From Isoetes taiwanensis (taxonomy: Eukaryota; Streptophyta; Lycopodiopsida; Isoetales; Isoetaceae): DNA of 64,000 bases. The notes beneath the pieces were generated by a model that saw only the letters and a list, made by a program, of their open reading frames with translations, made no database searches and had not been told where the DNA came from. The stretch's first letter is position 1. The number at the start of each line of letters is the position of its first letter. A program made the translations under genes and the position numbers. Location: NCBI GenBank assembly GCA_021234155.1, contig JAJEKV010000544.1, positions 1 through 64,000 on the forward strand. Reading direction: 5' to 3'. Positions 1 through 64,000 of the stretch are shown piece after piece.

Positions 1-962
1 AAGATTCCCTTAGACTTGACATGATTCCATCAAGATTCCTATAGATTCTTAAAGATTCTATAAAGATTCCCTTGGATTCCCTTAAATTCTCAAAAGATTC
101 TCTCGTGATTCCTATAGATTCCCATTGATTTTCCAAAGATTCTTTTGAGATTCCCTTTGATTTCCAAGATTCTCTTGAGATTCCATAGATTCCTAAGATT
201 CTCTTGAGATTCCTTTAGATTCTCTAAGATTCTATGAAGATTCACCTAGATTCTCCAAGATTGCATCGGGATTCCTCTAAGATTCTCCAAGTATTTATGA
301 AGATTCCTTTAGATTCTCTCAGATTCCTATGGATTCCCTTGAGGATTCGATCACAGTGGCTCCAACTACCTGCTGGGCTGTGCTAAACCACCACTCATTG
401 GGAAAGCTCTGGATGGAGAGAGTCCAGTAAGCGTGGAGTCCCACCCTTCATCAAACCCCTCTTTGCCAAAGTATGTACCTTTGAATGCGGTAATGAAGGA
501 AGCTTCATAGAAAGTCCGCTCATAAATGCTTTGCCACCTCATTACCTTTTTATTAATGAAGGTGACACCTCACCTCCTTTAAAAAAAAATCAATTTAATA
601 TTAAAGGTTAATGGCTAGGATTTATGCTCACCTTTTGATCTAACGGTTTAAGATCTACTACACCAAATCCACTTTAAAGGACCTTCCTTGCACCTTCCTC
701 ATAAAAAACCAAGGGTAGGATTTATTCCTCCCTTGATCCAAACGGTCCTAGGGATGTGGTGCATGCCCCATGCATGCCATGCATGGAGATCCAATGGCTA
801 ACTTGGATGGCTCACCGTCTTCAAATAAACCACCTCACTTGACCCACCTTAAACGGGGTACATCCAAGTAATTTTATAGAATCAAACACATTATATAGAA
901 AAGTTTATGAAGATACCTAGATTATATATAACCATAGATCTTTGATATATATATATATATAT
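1..962 (-). repeat. Inverted partial copy of the 1.73-kb repeat unit
   Basis: Read on the minus strand, this segment follows the same order as the three units at 1393-6425: a TA tract (945-962), a palindromic ATGCATG-rich block near 735-800, the 'taatgaggtggca' block, the block ending 'cactgtgatc' (near 350), then an AGATTC/GAATCT-rich array (1-345). The minus-strand match to 3640-3760 is clear by eye. Seen in sequence; no coding capacity was recognised. Confidence 0.75.
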
Positions 963-1392
963 ACAAGTCGGTCACATTATGAGGGGGGTGTACAAATTCA
1001 CAAATTCGACCAAAAAGCCAAATGTAGAGAGCCATCTAAACTTTGAAGATTCTATAAAGACTCTTTTGAATAAATTAAAGTACAAAGATTCCAGAAAAAT
1101 TCTTTGAGATTCCATCAATTTTTCCCTTATATTCCACAAGATCCCTTGAATCTGTATTAGATTCTATATATGATTCTATAGACATTCCTTTAGATTCTCC
1201 TAGATTTTCAAATATTCTTTTAAACCTTCCCATAGATTCCTAAGATTAGATTTCTCCTCCCCTTTTCTAATTTCCAAAGAATATTCCAAGCATGCCCCCC
1301 ACGGTTTGTCAAGGTTACCTCACCGCCAGGTAAAACCCTTAGGGGATTCCTTAGAATCTATAAAGTAATTTTGGCAATAGATTCTTCAGATT
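963..1392. repeat. AGATTC-rich degenerate array
   Basis: Irregular hexamer-like copies of AGATTC and its variants lie between the inverted copy and the first direct unit. The motif is on the plus strand here, whereas the direct units carry GAATCT, so this is probably the end of another inverted copy. No gene was recognised. Confidence 0.55.
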
Positions 1393-3091
1393 CCTTATAT
1401 ATATACAATGAGTGTCGCCAACATTCTCAAGATTGATGTAGAGATTGATCCTTTATCCATCTTGGAGATTCCCGTGCGCCATCTCCTTATATATATACAA
1501 TTATTTTATGGGTCCTATGGGGGGTAGTGTGGGTAGAGATTAATCCTATCCGCCTAATTTTGAGGTGGCGCTTAAATGGTCCTTGGATTTGATGGGGCAT
1601 GCATGGGCCATGCATGGGGGCACCCCATCCATGAACTGGCCGACGGCACCCAAGAAATCTTGGGCCCCTAAAGCGGAAGGTGCAGCGAATGTCTTAAAAG
1701 GTGCTTTTTGGTGTAAATAATCTTAACCTTTGATCAAATGGGGAGGAGAAATCCTAACCATTAATTTTATTAAATTGCAAGATTTATTAAAAAGAGGGAG
1801 GAGGTGGCACCTTTATTTAATAACAATAAACAAGTAATGAGGTGGATTCAACATTAATGGATGGACTTTCTACAGTTTTTTTTATAATTCTCCAAAGGCC
1901 GATAACTTGAGAGATTCTGGATGAAAATTCCACACTATTGAATTCCTTCTCCAAATCCCTCCAATGAAGATTCTGGGCATCGTTGTCGCCTGAGCTAATG
2001 ATCGAATTTAGATTTTGAAACTTATCTCAACTAATGGGAATTCTAAGAGACTTTAGAGGAATTTTATAGATTTTTAGAGAATCCTAAATGAACCCCAAGA
2101 GAATTTGGGAATGTATCCCAGGAGAATCTACCAAGAAACATGGGTAAATCTAAAAAGAATCTTTGAGACGATCTTTAGAGGCTAGGGGGAAACCCCAACA
2201 AAAATTAGGGGAATTTATGGGAATCTCAAGGAAATCATAGAGAATCCAGTAGAAATAAGCGCAATCTTCATAAAGTTCCTTTGAGAACTGCGGTAAATCA
2301 GAGAATCTAAGGAATCTACATAGAATCTAAGGAATCTAATGTGAGAATCTTTAAGAAAATTTAGGAGAATCCACATAGAATTTTGGAGACCTGTAGGTTT
2401 TCTTGGATAAGTTCAAAAATTTAGAGGAATCTTTACAGAATCTTAAGAATCGAGGAAAGCCTCTTGTGGAATCTTAGGGACCTTTCACGGTCATGCGTTT
2501 AGTAGGGGAATCTTGATAGAATCTAAGGGAATCCAACGTAATTCATATAGAATCTTGGAAAATTTGGGATAATCTTTGAGAATCTAGGGAATCTTAAGAG
2601 AACCTTTGGCAATCTATGGATTAAGAGTATGTTTCAAGGAATCTTCTTTGAATCTTTGAGAATCTAAGATACTTTTTCCCAAGATTTCAAGACCCTAAAT
2701 TGGATAGAATCTCTTTTGAATGGCTGCAAACCAAAAACCTAAGGCATCTTCATAAAAATTGAGAATCTAGGGAATCTTTTGATGGAATCTTCAAGAATCT
2801 AGGGAAATCTATAGAATCTAACAAAATCTAAGAGAATCTACATAACTTAGAATTTAGAGGATCCTTAGGTGAGAATCAAATGAGATCTTGAGGAACCAAG
2901 ACCTAAGAATCTAAGGGAATCTTTTACACCAAGTGTATTTTCTAGGGGAATCTGATAGAGCCTAAAAGGAATCTAAGAGAATCCATATAGAATCTTGAGA
3001 AATCTAATCTGGGGATAATCTTGAGAATGGGGGAATCTTAAGAGAATCTTAAGTTTGGCCCCATGCATGCCCTTATAGTACACTCAAGGGT

Positions 3092-3142
<51 letters not shown>
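1393..3142 (+). repeat. 1.73-kb tandem repeat, unit A
   Basis: The unit starts with 'gagtgtcgccaacattct' sequence, then a 'tgggtcctatgggg' block (about 1510), a 'gatggggcatgcatgggcc' block (about 1590), 'ttaatggatggacttt' (about 1853), a GAATCT-rich array (about 1900-3050) and a terminal TA tract (about 3093-3142). Units B and C repeat the same order at a spacing of about 1.72-1.75 kb. No protein was recognised. Confidence 0.8.
3093..3142. repeat. (TA)n microsatellite ending unit A
   Basis: About 50 bp of TA dinucleotides joins units A and B. A TA tract follows the GAATCT array at several other places in the window. Confidence 0.95.
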
Positions 3143-3145
<3 letters not shown>

Positions 3146-4818
3146 TTATATATCCAACAAATTATATGAAAATAACATTCTGGTAGAGAGATTGATGTAG
3201 ATTGATCTCGCCATCCATACGCAGATGGACCGCATACATCTTATATATATACAATTATTTTATGGGTCCTATGGGGGGAGCGTGGGCAGAGATTAATCCT
3301 ATCCGGCTTAATTTTTGAGGTGGCGCTTTAAATGGCCCTTGATTTGATGGGGGGTATGCATGGGCCATGCATGGGGAATGCACCCCATCCAGAACCACGC
3401 CGACGCACGGTGAAAATCGCTTTGATTTTAAAGGAAGGTGCAAGGAAGGTGTCTTAAAAGGTGCTTTGGTGCAAATAATCTTAACCGTTGATCAAATGGG
3501 GAGGAGAAACTTAACCATTAACTTTTTATTAAATTGCAATTTCTTTATTTGCGGCACCTTATTGAAACAAGTAATGAGGTGGCACCAACATTAATGGATG
3601 GACTTTAAAAGCCTTTTGAGGTCAAGCTTCAAACCGATAACTTGCGCAAAGAGAGAGGCCTGATGAAGGTGGGGCCCACACTATTGAATTCCTCACGGAG
3701 AACTTTCCAATGAGTGGTACTTTGGCATCAGTTGCTTGGAGCTACTGTGATCGCAATTACTAAGTTTCTTTGGAAACTTAGAATTTCTAAGGTAATCCAC
3801 GGGAATTTAAGAGACTTTAGAGAATCCCTCCCTATGATTTTAGAGAATTCTAAATGAACCCTCAATAAATCTGGGAATCTATGATAGGAGAATCTACTAG
3901 GAAACATGGGGAATCTTGTAGAAGAATCTTTGATGATTTTAGGAGGGGGAACCCCAACAAAATTAGGGAATTTACGGGAATCTCAAGGAAATCATAGAGA
4001 ATCTAGTAGAATGGAAGTGCATCTTTCATGCGCCCTTGGAGAACTGCGGTAAATTCAGAATCTAAGGAATCTACATAGAATCAAGCGAATGAGAATCCAA
4101 GAAAATTTAGGAGAATCCACACAGAATTTGGAGACCTCTGTGAGGTTTCTCAGGATAAGTTCAAAAATTTAGAGGAATCTTTATAGAATCTTAAGAAAGG
4201 GGAAGGGAATTTATGGGAATCTTCATTACCAAGTGTGTTTAGTAGGGGAATCTTGATAGAATCTAAGGGAATCCAACAATCCATACAGAATCTTGGAAAT
4301 TTGGGAAATCTTTGAGAATCTAGAAATCTTAAGAGAACCCTAAGGGAATCTATGGGATTAAGAATTTAAGGAATCTTCCTTGAATCTTTGGAGAATCTAA
4401 GATACTTTTCCTAATCTTCAAGAATCTAAGCTAATCTTTATAGAACTTTTTGAATGGGAGACCAGTGTAATCTAAGTGTCCTCGAGAATCTAGGGGAATC
4501 TTGATGGAAGTTCAAAATCTAGGGGAATCTATAGAATTTACCTAAGAGAATCTACATAGAAAAGAATTTAGAGGATCCTTGTGGATAACGCTTGAGATCT
4601 TGGGAAGCTTTGTAGAATCCTAAGAATCTATTTCATTACACTAAGTGTATTTTCTAGGGGAATCTTGGATAGAATCTAAAGGAAACCTAAGAGAATCTAT
4701 ATAGAATCTTGAGAAATCTAGAGAAATTTGGGATAATCTTGAGAATCTAGGGGAATCTTTAAGAGAATCTTAAGTTTGACCTCGAATTTTTTGTGTGTAT
4801 CTCCCCTTATAAGACACT

Positions 4819-4864
<46 letters not shown>
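3143..4864 (+). repeat. 1.73-kb tandem repeat, unit B
   Basis: Same order of blocks as unit A: the 'tgggtcctatgggg' block near 3260, the ATGCATG block near 3355, 'ttaatggatggacttt' near 3592, a block ending 'ctactgtgatcgc' near 3755, a GAATCT array (about 3770-4775) and a TA tract (4825-4862). Short open frames here are not conserved with units A or C and are treated as chance. Confidence 0.8.
4825..4862. repeat. (TA)n microsatellite ending unit B
   Basis: About 38 bp of TA dinucleotides joins units B and C. Open frames through it (Tyr-Ile repeats) are artefacts. Confidence 0.95.
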
Positions 4865-4866
<2 letters not shown>

Positions 4867-6425
4867 TTATATATGGAGCAATTATATGAGTGTCGCCAAC
4901 ATTCTAGAGATTGATGGGGATCGATCTCTACCATCCATCAGATATTTTCCCAAAATTTTTCGCGCCTTTTATATATATATAACAAATTATTTTAAGGGTC
5001 CTATGGGGGTGAGTGTGGGTAGAGATTAATCCTATCCGTCAATTTTGAGGCATTTTGAAAATGGCCTTCGATTTGATGGGGCATACGCATGGGCCATGCA
5101 CGGGCCGACCCATCCATGAACTGGGCCGACCGGTGAAACCCGGCCCTGATTTTTAAAGGGAAGGTAAGAAGCGTCCGCTGGGTGCTTTTGGTACTAATCT
5201 TAACCGAACCCGGTAAAATGGGGAGGATGAAAATCCTAACCAGTCCTATCACCCGAATGTCGGCGCTGAGTACAACCCTTATTTAACAAACAAGCAATGA
5301 GGCGGCAATCAACATTAATGGACGGACCTTCTGTGAAGCTTTTTTATAATAGCTTTCAAAGGTCGAGTAACTTGCAAGAGTTTCTATATCGGCGACGACA
5401 GTTCAGAACTTTTCTAATGAGTGGTATTCGCGACGTTATCAAGTATGAAATAATGACTAATATGTCTTTTTGAACGAATTTACGTGAACTCCATGGGAAT
5501 TTAAGAGGACTTTAGAGGAATCTCCATAGGATTTTAGAGAATTTAAATGAACCTCAAGAGAATCTTTGGGACCTATGATAGAGCAACCCGTCACAGGAAA
5601 CATAAGAAATCCAGAAAGTGAGAATCTTGAGATGACCCTATAGTGTCAAAGAAACCCCAACAAGTTCTCCAGGAATTTTATGGGAATCTCAAGGAAACTA
5701 TAGAGAATCTAGTAGAATCAAGCATCTCACAAAATCTTGGAGAACTGGCAAATCAGAGAATTTAAGGGAATCACACAGTCCTATAGTCCTACTTAGAACA
5801 GCGTCTATAGTGAACTATGAATTTCTGGAGACTCCCTTTAAGAGGTTTCTTTTCAGGAGTTTTGTGTTCCTGGCACTCTAGGAGGAATTCCTGGGATATG
5901 AATTCCAAAGGAATCTAGGGAAGCTTCTTGTGGAATCTTTAGGAATCTTTCATTACTAAGTGTGTTTAGTAGGGGAATCTTGATAGAATCTAAGGAACTA
6001 CAACGTAATCTATACATAGAATCAACCCTGGAAAATTTGGGATAATTTTGAGATCAGGAATCTGCGAACGGTAATTTGCGGGATTAAGAGATATGGTTCC
6101 TTCTTGAATTTTTGAGAGAATTTAAGATACTTTTTCCTCAATCTTCAAGAATTCCAAGCCAATCTTTATAGAATCTCTCATTGAATGGTTCTAATCTAGC
6201 GTAATCTGGCGCATCTTCATAAAAATCTTCTTCGAGAATCTAGGGGAATCTTGGATGAAGAATCTAGGAATCTCTATAGAATCTAACAAAAAATCTAAGA
6301 GAACCTACATTCCTAGAGAATCTCCTGAGGATCCCTTTGTGATTTAACGTTTGCGATCTTTGAGGAATCTTTGCAGAATCCTAAGAATCTTAAGGGAATT
6401 TTACACTAAGTGCATTTTCTAGGGG
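4865..6425 (+). repeat. 1.73-kb tandem repeat, unit C, truncated
   Basis: The third unit begins 'ccttatatatggagcaatt' and shows the same blocks (bp 4996, 5075, 5310) and GAATCT array (about 5500-6420). It ends abruptly without the TA tract, and the sequence from about 6430 is unrelated. It is more divergent than A and B, with several short stretches that look scrambled. Confidence 0.75.
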
Positions 6426-9400
6426 AATTCACAACGCTAACATAGTCCCATACAACCCTATAAAACCCAGACAGTAAAATTCTGGGGATACCTTTGATGA
6501 ACCCCGAAGATAACCTGCTGAACCCATCAGCTCCTTCAGCACCACCGCAACCCATGTCGTTCAACATCCTGATCGATAGAGATGATCCATCCCCAGTGAC
6601 GACCTTTAATTGCCGATCCCCAATAACCCGGCACCAATCCGTCCCGAAACGTACCATTCAGGAATCCATCGTTCACCTGTTCTGGAGCCATAATAACGGT
6701 CGCACCTGATGAAGTTGCAGGAAGGTGATAGAATTGGCTTTTAATCCGCATCATTGAATTAAGCTTAATCTCTTCCCTCGATGTCAAGCGTGAAATTTAA
6801 TGGGCAAAGAAATCTCTAAGGTCCACCTTCATGAAGCAAGAATGCATTAATTCAGCGTCCGCGATATTTCTTCCACTCTTTTTCTCGTTTCGCCCGCCTG
6901 GGCTTGTATCTTAGCCATGCTTTCGAGAGCAGATATGATCGACGACGCTTGTGAACTCCTCAGATAACCCGTAATTGATTTGAAGTTCGGACTTAGGGAG
7001 TTCGCGGATGACTACAAAGGGCCATAACCAAATCTTTTGCAATGCTTGATATAAGTTCATCTATAACAAAAGGACCACTTTTTGATTCCTCACACCCACC
7101 ATATAGATTCAATCAGACCGTTGTTCTTTCCTGCTAATCTTGTCAAAATATTTCCTCGACATCTCTAATCTCCTTGAGTGTCTTTTCCCGACATTTATTA
7201 ACTATCACTTTGTTGTAAACCTGTGGTACTCTATAGCGCCATCGCTAGTTCATTCTTTTTCCATGTTTTATATGGGCTGCTTGTAACGGATTCTCTTTGT
7301 TTTTCTGCTGCGTATGCTGCCACGAAAGCACCGCATTTCATCGCCGGGCTTATCCTTAGCGTGTAATGCGTTCCTGTAGCCTATCCAACTATCAAAATGG
7401 ATTCCAATTCATTCTCGAAATTTAATGATAGTTCTTTTCGAGATTTTCGCTTAATATAGATATTTTAAACGTCCGCATTATTGGTAAGATAATATTAATA
7501 ACGCTGATTCCGTTAATTACCATCGTGGATCCTCAAAGTTTGTCAATACAATTGTCTTATTTTTATAATAACACCATCGCTCAACTTTGTGGCGAGATCT
7601 TCTAAAGCAGAGGCGCTATTCGCTTTGTAGCTTTGGTACAGCAATGGCAGCGTTATTAAAAGAAGGGACCATCATTCAAATAAGTTTTCGCCCGTGTTTG
7701 CCGCCTAATAATTAATGTTCGACCAGATTCTAACTTTAGAATAGTAATCATATATCTATCAGATGACAACTGCTTTTACATATCATTTCTGTATTAATGT
7801 TCCAACATGTTAGATTCTATCACGTAGTACTAGATGGCAAAAATTCATTTCAGAAATATGTTCCAACATGCTAGGATTCTACCGGCTGCTAGTTACCAGA
7901 TGGCAAAAAATCAGAGCAGGCATTTGTCTTTTTACAAACATACAAAGTTCCCACTGCTTTCCATTGTTTTTAGGTAGATCTGGGAGAAGACGTATGATGA
8001 TAAGTCGAATTTGCAACTTTATACAAAGGGCCTTCTTTGACTTTCTCGCATGGGTGATATTTCCTTTGTTTTATTTGTGTCATAAACTAATTTGATGATA
8101 TGTATCGAATTTCAAGACTAGGCCAAGAAAGTCGCTAGATGGAGCATGATTGCACTAGCTTTTTATGCAAGAAATATGTGTTGTACAAATATTCTTAAGT
8201 CATGGAAATATATTTTACATGGCGTCCTCATAAATCACGGCCATGATAATCGGGTTTGATGGTTACATTTTTGATGTAATTAGATTTATCCTGATGTTTG
8301 ATTTTTGTTTAAAATGTTGACACTCAAATTTTGATTATGCTGTCGGGTCTTAGTAGCCCAAATGCACATGTGCGCCTCGTTCCAGCAAAGGCTTATATTG
8401 CTTGGTTGTTTCCTACTTCTCCAAATGCACATGTTCAAACAATTCAATGACGCTCTCGGGCTGGTGCTGTCATATGCTAATTATAAATGTCTAGATACGC
8501 TGGAGCCATGATCTCGTATTCAACTATGATTGCCTTATTATTATTACATCTTCTTTTGGCATATTCTAAACCGGATAAGTCGCCAGACACACCGTTCTTA
8601 GCTTCTTCCGCTATCGGAAGGCAGTGTCCGCCTTTTCTGATTATTCTATGCCCTATGTAATTTGAAATGGTGAATGGTCATTTTGTGGTTCAGCCCAAAT
8701 CGAACCACAAACCGATAGAAACGTTGTTTCTACCTCCATAAATCTTTGATTTCAGTGCAAGTGTTCATGTAGATTAGATTCCAATGTTTTGGCCCAAGTT
8801 TAGCTCTATAGCCAACACTAAGTTTGTTTTGCCAACAACCGCTTTGTCTTCGGGCTTCTTGCGTGCCAACCATGGACTGCTAGGGCATTCATTGTTTCAA
8901 AACCGTATTTAATCCATATGGTCCGGCCGAAGGAAAGTTCATGATCTACAATAGGTTGGTTTATGTTAGGCAAACTGAAACTTCAAAGGTAATGACTTTA
9001 ATTTTTGGCAAGAATTCAATGCTTTGGCTAAATTTCATTCCTTCAAACATGGTTATGATCTACTACATAGTGTTTATCAATGTTACCTTTAGCCCTTAGC
9101 ATGTCAAAGATTTTCGTACGCAAATTAACACAATCGAAGTTCAAAATTCCTTTGTAGTTTGAATGGCTTATAGCAGGTTTGGTCTGATGTTCCGCTTCCC
9201 CAATGCTATTGTAGTGTTAACTAAGGCCAAGGACTTAAAAACTCTCTACGACAGCAAATGTTGCACTTCCATAACCATTGGCTTTGCCCAAGATAGAATA
9301 CCTTGCTACCTTTAGGTTGGGTAAAATAGGTGTTTTTTCTAGATGACCGTTACGTGATTATAGATCGGGCGGTACCATGAATTCATGAGACATTTTGCAC

Positions 9401-12400
9401 AAGAAAGATTGGCAAAATTACATTACTCCGCTATTTTGAAAGAGATTTGGAATGCCTAAAGGCTTGCAGTTGCACTCGCCTACTTAACCTAGGCCCTTAG
9501 AAAAACGCATTGATTGACTGTGGTAAAAGAGGCTAGTTTACGAATGTGGGTTGTGAAGATTAGCGGCGGTCTCATAAAAGGTTCTTCGAAGGTTTCACGT
9601 TTTGCTGGTCATTCGGTTTAATGTAGAAAACCTCTTTTTGCTTTCTTTTGCTAGATTAATGTTATTAATGGGTTCAGTACCGCATTTCGCGCAGAGATAA
9701 GAATTATTTTGAAAGAAACTTCCATTGATGACCCGCGATGCTCCCCATGATGTTGTATCCGCCGGACCTATGTATGATGTGCATGATGACCAAAAATCAC
9801 TTACGCAGGATGGAAAGCACGGCGATCTCATGAGCTTGCAAAGTGCTGCTATTCCGCCAAAATAAAGCAAAAATACAATGAACACACATTCATGTGCATA
9901 TCTTGAATATTCTTTGCTCTTAGTATAACATAAGGGACATAGCAGAAATCCAGCTTCTGAAAAGCTTCTGTGGCTGCCAAGATGAGATTTTTGAGGGAGC
10001 TCAAGTTTGTTATAAAATAGGACACATTACCAAAACTGTCTTGAAGTTATTAGAAGCATATGAAGCTCTACACATGGGTGGGAATGAGGCAGGCTTGTTC
10101 AGAAAAGCTTGCAAGGAAAGGGAAGAAGAAGAGAGATTGCTTTCGCGAGGGTACTGCATTTGCATCTTCTCAAGGTAAAGAAATCTGCACGCATCTTCTT
10201 GAATTACGAGGAGAAGAAGTTTGGCATTTTACGGTGACCTGTTTCGCGGTATTGCTTGTGGCTGATCGACAGTGATGTAAAACTCCATGATTACGCGCTA
10301 ATAGCCGACAAGACAATTAGCGATATCCAAATATGTGGCATGGCCACATCCGTGACGGATGAGAACATAGTCGTTTTAGAACAATCAGCTGAACAAAGAG
10401 ATGTCCACCGGGTACCATAGCGCAACAAGCCCAATCCATCATGAGATGTCTTGAAAAAAATATTTTCGAGAAAAAACCCAGCAGGCGAGGTTGATCTGGG
10501 CAAAAAAGCCGTCAAAATTTTTAAATCACCGCAGAAGCACTGCTTGAGGTAACCCCAATGTGTCCAATGAGTGTTCGGGAATTAACACCACGAGATATCA
10601 TAGTGTCCGATTATCATGAAATTGAACCAAGTTCAGCGGTGTTTACAAAGCCTTTTGCAAGATTTTGTGATATTGAGCGCTTGCCGGAAGGCATGATTAG
10701 GAGACTCGCTTCAAAACATATTAGGACGCATCCAGCGGTAAGATCTTGTTGTTGATAAAATAAGATGATTAAGCGACAGGAAGGACTATGTGATGCCGAG
10801 AAATCTGTAATTCGGCAGGAAATAGGCTTTCTTTTTGTCGGGGAAAATCGAGGAAGCAAGTAAATGGGCTGCACATAATGATATAAATAAATTGCAATTA
10901 GGGTTCTAATAGGTTAAGCCCTAAATAATTTGAGCGGATAGTCTTCGATAGCCTTTGGTGCTCCGTATGTATCTTAGCAGATCGCGTCTTGTACAAGGTC
11001 GCGCCGATCCGGTTCTCTCTTTTGCTTATACTCATATGATTTTGTGAAATGATTTTTAACCGCATTCTGAAGGATTTTCTACATAAGTATATATATATAG
11101 AAGAAAGTAGTGGACCATTATCTATCATCTTCTTAATCTTCATCTTATATCAATATGTAAAGTCCGCAATCCCAGCGTTGATATATATCTTTGTGTTTTC
11201 GACATCTATTTATTTGTTTTGTTCACAGTCGTATTTTGATGCGTGTGGATTTGAGTTGTAGATTTTATGTCTTCAGTGATGTGTAGTTTTGCTTACATAA
11301 GTTTGAATATTTTGAAAAGATCTTCTTTTTTGATTGTGTTCTTGCCGATTTTTTTTTTGATGTTGTCCGCCCCATGTTCTTCTCGTTTCGATTTTCCCCG
11401 TCGCAATAGTCTTAGTTATGAAGACAGCGGTAAAGATTTAGGTGCCCTACCTAAAGTCGCCTTAAAATCTTGTTATCATCCGATTTGCAAGGTGTCGGTG
11501 GTTGACCGCCCTTCCCTTTAGGAACGCACTCATTTGGTTCCCCATACCCTATTCTACGATGAGAGATTAGCATTATTAATGGTATCATTGTGGATAAACC
11601 GACGGCAAGACAAATATGGCGCTTTTATAGTTTTATCTAAGATATAGTTTGCTACTATAGAGTGGCATCGCTATATTTATGCCTCTTTTTGCCATTAAAT
11701 TGCCATTGATTGTCTTTTCTGAATCGATAAAATTTGCGGGAAAAGTTTTTGGTGATTGGGCACGCTAAGAGACCTTCATGTAGTAATATGTGTGCTTTTC
11801 TTGCCCATCATGAGCCAGGTCTTAGGTTGATGTTCTTCATTAATAATCTTTCTGACGTGACAGCAGTAGGTTGATGCGGTAATATTTAGAGTGGCACCGA
11901 AGGTGATGTCTCTTGTAAGGATTGGTTATGGGATCTACAAATTTGTCTAAATGTATGGGTAGAAGCCAAAAGCAATTATTGGTTTTAAAAGTGGCAAGCA
12001 TAAGAGGAATTACGTAACTTCATTTCCACACATGCGGTACGGGGTATTTTTGTTGCCGGAGAAGCGACCACGTGCGAAGTGATGTCTCATCGAAATGCGC
12101 GGCTTTATATGTCCATGATTTGTATCGGCGTGCCACCTCATTCCATTCCACTTTCCTTTCATTTATGCGGCTGACATTGGTATTGCTTTTCAGTGGGAGG
12201 TGGAGATAACGTATATCTAAAGATCCAGCAAATAAAGAGAGGATATACTATCTATTTTCATAGCGACGGAAATCAATGATGGGGTTATTATCACTACCTC
12301 ATAAAACTAGATTCTTCAAGAAAAATCCCTTACATAAGAACTCATAAGTTTTACTATCTCATTTTGAAGATACTTGATATGCCAAGAAGTTTACATCTAG

Positions 12401-14650
12401 CAAATATCATCATGTGATCTCTCCATTGCTAAATTTTACAGCGGCGAGGGGCGGTAGTGAGAGGATGATTGGATGGCTGGAATCTCGGCCTGATGAAGAG
12501 GGCACCTTACTGCCAGAGATAGCTCTTTGCTTTACTTCCGGTAGCATTTCTTTAAAATTAGTTAAGCGTTAGGAAAAGCGGGCTTTTTAGAAGGTTGCGT
12601 CTTCGCGCGGTGGTCTTCCAATGGAGATTGATTAATATAAAAATAGTATTAGTGTAGCAAATAACGGGGTTTATCCAATGGCGGTGGGTTTTAGATTGAA
12701 GCTGTAGATCATTTTGGGTTTTCTCTTCGAAGAAAAAAATTATCTTTATATGTTTTTATGTCTTGGACTCAAAATGGCCAGTATGAATGGTGATGTAATG
12801 CCTTTCGTGCTCACTTTGCATTGTCTTCTTTATTATGCCAGGTCTGTTTTCTTTTTAAGCACGCGTCTTTTTTTCTTTTCTCGATCCCCACGATATAACA
12901 TGAGAATTATTTCCGTGCATGTTCTTTGGTTAATCGTTTTCCTTAAATGACGGGCCATTTCGATACATTTTCCGACGTCATTTTATAAACTCTAAATCTA
13001 TGCCATTGCACGAGAAGAATTTGCAATAGCGGGGTTTCGAAGTTTGCATCGCACTGAATGTATGGTGATGCTCGTAAAAAATTGAAAAAATATATAGTTG
13101 ATTGCCATGCATCTAATAGGTATGTTCGCATATCCCTCCTTGAGCTTCCGGGCGGTGGCATAGCTCTATCCTATCTAAAAATCTCGGGCGATCGACCACG
13201 CTAGTGATGGTTCATGGGTCCATGAAACTCCATTTTGTTTGCAATCAAAATTTTGCTTACTCTTCCGTTTTCTTATTTCATGTGTGGAACATCTAAATGG
13301 CAAAAATATTATTATGGACATAAAATCTTTTATCCTCGATGAGTCTCCTTCACTTGTCAGACACCTAACTTTTAAGTCAGAAAAGCATTTCACAAGAGAA
13401 AACTTTGTGCGAACATGGTTATTTCTCTCAAGCCAAGGGTGTTCCCCGAACTATATGCAACATATGTTAGAGCATGCACATAGGGTAACATTTGGAACTT
13501 TCCGAATTATTGCAAGTATATGCTTTCAATGAGATGATGATGTAAGAGTTGTGGTATGGCAGGGGTCCTGGCGGTGCTACAGGACTCTATTTCGGCATTT
13601 AGGGACGTCTATTTAAAGAGCCGCAAATGTCTCAATAGATGATGAAGGCCCATGCTATTCCCACAACAAAACGCCGGACAACATGGGCTCAAGATTTTCA
13701 CATGCCTTGTAGTGGAACCATCACCATTCGTTTGTGTGAAATATATAGTAATATTTGATTTTGGTTGAAAAAAGACGATAAGAGTTCGATTTTATGGCTG
13801 CATTGTGGTTCATGGTCAAGACCGTAAAATAAATGCTCTTTCTATTATGCACACGATTTACTTGCAAGCTTCCTAATAACATGATTCATGTGGTAAGGAT
13901 ATGGGGCAATGACTCGCGACCTAAAAATTGAAGCTTTTGTGTGGGGGAACATCAGATCAGCCATCCAACGCGATCAAAGGGATAAGCGATGTCGTACAAA
14001 TGTCCCGAAGATCATTGCGGCTTGAATTAACAAACAAGCCCCATAATTACCAGCTACGTTAATCTTACGATGCAAACCTGGGCACATGTATAATAGAGGG
14101 ATCCATTTATAGCACATGTGTGGATTTATGGCGTCAAGGGAAATATTAATCCCAAGTCCTCTTCTAGGTGTTTTATCTCATTTTTATCTCATTACGTCTT
14201 ATTTTGGAGTCCGTCTTCTTATTTACTAATGCATATGTACAATCCATTTTGATGTTGCATTTGGAATGTTAAAATTTATGTGAGCCATCGAGTGGAGGAA
14301 ATATCTTGTTTGCATTCTCAAGAGATGGCAATACTTTATGATCTAGAACCACGATGAATGAAGGTAAAGTTATGTTCAAACATTTTATGCATCTAGTTGG
14401 CGCATGATTGGAAAGAGAGGGACTTCCTACGGTTGTTATGTGTTTTCTCGATAGCGGTGGCTTGAGCCGGTTCGAGAAGCAGGAAATACGCTTCAAAGTG
14501 TGATATACCGCGAATTGGTATCCTCATCAAAACCATGTGCATTGTTTTATATTAAGGTTTGGTTGGTGCAATCATACTTATTATTCTTTGCCATAATGCG
14601 CATATTTGGCATTCTTGAATATAAGGAGGAGATGCACCGTGAGTAACAAG
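6426..14650. other. Long stretch with no recognised gene
   Basis: No open frame over about 100 codons, no protein family and no RNA gene was recognised on either strand. Short frames (for example near 9600-9885, 10558-10755, 13239-13532) have no family motif I know. The composition is mildly AT-rich with scattered CG-containing words such as 'ccg' and 'cgg' that look like damaged CTG/CAG sites (see findings). It may be decayed transposon DNA whose frames are hidden by errors. Confidence 0.5.
7799..7911. repeat. Short direct duplication, two copies
   Basis: The words 'ttccaacatg', 'attcta' and 'agatggcaaaaa' recur in the same order at about 7799-7843 and 7860-7911. The copies differ where one has 'ggctgctagttacc' and the other 'acgtagta', a CTG-centred difference. 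Confidence 0.7.
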
Positions 14651-14886
14651 TAGGGGTGGCTACATGTCGTTTTCATCTTGAAACTAAGGAGTTAGCCGGA
14701 AAAATGGAGGCGAGCCTCCGATTGATGTCGGAGAGGAACACCCAAATTTTTAGTCATGATCGTTCTTTGTTTTTCCTTATTCGCGAAATTTACATTCACG
14801 CACGCTCTTCCCCTTCGCGTATCCCCTCTCTCTCAGACGTATTCATATCGGAGGGGAGGGGCGAAGTCAGATGTGGCCACCCCTTA
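14651..14886. mobile_element. hAT-like MITE candidate, 236 bp
   Basis: The left end begins TAGGGGTGGCTACAT and the right end is the near reverse complement, ATGTGGCCACCCCTTA, about 15 of 18 positions matching. TAGGGGTGGC-type termini are common for plant hAT non-autonomous elements (established knowledge). The interior has a second imperfect pairing (about 14715 with 14840) and no conserved protein. A clear 8-bp target duplication is not visible: flanks are gtaacaag and gtagctct. The element class is therefore uncertain. Confidence 0.45.
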
Positions 14887-16230
14887 GTAGCTCTGGGGGC
14901 TGGAACTCTAGTCTTGCAAGTTGCAATTAAAAGCGGATTCTAATGCATCAGCCGGGGTTTGATCAGTGGGCGGTGAGCCAACTTTTTCTTTTATGCCCAC
15001 ATTTCTTTATGTAAAATCTAATGCTGAGGTAACCCCTGTGACATCCTGACTTCAAGGGAGCTTGGTGTGGGCATCTTGATCTACTAGACATAAACATTTT
15101 GTCTTTTGTGTTCAATCATTAACTTTAGAAACAAATCTCTAGTCATCATGTATTGTTATTTCATGGATATGCTTTTAAGAGTTTATTTGGATTAATGCAA
15201 ATTTTTCATGTGTGTGTAATGATATAGTATATGCATAACAACCTAATTATTGCACGTCTTTATTTAGAATGTTGGAATTCATAGTATATGCAAGGTTAAA
15301 AAAATCCCCAAGAGGGTTAAAAATAAAAAGCATAAAGGAAAACTATCAAAATATTTGTTCTTTTGGATAACATGTTATAATCATTTGACTCTTTAATAAG
15401 AAGCATTTTTTACAATGATTATCAACACTTTTAAGTCAAGAAGCATTTAATGGTATGGTGCGTGCTTTTGCAATGTATTGGAGGATGGTAGTTGCCAACT
15501 CTCTTAAAGTTTCACCACGCCCCAAAGAAGGGGTTCAAAGCAAAGGAAAGTGCAAGATTTTTTAAATTTGTAGTTTTTTGAGATTAGAAAAGAAGACAAA
15601 ACACCTTGGGACATTATGAATATTATTATGGCTCATTGAATTCAGGACTTATGGTGCATTCAGGATAATGAAACCATTAGATATAAGCATATGAAAAGAA
15701 GCTGTGCTCGAGGAGGACCACATGCATACCAAATGCGCAGATATGAATTAAGACCCCTTGCCGGTTTCTCTCTCTATAGCGGTTGTCTTTTACATCGAGG
15801 AAATGACACATTATAAGCTTTTTTTTTTTTTGTAAAATTTTGGTATCAACTTGGTGGAGGAAACCTATAGCGTTAGCGAGGATTCTTACCGAACTTGATG
15901 CGATTACGACTTGATCTCATTTCTGAAATGTACCTAACCCCTAAAATGCATAAGCATGTTTGAGCCCCAATAAATATTGTCAATTTTTTAACATGCCTAA
16001 GCTGACTATTGATATTCAACATTTAAGCATGACAAGAGCATATAATATTTTGGATTTAAATAACCAAAGGGCTATCAACACATTTAGGCACTTTCAAAAA
16101 TTTGTAATTGTGAGCAAGGCCATTCCGATAATTTGTGAGGAAAAGTCCTGATTATAGTTTATAGTTTCAACACTTTTTGGCATATTGGAAGGCATTCTCT
16201 CCTAATGAAAAGGGATATGTTCAATTAGGG
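14887..16230. other. No feature recognised
   Basis: AT-rich sequence without a convincing gene, RNA or repeat. A homopolymer T run lies near 15820-15832. Confidence 0.5.
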
Positions 16231-16412
16231 AATTCTAAGCCATACTCTAGAGGATCTAGGGGAATCTAAGGGGAATGTAGGAATTTAAGAGTGTGTTTTT
16301 GCGGGAATGACTTGACACACTCTTTCATAATATGAACATAATCTAGGGAATCTCAAATGAATCTTCAACTAGTCTTTGTAAATTCCTCATGCATATAAAT
16401 TTTGGATAAAGA
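16231..16412. repeat. GAATCT-rich array, short
   Basis: Irregular 'gaatct' and 'aggggaatct' words resemble those in the 1.73-kb units. Confidence 0.55.
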
Positions 16413-16650
16413 ATGACCAGTCGACTTGATACATCTCATCTAGGTATATCATTCACATTCGATGTGCTTTGAATGAAATCTTTTGTATTATCTAAGGAAT
16501 ACTGTAGTATCCTAGAGAATCTTAATAGATTCAATGACCATGCACTTGATACACTCCATCTAGGTAATTCACATTCGATGTGCTTTGGAATGAAATCTTT
16601 GTATTATCTTAAGGAATACTGTGAGTATCCTAGAGAATCTTAATAGATTC
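16413..16650 (+). repeat. Tandem duplication of about 119 bp
   Basis: Two adjacent copies, 16413-16533 and 16534-16650, share 'cacattcgatgtgctttg' and 'ctagagaatcttaatagatt' in the same order. They differ by small indels, including 'accagtcgactt' against 'accatgcactt' and 'actgtagtat' against 'actgtgagtat'. Confidence 0.85.
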
Positions 16651-18599
16651 TTGAAAACCCTATGTTTGGTGGATTCGTTTAAAAGTTGTTGGCTTTAAAC
16701 AAGGTTTCTCAACAAGGTTGCCCAAGTCTGATGCAAACTTAACTTTTACATGGTCCCTGTCTACAATCAACTATGATAAACTTTGTACAATTCTTGAGGG
16801 AACCTTTTACTCAAGAAACCCAGTGGAATTCCTAAAATCATGGGAATCTTCATAGAAAGGGATTTAAAGGGAAAATATTCATGAAAGCTTTGAAGATAAA
16901 GCTAATTTGGATCTTAATGTGAGGAATGTTCACATCTCTCTCCAAATGGGAGCCTCAAATTTAAAAATCTTGATCGGAGATCTATTTGTTTGTATACCCA
17001 AACATATATAGAGTCTAATTGAGAATCTTGAAGAACCTACAAGTGATGGATAAAAAAAGATGCCTCTATAATTTCTAGCAATAGTTTTTACCCAGCTTTT
17101 TTCTTTCTTTACCAAACAAGGAACATGATTAGAAGCTATAATCAGAAGGAACAAGCCCTTTGATGAATATAATTAGGATATAAATTTTTGGTTTCTTCAT
17201 GTGGAGATTTAGATTCTCTATACAAACTTTTTGTTTGAAATAAATAGTACCAAGTTTCAGATTAATCATGTTAGTATTTTGTACCTAAGGAAGGTTGGCT
17301 ATGAGCAGATGGTTTCAGCTTGAATAGAAATGTCCGCCTTCAAGGCATTGTTTTGGGATATGTAGCATCCTCCTTCATTTTTGTTTAGGATATGTTTGAA
17401 TCCTCAAACTTGGAGCAAAACATCGGAAGTTTAAACCAAAATGGATGCCTTATGTATTAGTTGCTTGGTTTGAAAAAATGCATGCATTTTTGGGTGGTTC
17501 TTTGAAATGAAAAGAAAACGGTTAAACATTAAACTTTGGTATTAATTGTTTATTTGTGACATAGCATGCTCATTATGTTGGCTTCTCTAAACACCGGAAG
17601 GTTCTTGCTTTTGCTACTTATTGAATAAAAAGTGTGAACCAACTCTTTCCATTTATCTAGAACTACAATAATAGTTCCATCCTCGCGATGGGGTGTAAAA
17701 AGATAGTGGCAAGAAACTCCCTTGGCTACATCAAGGAGTTTTGTGATTTGAGTTGTGATGTTGAGATGTCATGTTTATGGTTATATAGCTTCTTTTAGCA
17801 TAATCTATGGGTCTTGAGAGCATAAGCATTGCTGTTGAGTAAACAAAAATATTATGTGAAAATTGAAGAATGTATCATTGTTTTACATCTTAGTGATAAA
17901 TCGTTAAAACACATTTAAGGGTGGCCATCATATAGTTTAATTTTAAGATTTGATCTCATCCATTGAATAAAAAGTCATTGAAATAAATGAGGAAATTAAA
18001 TGCTTAGCATGTTGATGTCTCATTTGGTTCTGAGGGGGGATCTAAGGGGATGGCGAACTCTGCGCATCGGTTCTCCAGTTATCTAATTTGAATTTAACAT
18101 CCCCGCATCAAAATTCCAAGGCCATCTAGATACATTAACATATAATGAATTGTGTAACATTTGTCTCCAATATATTTCCAACATTTTGCCCAACATATGT
18201 CCAATATATATCTAAATCCACCGTCCTTAAATATATATTTGAGATATGCTCAACATAGCGTCGTCTGCAAATGGTCGCTTTTGTATTTCACAAATGCAAG
18301 ATTACATCACGCACAATTCTATGTGGAACCAATGAGTTGAAGGAATTTAGGCATAAGGTAATTATTCCATCGAAGGATGGAGGCGCTTCCATAAGCTTTT
18401 GGCACGATCAAGATATCTAAGTAAATATTTGTCTCAAAAATCTCTAAGAGTGAGTCTAATACATAGGACATCTATTTCTTTTTCTTTTTGTTTTCATTTA
18501 TTAGATGGCAAATAACACTATGCCCTAATTAATTGGCATTTGGTGTGAGAGATCTCCCACGTGTTGAAGGGAATATGTAATGGAGTGGTTAAAGTCTAC
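16651..18599. other. No feature recognised
   Basis: AT-rich DNA with no recognised coding, RNA or mobile-element signal on either strand. Confidence 0.5.
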
Positions 18600-19020
18600 A
18601 AAATTATGAAATCTCATGAAAATCTTTGAGAATTTCGGAAAATTCAAAGGAATCTTCATAAAATCTTTTGAGAATATAGGGGAATCTTTACAAAAATTTG
18701 AATGAATCCTTGAAATTTTGAATGAATTTACATAGAATCTTGGGAATCTAGAGGCATGTTGGGATAATTCTCGATAAATTTAGGGGGAATCTTTATAGAA
18801 TCTTAAGAATGGGAAAGGGAATCTTTGTGCAATCTTAGGAAATCTAGGAGAAAATCCAAGAGGATCTAGGAGAATATTTGACACTAGGTGTGCTTGGGGA
18901 ATCTTCATAGAATATAATGGAATCTAGGAGAATCTACCTAGCATCTTGGGCAATCTAGAGGAATCTTGAGATAATTTTTGGAAATTTAAAGGGAATGTCA
19001 AGAGAATATTTAATAGATTG
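18600..19020 (+). repeat. GAATCT-rich array
   Basis: Repeated 'gaatctt', 'gggaatct' and 'agaatcttgggaatct' words at irregular spacing, followed after about 60 bp ('cttatagtaca') by a TA tract. This is the same array, linker, TA-tract order as in the 1-6.4 kb units. Confidence 0.75.
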
Positions 19021-19077
19021 CGGGGAAACCTATGTACCTACATCCGACTTACGTACACTCCTTATAGTACAAATACT

Positions 19078-19080
<3 letters not shown>

Positions 19081-19120
<40 letters not shown>
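19081..19120. repeat. (AT)20 microsatellite
   Basis: Forty bp of AT dinucleotides. Confidence 0.97.
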
Positions 19121-19123
<3 letters not shown>

Positions 19124-19225
19124 TAAAACCACGCCTCCAACAGGAAGGCGTGACAAACCCTAGCAAGTATAGGGAGCAGGAGGATCCTATACTCATAGTA
19201 ATATTTTCCAATGTTAGTACGCCTA
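19121..19225 (+). repeat. TA-tract flank repeat, copy 1
   Basis: This sequence ('aagtataggg', 'caggaggat', 'cctatactcatag') recurs inverted at about 34990-35098, also directly beside a TA tract. The family is unknown. The pairing of 'gtataggg' with 'cctatac' suggests a small hairpin. Confidence 0.7.
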
Positions 19226-21504
19226 ATATAATCGCTTCTAAGCGATGGGCATAGCATAATGGTTAGACAACGAATTTTGACTTATAATCTATGAATTTGG
19301 TTTAGTCTATTGAATAGGATAGATAATATTGGTTTAGGGTCTCTTTTACTGGCGCCCGGCAAAACCACAGGACAAGGCTAATATGAATGGAGCATAAATT
19401 GCCTATAGCATTGCGGGTCAAGGGGGCATCTAATAGTGTAACAGAAGGTGGCATACATTTTGCCCCAATTTGGTTATATCCTAACCCTATAGTATTATTT
19501 GAAATTGTAATGATGATTACATATGAAGGATAGATATTGTTATGCAATTTTACCCCCTAGCATTAAATTAGGGATTTGGTTAAACTAATACTATGATTAC
19601 AGGCCAAAGGTTGGTGGGAATTCAAATATCTGGTTGTAGCATAGGGTATGTGTTGGGGATGATAGGATCTAGGATCCCAAATGGTAAAATATATGGATTT
19701 TTATGGTGTAAATATGGACACAAGGTGTTGGTAACATATGCTCGATATTTGTTACAATAGTACCTACAAAAGTTTTTTAAGCTAACCTAATGTCAAAGAA
19801 AGGTAAACCCTAGCGATGGTGGCGTCTCACGACGACCTTGGGCTGATAAGTCTTGGCGGTCCCCTAACAAACCATGGATGACCTTTTGATTGTTGGTTAC
19901 ATGCAAAATATCGACCTTTCGGATTGATCGAGGGGAGCAGTAAAAATTTGTGATGATCTTCTTTCTTAATCTTCTTGTAATATTTGCTTAGAAACAGATT
20001 GGCTCACGGTTTTCTCGTAATATGGTTTTAACCTCCATGCTATATAATAAAGATCGGATCCCTCTTCTATGAACACGATTTTTTGGGCATGAGCAAAGGC
20101 GGCCCGACAGGAGGGGTGTGCAATAAAGAGGCGGAACCGGATCTAAACTCATTGAATTCCTTAGAAGAAATGGCTTAGAGCATAGTAGCCCATGACCTAC
20201 TAAGGCTCAACCGTTAGAATTAATGCGAGCCCATGGATTAGATCCAAATAGGGAAAAGGGTGATTTCTGGAATTATAAAATTCCTCCCTAGTCCGAATGC
20301 ATGTGGGAATGTCCCTAGATGCGGTAATACATCAGCGGCAATGTGGAGGTTGTTGCGAGACTCAAATTGATGAAATCGAAGAGGATTACGATGATGGAGT
20401 GCAACCAGGTTCCTACAATTGAATTGTTTAAATCTTTGGTTTCCTAATCATTTAATGTAATATTCAAGGTTATAGAGGGGTGTAGCACTACAGGTGCTGT
20501 ATTTGTAGGCATAACAAGGTTACCATGATTATCTGATTCTGCATGAATTGCTCATTGAAATTAAGATGTAATGTTATAATCCATAGCTTTTTAACATATG
20601 GTAAGAGTATATTTAAGTTAAGCTGTGGGTAAAGTAGAAATGCCAAGAGAGTTCATTGCTTACTTGTTAGCAGTAGAATTTTTACCCTCTTAAGGCTAAT
20701 TAGTTCTATTTGCTGCAGGTAACCGAGCTCTCTTCTCCTGCATCTGGCTCTATTTTTTGCATGGAAGCATGAATGATTGAAGAATGTTTTTATGTACTCT
20801 TTGTATTTATATTGTATACAACGTTTATGGTAAGATTTTGATCCCTTCAAGTATAATTATTCAATGGAGTAACTGTATGGTAATCTCTTAATCCTTTTTG
20901 AGTATTGATATTTTGAATATTATTTATGGCTGTTTTTTACTGCTTGGTAAAACATGTTTGGAGCACCTTGAAGTAATTTATGGTAATATAATTATGGATC
21001 TCGGCCTTTGTTGCATTTTCTAACATTCTGTTTCCATATTTGCCTACTTTTGGTTGCGTCCGGTTGGTTTTAAATTTGCATGGTGTTTTCTGGTTAATTT
21101 TAAGACTTTGGGTATTGCCCTTCTTTTAGATCATCTTTGGGTTTTGACACATCTACGAGTTCTCTTCAACAAATCTATTCCAAATTGTTGTACAAGTTAT
21201 TTTACAAGTTATTTAGCAATTTTATGGTACAAAGATATTGCTTGTTTGTGGATGATTTCCTTTTGCTACATTTATTTGAAAAGGTTAACATGTATCAAAG
21301 TAGTATGGTCAAGGTTAAATAATTGTATTATTAAATGAGTTGAGCTGGTCCTTATTTTTAGACTTTTGGTCTAAGGTTAAACTATTATATGATTACATGA
21401 TCTCTAAGGGCTCCCTCTTTAGGGTCCAATAAATTCAGTAGTCTTATTTAGTTAGGTTAAGGCTATTTGAATGTCTAGTCAAGTAGAGGCTTGGTTAGGC
21501 CAAT
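19226..21504. other. No gene recognised; possible retroelement remnants
   Basis: A weak tRNA-like stretch ('tagcataatggttag', about 19250-19265) lacks a proper T arm and is not called. Near 20040-20170 there is a TATA/AATAAA-like cluster that could belong to an LTR, but no matching partner copy or primer-binding site was found. Otherwise there is nothing I can support. Confidence 0.4.
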
Positions 21505-22356
21505 CTATATAAATATAAATATATATCCGGTAGGAGACGGATGGACTTAATCACTATGCAAAACATGGCAGTAAATTTAATGAGCCAAATAGAAGGGTAA
21601 AAGCCTTGGCCACGTCCATGCAAGAACTGCCTTTGCATGCATCTGGTAGGAGACAGATGGACTTATTCTCTATGCAAAATTAGGCAGTAAGCTTAATGAA
21701 CCAAATAAAAGGGTAAAAACCCTGGCCACTTCTGGTCCTGAAAATAAGAACATGTAAAATCAATTTTAAATCTAAAGTTGAACGATGGGGCATAGAATAT
21801 CAAGGGCCATCTCCCTAAATGTACAAGGCAAGAAGTGCCTTGCCATTAATAGAATCTAAATAAGGTTGGAATAACGGGTAAAACATGAAAAGCAGCATAG
21901 CATGAGTTTTACTGTCATATACTTAAGCATTCATTTATTTGGTTGTTTAACCAAAATTTGAGTGTTTTGCTAATAATAAGATCCTTTGGCATAGCATTGA
22001 ATCACCATTATCTATGTCAGTATACGATATCTCTAGGAAAATATTGTCTTAATTTACACCTATTAAATTCATTTTCTAGGATGCCTAAGACCATAATGGC
22101 CTCAATACTTGGGCCCATTTAATATGGTCTTTTTGGATCCTTAGGTCATAGATGAAATACTTAGGGAAGATCTCCCATGACTGAATTTATTATAAAGCCT
22201 AAATTCAATGGCCTTATCGCAAATGCAAATGCGACAAGGCATTTGTCACTTGTGTTCAAACCAAAACATTTTTTAATTAGAAACTCGTTCGGCCTTGCTT
22301 TCCTTGCTTTCACGGCGCCGACACTAATCTTAGGACATCTTGATGCAATGCGAACA

Positions 22357-22563
22357 ATGGGACCTAAGCGTGGAGCTGGCAGACCACCTGGTGCCAAGAA
22401 TAAGAAGGGTACCAAAGCAGATTTCGCTAACAGAAAATGCATAGTAAAAAATAAGAACACTGAGGCAGCAAATGTCATTCGCAAATGTCTACAAATAGCA
22501 GCAAATGCTAGATTTGGAGCTTCTAAGGATGATAGTGATCCTATGTACAACAATCCGGTGTGA
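22357..22563 (+). CDS. AT-hook protein, copy 1
   Basis: A 68-residue frame beginning MGPKRGAGRPPGAKNKK. The GRPPGAKNKK core at residues 8-17 is a plant-type AT-hook, which binds the minor groove of AT-rich DNA (known family property). The frame is open for about 60 codons upstream, but I chose this ATG because the hook sits directly after it and the upstream peptide is not conserved in copy 2. In copy 2 the protein runs on past this stop for about 20 residues, ending in a 'NFVDLDETHHEVK'-like tail. The stop here (TGA after NNPV) therefore probably comes from a lesion. It lies about 2 kb upstream of the cysteine-rich protein on the same strand, and could be its first exon or a separate small gene. 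Confidence 0.6.
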   Translation: MGPKRGAGRPPGAKNKKGTKADFANRKCIVKNKNTEAANVIRKCLQIAANARFGASKDDSDPMYNNPV

Positions 22564-23361
22564 ATCCGATTGGCCAATGCAAAAAGCCGGAGACCATAAC
22601 CCGTGGATTTGGACTTAAAGCATCATGAGGTCAAAGCGTGGCGTGGTTTGATTTCTAGGATACATTATGAGTAGAAATAGTGGTAATGTATCCCCTTGCA
22701 GATTTCGACTCCTGAAGCTACTTAATTAAAATCGTGCATGATCAAATCCTTCTCTATAATGCTTGTGAAGAATGTTTAAAGCAAGTTCGGCCATAGAAAA
22801 CATCTTGAGGCAAATGTTTGTATAAAATCATGGTACGATTTTCACATAAGAAGATGATTATGTTTATGTTTTCTTGCTATCAAAAGGATTCTAGCTTATT
22901 AACATAAAGCAAAATGCTTGTTTTTCTCGTTTTCTCTTGGGCGCCTATGCATAGCATTCTTTGCTGAAAAATGCACATGATTATTTAGGGATAAAGAGCA
23001 CCTCTGATGGCTTAAACAAGCAGGTGCTAGAACGTGAAATACCACTAAAATGCGAATTTTTTAAGCCTTATTTGGCTGGTGATGTAGCAGTGGCTTTGGC
23101 ATGTTAATCTATCACATATGGAGTAACTTTAAGCTGAATTTTAGAGTACTTATATTTTGATTAAAGCTTTCTATACTATGCACATCAATGCATCTAAAAA
23201 TTTAAGGCCGGATAAAAACGGGGATTCCTCCATGCTTACTGACCCTCTCCTCTTTACCAAATTCTTGCTAACGTGGAGTGCGGTTTGGCTGCGGTGTAAG
23301 CGTGGAGCTCCCCTTTTCTTGAATTTTATGGATAAGCTAGGATGTACCAACTATAGGCGAT

Positions 23362-23562
23362 ATGCAAGGACTCATCTTACTTGGAGCGGCTATTAATATT
23401 GCAGGATCTACTTTCAGTTTTCCTTTTGATTCTCATGTTACTGGAAAATTGCAGCTCTTTTTAGCTTATGTTTTGGCAACAAGAGAGGCTTTACTTGTAA
23501 CTCTGTACTATGGATATGGCATTGACACTAGCATCAGCAACTTTGGTGCTTTAGTAAACTGA
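23362..23562 (+). other. Hydrophobic small frame, copy 1
   Basis: A 66-residue frame (MQGLILLGAAINIAGSTFSF...), rich in Leu, Ala and Gly and possibly one or two membrane spans. Copy 2 has the same frame with only a few substitutions. The neighbouring non-coding sequence is just as conserved between the copies, so conservation does not prove coding. Function unknown. Confidence 0.25.
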
Positions 23563-24628
23563 AACATATCCAAAAATGGCATTCTGAATTTTTGTAGATC
23601 TTCATTACTTTTGAAAGGATAGAACATGGTTGCATTTTATTTATGCATGTGAAACATATAGGAATATTTGGGCTGAAAACTGGCTACTTGATTTTGGGCA
23701 GGAAGTTAGTTTATACGGAAAAAACATTCCCATTATTACTCAAAGGCCACAATCCTGTACGTTTCTAAATTAAGACTAGAAGCATGGCCATTTTCCTTAG
23801 TGTAACATGGGCCAGGGATGCTAGCCACAATTTAAGGCTTTTTACTGTCTTCATGGCACCTCTAGATAAGAATGGAAATGGATGTTCTACACATACAAGC
23901 TGAGGTAGATAAAATAGGGTCTTAACCTACGCTTTGCTTAAAGGCACAAAATTGAGCATGGCTGTAGCATTACAAGTCATTGATGGCTTAAATAGTAACG
24001 AACCGAATGCCACTTACTAGCTGGGCAGCTTGAGGTCTTACATAATGCACCTTAAGGTAGTACTTGATTTTGACCGTTGAAAAAATGCTTGCAGTAGCTA
24101 ATAGATTAACAATATGCTATGTTATTGAAGTGGAGTTGCATTTAAGCATAATACCTTGTAAACTTGTAGCAATAATACAATAATACCTTGTAAACTTGTA
24201 GCAATAATACAATAGCTGTGCAGAGGATACTCAGGGCCTGGGTAGTGCCAGGGCAGAATTTCTCATGCTTTGACGGAGTAGTCAAGTGTGGAGTATAAGG
24301 CTTAGGCTAGATTAGACCCTAGCAAAAGGAAAGTATATATGCTGAAACGTCTGTTCTCATGTTCAAGGACATGTAACCCTGACCTCTCTAATAATATCTA
24401 TACGGTTTGTTTTTCTTTTAAGCATAATACAGTACGTGTCACTACATACTTTGTCACTTTTTAAGTCTTACTTGGTACATCTTATTTCTGGTGTTTATGT
24501 CTCTTACACCTGTATGCTTTGTTAGCTGGTATCAATTCTTTTGCTAAGATGATTTTTCTAATAATATACGTGAGAAGGATGCAGGATTTCTATATCAGAA
24601 ATTTTAACTACTACATGTTTCTTAACAG

Positions 24629-25106
24629 GCAGCTGCAAAAGGTCCCATTGACACGGACAAGGAATTACTTTGGATTCGGAACTTCGGGGAAAATTGGATA
24701 CCAAGGCTCAAATTTGCCGGTACCAAACAAAGCGGTTCAAAAGCGGTTATAGTATGCTTCAATAATTGAGGGTTATACAAAATGGATTATTGTTTGGAAT
24801 TAAGCCTTGACGGATAGCGCATCATGTCTGGCCGCGCATCTTGGCCCATTGAATGGCTTTGTGTCCTTTTGAAAAATGAAGAGTAAAACTTAGAGGACTT
24901 TACAAACTGATTGACATCGTTTACAATAGCATGCAAAGCTTATTTGCAATAGAACGGAAGTGGATGATAATTTTGAAAAAGTCTTTGACAAAGGTAGAAA
25001 AGCTGGTTATTGGGAAACTATGGTGAAGTAGACAAAAGAAAGGAAAACAAAAAGTGGCAAAAAGGTCAATCCAACCCCACCCGGGTGGCGGCCAAAAGAA
25101 AAAGTA
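24629..25106 (+). CDS. N-terminal exon part of cysteine-rich protein, copy 1 (broken)
   Basis: A splice acceptor (cttaacag) precedes AAAKGPIDTDKELLWIRNFG and WIPRLKFAGTKQ, a lysine-rich segment that looks coding. Copy 1 hits a stop after 'VCFNN' where copy 2 reads on ('NNSAYTKSGLL'). Both copies then contain, with indels, a peptide like MKSKPEDFQNLIDIVYNSMQ and 'DDNFEKVFDKGKAGYWETMVK'. Together the copies indicate about 150 residues upstream of the main frame at 25107. Each copy is damaged at different CAG/CTG sites. Confidence 0.55.
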
Positions 25107-26261
25107 ATGCCCAGACTTGGCAATAGGTTGTTTAGCAGCATGGCTTTGGGCCTGGAAGAGGCCCCTCAGCAAGAAGCAACATACACAGCTGATACAGTGC
25201 TGCCACCACATGCTGAACTGAATGATGAAGAGAGATGCGTAAACCTGAATAGGTTGGACCTATATAATACCCCTATGTTTCCTATGTTATCTTCCAGTCT
25301 GGTGGAAGCACTTGGAGAAGAACAATCCCAAAACTTATGGGAGAGTGGTAACCTTGGTATTCGTGCACCTATATCTGTCCAAGCTTGGAAATATATGGCA
25401 GAAATAGATGAATCTCTACTTGAGAACGCTTACAAAGTTGTTGAAAGAGGGGAATACTGCATTGAGAAAGAAAAAATCAATGTCCCTTTCGACACATCCG
25501 TATTTGGAAAGGAGTGTCCCTGTCCTAATGGTCTTTTTTGCAATCAGAAGAATCATATGGCAAATATGACAAAACTAGAAGGTGACTTTCTTCTTAGGAA
25601 AATTTGGAGATGCTTTTGTCCTTACTTCAAATGTGCCTGCGAAATGCCGCCGCTATGCACAAAATGTGGAGATAATATCACCTGGTTTGATCAAGGTGTG
25701 TGGGCTATTCTAAACAATCTGGACATTGTTTTTCCAGAATTAGGATGCATTGAAGCCTTCCTGACCTTTATTGGCATTCTGAGCAACAACCTGCAGAAAG
25801 TTGTGTATGCCTTCCTCTCGTATCTAAAATACAGGAAAACAATCTACAACATGGCAACAGATCTTGGGGCTGACCCGAAAATGAATCTTGAAGCCAAGTA
25901 CGGTAATAGCCACATGGTTTTGGTCGCAGATATGATGCTCAGACCTGGGACATATGCCAAAAATGCTGCTAACACTATTTTAAACAGTAAGAATCAGGGT
26001 TTTAAAAAGCAAAGGCCCTCAAATTATGCCACCCCTGACAGTGTGGTGGGACGTTACTATCCACCAAGGATGTTCCACCGTGATAACAGGAGTGAAGAAA
26101 GAGCAAGTGGCAGCTCTGGTAGCATTCTGATTACTGGCACTACCACCACCAGTAACTCTGCTGTTGAACAAATGAACGAGGGAGATTTATCTGTTACTAA
26201 AGCGAATCTCACCACTCGGTTTACGGCAGACCCTAAAATCGTGGACCTTGATGACTCATAA
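25107..26261 (+). CDS. Cysteine-rich protein with SIM-like tail, associated with the reverse transcriptase unit
   Basis: An open frame of 384 residues, the longest non-LINE frame in the window; not matched to a named family. Residues 136-146 hold ECPCPNGLFC and residues 168-187 hold RCFCPYFKCACEMPPLCTKC, two clusters that look zinc-binding. Residues 205-250 are hydrophobic and helical. Residues 320-365 are Ser/Thr/Gly-rich and probably disordered. The C-terminus is KIVDLDDS, which fits a SUMO-interaction motif pattern (inference). Copy 2 carries the same stop, so the end is real. It is followed by about 370 bp, probably an intron or spacer, then the reverse transcriptase frame on the same strand, so it resembles an ORF1 partner. 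The true start is probably upstream (see 24629-25106). Coding is well supported by frame length and copy comparison; function is unknown. Confidence 0.7.
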   Translation: MPRLGNRLFSSMALGLEEAPQQEATYTADTVLPPHAELNDEERCVNLNRLDLYNTPMFPMLSSSLVEALGEEQSQNLWESGNLGIRAPISVQAWKYMAEIDESLLENAYKVVERGEYCIEKEKINVPFDTSVFGKECPCPNGLFCNQKNHMANMTKLEGDFLLRKIWRCFCPYFKCACEMPPLCTKCGDNITWFDQGVWAILNNLDIVFPELGCIEAFLTFIGILSNNLQKVVYAFLSYLKYRKTIYNMATDLGADPKMNLEAKYGNSHMVLVADMMLRPGTYAKNAANTILNSKNQGFKKQRPSNYATPDSVVGRYYPPRMFHRDNRSEERASGSSGSILITGTTTTSNSAVEQMNEGDLSVTKANLTTRFTADPKIVDLDDS

Positions 26262-26633
26262 AGAGGTTAGTAACATGATTACATTTTGCTGTTTAACACA
26301 GTTCTCTAGATGCTTATCTGGTATATACCATAAAATAATAGCTCTATTTTAGTTGGCTGATTATTAATACCCCCACATATCTGCCTAATGCTAAAAATAG
26401 GCTGCTAAACGAGTATAGAATTGGCTGCCATCGCCCGTTGACTATTTACAGATCCGTTTGGAAGGGCTTAGACATTTGGAGCAGTTGAATGCTCCTTCAG
26501 CTGTACCCGCACATCCACCTATAAGCGGTTGGAATGATTTAACATTTTTATCTTAAGTTATCTTAGTTTTCTTAATACTAGACTTAAGTAGCAGACTTGT
26601 CCACCCTTAGTGCTTATTCTGAGTCCCATACAG

Positions 26634-27514
26634 GAACCAGACACCGCCGATGCAACCGAACCTAGGTGGCTGGAAATGGATACAAACAATCGAATTTACA
26701 TAAAAACCAACAGAGAGGGTGAAAGCAAACGCATTGTGCATATCACCTACTGTTCCAAACTCATGGATGCCATTATTGTATGGGGATGTTCGAGAATCAC
26801 ATCATTCCTACTTATTTTGGGGAGATTGGCCTTGATGCCATTAGTAATACAATGTTCGGTGAAAATTTTGTCCCAAACTTTCGACCTTATCTATAAACGT
26901 TCCACACATTTGTTGACAAAGAAAGTTCCCAAATGCCCCCGCTCTAACCAATCCCACGGTTGACTATATTGACAAACGGCATGGCAACGTTCGACTCACG
27001 GACTTCAACATTATCGTAAAGCAGAAATTTAAGGAACCTTCTAAAGAAAGGTCTCAATCACATTCCTCACGGGAGGATGAATATCAATGAATGCTTGAGC
27101 ACGCCTTGGATGGCCTCCATTCCTTTCTCATGGTCAACGAGAATGGTCCTAGATATGTAAAGACCCAGACCACAAAGCCATGCAACCGATTGAAAGCTTG
27201 ACATTTAGAGAGAGTTCTTCTTGCTAATAGCATATCATAGCGAGTTACAAAGGTAAGTTTTCCCATTATATTCTTGAAGACGATGAAGATGCTATCAGCA
27301 ACCTCGAATGGATCAAGAAAAACTTATATGTGGCAGGAGTGGATAAAGCCACGAACAATCCCAGCTTCATGTGTCCGTTCTTGGCGAAAAGCCTAGCTTT
27401 GACTCGTCTGGGCAGTAAAGACTTCATTTCCAGCTGTGTTCCGGTTAATGAGATACAAAAAGAAATGAGCATTAGCATTTCTGAGTTCATCCCTATAGAA
27501 TACAATCACGGAGG
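26634..27514 (+). CDS. N-terminal region of reverse transcriptase protein (fragmented)
   Basis: After an acceptor (cccatacag at 26625-26633) the frame reads EPDTADATEPRWLEMDTNN and continues through 'KRIVHITYCSKLMDAI'. Frameshifts follow at about 26790 and 26940, then a segment near 27330-27500 holds GVDKATNNPSFMCP. That matches the D-K-x-x-x-N-x-x-x-V/M-C pattern at the N-terminal edge of some Penelope-related reverse transcriptases (family knowledge; inference here). Copy 2 carries the first 400 bp in better frame: SWKYCPKLSDLIYKPFHTFV replaces the broken copy 1 text. The region needs frame correction before use. Confidence 0.6.
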
Positions 27515-28402
27515 ATGCACCTCGACTACCATATTTATTATGCATCTACAAAGCACATAAAACTTGACTTTAGATGGATCACAAATGCCCATGGATCCGT
27601 TTTTTCTGAAATAGCTAATCTTGTGTCCCAAGGACTGAAAAACATCATTGATGTTTGGCCGCAGATTACTAGGGATTTATGCAAAAATGTGAGAATATTT
27701 TGCCCAAAAGGTTTCAGCCCTAACTGGCTTGTCGACTCCATCTATCAAGTATCTTTGAATTTACCAAAAAAGATTCACAGTGTTTATGTGGCCGACATCA
27801 CAAAGTGCTTTGAATCAATCCCTCTGGAGGGTGAGGATGGCCTTTGTTCCATCATGGAAAAAGTGATTGCAACAGCATTTCACTTTCAAAGGAAAATGAA
27901 CCCGAAAAATAAGCTATTCTTTAAGCGGTCAGATCCGGGGAATGGTTCTTTCATCACTAAATGGGACACCAGAGGTAAACAACCAGAGTGCTGGAACGAA
28001 ATAACATGCGAGGAATTCTGCAATATGAATGTGTGGCTACTTAGAAACTGTTGGTTGTGTAACAACGAATCGGCTTGGAGACAGTGCAGTGGAATACCAA
28101 TGGGATTTTCTTGTTCTCCCAATTGGTGTAACTTATTCCTAGCTTGGCATGAAGTACACTTTATTCTTAATCTAGCCAAGGCAGGAAGGTACAAGGAAAT
28201 AGAGAGATTCAAAGATTCATTTAGATACATGGACGACCTGTTACTAATAAATTGTGGAAATCCTTATGAGTTCTTTGATAAAACCTCAAGGATATGCATT
28301 TACAACATGGATTATGTCGGAAAATTAAGGAGGAGACCTCTAATTTCATTGGGAACACACCACAAGAAAGAATTGGACTTACCGCTAATTTTCCGAACAT
28401 GA
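27515..28402 (+). CDS. Reverse transcriptase, non-LTR, Penelope-like or related class
   Basis: A frame of 295 residues with the reverse transcriptase motifs in order: 'LDFRWITNA' (about residue 18), VADITKCFESIP with the first catalytic Asp (residues 92-103), GIPMGFSCSPNWCNLF (from residue 193), and FRYMDDLLLIN with the Asp pair (YMDD at 238-241, bp 28226-28237). After residue 260 a frameshift moves the protein into the frame of 28294-28491. The motif B form 'GIPMG..CSP..CN' followed by 'AWHE', and the YMDD box, do not match plant L1, Ty1/copia or Ty3/gypsy polymerases; they recall the Penelope-like and TERT-related group or the cellular rvt genes. No integrase, GIY-YIG or APE endonuclease was seen nearby. 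It sits directly downstream of the cysteine-rich protein. Confidence 0.75.
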   Translation: MHLDYHIYYASTKHIKLDFRWITNAHGSVFSEIANLVSQGLKNIIDVWPQITRDLCKNVRIFCPKGFSPNWLVDSIYQVSLNLPKKIHSVYVADITKCFESIPLEGEDGLCSIMEKVIATAFHFQRKMNPKNKLFFKRSDPGNGSFITKWDTRGKQPECWNEITCEEFCNMNVWLLRNCWLCNNESAWRQCSGIPMGFSCSPNWCNLFLAWHEVHFILNLAKAGRYKEIERFKDSFRYMDDLLLINCGNPYEFFDKTSRICIYNMDYVGKLRRRPLISLGTHHKKELDLPLIFRT

Positions 28403-28800
28403 AAATCAGAATTATAGATGCTAGCCTTGGGCTGTTTAAAACCTCAAGTATGACACAAAAGGACTCACTACCCTTTGTTGCAAAAGTATGATATTAACGG
28501 ATAGGATGCCGCCCTATTTCGGGCCAAAGAAGGTGATTTGTTCACAAGTTATGCCTTGTCTCTATACACATATACCAATTCAGAGGTAGCCTACTCGGGA
28601 TTTGGCAGGATAGGTAGGATGGATTTGTAGAAAATGGATTTGATCATAAGACTATTCTACCTAAATGTTACCTTGGTACTTGAACAAAAATTTCACGGAC
28701 TTAGGTTCCCAAAGAAAGGACCTTATCGAAATTCTTAAAAAGCGTGTACTTTTCCTTGTTTCCCTTGCTTTCCTTGCTTTATCTACAAACTTTAGGTTTA
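28403..28800 (+). CDS. C-terminal part of the reverse transcriptase (frameshifted)
   Basis: The frame from 28294 gives 'NFPNMKIRIIDASLGLFKTS' and 'KDSLPFVAKV' up to 28491. This corresponds to the 'nFLdmkI ... KrDslPF' segment that follows the YxDD box in this polymerase class. Further scraps ('GFGRIGRMDL', 'MDLIIRLFYLN') follow in other frames to about 28740. The end of the protein is not clear. Confidence 0.5.
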
Positions 28801-28828
28801 TTTCTTGGTGAGTAGGGTCCTAGCGAAG

Positions 28829-28901
28829 TGCTAGGTTCCCCTCACCTAGCATTAATACTTGCCCGGATTCGGGGCCTACTTCCCGGTGCAGGGAGGTAGG
28901 C
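28829..28901. other. Two hairpins before duplication copy 2
   Basis: TGCTAGGT (28829-28836) pairs perfectly with ACCTAGCA (28844-28851) across a 7-nt loop. GCCTACTTCCC (28874-28884) pairs with GGGAGGTAGGC (28891-28901) with one mismatch across a 6-nt loop. They lie immediately before the start of copy 2. Confidence 0.65.
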
Positions 28902-29763
28902 TTACATATATAAATATATAAATATAAATATATATGGGTAGGAGACGGATGGACTTAATCACTATGCAAAACATGGGTAAATTTAATGAGCCAAATAGAA
29001 GGGTAAAAGCCTTGGCCCCGTCCATGCAAGAACGCCTTTGCATGCATCCGTAGGAGGAAGGATGGACTTATTCTCTATGCAAATTTTAGTGAAGCTTTAA
29101 TGAACCAAATAGAAGGGTAAAAACCACGGCCACTTCTTGTCATGAAAATAGAACATGTGAAATCAATTTTAAATCTAATGTTGAAGCGATGGGGCATAGA
29201 ATATCAAGGGCCATCTCCCTAAATGTACTAGGCAAGAAGTGCCTTGACATTAATAGAATCTAAATAAGGTTGGAATAATTGGGTAAAAAACATGAAAAGC
29301 ATAGCATGGTTTTCACCGTCATCTATTTAGTCATTCATTTACTTGGTTGTTTAACCAAAATTTGATCGTTTTGCTAATAATAAAACTTTGACAGTGCATT
29401 GCATTAGCAGTATCTATGTCACTTCACGATATCTCTAAAATATGAGGAAAATATTGTCTTAATTTCCACCTATTAAATTAATTATCTAAGAAGCCTAAGG
29501 CCATAATGGCCTCAATACTTGGGCCCATTTAATATCGGGTGCTGGATCCTTAGGTCATAGACTAAATACGGGAAGATCTCCCATGACGAATTTATTATAG
29601 GCCCTAAATTCAATGGCCTTATCTGGCGGCAATGCAAAGAAGGCATTTGTCACTTGTGTTTCCAAACCAAAACATTTTTCGTAGAAACTCTGTTCCGGCC
29701 TTGCTTTCCTTGCTTTCCTGGCGCTTCGACACTAATCTTAGGACATCTTGATCTGTCTGAACA

Positions 29764-30043
29764 ATGGGACCTAAGCGTGGAGCTGGCAGACCACCTGGTG
29801 CCAAGAATAAGAAGGGTACCAAAGCAGATTTGCCAATGAAAATGCATAGTAAAAATAAGAACATCGTGGCAAATGTCATTCGCGAAATGTCTACAAATAG
29901 CAGCAAATGCTAGAGCTGGAGCTTCTAAGGATGACCGTGATCCTATGTACAACAATCCAGTGACGAATCCAGTGACGAATGCAAAAGCTGGAGACTATAA
30001 CTTCGTGGATTTGGACGAAACGCATCATGAGGTCAAAACGTAG
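29764..30043 (+). pseudogene. AT-hook protein, copy 2 (frameshifted)
   Basis: Same start and AT-hook as copy 1. The frame is broken after 'KGTKAD' by small indels, then resumes with AANARAGASKDDRDPMYNNP and a tail containing 'YNFVDLDETHHEVKT' before TAG at 30041. 'FVDLDE' resembles a SUMO-interaction motif (hydrophobic residues followed by acidic ones); this is inference. The lesions fall at sites where copy 1 has CAG or nearby bases, so they may be sequence errors. Confidence 0.55.
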
Positions 30044-30759
30044 CGTAGTTTGATTTCTAGGATACATTATGAGTAGAAATAGTGGTAATGTATACCCTTG
30101 CAGATTTCGACTCCTGAAGCTACTTAATTAAAATCGTGCATGATCAAATCCTTCTCTATAATGCTTGTGAAGAATGTTTAAAGCAAGTTCGGCCATAGAA
30201 AACATGCTGAGGCAAATGTTTGTATAAAATCATGGTCTGATTTTTCACATAAGAAGATGATTATGTTTATGTTTTACTGCTGTCAAAAGGATTCTAGCTT
30301 ATTAACATAAGCAAAATGCTTGTTTTTCTGTTCTACTGGACGCCTATGCATAGCATTTACTGCTGAAAAATGCACATGATTATTTAGGGATAAAGAGCAC
30401 CTCTGATGGCTTAAACAAGCAGATGCTAGAACGTGAAATACCACTAAAATGCGAATTTTTTAAGCCTTATTTGGCTGGTGATGTAGCAGTGGCTTTGGCA
30501 TGTTAATCTATCACATATGGAGTAACTTTAAGCTGAATTTTAGAGTACTTATATTTTGATTAAAGCTTTCTATACTATGCACATCCAATGCATCTAAAAA
30601 TTTAAAGGAGCCGGATAAAAACCGGGGATTCCTCCCATGCTTACCTGACGGCCCTCTCCTCTTTACCAAATTCTTGCTAACGTAGGTCTGGTTGGCTGCA
30701 GGTAACGTGGAGCTCCCCCCTTTTACTGAATTTTATGGATAAGCTAGGATGTACCAACT

Positions 30760-30969
30760 ATGGGCGATATGCAAGGACTCGTCTTACTTGGAGCGGCTAT
30801 TAATATTGCAGGATCTACTTTCAGTTTTCCTTTTGATTCTCATGTTACTGGAAAATTGCAGCTCTTTTTAGCTTATGTTTTGGCAACAAGACAGGCTTTA
30901 CTTGTAACTCTGTACTATGGATATGGCATTGACACTAGCATCAGCAACTTTGGTGCTTTAGTAAACTGA
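30760..30969 (+). other. Hydrophobic small frame, copy 2
   Basis: A 69-residue counterpart of the copy 1 frame, here with an ATG three codons further upstream (copy 1 has TAG instead of the ATG-forming sequence). Not recognised. Confidence 0.25.
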
Positions 30970-32040
30970 AACATATCCAAAAATGGCATTCTGAATTTTT
31001 GTAGATCTTCATTACTTTTGAAAGGATAGAACATGGTTGCATTTTATTTATGGATGTGAAACATATAGGAATATTTGGGCTGAAAACTGGCTACTTGATT
31101 TTGGGCAGGAAGTTAGTTTATACGGAAAAAACATTCCCATTATTACTCAAAGGCCACAATCCTGTACGTTTCTAAATTAAGACTAGAAGCATGGCCATTT
31201 TCCTTAGTGTAACATGGGCCAGGGATGCTAGCCACAATTTAAGGCTTTTTACTGTCTTCATGGCACCTCTAGATAAGAATGGAAATGGATGTTCTACACA
31301 TACAAGCTGAGGTAGATAAAATAGGGTCTTAACCTACGCTTTGCTTAAAGGCACAAAATTGAGCATGGCTGTAGCATTACAAGTCATTGATGGCTTAAAT
31401 AGTAACGAACCGAATGCCACTTACTAGCTGGGCAGCTTGAGGTCTTACATACGACCTTAAGGTAGTACTTGATTTTGACCGTTGAAAAAATGCTTGCAGT
31501 AGCTAATAGATTAACAATATGCTATGTTATTGAAATGGAGTTGCATTTAAGCATAATACCTTGTAAACTTGTAGCAATAATACAATAATACCTTGTAAAC
31601 TTGTAGCAATAATACAATAGTCTTGTGCAGAGGATACTCGAGGGCACAGGTAGTGCCGTGTAATTTCTCATGCTTTGGACGGAGTAGTCAAGTGTGGAGT
31701 ATAAGGCTTAGGCTAGATTAGACCCTAGCAAAAGGAAAGTATATATATCTTTGAAACGTCTTTCGTTCTCATGTTCAAGGACATGTAACCCCGACCTCTC
31801 TAATAATATCTATACGGTTTGTTTTTTCTTTTAAGCATAATACAAGACGTGTCACTACATACTTTGTCACTTTTAAGTCTTACTTGGTACATCTTATTTA
31901 AGTGTTTATGTCTCTTACACCCGTATGCTTTGTTAAATTTGGTATCAATTCTTTTGCTAAGATGATTTTTCTAATAATATCGTGAGAAGGATGCGGAGAT
32001 TTCTATATATCGTAAATTTTAACTACTACATGTTTCTTAA

Positions 32041-33661
32041 TAAAGCGGTACCAAAAGGTCCCATTGACACGACAAGGAATTACTTTGGATTCGAGAACTT
32101 CGGGAAAATTGGATACCGCAAGCTCAAGCGCACAAGTACCAAACAAAGCGTTCAACAAGTTATAGTATGCTTCAATAATTCAGCTTATACAAAAAGCGGA
32201 TTATTGAGCTGAATTAAACCTCGACAGATAGCGGTATGCTCATTGCTTTTATCTTGCTTCGTGAATGGCTTTTGTGTCCTCTTTGAAAAAATGAAGAGTA
32301 AACCCGAGGACTTTCAAAACCTGATTGACATCGTTTACAATAGCATGCAAGAGCGTATTTGCAATAGAGCGGAAGTGGATGATAATTTTGAAAAAGTCTT
32401 TGACAAAGGAAAAGCTGGTTATTGGGAAACTATGGTGAAGTAGACAAAAGAAAAGGAAAACAAAAAAGTGGCAAGAAAGGTCAATCCACCCATGCCCCGC
32501 AGGTGACCAAAAGAAAAAGTAATGCCTGCATTTGGCAATAGGTTGTTTAGCAAAGATGGCTTTGGACTCGGAAGAGGCCCTCGAAAAGCTCAACATATAC
32601 ACACAACATCTGATCTTCGCCACCACATCTGAAGCCTTGAATGATGAAGAGAGATCGTAAACTGAATAGGTTGGACCTATATAATACCCTATGTTTCTAT
32701 GTTATCTTCGGTCGGGTGGAAGCACTTGAGAAGAACAATCCCAAAACTTATGGGAGAGTGGTAACCTTGTATTAGATGCACCTATATCCTGTCCAAGCTT
32801 GGAAATATATGGCAGAAATAGATGAATCTCTACTTGAGAACGCTTACAAAGTTGTTGAAAGAGGGAATCTTTGCATTTGAGAAAGAAAAAATCAATGTCC
32901 TTTCGACACATTAGTATTTGGTGAAGGAGTGTCCCTGTCCTAATGGTCTTTTGCAATCTAAGAAGAATCATATGGCAAATATGACAAAACTAGAAGGTGA
33001 CTTTCTTCTTAGGAAAATTTGGAGATGCTTTTGTCCTTACTTCAAATGTGCCCCGCGAAATCACGCTAATGCACAAAATGTGGAGATAATATCACCGGTT
33101 TGATCAAGGTGTGTGGGCTATTCTAAACAACGGACATTGTTTTTCCGAATTAGGATGCATTGAAGCCTTCACGACCTTTATTGGCATTCCGAGGCAACAA
33201 CTGAGAGAAGTTGTGTATGCCTTCCTCTCGATCTAAAAACACGGAAAACAATCTACAACATGGCAAGCGAGATCTTGGGGCTGACGAAAATGAATCTGAA
33301 GCCAAACGGGTAATAGCCACATGGTTTTGGCCGCAGGATATGATGCTCGACCAGGACATATGCCAAAATCTTTGCTAACACTATTTTAAAAATGTTAGAA
33401 TCGAGGGTTTTAAAAAAGCAAAGGCCCTCAAATTATGCCACCCACGACGGTGTGGTGGGGCGTTATTATCCACTAAGGATGTTCCCGTGATAACAGGAGT
33501 GAAGAAAGAGCAAGTGGTGCCTCGGTAGCATTCTGATTCGGCACTACCACCACCGGTAACTGCTGTTGAACAAATGAACGAGGAGATTTATCATTACTAA
33601 AGCCGAATCTCACCACTCGGTTTCGTGAGACCCTAAAATCGTGGACCTTGATGACTCATAA
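32041..33661 (+). pseudogene. Cysteine-rich protein, copy 2 (many frameshifts)
   Basis: Copy of 24629-26261. Recognisable pieces include MKSKPEDFQNLIDIVYNSMQ (about 32290), ECPCPNG (about 32926) and 'RCFCPYFKCA' (about 33032), and it ends with the same TAA after a SIM-like tail. The upstream third is better preserved here than in copy 1, while the middle carries an indel or scramble at nearly every CTG or CAG of copy 1. If those are sequencing errors the gene may be intact. Confidence 0.65.
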
Positions 33662-34040
33662 AAGGTTAGTAACATGATTACATTTTGTACATTTAACCAC
33701 AGTTCTCTAGATGCTTATCGGTATATACCATAAAATAATAGCTCTATTTTTAGTTGGCTGATTATTAATACCCCACATATCGCCTAATGCTAAAAATAGG
33801 TCGCTAAACGAAATATAGAATTGGCTGCCATCGCTGATTGACTATTTACAGATCCGTTTGGAAGGGCTTAGACATTTGGAGCAGAGTTGAATGCTCCTTC
33901 AAATTGGTACCACTGACATCCACCTATAAGCGGTTGGAATGATTTAACATTTTTATCTTAAGTTATCTTAGTTTTCTTAATACTAGACTTAAGTAGCAGG
34001 ATTTGTCCACCCTTAGTGCTTATTCTCGAGTCCCATACAG

Positions 34041-34442
34041 GAACCGCATAATCGATGCAACCCGAACCTAGGGGAATGGAAATGGATACAAACAATCAAT
34101 TTACATAAAACCACGGAGAGGGTGAAAGCAAGCGCATTGTGCATATCACCTCTTTGTTCCAAACTCATGGATGCCATTCGTATCAGGGATGTTCTGAATC
34201 ACATCATTCCTACTTATTTTGGGGAGATTGGCCTTGATGCCGTTAGTAATACAATGTTCAGCTGGAAATACTGTCCCAAACTTTCTGACCTTATCTATAA
34301 ACCGTTCCACACATTTGTTGACAAGAAAGTTCCCAAATGCCCCTGCTCTAACCAATCCCTGGTTGACTATATTGACAAACAGCATGGGTAGCGCGTTCGA
34401 CCTACGGACTTCAACATTATCAGAAACAGAAATTTAAGGAGA
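34041..34442 (+). pseudogene. 5' part of reverse transcriptase protein, copy 2 (truncated)
   Basis: After the same cccatacag acceptor, this copy reads through the first about 130 codons of the reverse transcriptase protein, including 'DVLNHIIPTYFGEIGLDA' and 'PFHTFVDKKVPKCPC', then the duplication ends. The catalytic core is absent from copy 2. Confidence 0.65.
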
Positions 34443-34581
34443 TCCCTAGATCAGTATAAATTTTGAAAAGTTCGCTAATTTAGATGCATGGCTGATTGCT
34501 GAATTTATGCTCATTCATGCAGCAGATACTTGAACAGGTATGGTTTGCCTGAAACTATTTTTCTAACTGATTCTTGAACAG

Positions 34582-34693
34582 GAAGGAAGCAATAATATCA
34601 CACCAAGCATGGTGATTGTAAATCAACAAGAAGAAACAAGGACTAGTGGAGTATTGCAGAAAAGAATGGGCATTGGAGGCATGCACATTCTAG
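34582..34693 (+). CDS. Exon-like segment of unknown gene
   Basis: A 112-bp segment bounded by a good acceptor (ttcttgaacag) and donor (CTAG|GTAATG). It reads EGSNNITPSMVIVNQQEETR and continues to 'GIGGMHIL'. It is unique sequence just past duplication copy 2 and could belong to the repeated unit's original downstream gene. Not recognised. Confidence 0.35.
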
Positions 34694-34761
34694 GTAATGT
34701 CTACTGCCAACTTTTTGTTCTTAAATAAAAAAAAGCATATGCAAAAATAAGTGAGCAATCT

Positions 34762-34953
34762 GTGTATGACTATACTACAAAAGTACGGCCTCTGGCCAAA
34801 CAAAGCAAGCCCTTGGGCATACCATTGAAAAGCAAAGATGCCACTGATATGCAGTATTGGCTTCTATGGTGTAAAGATGCCACTGATATGCAGGAAGTCT
34901 TTCCTGGAATCAAGTTTGACGTAACTATACTTATCAGAGAACTATTGTCGTAA
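34762..34953 (+). CDS. Terminal exon-like frame with duplicated KDATDMQ
   Basis: An open frame of 63 codons ending TAA, entered from upstream without an ATG. The heptapeptide KDATDMQ occurs twice, from a 21-bp direct repeat (aaagatgccactgatatgcag) with about 21 bp between copies. The C-terminus is '[15 protein letters not shown]'. It looks coding in composition; the family was not recognised, and its phase does not obviously match the 34582 exon. Confidence 0.3.
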
Positions 34954-34989
34954 AGGTAACATTCATTATTTCCCTAGTTTTTCCACACA

Positions 34990-35220
<231 letters not shown>

Positions 35221-35229
35221 CTTATGTTT

Positions 35230-35545
35230 GTCCTCTTGAATCAATAGTTGATCCCAGATCCTCACGGCTCCACGTGGCTTTGGGGCGTGTCGTGTGGCCC
35301 GGATGGCTTGGGAGTTTGTGTATAGACATATAAGGCGATCCTACGGTCGAGTTGATTCGATCCTCGATTGCCGGTCCGAGATCCTACTGGCTCCACGTTG
35401 GTTTTGGGACACATCCTCACGGTGCACATGGTTTGGGAATTATATGTAATCGATCTAATGGCCGAGATTTGCTTTTATATGGTGAGATCTTGATCGTTGA
35501 TCGAGTCTAAGATCCTAAGGCTCATGTTGAATGCTTTCGTCCTTA
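35230..35545 (+). repeat. Imperfect tandem repeat, period about 125 bp
   Basis: The block 'agatcct...ggctccacgt(t)gg' occurs near 35257 and 35380, with a third partial copy from about 35509 ('agatcctaaggctca'). One copy has 'cctcacggctcc' where the next has 'cctactggctcc', again a CTG/CG difference. Confidence 0.7.
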
Positions 35546-35574
35546 AGGAAAGGCTTTTTTAAAATTCTTTATGT

Positions 35575-35650
35575 TATTGGGGGGATTGAACCCCGGTCTC
35601 AACCCTCCTAAACCCCCCTCTAACCACTAGACCAAGCATTAGTTCTATGA
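35575..35650 (-). mobile_element. tRNA-derived (Pol III box) element, SINE-like head
   Basis: On the minus strand, 'tggtctagtggttaga' (bp 35620-35635) is a good A box and 'ggggttcaatcccc' (35581-35594) a good B box, spaced as in a tRNA gene. There is no matching acceptor stem at the ends, so it is more likely a tRNA-derived SINE head or tRNA relic than a working tRNA gene. Confidence 0.5.
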
Positions 35651-36260
35651 ATAATTTATGTTTCAAATATAGTTAAGGTAATGTTCTAATTAAGATAAAA
35701 TACAATATAACATTCTAGATAGTCCAAGAAAAGTTCTAGAATGTTCGGGGCTCTGAAAGTTCTAAAATCTTCTAGAATGTTGAAGAATTAAAAGGAATAT
35801 AAGGAAATCTCATAAATTGTAAGAGAATGTAGGAAAATATTTATAAGTCCCGACGGAATCGCTTAAAATCTAGTTGAATCTAAGGGATCTTCATAATATC
35901 TAAGAGAATCTAAGAAAATCTTGATGAAATCTTAGAGTTTTTTTAAAGATTTTGCAAAGAGCCACAATAGAATGTTCTAAAATGTTTTATAAAAAAGGTG
36001 TACAATATAAATCTTGAAAAAAATGTTCTAGATGCTTTCGGGCAAAAGCGCCTAAGTCTAAAATAGAAAGTGTTGTAGAGATGTTGCATAGATCCAAAAT
36101 AGATTATTTTGGAAGGTTCTAAATGCTCATGGGTAAGCACCTCAATCAAAATTGAAAATTCTAAGAGAATCTAGGGGAATCTTCATGAATGCTAAATATA
36201 GTACATAGAATGTTGAAGAATATAGAGGAATCACAAGAGAATCTCAAGAAAATGGTTGGT
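35651..36260 (+). repeat. Degenerate GAATCT/GAATGTT-rich array
   Basis: Repeated 'tagaatgttc', 'agagaatcta' and 'ggaatcttcat' words at irregular spacing, followed after about 80 bp by a TA tract. This is the same general order as the arrays at 1-6.4 kb and 18.6-19.1 kb. Confidence 0.6.
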
Positions 36261-36337
36261 TACCTAGGGCAAGGCAGGGCCTAACAGAGTGAAGAAAACG
36301 TGTTAAAATTGGAACAATGCAGAGTAGGGCGTGTTAA

Positions 36338-36478
<141 letters not shown>

Positions 36479-36479
36479 T

Positions 36480-37249
36480 CGATTCAAGCTTAAAAAGCTT
36501 GACATAAATCGATACGCTTTTCTCCAAAAAAATCATACTTTCGTGGATCATAAGGCCCCTTGCGTCCTACGAGAGCAATGTCTCGATTTACTCTTGAAGA
36601 GGATCGCCATAAAGGCTCCATTACTCGGCGACAAAGGGGGATTGCTCCCATTGTTGGATTAAAAACAGAGGGTTAAACAATGTAGAATGCACTCAATCTG
36701 GTGCTACAAGGGCCTGTGCTGGTGGCCATGGCTACGGTACATAATGCTTGCTTTTCCATGCGCTCCATATTCTTTTGCTTAAAATTTTCGTTTGAAAAGA
36801 ATCGTAAGGTCGGTTCCTTACGCCTATCATTTCCTTCTATTGCAAATGCGGTGGCATTTATGGTCATCCTCACCACCGTCAAACCAACCGATCAAGCTCA
36901 GTCCATTCTGCAGGACAATAGGAACGGAATGATGCATCCGCTATGCATCGTTTATTATAATTTCTCGCCCTTCTACGTTAGAAATGAGCTTCACTAAATT
37001 CCCAATCTTTCAGAATCAACTAAATCGCCAATCTTTCAGAGTGCCCACACAAGGCATCTTCCCTTTTTTTGCAGTCTTTGTTTGCCGAGCTCCACACTGC
37101 CAGTATGTCTTCAACGCCATATATGCGCATGTAACAATTAAAGATGTCGATTGATGGTGTCGAAATTTTGTATAATTTCGATAAATTACATCGTCCATAT
37201 GCCTTGCTTCGCCCAAAGAGAACAATGCAGTTATAGTGGCAGTTGATAT
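36480..37249. other. No feature recognised
   Basis: Short frames on both strands here, for example 36701-36997, have no family motif. The region may be the 3' continuation of the PPR relic on the minus strand, but this cannot be shown. Confidence 0.4.
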
Positions 37250-37690
37250 AATGTCATAGTCTTTTTTTCATAGCTTTGAAGTACTTAATGCCTTCACACA
37301 CAAGGCCAGCTTGACTGCAGGCAGCAAGGATAGAAGCAAATGTAATGTCATTTGGCATAACACCCAAGCCAACTTTACATTGCCCTGCCGAGCATATCCA
37401 GTGATCATAGCACCCCATGCTTCCATATTGTGACTTGGTAGTCTCAAACAAACTGTCGGCCATCATCTATATTTCCACACATATCAACAAGGGCATTTCC
37501 TATAACGACATGGGATTGGGGACATGCTTCGTTAGATAATTTGTTGATGGATATCTCTTCCCCACTCTATTTCACATTGCCACAAGCTTTTAAGATGCCC
37601 AAAAATATGATTCTATTAGGCTTTATAGGTGCCCCATATAATGGCACCCTCTGATTTTACCATTTGCTTGTGATGTGGAGTTTTAACGTC
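37250..37690 (-). pseudogene. Pentatricopeptide repeat (PPR) gene relic
   Basis: Minus-strand peptides in several frames match the PLS-type PPR pattern in the right order: 'PNRIIFLGILKACGNV', 'HVVIGNALVDMCGNIDDGR', then 'PNDITFASILAACSQAGLV' with 'EGIKYFKAMKK'. PPR proteins bind organellar RNA and act in editing or splicing (known). There are at least three frameshifts and stops in about 440 bp and no start or C-terminal E/DYW domain was found. It is a fragment, either a dead copy or heavily mis-called sequence. Confidence 0.7.
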
Positions 37691-38009
37691 CACGCGAAGT
37701 GATAGTGCCAGCACATTCATTCACTTCAATAATGTATTGTTGTATTCTATTTGGGTTTGTTTTATGAAATTCCCATACCATTTTCTTTGTTGAGAAAGTG
37801 CAGTGTTGTGTGTAATCGGTTCAAGCAACTATGCAACACATGTTTATAATAAACGAATTCACATGTTAATAAGAGTGCTTAGTCTAGGACTTGGTTTTAT
37901 ATCTGGCTTCCCTTGCTACGTCAGAAATCTTGAATGGGGAATTTTCCTACAATTTTTGAAGTCATTCCCAATTCCCAATTTTTATTTGGAATCGTCAACA
38001 TCTTAATCC

Positions 38010-38165
38010 ACCCACCTATCATCACCATTGTTGAAAAAAAAAAAGTAACAATTAGATGAATGCATAGGAATTGAGTTGGCGCATCTTAATTCACCCACCT
38101 GTCATCGCCATTGTGAAAAACAAAAGTGACAATTAGATGAATGCATAAGAATTGAGTTGGCGCAA
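38010..38165 (+). repeat. Tandem duplication of about 78 bp
   Basis: Two adjacent copies share 'cacccacct', 'caattagatgaatgcata' and 'gaattgagttggcgca'. Confidence 0.85.
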
Positions 38166-38950
38166 TGCTTAAAGCATTGCGTTGGCTACTTACATGACCT
38201 TACCTAGAGATTTGACAAGGGAAAATGCATGCCTAGTTGAAATGTTGAAGGCAAATAAGGTGAAGATGGGAGTTCCAAATGTGCCTCATAAATAAGCCCC
38301 AAGCATGAAAATATTGAATAAGAATAAGATTAAAAACCAAAGCAACAATAAGAATTGCAAATGTGCTTTGAAGAGTTGAAGATGGTTATTGTTAGATTGG
38401 GGAAGATGAGATTCAAGTGTGCCTTATAAATAAGCACCAAACATGAAAATATTTAGGAATTGCAAATGTGCTTTGAAGAGTTGAAGATGGTTACTGTACT
38501 GGAAAGAATCACTTAAATCATGTTAGGTATCCATTTAATCTCAACCTAGACGTAACTAAGGCCTCAATGCGCATGTACTCTCCTTTAGCAATTATTATGG
38601 GTTAGTGTTGCAAACATAGATTATATAAAAAAATTTAATGCTTTAGGTTGCTTTATGTTTTAGATATAGGGAGTTGAGTTGCCAAAATGCATAAAACATT
38701 GCGTTGGCTAGTTATATGATCTTACCAGAAATTTTTGGAGAAGGGAAAATGCATTGCCTAGTTGAAATGTTGAAGGCAAATAAGGGGAAGATGGGATTTT
38801 GCAAGTGCTAGCTTATATTAAGCCCCAACCATAAAAATAAGAATGAGCTTAAAAGATCAAAAGAAACAATAGAAATTGCAAATGTGATTTGAAGAGTTGA
38901 AGTTGAGTTGTTAGATTGATTAAGTTAGTGTATCAAACATAGATTATATA
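38166..38950 (+). repeat. Dispersed direct repeats
   Basis: 'cattgcgttggct' through 'gttgaaatgttgaaggcaaa' to 'gaagagttgaag' occurs at about 38174-38390 and again at about 38697-38905. A shorter copy of 'aattgcaaatgtgctttg' lies near 38456. No coding signal. Confidence 0.75.
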
Positions 38951-39180
38951 GAAATTCTAATGCTTTATGTTGTTTTGTGTTACGGCTTTAAGCAAAAGGC
39001 TGTGGTTATTGTTGACGTGAGTTTGGAAGAAAGCGCGTGAAGCGTTACCAAGTAAGTTACTACCCACATTGTTCTTATAATTAAAGTCGAGGTTTCAATA
39101 TTACCACTTGTGAATAGAACTTACATAAAGTAAATGACCATGGGGGATAGTGATAGAATTGCACAAGGGATCTAAAAGAG

Positions 39181-39301
<121 letters not shown>

Positions 39302-39459
39302 TGCAAATTTGACGGGAGGAGGATAGGGAGAGGATAAGAGAGAGAACTAGAGAGTGTGCAAGACAACGGTGAGCTAGGGTGGCGAAGAAAGAAGCGTGAG
39401 AACACACACCGTGGGTGGGTCAATGAGAATAGTAGTACAAATTTGAATAGTCCAAATTT

Positions 39460-39700
39460 GGGTAAAAGAATGCTAGGGTGTCCTACATTTGGCCAAATGT
39501 AGAGTAAGAGATGTATCACATTTCAAATACATAACCACCGCCTCCCATAATTTCGATAATGGGTGGCGTGGCTAATCCCAATAATTCCATATCAACCAAC
39601 TTTAATTAAAAAAAAAAAACAATAATAGGTGCCTACATTATCCTACATTATACGTAATGTAAGGTATATTTTTTTTAGACACCCTAGCATTCTTTTACCC
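39460..39700. mobile_element. MITE with near-perfect terminal inverted repeats
   Basis: The left end GGGTAAAAGAATGCTAGGG (39460-39478, continuing to GTGTC at 39482) has a perfect inverted partner at 39678-39700. The similarity extends 5 bp outside each end as AAATT, which may be the target duplication. Inside, a perfect 20-bp palindrome lies at 39483-39502 and an A-run near 39606-39619. The length of 241 bp and absence of a frame fit a non-autonomous DNA transposon. The superfamily was not assigned. Confidence 0.75.
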
Positions 39701-39759
39701 AAATTGAAGGGTGTTGCATAAATTTAAGCGTAAGAGGGTATAGAGAATAGATGGTATAA

Positions 39760-40752
39760 AAGAAGGAAATATTATGCCGACTTATCGGAAGAGAGTAAAG
39801 ATATCATACGTCAAAGAGAGAGAGAACGCTATGCAAACTTGCCCGAGGAGGATAGGGACATGATACGACGTAGAAGAATAGAACGCTATGTAGGGCTATC
39901 TGAGAACGCTAGAGTGAGAATGCGACAAAGGGAGGTAGAGCGCTATGCACAACTATCTGAGGAGGATAGAGAATGCATACGGCAAAGAAATGTAGAACGC
40001 TATGCAAGTCTAACTGAGCAAGGTAAACTTAGAATGAGAGACATGGCTAGGGAGCGTTTAGGACGATCTCATTATATACCTGTACTGCAAAGAGATGCAA
40101 CAACATCAAGCCAAATACAAGTTCAAGCAAATGGTACAGAATATGAGGTAATACCAAGAGCTTCTGCACATTGGCAAGCTCGTGCACAACACATGAACTT
40201 GGCGACACATCGAAGTTATGTGATGTGCTCATGGAGTAAGAGGTGCGGGTATTGTCAAATTCCTTTGCTCAACGTCGAGCAAGATGGATTCTGTTGCAAC
40301 AAAGGGAAATGGTTGTTGCCATCTTTACCCTCCTTGCCTATGGCACTATACAACCTGTACAACATGCAAGAATTTGCTGAAATGGCGAGAAAAGTAAACA
40401 AATTATTACCTTGGTGTGTTTTGGAGTAAGTGGCGGATTAAGTAAATTTAGATTTTCCTTAAATTCGGTAACTATTACAGACGAACATATCATCGACTAT
40501 GGCCCACAACAGAAACAGGACATCCAATACATTGGTATATCTATGATGAATCCGAACGATATACAGAAGCCCGAAACCAGAGAGTTCCATTTCAATGGAA
40601 ATTAATCCATTTATTCAAAACCTTCGAACCATAGGAAGTATGCATTTACCATCAGCATACATTACCATCCAAGGAGTAGTTGCAAGCAATGAAATTGCAG
40701 CCATTGCAGATGCCAATAACACGGCCGATGTTGCTCCTCGGATCGCTGGCTT
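39760..40752 (+). pseudogene. Helitron RepHel N-terminal region
   Basis: Starts with four or five tandem copies of an about 24-residue charged repeat (for example ERYAQLSEEDRECIRQRN, bp 39780-40040). Then a cysteine-rich segment, CGYCQIPLL ... CCNKGKWLLPSLPSLP (bp 40240-40335), matches the usual Helitron 'CC..GK..LP.LP' block. A frameshift near 40420 is followed by a segment in mixed frames up to about 40750 ('IGSMHLPSAYITIQG', 'APRIAGFWVRQPS'). The repeated N-terminus may be a coiled or basic nucleic-acid-binding region. Confidence 0.75.
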
Positions 40753-41590
40753 TTGGGTTCGTCAACCTTCATAAATATTCTCGATCCTATGTATGAACCA
40801 CTGCAATATCCGTTTTTTTTTCCGCATAGCACAATTGGTTGGGGACTTGGAAATGAACATGGTCTTACGCAATTGCAATGGTATAGGACTAGATTGTTGC
40901 GTGAAGAACGATTCGTTCAGTTGGGTTGTCTGTGTGGAGAGTATTTAGTCGATATGTATTCGAGAATTGAGGATGCTAGATTAAACTATTTCAGAACACC
41001 TACCTTTCACAATAGAAGGGTGCAATATGATGAGGATTATTCGGAGAGAGAGAATGATGACCAGAAAGACATAGTCTTGCCCTCTTCATTCTTGGGGTGT
41101 CAAAGGTGGTGCTCCGTGCAAGTGGCTGATGCATTGGCCCTATCTAGAGCAAAAGGTCGCCCAACGTTGTTTGTCACTATGATCACAAATCTGATTGGCG
41201 AAATAATCTAGCGACACTTAGGCCTGGGCAAAATGCATCTGATGTTCCTATGGTTGTCGTCCGGTGCTTTCATGGAAGGCTACATCGGTTAAAAGAACTT
41301 CTCCATAAATTCTTTCAACATATATCATATATGATAACTGTCATAGAATTTCAAAAACATGGATTGCCACATGCACACCTCGTTTTGCGTACTGAACCCA
41401 ATATACCAATTGAATGCATCGATGACATCATTTCTGCTGAACTGCCTATAGATCCAGTCCTTCGAACGAAGGTTCAAAAATTCGTGATACATAGACACAC
41501 ATATAGGTGCTCTTCAAACCACACTCCCTGTTGTTATAAGTATTGCATCCACAGTCCACGTATTCTCCTACCTTTATAGTTACATTTATA
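40753..41590 (+). pseudogene. Helitron Rep (HUH) endonuclease domain
   Basis: 'PMYEPLQYPFFFPH' and 'GLTQLQWYRTRLL' with EYLVDMYSRIEDARLNYFR match the Helitron helicase-like N domain. One frameshift or stop at about 41210 separates this from 'VIEFQKHGLPHAHLVLR' (bp 41341-41390), which carries the HUH metal-binding His pair. Then come 'IDDIISAELP' and 'HTPCCYKYC'. The catalytic tyrosine block is expected after 41590, where frames are broken. A remnant 'RYLSAMEAAWR' lies at 41813-41845. Confidence 0.85.
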
Positions 41591-42524
41591 AAGGGATTCG
41601 ACAATGCCAATTTTCGTGTAACCCAAGAAAGACATCCGATTCGTCTTGTCAGTCATCATTAAGCAATCACCATGAAGAGGCTAGAGAACCTTCATCGAGC
41701 ATCAATGATCAAAGAGGCATTACTATATGGCAAGCATTAGGCGATATATCATCGAGAAACAAGCTCCTAAGATATCTTCCTAGGGATGAAATAAACGCAT
41801 TACTTGAGGGCGCGTTATTTATCAGCAATGGAGGCTGCATGGCGAAAGTGATGTCCTATGATATAACGAATAAAATCTCCTGCCGTCAAATGCTTACCCC
41901 CGTGATTCCGCCACACCGAACATGAAGTCGTTGCTAGATCGATTATTTCTACGTCCCGAAGTTCGAAGTTCGATGCTTTGACGTACATTCGCGATCATGA
42001 ACAATATACATTCGCGCCCAATCCATCGCTAGCGTCAAACACGGGACTTATATAGAACAACAAGAGCGCAGAGGGTTTCACGGCTAACATAGTGAGAAAA
42101 GAGTAAGGCAAACCAATAGTACATAGGATCACGATTAGTACTACCTTGAGTTGGAGAAGCATTCTATCTTAGACAAATCCTATTGCACCGCTGTGCAAAA
42201 ACGTGGGATGAGTTGAAAGTCGTTAATGAACAACACTATGAAATGTACCAACAAGCCGCAGAGGCAGAAGGGTTACTCGGGGCACACAATGAAGCATCCT
42301 TAGTTATGGAAGAAGCAGTTTCTTTATCGTTAAATCCTACACAACTCCGATTTCTTTTTGCTATGTTGTTACTCGACCAAGGTCCAGCAATTGAGTTGTG
42401 GACTAGGTTTCGAATTCCAATGAGTGCCGATCTACTCGATGAATATCCAAATAATGAGAGAACCACCTTCAATGAAACACTTCATCTAATCAATAATATT
42501 TTGACATAACATAGTACCATTATC
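41591..42524 (+). pseudogene. Helitron Rep-helicase linker, heavily disrupted
   Basis: The 'RYLSAMEAAWR' block at 41813 is the conserved segment that precedes the helicase in this family. From 42183 to 42509 a frame of 108 codons resumes, containing 'AKTWDELKVVNEQHYEMYQQ' and 'RFLFAMLLLDQGPAIELW', which is typical linker sequence. Between 41590 and 42180 stops occur in every frame. Confidence 0.7.
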
Positions 42525-43983
42525 ATGGCATTCGGTCTTCAATTGCAACCCCGTCTTGGAAGAGAAGTCATGCATGAGTTGCAAAATTTTTCCGACCACA
42601 AAACATATCTAAACACTGCGATGCAAATGGCGAATATAATGAGTAATGACCAGAGGCAGATATACAGTTTCATTTCTGGATGGTTGGAATCACCACAAAG
42701 CAACCAACCTATTTTTATCGATGGAAACGCAGGCAGAGGGAAAACATTCCTTCTGAATTGCATATGTCTGTTTATACGAGGCAATCGAGGGATAGTGCTC
42801 CCGTGCGGTACGACAGCGGCATTAGCGGTCGGCAATATCGGTAAGCGGCTTTAACTTGCTCTTTCAAATTCCCGTGGAAGAAAACAATGCAGGACTTTGC
42901 TCGATGATAGAACATAATTCTGGAGCAGCAGATATGCTCATTGCAACCAAGCTTATCATCTGGGATGAGTTTCCAATGGCAAACAAAGCTGTTATAGAAA
43001 GTGTTGATTATCTATTGCAACGACTGTGCAGGAACAATCTTCCATTTGGAGGCATGCATTTCATTGGTGCTGGAGATTTTAGACAGGTTGCTCCTGTTGT
43101 AAAAGGAGGGGGAAAAATTGCAGCCTACAATGCATCCATAAAGTCATCGCCACTATGGCAAAGTTTTCATGTATTGAGGTTAGAAGAACCGATCACGCAA
43201 TGAGGGACCCCGAAGTTAATGCACTTTGTCGATCGACAGCGAGGATTGGGAGCAATCTACAGTTTCACTAGATATGTTCGATATAACTACGGATGTAGCA
43301 GATGCGATTGAATTTTTGTATCCTTCCAACCTCCTTCAGGATCCAATAACATGCAAGAAACATAACTTCTTATCGCCGATCAATAAGAGTGTTGACAACT
43401 TCAATGATCGCATTCTTAGTAGAGTTCCTAATTATGACCCATGATCACGTCACCGAGCAAGAGGAAATCATACACGACGATCCATATGCAACATCAGATT
43501 TTCTTAATAACTTTACATATTCTGGAATACCCAACCACGAACTCAAGCTTAAGGTAGGGGCTATATGTCACATTATGAAACGATTAGATATGGAAAAGGT
43601 CTTGTGAAAAATGCGAGAGTTATGGTTGTATCGATGCACAAAAAGTTTGTAATGGTGAAGGTACTAGATGAAGCATCCGAAGATGATGCATGTACATACC
43701 CGATTTCTAGAACTGACTTCTTCTATCATGGGAGAACCAGGCCTTGGACCATTCATAGGCGGCAATTACCTCTTCGGTTGTCTTAATTTCGACTACCTTC
43801 AATAGTTGTCAAGGACTAACATTGGATCGCATCGTGATCGACTTGCGTACTGAAGTATTCGCACATGGCCAATTATACACGGCGCTTACTCGCATGCGGA
43901 AGAGACAGGACGTGCTGATTCTCTCACCAGAGAACACGACAAGATCCACGAGGAATATCGTGTATAAAGAACTACTTTTATGA
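42525..43983 (+). pseudogene. Helitron PIF1-like helicase domain
   Basis: Motif I GNAGRGKT (42723-42746; Arg replaces the usual Thr or Val before GKT), motif II 'IIWDEFPMANK' (about 42957), motif III 'GAGDFRQVAPVV' (about 43069), a motif V-like 'CQGLTLDRIVIDLR' (about 43808) and motif VI FAHGQLYTALTRMRKR (about 43858). The protein ends with TGA at 43981. At least four frameshifts occur (near 42850, 43200, 43420, 43790). The helicase unwinds DNA 5' to 3' in rolling-circle transposition (known). Confidence 0.85.
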
Positions 43984-44360
43984 TATTGTACGCTTTTCTT
44001 AGCACTTATTTATTTGAGTCACGCAAAGAGTGCAGTTATTTAGACTCACGGAGGAAGTCAACAAGGTATGCCTCGTTTGGTCATATTTTTATTTAATATA
44101 ACGCGTTTGCTTAATCTTCTTTAGGCAGTCCGAGAAAAAATTATAAGGAAGTGGATTTGAAATAAGGTATGTCCTCTCTGCCTATGCAAGAGAATGATAA
44201 GGATATGGAATCCAATCAGGTATGTCCTTTTTGCCTTTCATGGATACCACCATCTGCCCGTACGATACATAGTGTGTTGTCGGATAACCATGAGATTCCC
44301 CTTATCCATATTTTGTCAAACGGATAAAAATAGATGTATAAACAAATATAATGGAAACAA

Positions 44361-44765
44361 TATCCGTCGCGATGATGGCCTGGTGGTAAAGCCATTGGTT
44401 ATGGGCGAACCCAAGCCAGGCTCAAAACCCTTGACTATTATTCCGGGTGGTTCATAAGTTAAAAATATACATCGGCGTTGGATGACCTATTGGTCAAGCC
44501 ATTGGTTATAGGCAACCCCAGCCGGGGCTCAAAACCCAATCGACTATCATCGGGTGACTCGAGAAAAAAAAAATATCCATCGTATTTGATCTAGTGGTCA
44601 AAAGCCATTGGTTATGGGCAAACCCGACCCCGGGCTCAAAACCCACCGACTATCATTGGGTGACTCGAGAAAAGGAAAAAAATATCCATCGTATTTGTGG
44701 GTCAAGCCAGTGGTCAAGATCCCCACCGGGCTCAAAACCCTTTGTCTACCATCGGATGGTGGCAA
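44361..44765 (+). mobile_element. Tandem array of four tRNA-derived SINE-like units (about 107 bp each)
   Basis: Units start near 44361, 44468, 44573 and 44681. Each has an A-box-like 'tggcctggtggt' or 'gatctagtggtca', 'agccattggttatgggc', and a B-box-like 'ggctcaaaaccc' about 40 bp later. Each ends in an A-rich stretch ('gagaaaaaaaaa'). Arrangement and spacing fit a tRNA-derived Pol III promoter. Tandem copies of a SINE head are unusual. A further B-box-like 'gagttcaaatccc' lies at 44919-44931. Confidence 0.65.
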
Positions 44766-44769
44766 AAAG

Positions 44770-45930
44770 AGGAAGGAAAAAACTGAAGGAACGCAAAAAA
44801 AACATTATAGTAATATAATATAATAATATAATATAAAGTGAAAAATATAGTGGGAATCCTATGGTCATCAACCACAGCATCCATGTATCATATAGGCAGG
44901 AGAACACAAGGCAATAGCACGAGTTCAAATCCCGTATGTTCTCAAATTAATATGTAGTTTAAGTGGAATTTTAGCATGTAAACCATTAATTGCTCACGAG
45001 TTGCATATATTCATCGAAAAATATCTCAAGTAATCATGGACCTTCCATTATTTCGGCTTCACACGATCATATGCGATTGATTCATCACTTGCCTTACTAA
45101 TTAGGTAGAATATGAAGTAGGGTTGGGATGAGAAATGTCACATGGCCAATCACTCTCCTTCACAAACCACATTCCTTATAGTCAAAGAATCCCAGAACAT
45201 GAGGGAATTTTGGGGAGGTTTTTTGGACTTCTTTACACCATTTTTGAATTATCTCAGAAATTCCTGATGATGATTTTGGAAAAAAGAAATGTTCACGGCG
45301 GCCAAGGCCGCCGCGATAAATTTCTTGTAACTATAATGTATTTATTAGAACAAACCTTGTATTTTGCAGAAGATGAAAGGTCTAGAATGTGATAAACAAC
45401 TTCTTTTTTTTTCTCTTAATTCATCGCTACCACTATAAACTACATTTACAGATTTGGCCTTAAATCTGCGATGCGTTGCAAAGGTTATGCAGGATGCTTC
45501 CTGTAAAAACCATTCCCACGCACAATAGGGCAGTTCTACTGCTACAAGAAAAATGAAGTTAAGGCTCCGCCATTTCCATATTACAGAATGGACTGCCAAT
45601 TCAAGAGGCCTGCACAGTTATAAACTTCCTCCTTGAATAACAACAAACCTTTAATTGGCTTGCCTCTAGACCAAGCAAACTCATTACCTTGTCAACATCT
45701 CGGATAACACTTGGTTTAAATCCACTGATCAATTGCACCGTAAAAAGATGCACATCTTATGGACTGCTTGGTAGTTAACACCTTTGTAAGAGTTGGGTAA
45801 AGAGACTCGTTTGCAGTATTTGACCATCTTATTATATCTCATTTAGTTCAAATCATAGTTTCTCAGAAAGAGAAGCAACACAAAACCAGATCTGATGCTC
45901 TTTTAAGCTACATACAGGAACAACAATGGC
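44770..45930. other. No gene recognised
   Basis: Contains (TAATA)n-like repeats near 44812-44835 and otherwise unique AT-rich sequence. No conserved frame was seen. Confidence 0.45.
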
Positions 45931-45989
45931 AAATGGAACTCTGCTTTTCAAACATGGTTTGCAGATGGACACACATCTGGATATCTACA

Positions 45990-46790
45990 TGGTTGTTAGC
46001 TTTTGTTAAAGAGGTAGTTAGTCATGCCCCTGCATTATCAAGCACATCTATTACAGTTTTTATGAATGAGTTACCATTTCAATGTAGTTATAGGCTCCTC
46101 TTATGTTATAGTTTCGAATTATTTTCTTCATGGGAAGTTGTTGCAGATAATATTTTTTTGCTTTCTAACAATGCTGAGCACAAGATCTGGCACTTGCCTC
46201 CATGTGGTAAAGGATTTATCCAAAAAAGTTATCCGTACCTGATAGCATCCAGACTTCAACCGCCGTCTCCACACTGGCAGCTTAGAATGGAAGAGGCTCA
46301 CGTTTCAAAGGTATGGAGTCGTGTTTGGTGTAAAGGCATCCCCCCAAAGCAAATGGTTCTTCTTTGGCAAATTGCTCATTGAGCTCTTCGAATGAATGCC
46401 AAAATGCACTCTTTCAAACCAATCGTGAGCCCTTTATGCCAAGTTTGTAAATCTATCTGACATTCAGTGTATCTGGGAATGGACGCATATTTCCCCATCG
46501 CCCTAACAGTCAGCAGTTGCTATTGGGTTTGTTTCCTGCAAATTGGCCTCGCCTGCAGAAATATCTATTGGGCTATCATTTGTTGGGTCATCTTGGAAGA
46601 GAAGAAATCAGCTCATCTTTAGACGAAAGTTCTATGCTGCTCACTCATTTCTTAATTGCTTCAGGAGGGTTAAGGCCAGGCTAGGAGGGTTAAGTCCAGG
46701 CTGTACAATAAATTTCAAGTTTCTACATTACTAGATGAGGAGAAGGATAGGATTTGGGGAGATTATCTCCGCCCCATCTAGTCCTTCTAT
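45990..46790 (+). pseudogene. L1-type non-LTR retrotransposon tail (zf-RVT) relic
   Basis: A frame from 45933 contains 'KGFIQKSYPYLIA', 'VWSRVWCKGIPPKQMVLLW' and, in the next frame, 'RMNAKMHSF' with 'SPLCQVCKS'. This matches the zf-RVT domain at the C-terminus of plant L1-type and related elements. 'WKRRNQLIF' near 46594 in another frame matches the usual 'WKERN..IF' segment that follows. No polymerase domain lies upstream, so only the 3' end is present. Confidence 0.65.
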
Positions 46791-46799
46791 GGTGTACTT

Positions 46800-47004
46800 C
46801 ATTTTCTCTTCTATTTCATTCTCTTCTGTCGTCTCTCTAAAAAAAAAAAAATAGATAGATGAAAGTGTTTGATTGGAGCTAAGTCTAATCTGATTGAAAA
46901 AATGGCGTGACAAGACTATGCTTAGTGGTATTGTATTGTTTTGATAACAAAAAATACAATGTTATTTTAACATAGTAGGTTTTTCCCATTCGCAGAAGGA
47001 GCCA
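46800..47004. other. No feature recognised
   Basis: AT-rich spacer with an A-run near 46841-46850. Confidence 0.4.
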
Positions 47005-47063
47005 CTATTTCTTGGACTTGCTAGGAGTTGTCCAGTAATAGGAGGTCACTGCAAGCTCAAGAT
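47005..47063 (-). CDS. Candidate terminal exon of the minus-strand synthase-like gene
   Basis: On the minus strand a pyrimidine-rich acceptor (ttgttgttttgcag) is followed by a frame reading LELAVTSYYWTTPSKSKK and a TAG stop. The basic C-terminus is plausible for a last exon. Linking it to the exons at 48074-48877 is inference. At least one exon must lie between this one and 47901 to keep phase. Confidence 0.35.
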
Positions 47064-47900
47064 CTGCAAAACAACAATATGCACCATCATAACTCCAAAA
47101 TGAGATTAGTATTTTATGGTCACTATAAAAGCTGCTAAGGTTATATGATTTCTACGTGGATGTCAGAATTTTTCAAGGAAAAACTGGAAAGCAAACACAA
47201 GCAAGTTTTAAACTCTTGTATCTCAAGAAATATGTGCTGGCCTACATTTTTAAGCAGTTCAATAGTATGTAGCAGCTTGTAAACAATGTCTAGCTATGTG
47301 TTACGCTAGCATTCATGAGAAACTGTTATCGCTACTCTAATGTAGATTAATCCTTACCATTAGAGCCATAGCTATCTATTCTAGATGTGCCAAGTAGGCA
47401 TGTCTAAGATGTTGGAGGGAGGACCGGATGCTGTGTCCCATAGAAAGAAATACATACAAGGAAAGTGGATGTTAACTACGTCAAGGAAAGTCTTGTATTT
47501 TCCAATAAGTTCCTACGTGGCTATTATTCTCTACAAGAATTGCTGATGAGGTCATCATGCAACTGGACCTGCTATAGCTGTAGATTTAACAGTTTTCACA
47601 AGAAGAATTTTCAAACCTAGCTACATTTTCAAGGTTGGTGTTACTGATGGGTAGTGAATCCTTATCGGTATGAGTGTCTAACCACTAGGGAGAAACAGAG
47701 CTGTGAAAACACATGACAAATTTGTTGACAAATCAGCCTTGCTGTCCACAAAGATGCGCGACTTCTTAATATTAACAAGTTTTTGGCAAAACCACAGTAG
47801 TAGATCTCAGTGTTGAATATACTGCAGACTCTAGGTAACATATGACTATATTGGCCGTTTTTACTTTAGACAGCCGACTGTCTTCTGATAGCTAATATAC

Positions 47901-47945
47901 CTTAGCATCCACGTTGGCCATGTCATTGTCAACGTGTAAAACAAC
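47901..47945 (-). CDS. Candidate internal exon
   Basis: The minus-strand reading VVLHVDNDMANVDAK is flanked by AG (gcaggaag) and a good donor (CTAAG|GTATAT). In phase 0 it can follow the exon ending at 48074. Not recognised as a domain on its own. Confidence 0.35.
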
Positions 47946-48073
47946 CTTCCTGCAGCATTCAAAGAACCAATTTTTTTATACTATATCCATGGAGGAGACA
48001 AACAGGGAAAGAATTCACATAAGAGCACTTCCTAATCAACATTCTTAAGCACTAAAAAGATATATAGTCTAAC

Positions 48074-48877
48074 CTCTGAGCAGTTTATAATCCCAAACTC
48101 AAGGCCATCAACCAAAGCTTGAAAGCTTGCCTCTACTATGGAAGTATTGGCTCCTACCTGGTAGAAACAACAACACAAGGCCGTCGTGGTTATCAATATA
48201 TCGAAAATAACTTGGAAGAAATATTGCAATATGCTGTACCGTTTTTCCAACAGCATCTGTAAAATCAAAGGTCACCCAAGTGGTAGACATTGTGCCCCGA
48301 TGTTCATCTGAAATCAAAGTCAACAGGATTACATGAGAAAATATCCAATATAGGAGACAGCAGAGAATTCCATTGGTCCAACGTTTCTGATTCTTAAAAC
48401 ATGTCCCCCAAAGACATCGGCCATAAAGTCAATGTCAACTGAGGATGACAACCAGAGGCTTAACGTATACAAAATGAGATCATAATGAATTAGGTACCAT
48501 ACTTTTATTTATTACCTTCATATTCCTTCACTTTATTGTTGCTGCTTTTCCTTAACTTTAAGAATTATTATACCTTTCTTAGTTTCACAAGCCTCCCTGA
48601 CGACATTCGACATACCATCTCCAACTATTATCACTACTATAAATGACCATGTTCATCCAAAGCTTCTAAATTCTGCCAGGATGGTTAACAAAATACAGTA
48701 ATTGGAGCCTGACAGGTCAAGAATCACAGGGATCCACACCTGGACGAAATTACTTCTATAAACCTCAAAACTATTCTTTGCAATTTAGACATCAATAAAA
48801 GGTTTCATGAGTCAGTCTGTTTACCGAAGCGCATGACTCAAAGCATCAACTGGACCAGTACCCCCTGCTGCAGTTAT
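48074..48877 (-). CDS. Citramalate/2-isopropylmalate synthase-like gene, C-terminal regulatory domain exons
   Basis: Three minus-strand exons are recognised. 48877-48825 reads ITAAGGTGPVDALSHAL and matches the 'TAaG.GPVdAl..AL' start of the LeuA dimer (allosteric) domain. 48307-48240 reads DEHRGTMSTTWVTFDFTDAVGK, quoted here as two overlapping parts: DEHRGTMSTTWV and TFDFTDAVGK. 48157-48074 reads VGANTSIVEASFQALVDGLE, matching 'vGvS.NiieAS..ALvDs.ey' of citramalate synthases. The last two exons join in phase (AAAACG|gt ... cag|GTAGGA). Citramalate synthase makes (R)-citramalate from pyruvate and acetyl-CoA; isopropylmalate synthase acts in leucine synthesis. The exon between 48825 and 48307 and the TIM-barrel catalytic exons were not identified. 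The region shows no CTG/CAG damage. Confidence 0.55.
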
Positions 48878-48987
48878 CTGCACCATTATAAGCCAATGTA
48901 CAAAAAAATGGTGCAGTTCAGAAATAAAGATTGCAAAATCAAATAACTATCCGGAAAGACTCGCACACTGATACATTTCACATCTAC

Positions 48988-51900
48988 CTGCAGAGATTTA
49001 ACAGGTAAACTTTTGGAAAGGAAGCAACAAGATCAATTTCATAGAAATTTGCAGCTGATTCGACAATATCCAGGCTGTTGATGCCAATGCTGAGACAGTT
49101 AACTAATCCATAATGGTATAACATGGTCCATTAATCTGTGTTTGCAATGAGAGCTATATTAAAGAGATGATTCAACAGACACCCAGTCATCCACGAGGTG
49201 AAATGCATTACCTATTTACTTAAACTGTGGTTCACTAAACTATGGCCGCAGCTTGACCTACTTATTACTGTTCTAAAGCCATAGGTCCACAACTTATGAA
49301 AGATAGTCCTTTCAAAAACTGAAGCCTGAAAGTCCTGACATCAAGAATTATTGTAGAGCATGCAGATTCCATAGAGTGGAAACATTTTCTACGAAAATTT
49401 TGTATTTCCCTGCATTTAAAATGAAGGATGCTTAAGGATCAAAATGTTGTATGTATTCAGTCTTATAGACCATAACAGACTCCAACCAATGTGTCAACAA
49501 ATCTTTCTGTCTTTCTTCCTACCTTCTTATTTTTTGATTGCATCTATCAGAATCTGTTCCGACTTCTCAGAGAAACGCTTCTGTCCAAATTGATATCAGG
49601 TCTTACTCCTAGAATAGACGAACCTGTGACACAGCATGTTAGCCCAAATATAACATGTTAGGTCGAACCAAATGGGGTAGATGGCGAACTCAAGTCTAAC
49701 CCAGAAAGGAAAACAACCAAACATGGATCTGCCCATCTGAGAAAAAGGAAGCATTGTGCTTTATTAAGGTTCTGCCGCATACTTCTTTTAAAAAACGTGT
49801 CCACCTGCCATTCCACATCTAAAAGACAGTTCTACTGTCACAAAGACAAATGATGGAGTAAAGATCTCCTTGCTTTGCCTATCTCAAACAGCAGTTCCAA
49901 GGCAAATAATCAAGAATCTGGAAAAACATAGTTTTTGCGCAGTATGTTTTTGCGCAGAAGCGGATAGAATGCGTTGGAGAAAAAGACTACCGGAGAGATA
50001 ACTAGAAAGTACTGGAAAAAAAATCACTCTGCCCAACACTCTCGGGTTGCAAACAGTGCGCAAAGACAAGATAATCTAAGATGAGGATCCCATTGAAGCG
50101 CCTCCTCCCATCTCCGTTGCTATTTTCTGGGGTCTTTTCTAATTTCCCTGGCCTTAGATTTGTGAAAGTAAAGATCTGACGGTCCAAAATAAGGCACATC
50201 AGATTTTGATGACATGGAAATTACACGTGGATAGGCTAGAATTTGAGGAAAGGCTGTAGGCCCGGTAGGGCTGGTGTGCTAAAAAAAAAACTCCAAAAAA
50301 ATGGCATGCAAGGTGAAAACTGTTCTCGTGACCAATTAGAAACTTATCTTGAATGCTAACAGCATCAAATTTCTAAGACGGCAGTTCAAGAAGGCTCGTC
50401 CAAGAAGAATTCTTTTTTTTCTGATATTCCAACGGCACCTTGCAACTCCAAAGGATTAAAGAGAAACAGAAATAACATCATATCCAAAACAGCATTGGAA
50501 TGTAAGCTTGGTACCTGCCATATTACCCAAAACACACCAAAATCAAACCGAACAAGTGCTGCATGCTATATTAAAGGGTTTAACGCTCCAGTTGAAATGC
50601 TGTGCTGAAAACAATGTCGTCTTGTTATGTATATTACAAGGACTTATATTCTCATAGCATTCATATCAATACTTCCTTGGCCCCTTGTAAACTTCATTGA
50701 AAGGTGGATCAGCAATCATAACACCTCGTGCCTCAACCTCCCAAAATTTCTTTATTCTTGAACTTCTGTCCATCTTGTACAGTCATCAGACAGCATTATC
50801 CTCTATATCACCATTACTCAGGGCTATTGATTTGCTCTTCTTGATTGCTCGTTACACAAGTTCATCTTATTTCCATTCGTATAGCAACATAACAGTATGA
50901 ACCACCTTGCACTTTTGCAGTCCTAGATCCTTTCATAGTGCTCTAAGAAGTGGTGGCGGATAAAGGCTTGGTGTCAACCGAACAGTGACAAATAGTAATT
51001 CTTTCATCTAAGTCCCCTTGGTTATATCATGGTAGATCCTCCAGAAGATGTAAATTCCCATGCTCCACAAGGCCAATTCCCAGCATACCAGTTGCAGTTC
51101 TACGGATCCAAATGGAAAACATTCATCACTAGCAGAACCAAAATCCAGCTTTGCTAACATCAAGCATGCTGCAGAGACCACGCATGGCCTTCCATAGTTA
51201 GAACTGATGATACTATCTTTAAGAATCTAGCCACCATTACCGGACTCGATAAATTCAGAAATTAAAGGCCAAGGGAGAGCATTGCCAGTAAAAAAATTTC
51301 TTCTTCTGTGCAGAATATCTGAAACAGAACTTTATAAAAGTTTAAAGGACGAGAATTGAGAACTGGCACTGATCAGCATCTGTCCATACTGCCCCCTCTG
51401 TCAAATCCACTTTAATACTCCATTGAATATATTTTTCTTGAATTTGATTGTTTCCGTAGTTTACAATCGCTCTGTGTCATATCAGTTGACAAGACATGCA
51501 TTATCTGCAAAATAAACATTATCTACGCAATAGAAATAAAATGAGATTTTCTAACAGCCAGTCAACTGATCAGATAACTGAAGAAGTTCATTATTGGTCC
51601 TCCTTTGCTGATTGGCCAAATTATCTTACTGTGTAATATCTGGAGATCTTATTCAGAAATATATGCACCGACAAATGAAATCTGGTTGTCTGTAGTAACC
51701 ATACAACCTCCAGTCCAGAATGAAAACAAGAACTGACATTCTCCATCTTATAGTAATCTCCTCTTATACCTCCGGACACTACATTTATGGCAGTTTTTAT
51801 ATGCCCAAAACAAATAGAAAGTATTAAACTACTGCATAAAGAGGCATAGATTCTGGTGATCCTTCTCAGTTATAAGTTTATTGTTTGCTATCCTCTAAAC

Positions 51901-53100
51901 CTGGCTGCTGCATCAAACAAGCTTCGACTGAAGCTTTATACCAAGCATGGTATGCACGTACAATATTCAGCTTCCATATGCATGCAATTGAAGTTCAATT
52001 AGAAACGATGTGCTCATTTGTCTAGACACCTTACAATTGGAACTGAATCTCCAAGTATATATATTGCAGACCATATAAAACGTCATACATTCCAACCACT
52101 GGAAAATGGTTCAATCTTGAGAGAAATATACTTTATTTAAAAAAACAAATGCTAGTAGTTATAATATAAGACAGAAATTTTAACTTCTATGACCCCAAAC
52201 TGATAGTGTATCTGTATTTCGAAGGTAATTAATCAAGACAATCATATTATGATCCTTTTGCCTTCAATAAAAAATTTGCACCAGTGCATAACAGCACTTT
52301 TTACTACATGAGAGCAGAACTTAATATCAATAATAGCCTTCTCTATTTTCTTCAAACGGCAAGTAAAAAATGGAAATATAAGTCCCACAGAAAATACAAA
52401 AAGCGATTTATGGGAATCCAAGGTTTGACCTGAATCTATACATTTAACGGTGTTCAAAGTAATGCCTAAATTCCAGCCAAAGGCAACTAGCTTCAAAACT
52501 ATAAAACTGCGGCTGCGGTTAATTCTGGCAATGCATTCATCCAAGTCCATCAAGATTCGTTACTTCCCAGAGTGATATATGTGTTGAGATCATACAAGGA
52601 GTAGTGGCCTTTTGGAAATCTCATTTCAGACCAAAGGCTTGGCGCACATTTTGGTTTTAAATTTCTAGCTTTGACTAACCTAGAAAGTAGTTAGAAATAA
52701 TTTTTAGCATAATTATCTTCTTAACCACAAACATTGAAGGGGAATTAGCACAGAAAATGACTAAAACCACCTTCTATACGTTATGTAAAAGGAATCCGAA
52801 CTTATGTTCACGTTAAACAGTTGGCGAGGACAAATGGGGCATCAATCTATATGAATTAAAAGGTACCTGTCTCGGGAAGAACAGATCTTATCTTCTGCAT
52901 CTTCTGTCCAAACCCTTCACAGATCCCTCTTCCACTCAAATATTTCTTTGAATAATCAACGAGATAGGAAATTAAAAACAAAAAAACTTTAAATCGATTG
53001 CAAATTATGGATATAATACAAATTATAATGTAAAGAAAAAACTTTGGCAGGAAAAAAGGGCTGACAGGAAGATAAAGGAGATAACTCATTACCCTTCAGA
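48988..53100 (-). other. Probable intronic/upstream part of the synthase-like gene
   Basis: A 22-bp candidate exon (49009-48988, LPVKSLQ, in phase with the 48877 exon), a coding-like stretch near 52470-52545 (MDLDECIARINRSRSF) and one near 52861-52960 (KKYLSGRGICEGFGQKMQ with a GACAG|GTACCT donor) lie on the minus strand. None matches the family's catalytic motifs, which I searched for by eye. No transposon protein was seen. Treat as gene-related unique DNA of uncertain structure. Confidence 0.3.
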
Positions 53101-53499
53101 TCATGCAACTCCTCAGCTCCGGCCGCAACAGGAAGCCTCTAACCATAGCTGTAATCCGGCGAAGGCCCTGCCCATACCTGGAGCTTCAAGGGGAAAAAAG
53201 CAAGCAAAAAAAAATGGGGACGTCGTGCTGGCGCACATGGCCAAAAATGACGGGTAATGCTTTGGACGGTTGCGATCCACTGCAGGCTCACGTGGGCAGA
53301 TCACGCGCGCTCATTTCTGACAGCCGGCAAAGTACTTTCCAGCGCGGAATTCTGCCACAATGGACCGACCATGACGCATTTCCGTCTTGTAATGCCGGAC
53401 TCGACCAAAGAGAGCCGGTTTTATCTTCCAGATTTTTATTTCTGAGTTTTCGTAGCTAAAAACGATTCCAGAACGCTCTCTTTGATTCCCTGTTCTTAG

Positions 53500-53703
53500 C
53501 ACCGGCCTGGTGTGAACCAGTCCTCCCCGCTGGGTATATGTATCTGGAATATGTGTGTTCCTATCATCTAATCTCGCGCGAGGGCCTCCATTTCCTAACT
53601 TACCTTCTACAGCTTCCTCTTGCTTTGATCTGAAATCCGTTTATTCTTTAGCTTTATCTCACATATTTTTTAGCCAGTTTTTCTCATCCGATCTCTATCG
53701 AAA
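53500..53703 (+). promoter_or_regulatory. Likely promoter and pyrimidine-rich 5' UTR of the acidic-protein gene
   Basis: A TATA-like 'gtatatgtat' lies at about 53533. A CT-rich leader (about 53586-53700: 'cctccatttcc', 'cttcctcttgctttg') leads to the ATG. If the minus-strand gene starts near 53080, this interval could serve both genes; this is inference. Confidence 0.35.
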
Positions 53704-54217
53704 ATGAGTTCTGACGAGGCAAGAAAGATCTGCCTTCGTTTTTCCATTTGTAACTTGAATCTCAATTCTGTACATGTTTTTTTTCTAGATCAATGATCGG
53801 ATGATTAGACTGAATATAAATTGATGTAAGATGCATTGGTTTAGTTGATTGTGTAGATCATAAAAATATGTGTATGGAGGAGCAGATCAGGAGGTTTTAA
53901 TGTGGGATGAGGTGTAATTTTTGCTGTTGTTGTGATATGTGCAGGTTGTAGCATCACCAGTTGAGGAGGTAGTGGAAGCATCAGTGCCTGGAGATGCACC
54001 AGTGGAGGAGGTACCTCCAGCTGCTGAGGAGGCAGCTGTGGTAGAAGAGACCCCTGCTGTGGAAGAGCCTGCTGTGGCTGTTGAAACAGAGCAGCCAGCT
54101 GCTGAAGAGCCAGCTGCTGAGACACCAGCTGCTGAAGAGCCAGCTGCAGAAATCACAGAAAAAGCTGCTGAACTCACCCTTGAAGAGCCTGCCCCAGCTG
54201 CTGAATCTACAGCTTAA
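53704..54217 (+). CDS. Acidic Ala/Glu/Pro/Val-rich small protein, two exons
   Basis: Exon 1 (53704-53718) encodes only MSSDE. The intron 53719-53944 begins GC (GAG|GCAAGA) and ends with tgtgcag. Exon 2 (53945-54217) continues in frame as VVASPVEEVVEASVPG, and the 95-residue product ends at TAA. The joined reading frame, the strong GC-donor context and the standard AG acceptor support this model over a start at 53939. The protein is about one third Glu with Ala, Pro and Val, with repeats such as PAAEEPAAE; it has no membrane segment or signal and is likely disordered. Short acidic plant proteins of this composition exist but I cannot name a family. The DNA here is free of the CTG/CAG damage seen elsewhere. 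Sense-strand GCTGCTGA repeats give strong codon periodicity. Confidence 0.7.
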
Positions 54218-54341
54218 ACCAGTATTCATTTCTTTTAAGAATATGCCATAATTTTTGAATTTTTTCACAGAACGCTTCTTTGTTTTGGTGTGTTACATGG
54301 GAGATTTTTTTTTTTTTTTTTTTGTCTGAACAAATGAAGAA

Positions 54342-54811
54342 ACCACAACTCCCATAGCACATTTTTTATTTTCTTATTATTGGCCATCATTTCTCTCAGA
54401 GACATAGGCAGAAAGACTCGCACAAAAATGCGGTTTCCATGAGGCACTATTGAGAATAGAAGTTAAAAGCATCTATTAAAGAAGATGAGACTCGCACAAA
54501 ATTGCAGTTTCCATGAGGCACTATGAAAATAGAAGTTGAAAACAAATGAACCATTAAGTATACAACTCAAATTACAACTCCCATAGCACACCCAAAATAA
54601 TATCTATTTTTTATTTTGTTATTATAGGCCATCATTTCTCTCAGAGAAATAGGCAGGAAGACTCGCACAAAAATGCGATTTCCATGAGGCACTATGAGAA
54701 TAGAAGTTAAAAGCAAATACATCTATTAAAGAAGATAAGACTCGCACAAAAATGTGGTTTCCATGAGGCACTATGAGAATAGAAGTTAAAAGCAAATACA
54801 TTTATTAAAGA
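54342..54811 (+). repeat. Higher-order tandem repeat, two units of about 235 bp
   Basis: 'acaactcccatagcac' through 'ggccatcatttctctcagag' and 'ggcagaaagactcgcac' occurs at about 54345 and 54574. Each unit ends in two copies of an about 72-bp block ('actcgcacaaaaatg', 'ttccatgaggcactat', 'gaatagaagtt'), giving four blocks at about 54415, 54490, 54661 and 54729. Confidence 0.85.
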
Positions 54812-55180
54812 AGATGCCAGACTTCCATAAAAATCTCTAGAATTTGGCTCTTGTGCATCATACAGAACATCTGTGCTCCTATGCGAAACATCTGCTCTTT
54901 GTATAAAACATCCTATTGTGTGCATCATGCAAAGAATTGGCTTTGTGCATCGTGGCAAAGCATCCGTGCTCTCGCAAAATCATCTTCGAACTGCTCTTGG
55001 CATAACACCCCCCATGGCCATGCCGATCTGCCTCGGCATCTTGCGCTAGCCTGCCAAACCTAACTACTGATCATCAAAGTACATCCGAGCATATTCTGTG
55101 GTTCCCTTGCTTCCGATCTTTGCTCAAACTCGGCTATGGTGATATCATGGTCTTTATCCGGGTTTTGAATATCCCTCCGA
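54812..55180. other. Short imperfect repeats, no gene
   Basis: 'cttgtgcatcatac' and 'cttgtgcatcgtg' recur between 54850 and 54960. Nothing coding was recognised. Confidence 0.35.
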
Positions 55181-55184
55181 GGGC

Positions 55185-55300
55185 ATAACCAAATAGGATA
55201 CACCCCGCACTAGCCTGGCCAATGTTCTCTGAGGTAGAAGTTAAGCATGCTTGGCTGCTCCCACCTAAAGAAGGAATTTATTGGGTGCATAGACTGCCAT
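55185..55300 (+). ncRNA. 5S rRNA-derived sequence (pseudogene or 5S-type SINE head)
   Basis: GAAGTTAAGCATGCTTGG (about 55237-55254) matches the 5S rRNA internal control region (box A) with one base different from the usual plant form. Upstream 'ccgcactagcctggccaatgt' and downstream 'acctaaagaagga...gggtgcat' align loosely with the rest of 5S. Overall length is near 116 bp. It is too divergent to be a working 5S gene. No array of further copies is present. Confidence 0.6.
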
Positions 55301-55795
55301 AACAAGTAGGAAGATGGTTTGTGGTTGCAGTTACTCTATCTGGATAGAAGGTCTGGAAGTATATAAATTATAGTAAGAACACCTAATAAAAAACACACAC
55401 ATTCATATGCAATTTGCAAGCTGAAGACAGCACTTACAATGACACGAGATAATGTGTTGTTGTATAGCACTCCAGGAACTATCCCAAGCATAGGCCCACT
55501 ATGCTATGGAGGAAGATTCATATGTAATACATTGTCAACTGTAAGTCCACGGCACTAAGGCACAATGATTGGAGACCCAGAACTTTTACGTACTTCATGC
55601 ATGCCCATGAGCTTAGGAAACCCAGCAGGTCTTTCTCTAATTATGTTTTTGACTATATCACATTCGGTATTATCAATCAAACCTTTAATTAAGTCTGTAC
55701 TGCCATGCGAAGAACTCAAAATCTGATGAACATCTAAAGAACTTTGGTGCAATGTACTTCGTATAGCAAAACAAGTTACTTCTTCACTTTTCAGG

Positions 55796-55938
55796 TGTCT
55801 GATGACCACGGCGATGTTTGCTACACTATTGTTGAACAAAGAGGGAAAAAGTACCTCAAAGTCCCCATCTATGAATTCGAGCATTGGCGAGTTTGCAAGG
55901 GAACCGGCCTTGAGAAAAACACACCTTGGGAGGCATAA
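55796..55938 (+). CDS. Exon-like segment of unknown protein
   Basis: An acceptor-like 'cacttttcag' is followed by an open frame VSDDHGDVCYTIVEQRGKKY and 'YEFEHWRVCKGTGLEKNTPW' ending TAA. It reads like coding sequence but no family was recognised and no upstream exon was found. Confidence 0.3.
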
Positions 55939-55961
55939 ACCAACCTAGTTATCACGGGTTC

Positions 55962-55962
<1 letters not shown>

Positions 55963-55998
<36 letters not shown>

Positions 55999-56014
55999 AG
56001 AAGAAGAAGAAGAA
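55963..56014. repeat. (GA)n(GAA)n microsatellite
   Basis: GA dinucleotides followed by GAA trinucleotides. It lies about 150 bp beyond the last recognised LINE coding sequence and may be the LINE's 3' tail (TTC/TC on the sense strand). Confidence 0.9.
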
Positions 56015-56160
56015 TGTTGATTAGAGAGCCTTTTTAGACCACGAGAGTCCATATGGCGATTTGATACATCATAGATTTTTCAACACTTTTCAAGTCGAGA
56101 GATGTACTCTCATCATGAGTACCTCCGACTCTCACTCACTCTCATATTCATCATACATCT

Positions 56161-57910
56161 CTAACAATGATTTATAGTTCTTAATCTTGTTGCTCTCATC
56201 TCGGATACTTCTATTAAGTAACCTCCTATGAGTTTATTTGGGAGTGCAAAAAGGCACTTAATGAAATATCTTCTTGTATTTTGTATCTTCGTCTTATGCT
56301 TTGATATCTTTGGGCAATGCAAAATTAAATGTTCTTCATTCTCGATTTCATCGACCCTTAAACTTTGCATACTACGGAGTTGCCTAGGGAGTTTCCCCAT
56401 CTTCCTACCTCCACCCCCAAGTGGTGGGAGCTCAATCGCATCCTACATATCACATGTCTTTTGTGATAGGATACCCTTTCAAGCAAATGTGGTGCTTACG
56501 CTAAACCGATGTTGATGTTTTTCCTTATAGAACGACATTTTAGTGCACAGGTTTAGCCCATCTTACATGTTGTATCCATGTTCTTATATGGTCAATGTCC
56601 ACCGGCATGTGCTTTATGTCTATTCCCCATCTGTTTAACCATTTTTTATACTCATATACCAGCCTTTGTGTTCACTTTGTTGCTTAGCTAATGCGGTAGC
56701 TGCTCTCCGATCCTAATCCATGTACTTTTCTCACGTATTTGAATGTATGCGCACCAAAGCTTCACCTCAAAGGCATCATGCCCGCTTACGCTAGTAGCAT
56801 GGGATATGGCGTTTGCATTTTAGCACCCAATTATTTGAATAAAAATTTCTTTTGAATTTTTCTACTCTTTTCCACATGTCTGAGATAGGCACGGTGCCCA
56901 TGCTTCAGCATCCATATAGTACCACGGCCCGCCACAAATGAAGTGTATAGCATTTTTTAAGCTTCAGTCAACTATGTGTGCTTTCTGCACTTTCTCTGCA
57001 TGCCATATAGGGCGGCGTAACCCACCATCAACTCTTTGTTCTCTTTGCTTTGTGCCACCCGTAATTATGGTCCACGGTCAGCCCTAAGTATTTATAAGTA
57101 TTTGTAACTTCCACCTCCTTTCCTTCATAGTAAAATGGTAATCACTTCTTGCCTTAGTACCAAAGATTAGTATTTTGGTTTTAGTCAGATTAGTGACATT
57201 CCATATTTATTACAAAATCAGCAAAGTGCATCCGGTGTCTGCATTTCTTTTGCATTTCTAGCAAACATGATTATATCATCAGCATATAATAGCAACTGTA
57301 TCATGCAGTTTGCTAATGGCGTTCCCATACCCCCATGCTCCTCCATCCATGTTTCAAGCTGATCGATGTATATGCCAAATAAGGTCGGGGAAAGCGGGCA
57401 GCCCTGCTTGACCCCCATATTGCTGTCAACTGTGTCATTGCATTGTGTATAGAGAGGAACAGAAAGCTGAATTTTTACCTTTTTGTACAGTGTGGCAATG
57501 GCGTTCCTTAACTCTATTGGCAGCCCAATGGTCTCAAGATGCCTCCATATATTACCCCTGTTTACTGTATCAAATGCTTTAGTCAAATCAACAAACAAAG
57601 AGAACAATGGCTTTTTGCTTTTCTTAACAGTGTCTATAATAGACCTTACTGTAACAAGATGATCTGCAGTTGAGCGCTTTGGCCTAAAGCCTGCTTGCCC
57701 TTTGGCTCTAGCATTATTATTTTCTGCCCATTCACTAACTTTCTTTTCCAGCATTGTAGCAAATAGCTTAGCAAATAAGCTACTAATCAAAATCATTCTA
57801 TAGTTATTTGGGTCTTGCATGTCCCCGCTTTTATGCAATGGTACCACCCTGTTTAATTGCCATGACTTTGGGAACTCCTCCCTAATTGCTGCATTCATCA
57901 TTTTCACCAC
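56161..57910 (-). pseudogene. LINE ORF2: reverse transcriptase and C-terminal zinc motif
   Basis: From 57910 the open frame of 230 codons carries 'VVPLHKSGDMQDPNNYR', 'GQAGFRPKRSTADHLV', 'LFVDLTKAFDTV', 'GVKQGCPLSPTLFGIYID' and LLLYADDIIMFARN (YADD at 57276-57287). After a frameshift at about 57225, other frames give 'TKTKILIFGTKARS' and 'EVEVTNTYKYLGLTVD' (about 57060-57190). At 56400-56161 'EIENEEHLILHCPKISKHK' is the usual C-terminal 'E..EH...HCP' motif. All catalytic residues of the palm are present. Confidence 0.88.
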
Positions 57911-59402
57911 AGCAAGTCAAAATCCCCTTGCTTGAGTACGCCCATTTAAGCATCTCTGGCGATAAACCAAAAAAATCATCTGCTTGACCTTTCCATAGGA
58001 TAGGTGTTTGATACCTTCAATCACATCATCAATTGAAAAAACCAAGACATCCCCTTGTTTATGAGTTTCATCATTGATTCCTGGTATGGTATATAGTTTG
58101 CGCACTTGCTGCATAAGCGTGTGTACATCCAGCACATTAACCTGTTGTTTTCTTGGCTTAAGACTCATCCAGAATTTTCTGGGATCATCGAGCAGTTCAA
58201 CCACAAGCTCTTCCTGTCTATGTGTTTCATATATCCTTTTTTTCTTCCGGATCAATGCCCGATACTCTTTCCTGACTTTCTCCTTATCCCCTGGTCTAGC
58301 CTTTTTGAATTCACTGAGCTTTGCTTTACAATCACCATCGAACCATCCATTACATGCCAATCCCTTAAGCTTTCTTTTTGAAGCATAACATTCGGCTGCG
58401 GCTTCTAATAGCAGTTTTGTGAGCATAGTATCAATATTTTCAGCATCGTTAGGCCATGATATTATTTCAGCTTTGCTGGTGCATATGTTACGAAATATAT
58501 CTTTCCTCTTTTTATGCATGCGTATTGCCGTGCTGCTGCAATTAGTTTTGCTTACTTGCTTTTTCCAGTTCATATTCATGCGCAGTATAAGTGGATAATG
58601 ATCCGAGCTAGGCACATCATCTCTTATGAGGAAATCAGTAATGCAATCAAGCATGTGCATGTTAGCCATAGCTAAGTCTACCACACTGTGACCATTGCCC
58701 AAGGCGCCTGTGGATGTACATTTCCCTGAGTCAGGGAATTTTTTAATGCCGTTCAATATCACCAAGCCCAGGCCACCGCACATGTTAAGGAGATGCCCTC
58801 CTTGTGGCTGCACATCTGGTAGGCATTCGGCTGATGTCCTTTTTAATCCTATCTTATCAATCTCCTCATTGTCAAGGGTGTCCATCCATATTGGTTCCCC
58901 GTCATCACTATAAACGTGCGCTTGGCAGTTTGCAATTCTCCCATTGAAGTCTCCTATAAGAATGATATTCCCACTATCAAGTAAGTGTGTGGCCTCTTGT
59001 TCCAAGTGATAAAAAGGATCATCCTTATCCATGTTTTCTCTTGTGTATCGGGTGACTCTCTGGGTGGGTAGTAACATCCCGCAATGTATATTTTTCTCAT
59101 CTCCTTTTTCTAATGAACCCATATGTGCTCTTTGCATGTATCTTTCTTAACAATTGTGACAAAGCCTGCTAATTCATCACGGACATAACACGCAACACCC
59201 CCATAACTTTTCCTTCTCCATCCTTTGGCATTCCATACCGAGTGTATCATGCTGAAACCTGGTATCTCTGGCATTCCCATTTCTTCATTTTCATGTGTTT
59301 CTAGTAGAAAAATAATGTCACCCAGATCGAGAACATTAACAAGCAAAGTTATTTCTTCAATCTTGCCGTTTATGTTCCACGTACATATCCTGATGGTCTC
59401 TA
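57911..59402 (-). pseudogene. LINE ORF2: APE endonuclease and linker
   Basis: The frame starts with 'IRICTWNINGKIEEIT' (TGG near 59379), then 'DIIFLLETHENEE' with the catalytic Glu. A frameshift near 59120 follows, then 'ILIGDFNGR' (58937-58954), 'SVVDLAMANM' and 'VPSSDHYPLIL' (about 58592-58606): the full set of APE endonuclease motifs. Next comes a basic linker ('YRALIRKKKRIYETHR', 'LLDDPRKFWMSLKPRK'), typical before the polymerase in CR1/I-like elements. The endonuclease nicks target DNA for target-primed reverse transcription (known). The frame is lost again near 57985. Confidence 0.85.
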
Positions 59403-59639
59403 ATTCCTATTCATGGATTCTGACCTTCCCATTTAAGCCAAAAGCCCTTTTCCCTGTTGCCTAGCTTCTTTCATCTTTTGGACTTCTTCCTTTTTCTGCG
59501 CCAGCTGAGTTTGAGTCATATCTTCATTAAACCAGATTTTTTCCCCCTTCAGGCATATTCTTTTTTGCATTACTCTGCTCTTAGCCTCCTCACATTACGA
59601 ACTTAACCATAACATTTTGGTCTCTTTCACTCTTACGGC

Positions 59640-60419
59640 CTATCCTCCAAGCGCTAGTAATATCGCATCTGGTATGCCCATCTTCGCAGCTATAAGGTCC
59701 TCCACAATTTCTTTCATATTCTCATTTTCAGTTTCTGGCAGACCAGCCACACGAATATTGAGTTTCCTTTTCTCTCTTTCTTGATTTTCATTGATAATGT
59801 CAACTCTTTCATGTAGTTCTTTGCGGCATTTCCGTAACATGATTTCCATCACCATCATTAACTTCGATGGGGATTGCGCTTTTAGATTGCTTATTTCTGT
59901 TGCAAGTTGGACATTTTCATGTTTCAGAGACTGAAGAGCAGTAGTCATACCTTGTAACAGTTGCAGCATTTGTGCCTGATGCAGTGCGGCTTCCTTCCTT
60001 GCTTGTTCAGCATCTCTCCTATTTTGCTCCATGCTCTCCAGAATCTTCATCATAACATTCATCACTTGCCCCATAACCCATTCGATCCCTCCTTGCATCC
60101 TGTTGTGATACCGGTTGTGGCAGCCATAAAAGGTGCGGTGCAAATCCGAACTGCCCTAGCCCCTGTTTTGATTTGGCATACCCAAAACCAGATGCTGACC
60201 CATCCACGCCACGGTTTTGCGGCAACGGCTTGTCTTTCGACTTCTACTGATGACAAAAGTTGAGCGGTTTTTTGGAGATGCGATGTGATCGATTTCGGGC
60301 TTTACGCCCGATTCGGTGTCTGAGAGTAAGACTTGTTTATCCCCTTTCTTATTTGCAGCATCACGAGGTTCTGCTACAGTGACAGAGCCATTTTTGGAAG
60401 TTTTCTTTTTATTCCCCAT
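59640..60419 (-). pseudogene. LINE ORF1 protein, broken
   Basis: Starts [13 protein letters not shown] at 60419 (minus strand). It shifts frame near 60220 into a Gly/Phe-rich segment ('GSASGFGYAKSKQGLGQFG'), and from 60143 back in the first frame reads a coiled coil ('RRDAEQARKEAALHQAQML', 'LKHENVQLATEISNLK'). Then 'REKRKLNIRVAGLPETENEN' matches the start of the RNA-binding region of L1-like ORF1 proteins, and 'MKEIVEDLI' follows. A TAG lies at 60156-60158. ORF1 proteins coat the element RNA (known). Confidence 0.7.
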
Positions 60420-60435
60420 CGCCAACAGAGCGCCC

Positions 60436-60543
<108 letters not shown>

Positions 60544-60546
60544 GCC

Positions 60547-60548
<2 letters not shown>

Positions 60549-60615
<67 letters not shown>
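60549..60615. repeat. (GA)n microsatellite, second block
   Basis: About 66 bp of GA separated from the first block by 'tttagcccc'. Confidence 0.97.
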
Positions 60616-60620
<5 letters not shown>

Positions 60621-60695
60621 AGCCACATGCGAAAGCCGAGAGATCATGAGAGATTATGGGAGAGATATTTTGAGAGGAGAGATTATTAGAGAGAT

Positions 60696-60886
60696 GCGAG
60701 AGTCCATTAGTGGACTCTCGCATTTAGAGATAATTCGCCACTAATGGACTCTTGCATTTAGAGATAATTCGCCCCTAACTGCTGTTAGGGGCGTTTCCAT
60801 TAATGAGATGTCCGTTAAGGATAATGTCCCGAAAAATTTATGGAGCCAATTTTTGGAGGCCGGAATTTTCGACCTTAATTCCGGCC
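60696..60886. other. Cluster of three perfect hairpins
   Basis: GCGAGAGTCCA (60696-60706) pairs perfectly with TGGACTCTCGC (60711-60721) across TTAG. CGCCCCTAAC (60770-60779) pairs with GTTAGGGGCG (60784-60793) across TGCT. GGCCGGAATT (60858-60867) pairs with AATTCCGGCC (60877-60886) across 9 nt. 'atttagagataattcgcc' is also directly repeated (60722 and 60756). Seen in sequence; role unknown. Confidence 0.85.
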
Positions 60887-61141
60887 TTTGTTCAAGGTGG
60901 GCGGGCTCCAAGAATCGAAGCTCCAAAATTCTTCCCTCCTAGCATCGCACTCAGCGTCGATTGTCAATCCAATAAGCACTTCTTGCATTTCTTTACTTCA
61001 ATTTGTAAAATGCTTTGGTAATAGCCACATTCTTAGCAACCTCTTCCTTGATAAATCAGGCACAAATTGTCTCAAGAACATGACGAAGGCAACCTCTTTG
61101 CCGAATGCTAAGAAGCCTTTCGTTCCCCTAGGACCGAGAAA

Positions 61142-62241
61142 TTGGCTCCAAGAAGAACTAAGAGGACGATTGGATCAGTTTCCCAATTTGTAGCCATTGA
61201 GATAAATTCTGAGCCTGCAAGAGCTTCGAATTGCAATCTAAGGGGAAGGAAGAGGGATCAGCAAGAAGATAGATTACCTGAGGTTCAATCTGAACCCCTC
61301 CCCAATGATTTAGCCTTGGTTGTGCACGAAAATAATTTTGTTGCTCTTAACCGGGCCAAGAAAAGGAAACTCCTGTAGAATTGTCGGACAATGCAATTTC
61401 TACCATGCTTACTTTGATGAAGGAGTACAAGGTGCATAATAATGAAAGTATCAATCCTTCTTCAAGCCGATGAAGAGAGATTATGGTGAAATTGCAACCC
61501 ACGGTTCATGGCCTTGAAGACTTGAGACAGTTAAGAAACAAATGGGATAAATTGCAAATAAAATCCAAGGATGAGAAAGAAGCATCTGAAAGAACAAGCT
61601 CTGAGCCATCTAGTTGGCCATGGTTTGAAGCTATGGAAGATTTTAAACATGGTGTGACAAATGAAAGGGGCATTCCAGGTGCAGGAGATGATGGGAAATT
61701 TGGGGCCGAGGCATTTGAGGATGCTGGTATGTTCCCAAACACATTCATGTCGAATGCCTTCTATGAGACAATTGGAACAAATATATCTTTTGTGGAAGAA
61801 GAATTCATAAGCATTGCAGATGATAACCCTGTCAGCCCTGTTCCAAATGAAGGAAATGGTAGCAAAGATAATTCAAGTGCTCAGGAGAAAAATTCGAGCA
61901 AAGATACTCCAAGTACATTCAATCCTTCTGACACCAGTCCTTGGTCTGCTGCATGCAATCAGCCTGGGGTAGTGGTAAACGAACAACTGGTTCACATAGA
62001 TGAAGAAATTGCAGCTGGGATATCAAACATGGCAAATAACTTTGGAGAGAATGAAAAAAGGAAGCTTGATTTCATGAAGGAATCTGTTAAGAAACATGAA
62101 TTGATCAGAGAGTTGAAGTCCATGAGATTAGCTAATACTTTGAAGATTGCTCAATCAATGGCTACAAATGACAGAAAGTATATGACAAAGGACACTCTAC
62201 TGGAGATTTCTAAACTTGCTGCATCGAAACAGAAAAATTAA
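61142..62241 (+). CDS. Myb/SANT-like (trihelix-like) DNA-binding protein, few lesions
   Basis: An N-terminal part (61142-61378) is basic ('NLRGRKRDQQED', 'NRAKKRKLL'). A frameshift near 61360 leads into 'VELSDNAISTMLTLMKEYKV'. One in-frame TGA at 61471, where the family usually has Trp, is followed by the main frame 61483-62241 (252 residues): 'LRQLRNKWDKLQIK' and SSWPWFEAMEDF match the third helix region of Myb/SANT-like or trihelix domains, as in Harbinger-associated proteins and GT factors. The middle is acidic and Ser-rich; the C-terminal 70 residues are helical and charged ('KRKLDFMKESVKKHELIREL'), probably a coiled coil. It may be a host factor, or the DNA-binding partner of a Harbinger transposon whose transposase is not in view. 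Confidence 0.5.
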
Positions 62242-62249
62242 TATCAATT

Positions 62250-63440
62250 TCAAGAGGTATTCTTCTTGCTTTTGTCTTGTACTGTCGTTTTCAGTTTTTT
62301 TTTTTTTTTTTTTTGTCTATTTTTTGTGCTTTTGCAAGGTAGTTAGAACAGTATGTTCTTCTGTTCAAGTTCAGTTTGAAGTTTGCAATGATTGGAACTT
62401 AACTTTGAGGTGCTATGGGGATCTCCTATCGAATTTAAATCTAGTATGATATAATATTCCTGACTACATAAATAGTATAATTTCATAAAGGATTCGTACG
62501 GTCCCTTAAAATTCTGAAATGTTAGGGTAGGCCATATTTCTCCATATTACGATCATTCTTACATCCTATAACTTTCCTATGACTTTCCTGTCCTAACTGG
62601 CAGGGTGCTAGTGCCACCTGTCCTAGCTAGTGCCATCTGGCAGTGCTTGTGCCAGCTATACATTCCAAAATGACTTCTCTGCAAACATCCGCCGCCATAA
62701 CGCTTGCCGCCATAGCTTGCTCTACTCTGTGCAAAACTTTCCGAGCTTGATCCTTTTTCTGGATCCTACAACAATGCACAAAGAATTGTTTCCGGCGTCT
62801 GACAAAGAAATATCACAGTACGTATTATACAGAGGTAGGGCATGGCGGATTCGACCTTTAGATCTGGCAAGACAGCCAACAAACATAGGGTTTCTGGCAA
62901 GAACATATCAGAATTTCTGAAATGTACAGAATCACCGATGTTGCAACCATCTTATGCTTAAAACTTCCGGTGCCCTCTGATATGAAAAAACAGAGAGCTC
63001 TGTTGCAACCGAAAGAAAAAACCACTGCCCTTGAGGAATCTGCTGCCTTGAAGAGACGAATCTGCAAGGAAAACATGTTAGGAGGCATGTATTCCAAGAA
63101 AATCATGACAAAATCGATAGATAATCATGAAACATTCAAATTATGAGAAATAATCATGCTAAACCTGTGATGAAGCTATCAAAAAATGCTGAGTCAAGAC
63201 CAAAGATGCAAGTGCCAATGAAAATCACAAAATCGAAGCGTCAGCGCCAGTGAAAATCACAAAAATCAAGGCGCCAACGCCAAAATCAACGCCAAAACTC
63301 TGCAAAAAGGAAGCAACACACAAAACAGGACTGGAGCAAGTCAAAAAGTGAGCAAGGAAGGCAAGCGGCTAACAGATCGCCATCGCCAAGCTCGCCAGAA
63401 ATGTGAAGACTGAGGTCCCACACGTGCGAAATGTGGCCTA
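62250..63440. other. No firm gene; possible retroelement internal DNA
   Basis: Short plus-strand frames (62630-62920, 62922-63146) carry no known motif. 63180-63300 holds short repeats of 'gccaatgaaaatcacaaaa'. A T-run lies at about 62297-62314. If 63446 onward is a 3' LTR, this would be the 3' internal part of that element. Confidence 0.35.
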
Positions 63441-63445
63441 CCCCT

Positions 63446-63470
63446 AACATTTCGAGGGGGAATGTTCGGT
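63446..63470 (+). other. Possible polypurine tract and LTR start
   Basis: 'cgagggggaa' directly before TGTTCGGTGG resembles a polypurine tract followed by the TG of an LTR. AACATT and AATGTT around the tract also form a small inverted repeat. A second LTR copy and a primer-binding site were not found in the window, so this is a candidate only. Confidence 0.3.
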
Positions 63471-63475
63471 GGTAG

Positions 63476-63540
63476 GGCATTACGCAGGGTGCAGCCACTG
63501 GCGAGCCCTAACGGGCTCGCCAGGTGATCTGCGTAATGCC
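63476..63540. repeat. 65-bp foldback (two nested stems)
   Basis: The outer stem GGCATTACGCAG (63476-63487) pairs perfectly with CTGCGTAATGCC (63529-63540). The inner stem CTGGCGAGCCC (63498-63508) pairs perfectly with GGGCTCGCCAG (63513-63523) across TAAC. The bulges are 10 and 5 nt. This is GC-rich structure in an otherwise AT-rich context. Confidence 0.9.
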
Positions 63541-64000
63541 GCCAACGTAATATTACCTAACATAATACATGTATCGATTCTAGCACTCCAATTTATTGTA
63601 AGTCGCCGAAGATGGCAAAGGCGCAAAGGTTCTGGTCCGCACCATTTCCACGTATACTCCTCTCTTCAGGATTCCGTGTATGGTATGGCGACAGTTAGTT
63701 CTTCTAGCGACCCTAACAGTTGAATTAGCCGAGATTGTTGAGCTCCAGCACAGGAGCTTCCATGCTAGTGCCAGCCAAAGGGTTATTCTTGGCTACATGT
63801 CTATGGAGGAAGTTTTTGTGGAGGCTGAGTTGATTGCATGGGCTGAGCAAGCTCCTTTCCGGCAGAGAGCACATGTGGAGCTCATTCATGTGAAACATCA
63901 TGGAAGGTGGTGTCGATGGGAGGTCCGAATCCCATCTGTGAAGTGGTTTGTTTAACATTTGATTACTTGGCACTTTAACATACGAAACATTTGCTAATTA
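63541..64000. other. No gene recognised at window end
   Basis: A frame 63680-63955 (91 codons, 'MSMEEVFVEAELIAWAEQAP') is coding-like in part but no family was recognised. The window ends here, so a larger gene or an LTR interior cannot be excluded. Confidence 0.3.

Follow-up and report, generated by a model that had tools for sequence, protein, structure and literature searches.

A candidate endonuclease-deficient, dispersed Penelope-like retrotransposon family in the lycophyte Isoetes taiwanensis

The mobilisation of Penelope-like elements (PLEs) has been called poorly understood (PMC11167929), and their occurrence in plants patchy (PMC9033089). According to two sources (PMC11167929, PMC3846280), canonical endonuclease-bearing, EN(+), Penelope/Poseidon elements have pLTRs (about 0.2 kb in Adineta elements) arranged in tandem or partial tandem, retain introns, insert at AT-rich targets, optionally carry a 30-40 bp tail and initiate reverse transcription internally. 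The Isoetes element described here shares the first four traits and has a similar tail, and internal initiation is proposed for it below. It differs in its long pLTR (2.7-3.2 kb in the copies whose pLTR end was read), in having two protein-ending exons, and in that no GIY-YIG domain or hammerhead was detected. Tandem pLTRs, kept introns, insertion at AT-rich sites and a facultative tail have all been described for PLEs, so that "undescribed system", for which an earlier note took this locus to be the best candidate in the window, is too strong a term.

EN(-) PLEs, which include Athena and the terminons and have been recorded in Selaginella and in conifers (PMC9033089), have, like the Isoetes element, a reverse transcriptase (RT) and no endonuclease, and Selaginella is also a lycophyte host (PMC9033089, PMC12477314). 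Compared with the published descriptions of Athena and Selaginella elements, the Isoetes copies are dispersed within scaffolds, at TA- or T-runs, and lack telomeric arrays. Coprina is another EN(-) PLE. Naiad/Chlamys PLEs share B', C and YDK[RK]D motifs with the Isoetes RT, as do two mussel RTs (L048 and L049), but the Naiad/Chlamys elements carry an N-terminal GIY-YIG domain that was not found in the Isoetes element. In the PLE literature consulted we found no counterpart of the exon-2 partner protein, the start-exon arrangement or the fixed pLTR ends. The word "Penelope" is absent from the main text of both Isoetes genome papers, and copies may have been filed under other categories.

Layout, copies and ends of the element

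We analysed a 64,000-nucleotide stretch of Isoetes taiwanensis contig JAJEKV010000544.1 (the window). The RT motifs, the Cys-rich open reading frame (25032-26261), the AT-hook-like frame and the splice-like acceptors were present where the earlier note had placed them, and its starting point, 24629, is the first base of predicted exon 2, at a predicted acceptor. The unit is larger than the extent that it proposed, 24629..28800: it spans about 21506-28934 and is accompanied by a truncated second copy. Self-comparison of the window revealed the corresponding direct repeat (21506-27035 versus 28915-34440). The parts are as follows.

About 21506-28934, + strand: element copy, larger than the unit first proposed and frame-broken
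21506-24340, + strand: 5' pLTR equivalent, made up of the TA-rich tail, the region upstream of exon 1, exon 1 itself and the initial part of intron 1
22357-22629, + strand: predicted exon 1, with ATG start, for a basic protein containing KRGAGRPPG, which we take to be AT-hook-like
22630-24628, + strand: predicted intron 1, phase 0, with the 3' end site at 24340 inside
24629-26265, + strand: predicted exon 2, for the Cys-rich partner protein; TAA at 26259-26261, donor GT at 26266
26266-26633, + strand: predicted intron 2, phase 0, acceptor catacag|GAA
26634-28815, + strand: predicted exon 3, for the reverse transcriptase
28884-28900, + strand: G-rich block preceding the tail; CGGnnGGnGGnAGG in relatives, changed in the window
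28901-28934, + strand: TA-rich tail, opening the next unit
About 28901-31746, + strand: second occurrence of the pLTR equivalent
28915 to about 34445, + strand: second copy, head-to-tail, ending inside exon 3

In the window sequence, predicted exon 1 ends at an in-phase GT (GAG|GTC) at 22630, and the 3' end site AAAGTATATAT lies at 24330-24340. Exon 3 contains the motifs DKA, RWITNAH, A (VADITKCFESIP), B' (GIPMGFSCSP) and C (FRYMDD), with a C-terminal KYDKRD in relatives. Exon 2 of the window copy is open at 25032-26261 only. Relative to copy L009, the window copy carries many frameshifting indels, 48 of them within exon 3 and another 28 within exon 2, whereas copy L010 has 2 and 6, respectively; the broken frames of the window copy are probably, for the most part, read errors. 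An AlphaFold model of the window RT core, run without an alignment, was unusable (pLDDT 36).

The earlier note had suggested a count of genomic copies. At least 129 RT places were scored among 3,010 candidates in the 1.66 Gb genome, many with open frames, and a second search scored at least 102, with candidates again in the thousands. Long open copies do exist elsewhere in the genome: among 20 fetched copies, from which the element anatomy was drawn, all had RT frames of 666-740 aa, and in 14 the exon-2 frame was 511 aa or longer. Ka/Ks was 0.10-0.15 for the RT (9 of 11 pairs, Ks being saturated in the other 2) and 0.11-0.22 for exon 2 (7 pairs), and the family is under strong purifying selection.

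In outline, the element opens with a pLTR, which takes in the start exon and runs into intron 1; after exons 2 and 3 come the G-rich block, a tail rich in TA or in T, and another pLTR. A direct repeat was present in 16 of the 20 and was not found in L014, L016, L023 and L024; in 15 copies it begins at the tail or the adjoining GG. The second pLTR tends to stop at one particular site within intron 1, where tandem arrays (unit 7.3-7.8 kb) also close. In searches for the ends, each scoring the best 40 of 237-553 candidates, 11 of 41 matches stopped exactly at query base 200 on the 3' side while the other 30 passed through this site or stopped elsewhere; with a second query, 5 of 40 stopped at base 204. 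On the 5' side, 7 of 51 matches started at base 150/151, and 11 of 51 were short fragments. The G-rich block precedes the tail in 15 copies taken without pattern selection and in 5 more recovered by a pattern search, and is absent from 7 kb of L050. Its invariance in a 20-row alignment (A4) is partly by construction, since the rows were selected with a pattern that already specifies the majority of its letters. Covariation did not support a hairpin over the block (211 of 500 shuffles paired equally well or better), and a two-tier G-quadruplex is a possible reading of its GG pairs.

A TA run follows the 3' end of L009, of L020 and, in a short form, of L011, a T-run flanks the 5' side of L025, L026 and L028, and no tail opens the 5' side of L011. 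Inside microsatellites the target is not easily told from the tail; the ends sit in simple repeats, and no clear target-site duplication was seen by eye in those read. Rfam gave no hammerhead match in window positions 20500-37500 or in 6 copies, and matches to one hammerhead core pattern in element loci, positioned by eye, all fell outside the pLTRs. Apart from one CCCTAA/TTTAGGG palindrome in both repeats of L025, tandem telomeric repeats were found in none of 20 loci nor in the window. Of 16 copies on scaffolds longer than 5 Mb, 12 lie more than 1 Mb from a scaffold end. A telomeric terminon was rejected on the lack of telomeric arrays and the distance of most scaffold-mapped copies from the ends.

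Predicted exons and splicing

Of the 20 copies, 15 have exon 1, always ending in a conserved (E/Q)|V; its frame is broken in the window copy. The window exon-1 frame matched 0 Pfam families; L024-L028 showed no GRPPG core, and L025 and L028 contain other basic start-exon candidates. The predicted donors of exon 1 are weak, with sequences such as GAG|GTCAAA. In open-frame copies the exon-2 protein has about 510-560 aa, and C297, H310, C336, C338 and C347 (L009 numbering) are invariant in all 14 proteins of alignment A2. Searches of the PDB with the RT and exon-2 profiles returned no matches.

The presence of introns, which the earlier note had proposed, is borne out by intron 2 (splicing predicted) in 39/39 adjacent exon 2-RT pairs, a set chosen by eye from part of the genome-search matches. 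In 15 of 18 copies the exon-2 stop is followed within 1-5 nt by a GT donor, and a phase-0 CAG acceptor, hand-picked among several AGs, precedes exon 3 in 18 of 20. Given the closeness of stop and donor and the phase-0 introns, a single start exon is probably shared by two end exons used as alternatives, as judged from sequence.

In the same element, the RT could instead be made from an exon 1-exon 2-exon 3 mRNA by reinitiation, readthrough or frameshifting past the exon-2 stop. The donor beside the stop joins exon 2 neatly to exon 3, and an early Met is found in exon 3 of 9 of 18 copies, including L009-L012. However, the other 9 have no Met ahead of the invariant His, and the distance from stop to donor modulo 3 is 1 in 7, 2 in 8 and 0 in none of 15 copies, so that exons 2 and 3 keep no constant frame relation. 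We regard this route as rather unlikely.

Relationships of the reverse transcriptase

A profile search, also suggested in the earlier note, matched the window RT to RVT_1 (E 5e-6), but at 26.8 bits, under the Pfam cut-off of 29.6; the first member likewise scored below it (23.5 bits). RVT_1 was found in 20/20 fetched copies at E <= 1 (best 8e-8). Our RT profile (A1) matched the two mussel RTs strongly (E 1e-17 and 7e-14); we take this mussel family, whose copies lack the N-terminus, to be PLEs. Viral and genome contigs searched with A1 gave nothing useful, nor did viral contigs searched with two peptides and L048. Weak Pfam matches in the RT proteins included AIG1 (4/20, best E 0.0035) and DUF1564 (3/20).

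The note's impression that no endonuclease is recognisable held: GIY-YIG was absent from 20 RT proteins (Pfam, E <= 1) and 14 exon-2 proteins (E <= 5), and none of 129 RT places lay within 10 kb of 121 GIY-YIG matches, as judged by eye. Across the same 20 and 14 proteins, Pfam found no RNase H, integrase or protease, and no EEP or RLE endonuclease with a LINE RT. A LINE was rejected on this last result; a LINE-like frame of the window gave E 0.41 in the RT-profile comparison.

The recurrence of the ends on both sides and the purine-rich block ahead of the 3' repeat would also suit an LTR retrotransposon whose RT is aberrant and whose pLTRs are true LTRs. Retained introns, tandem arrays, the missing RNase H, integrase and protease, and the lack of any match between A1 and the Gypsy RTs of the same genome make such an origin improbable.

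A domesticated cellular RT gene (rvt), an alternative raised in the earlier note, or a telomerase paralogue is very improbable: introns and a large A-B' insertion would fit, but at least 129 and at least 102 scored places among thousands of candidates, the repeat and tandem anatomy of a mobile element, and a host TERT at a separate locus (L037) stand against it. TERT has a large insertion between motifs A and B'; in the Isoetes element, the two motifs could both be located in 16 copies and are spaced 99-101 aa apart in these. The host TERT, also an RT, has a TRBD domain and an intron between A and B', and its exon matched A1 only marginally (E 0.003; best shuffle 0.026).

Together, these results are best explained by a multicopy, endonuclease-deficient, dispersed Penelope-like retrotransposon of a lycophyte, working broadly as proposed below (probability about 0.7). 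The Penelope-like reading, already considered in the earlier note, fits the tandem pLTR layout, the retained introns and the RT match, and membership would rest on structure together with the similarity to the presumed mussel PLEs.

Proposed mechanism and significance

For this Penelope-like element we infer the following promoter, splicing choice, priming and protein roles. The pLTR would drive a single transcript over a tandem or partial tandem. Exon 1 would supply the start codon and a basic N-terminus, AT-hook-like in most copies. Spliced to exon 2, it would yield the Cys-rich partner protein, ending just ahead of the exon-2 donor; if exon 2 is skipped and exon 1 is spliced directly to exon 3, the product would be an RT that shares this basic N-terminus. 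The template would be unspliced RNA, and therefore introns would survive. A TA microsatellite or T-run at the target may prime reverse transcription, which would begin within intron 1 of the unit lying downstream (at ...GTATATAT or ...GGGTTTTTTTT) and stop at the tail, giving pLTR-body-pLTR copies; new copies may sometimes land in the end of an older one.

It is possible, though we put it forward tentatively, that the family represents a further structural class of PLE, in which the Cys-rich exon-2 protein replaces GIY-YIG and an AT-hook start exon is alternatively spliced to the exon-2 protein or the RT, both being delivered to TA microsatellites. As a high-copy, dispersed family without endonuclease and under strong purifying selection, it offers a plant system for studying how PLEs prime without GIY-YIG, and for asking why they keep introns.

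Copies of the element and their coding frames

The RT motifs described in the earlier note were found in the window, as were the Cys-rich and AT-hook-like ORFs. The element there, probably a Penelope-like (PLE) retroelement with predicted introns, forms a unit of ~7.4 kb, and a further unit, which is truncated, comes after it. The copy-number check suggested there, run over 1,658,258,908 bases in 1,110 contigs, returned at least 129 scored matches to the window RT from 3,010 first-look candidates, and the exon-2 protein gave at least 102 from 2,635, both counts being lower bounds. Twenty copies (L009-L028) were fetched out of the 129 RT places, picked for open frames and hence a non-random sample; every one carries an RT frame (666-740 aa) that the RVT_1 profile matched, and 14 of the 20 have an exon-2 frame of at least 511 aa. 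No solid protein family was found for these 14 exon-2 proteins, a SWIM zinc finger being matched in 6 of them (best E 0.036).

For the RT, 9 of the 11 pairs compared gave a Ka/Ks of 0.10-0.15 and the other 2 were saturated at synonymous sites; for exon 2, it was 0.11-0.22 (7 pairs). The L010/L011 pair showed a Ks of 0.058 in exon 2 vs 0.223 in the RT, and from this sequence comparison both copies may be mosaics formed by recombination or conversion.

Compared to L009, exon 3 of the window copy is 93% identical and has 50 indels (48 frameshifting), whereas L010, at 91% identity, has 3 (2 frameshifting); the corresponding exon-2 numbers are 29 (28 frameshifting) and 6 (6 frameshifting). The surplus in the window copy looks more like read error than decay. 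The Isoetes taiwanensis assembly is reported at 1.66 Gb, in 204 scaffolds and 909 contigs, with Nanopore reads (PMC8566536).

Other features of the window are as follows.

35097-35217 and 36343-36479: a pair of long TA microsatellites, 1.1 kb apart, just past the truncated second copy
39734-40426, plus strand: 231-aa ORF with degenerate ~19-residue repeats (RERERYANLPEEDRDMIRRRR), overlying a 57-base tandem repeat at 39805-40018
57221-59146, minus strand: ORFs of LINE-like type in two frames, with an RT stretch and an endonuclease-like one (ILIGDFNGR)

Relatives of the RT and the endonuclease question

No PDB chain matched the RT or the exon-2 profile. An animal RT peptide used as a probe yielded two real contigs (L048 and L049), which are animal-type retroelement RT contigs within genome assemblies of mussel gill symbionts and presumably represent host (mussel) DNA. 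Searched against 245 sequences, the A1 profile of the element's RT matched these contigs at E 7.3e-14 and 1.1e-17 (0.0011 for a second frame of L048) and the TERT exon of the Isoetes genome at 0.0027 (best shuffle 0.026). A LINE-like ORF of the window scored 0.41, and none of the Gypsy RTs among them was matched at 5 or below. With the mussel RT as query, 141 places were found in the Isoetes genome, one of which, L050 (C1007:2319900-2326900), is a distant lineage of the element's RT with a phase-0 acceptor and an exon-2 partner present in pieces (E 3e-9, 6e-9 and 3e-5); no clear stop-to-donor feature and no G-rich block were seen at this locus.

The earlier note remarked that no endonuclease is visible. 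Of the 121 GIY-YIG matches in the genome, none lies within 10 kb of any of the 129 RT places (compared by eye), and an exon-2 place on C1040 has such a match at a distance of 8.9 kb. The L048 and L049 copies are without the N-terminus, the region in which an endonuclease would be sought. Small GIY-YIG ORFs are numerous in the genome, those at L039 1468-1824, L040 1468-1938 and L043 1447-1815 being the three loci read, and it is conceivable that a nuclease encoded away from the RT copies acts in trans. No hammerhead ribozyme was found by an Rfam scan of window 20500-37500 and of six copies, and matches to one hammerhead core pattern in the element loci fall, by eye, outside the pLTRs. Save for a palindrome in L025, the copies carry no telomeric repeats in tandem; of the 16 copies whose scaffold exceeds 5 Mb, 12 are >1 Mb from a scaffold end.

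Repeat layout, element ends and the G-rich block

The 5' part of the element recurs after the RT in 16 of the 20 copies, no such repeat being found in L014, L016, L023 and L024. It starts within the tail, the TA- or T-rich stretch opening the next unit, or in L011 at the GG just after it (15 copies), and elsewhere in L027. Eight copies were lengthened by 2.3 kb to read their 3' ends: L009, L011 and L020 share an end site in intron 1 (GTATATAT) with a TA run after it, a T-run marks the end of L025, the repeat in L018 breaks off at another place with matching resumed further on, and in L022, L026 and L028 the match continues to the limit of the fetched sequence. Genome searches, each counting the probe's own element, scored 40 of 247, 40 of 553 and 40 of 237 candidates for the first-type site, the second-type site and the tail. 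The first was the exact end of 11 of 41 matches (400-base probe), the second of 5 of 40 (L025's own copy at 219, two at 212), and the tail was the exact start of 7 of 51 rows, a set that includes 11 short fragments. The last unit closes at the end site in arrays on scaffolds C2, C1050 and C1078, and, judged by eye, L012 and L026 are flanked on their 5' side by the 3' ends of other copies.

Directly 5' of the tail, CGGnnGGnGGnAGG or a near variant is present in 12/12 aligned copies and in L025, L026 and L028, and in every one of the 20 copies one match to a pattern derived from these blocks is located no more than ~420 bases past the RT frame. The block, of the form GG-N2-GG-N-GG-N2-GG in L009-L028, is a possible two-tier G-quadruplex or protein site.

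Canonical PLEs are described in PMC11167929 as tandem, with pLTRs, AT-rich DNA being cut, reverse transcription beginning within the RNA and a 30-40 bp tail being left behind. Partial tandems and intron retention are reported for PLEs (PMC3846280), EN(-) PLEs are on record for Selaginella and conifers (PMC9033089), and terminons are described in PMC12477314. A literature search of titles and abstract openings found no description of the element.

Predicted exon borders and a proposed splice model

In 15 of the 20 copies exon 1 was identified by its AT-hook-like core, and in each of these its conservation ends at (E/Q)|V; for L025 and L028 there are different, likewise basic, candidates for the start exon. 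In 15 of 18 copies a GT donor is located 1-5 nt downstream of the exon-2 stop (13 counted by scripted pattern, L025 and L028 from printed bases), an arrangement not found in L022, L023 and L026. The predicted exon-3 acceptor, selected by hand out of several AGs, is a phase-0 CAG in 18 of 20 copies, none being obtained for L022 and L023. In 9 of 18 copies exon 3 starts without a Met ahead of the invariant His, and in the other 9 with an early Met (the script did not locate this His in L019), and 9 of 12 exon-2 starts have no Met before the conserved PEL, the L019 acceptor being loosely picked. Intron 2 is kept in 39/39 adjacent exon 2-RT pairs, at least 158 nt over the exonic length. Taken together, the exon-1 ends, the stop-to-donor spacing, the phase-0 acceptors, the Met-less starts and the retained intron 2 favour a model, with splicing inferred from genomic sequence, in which a single start exon would be joined to either of two alternative end exons.
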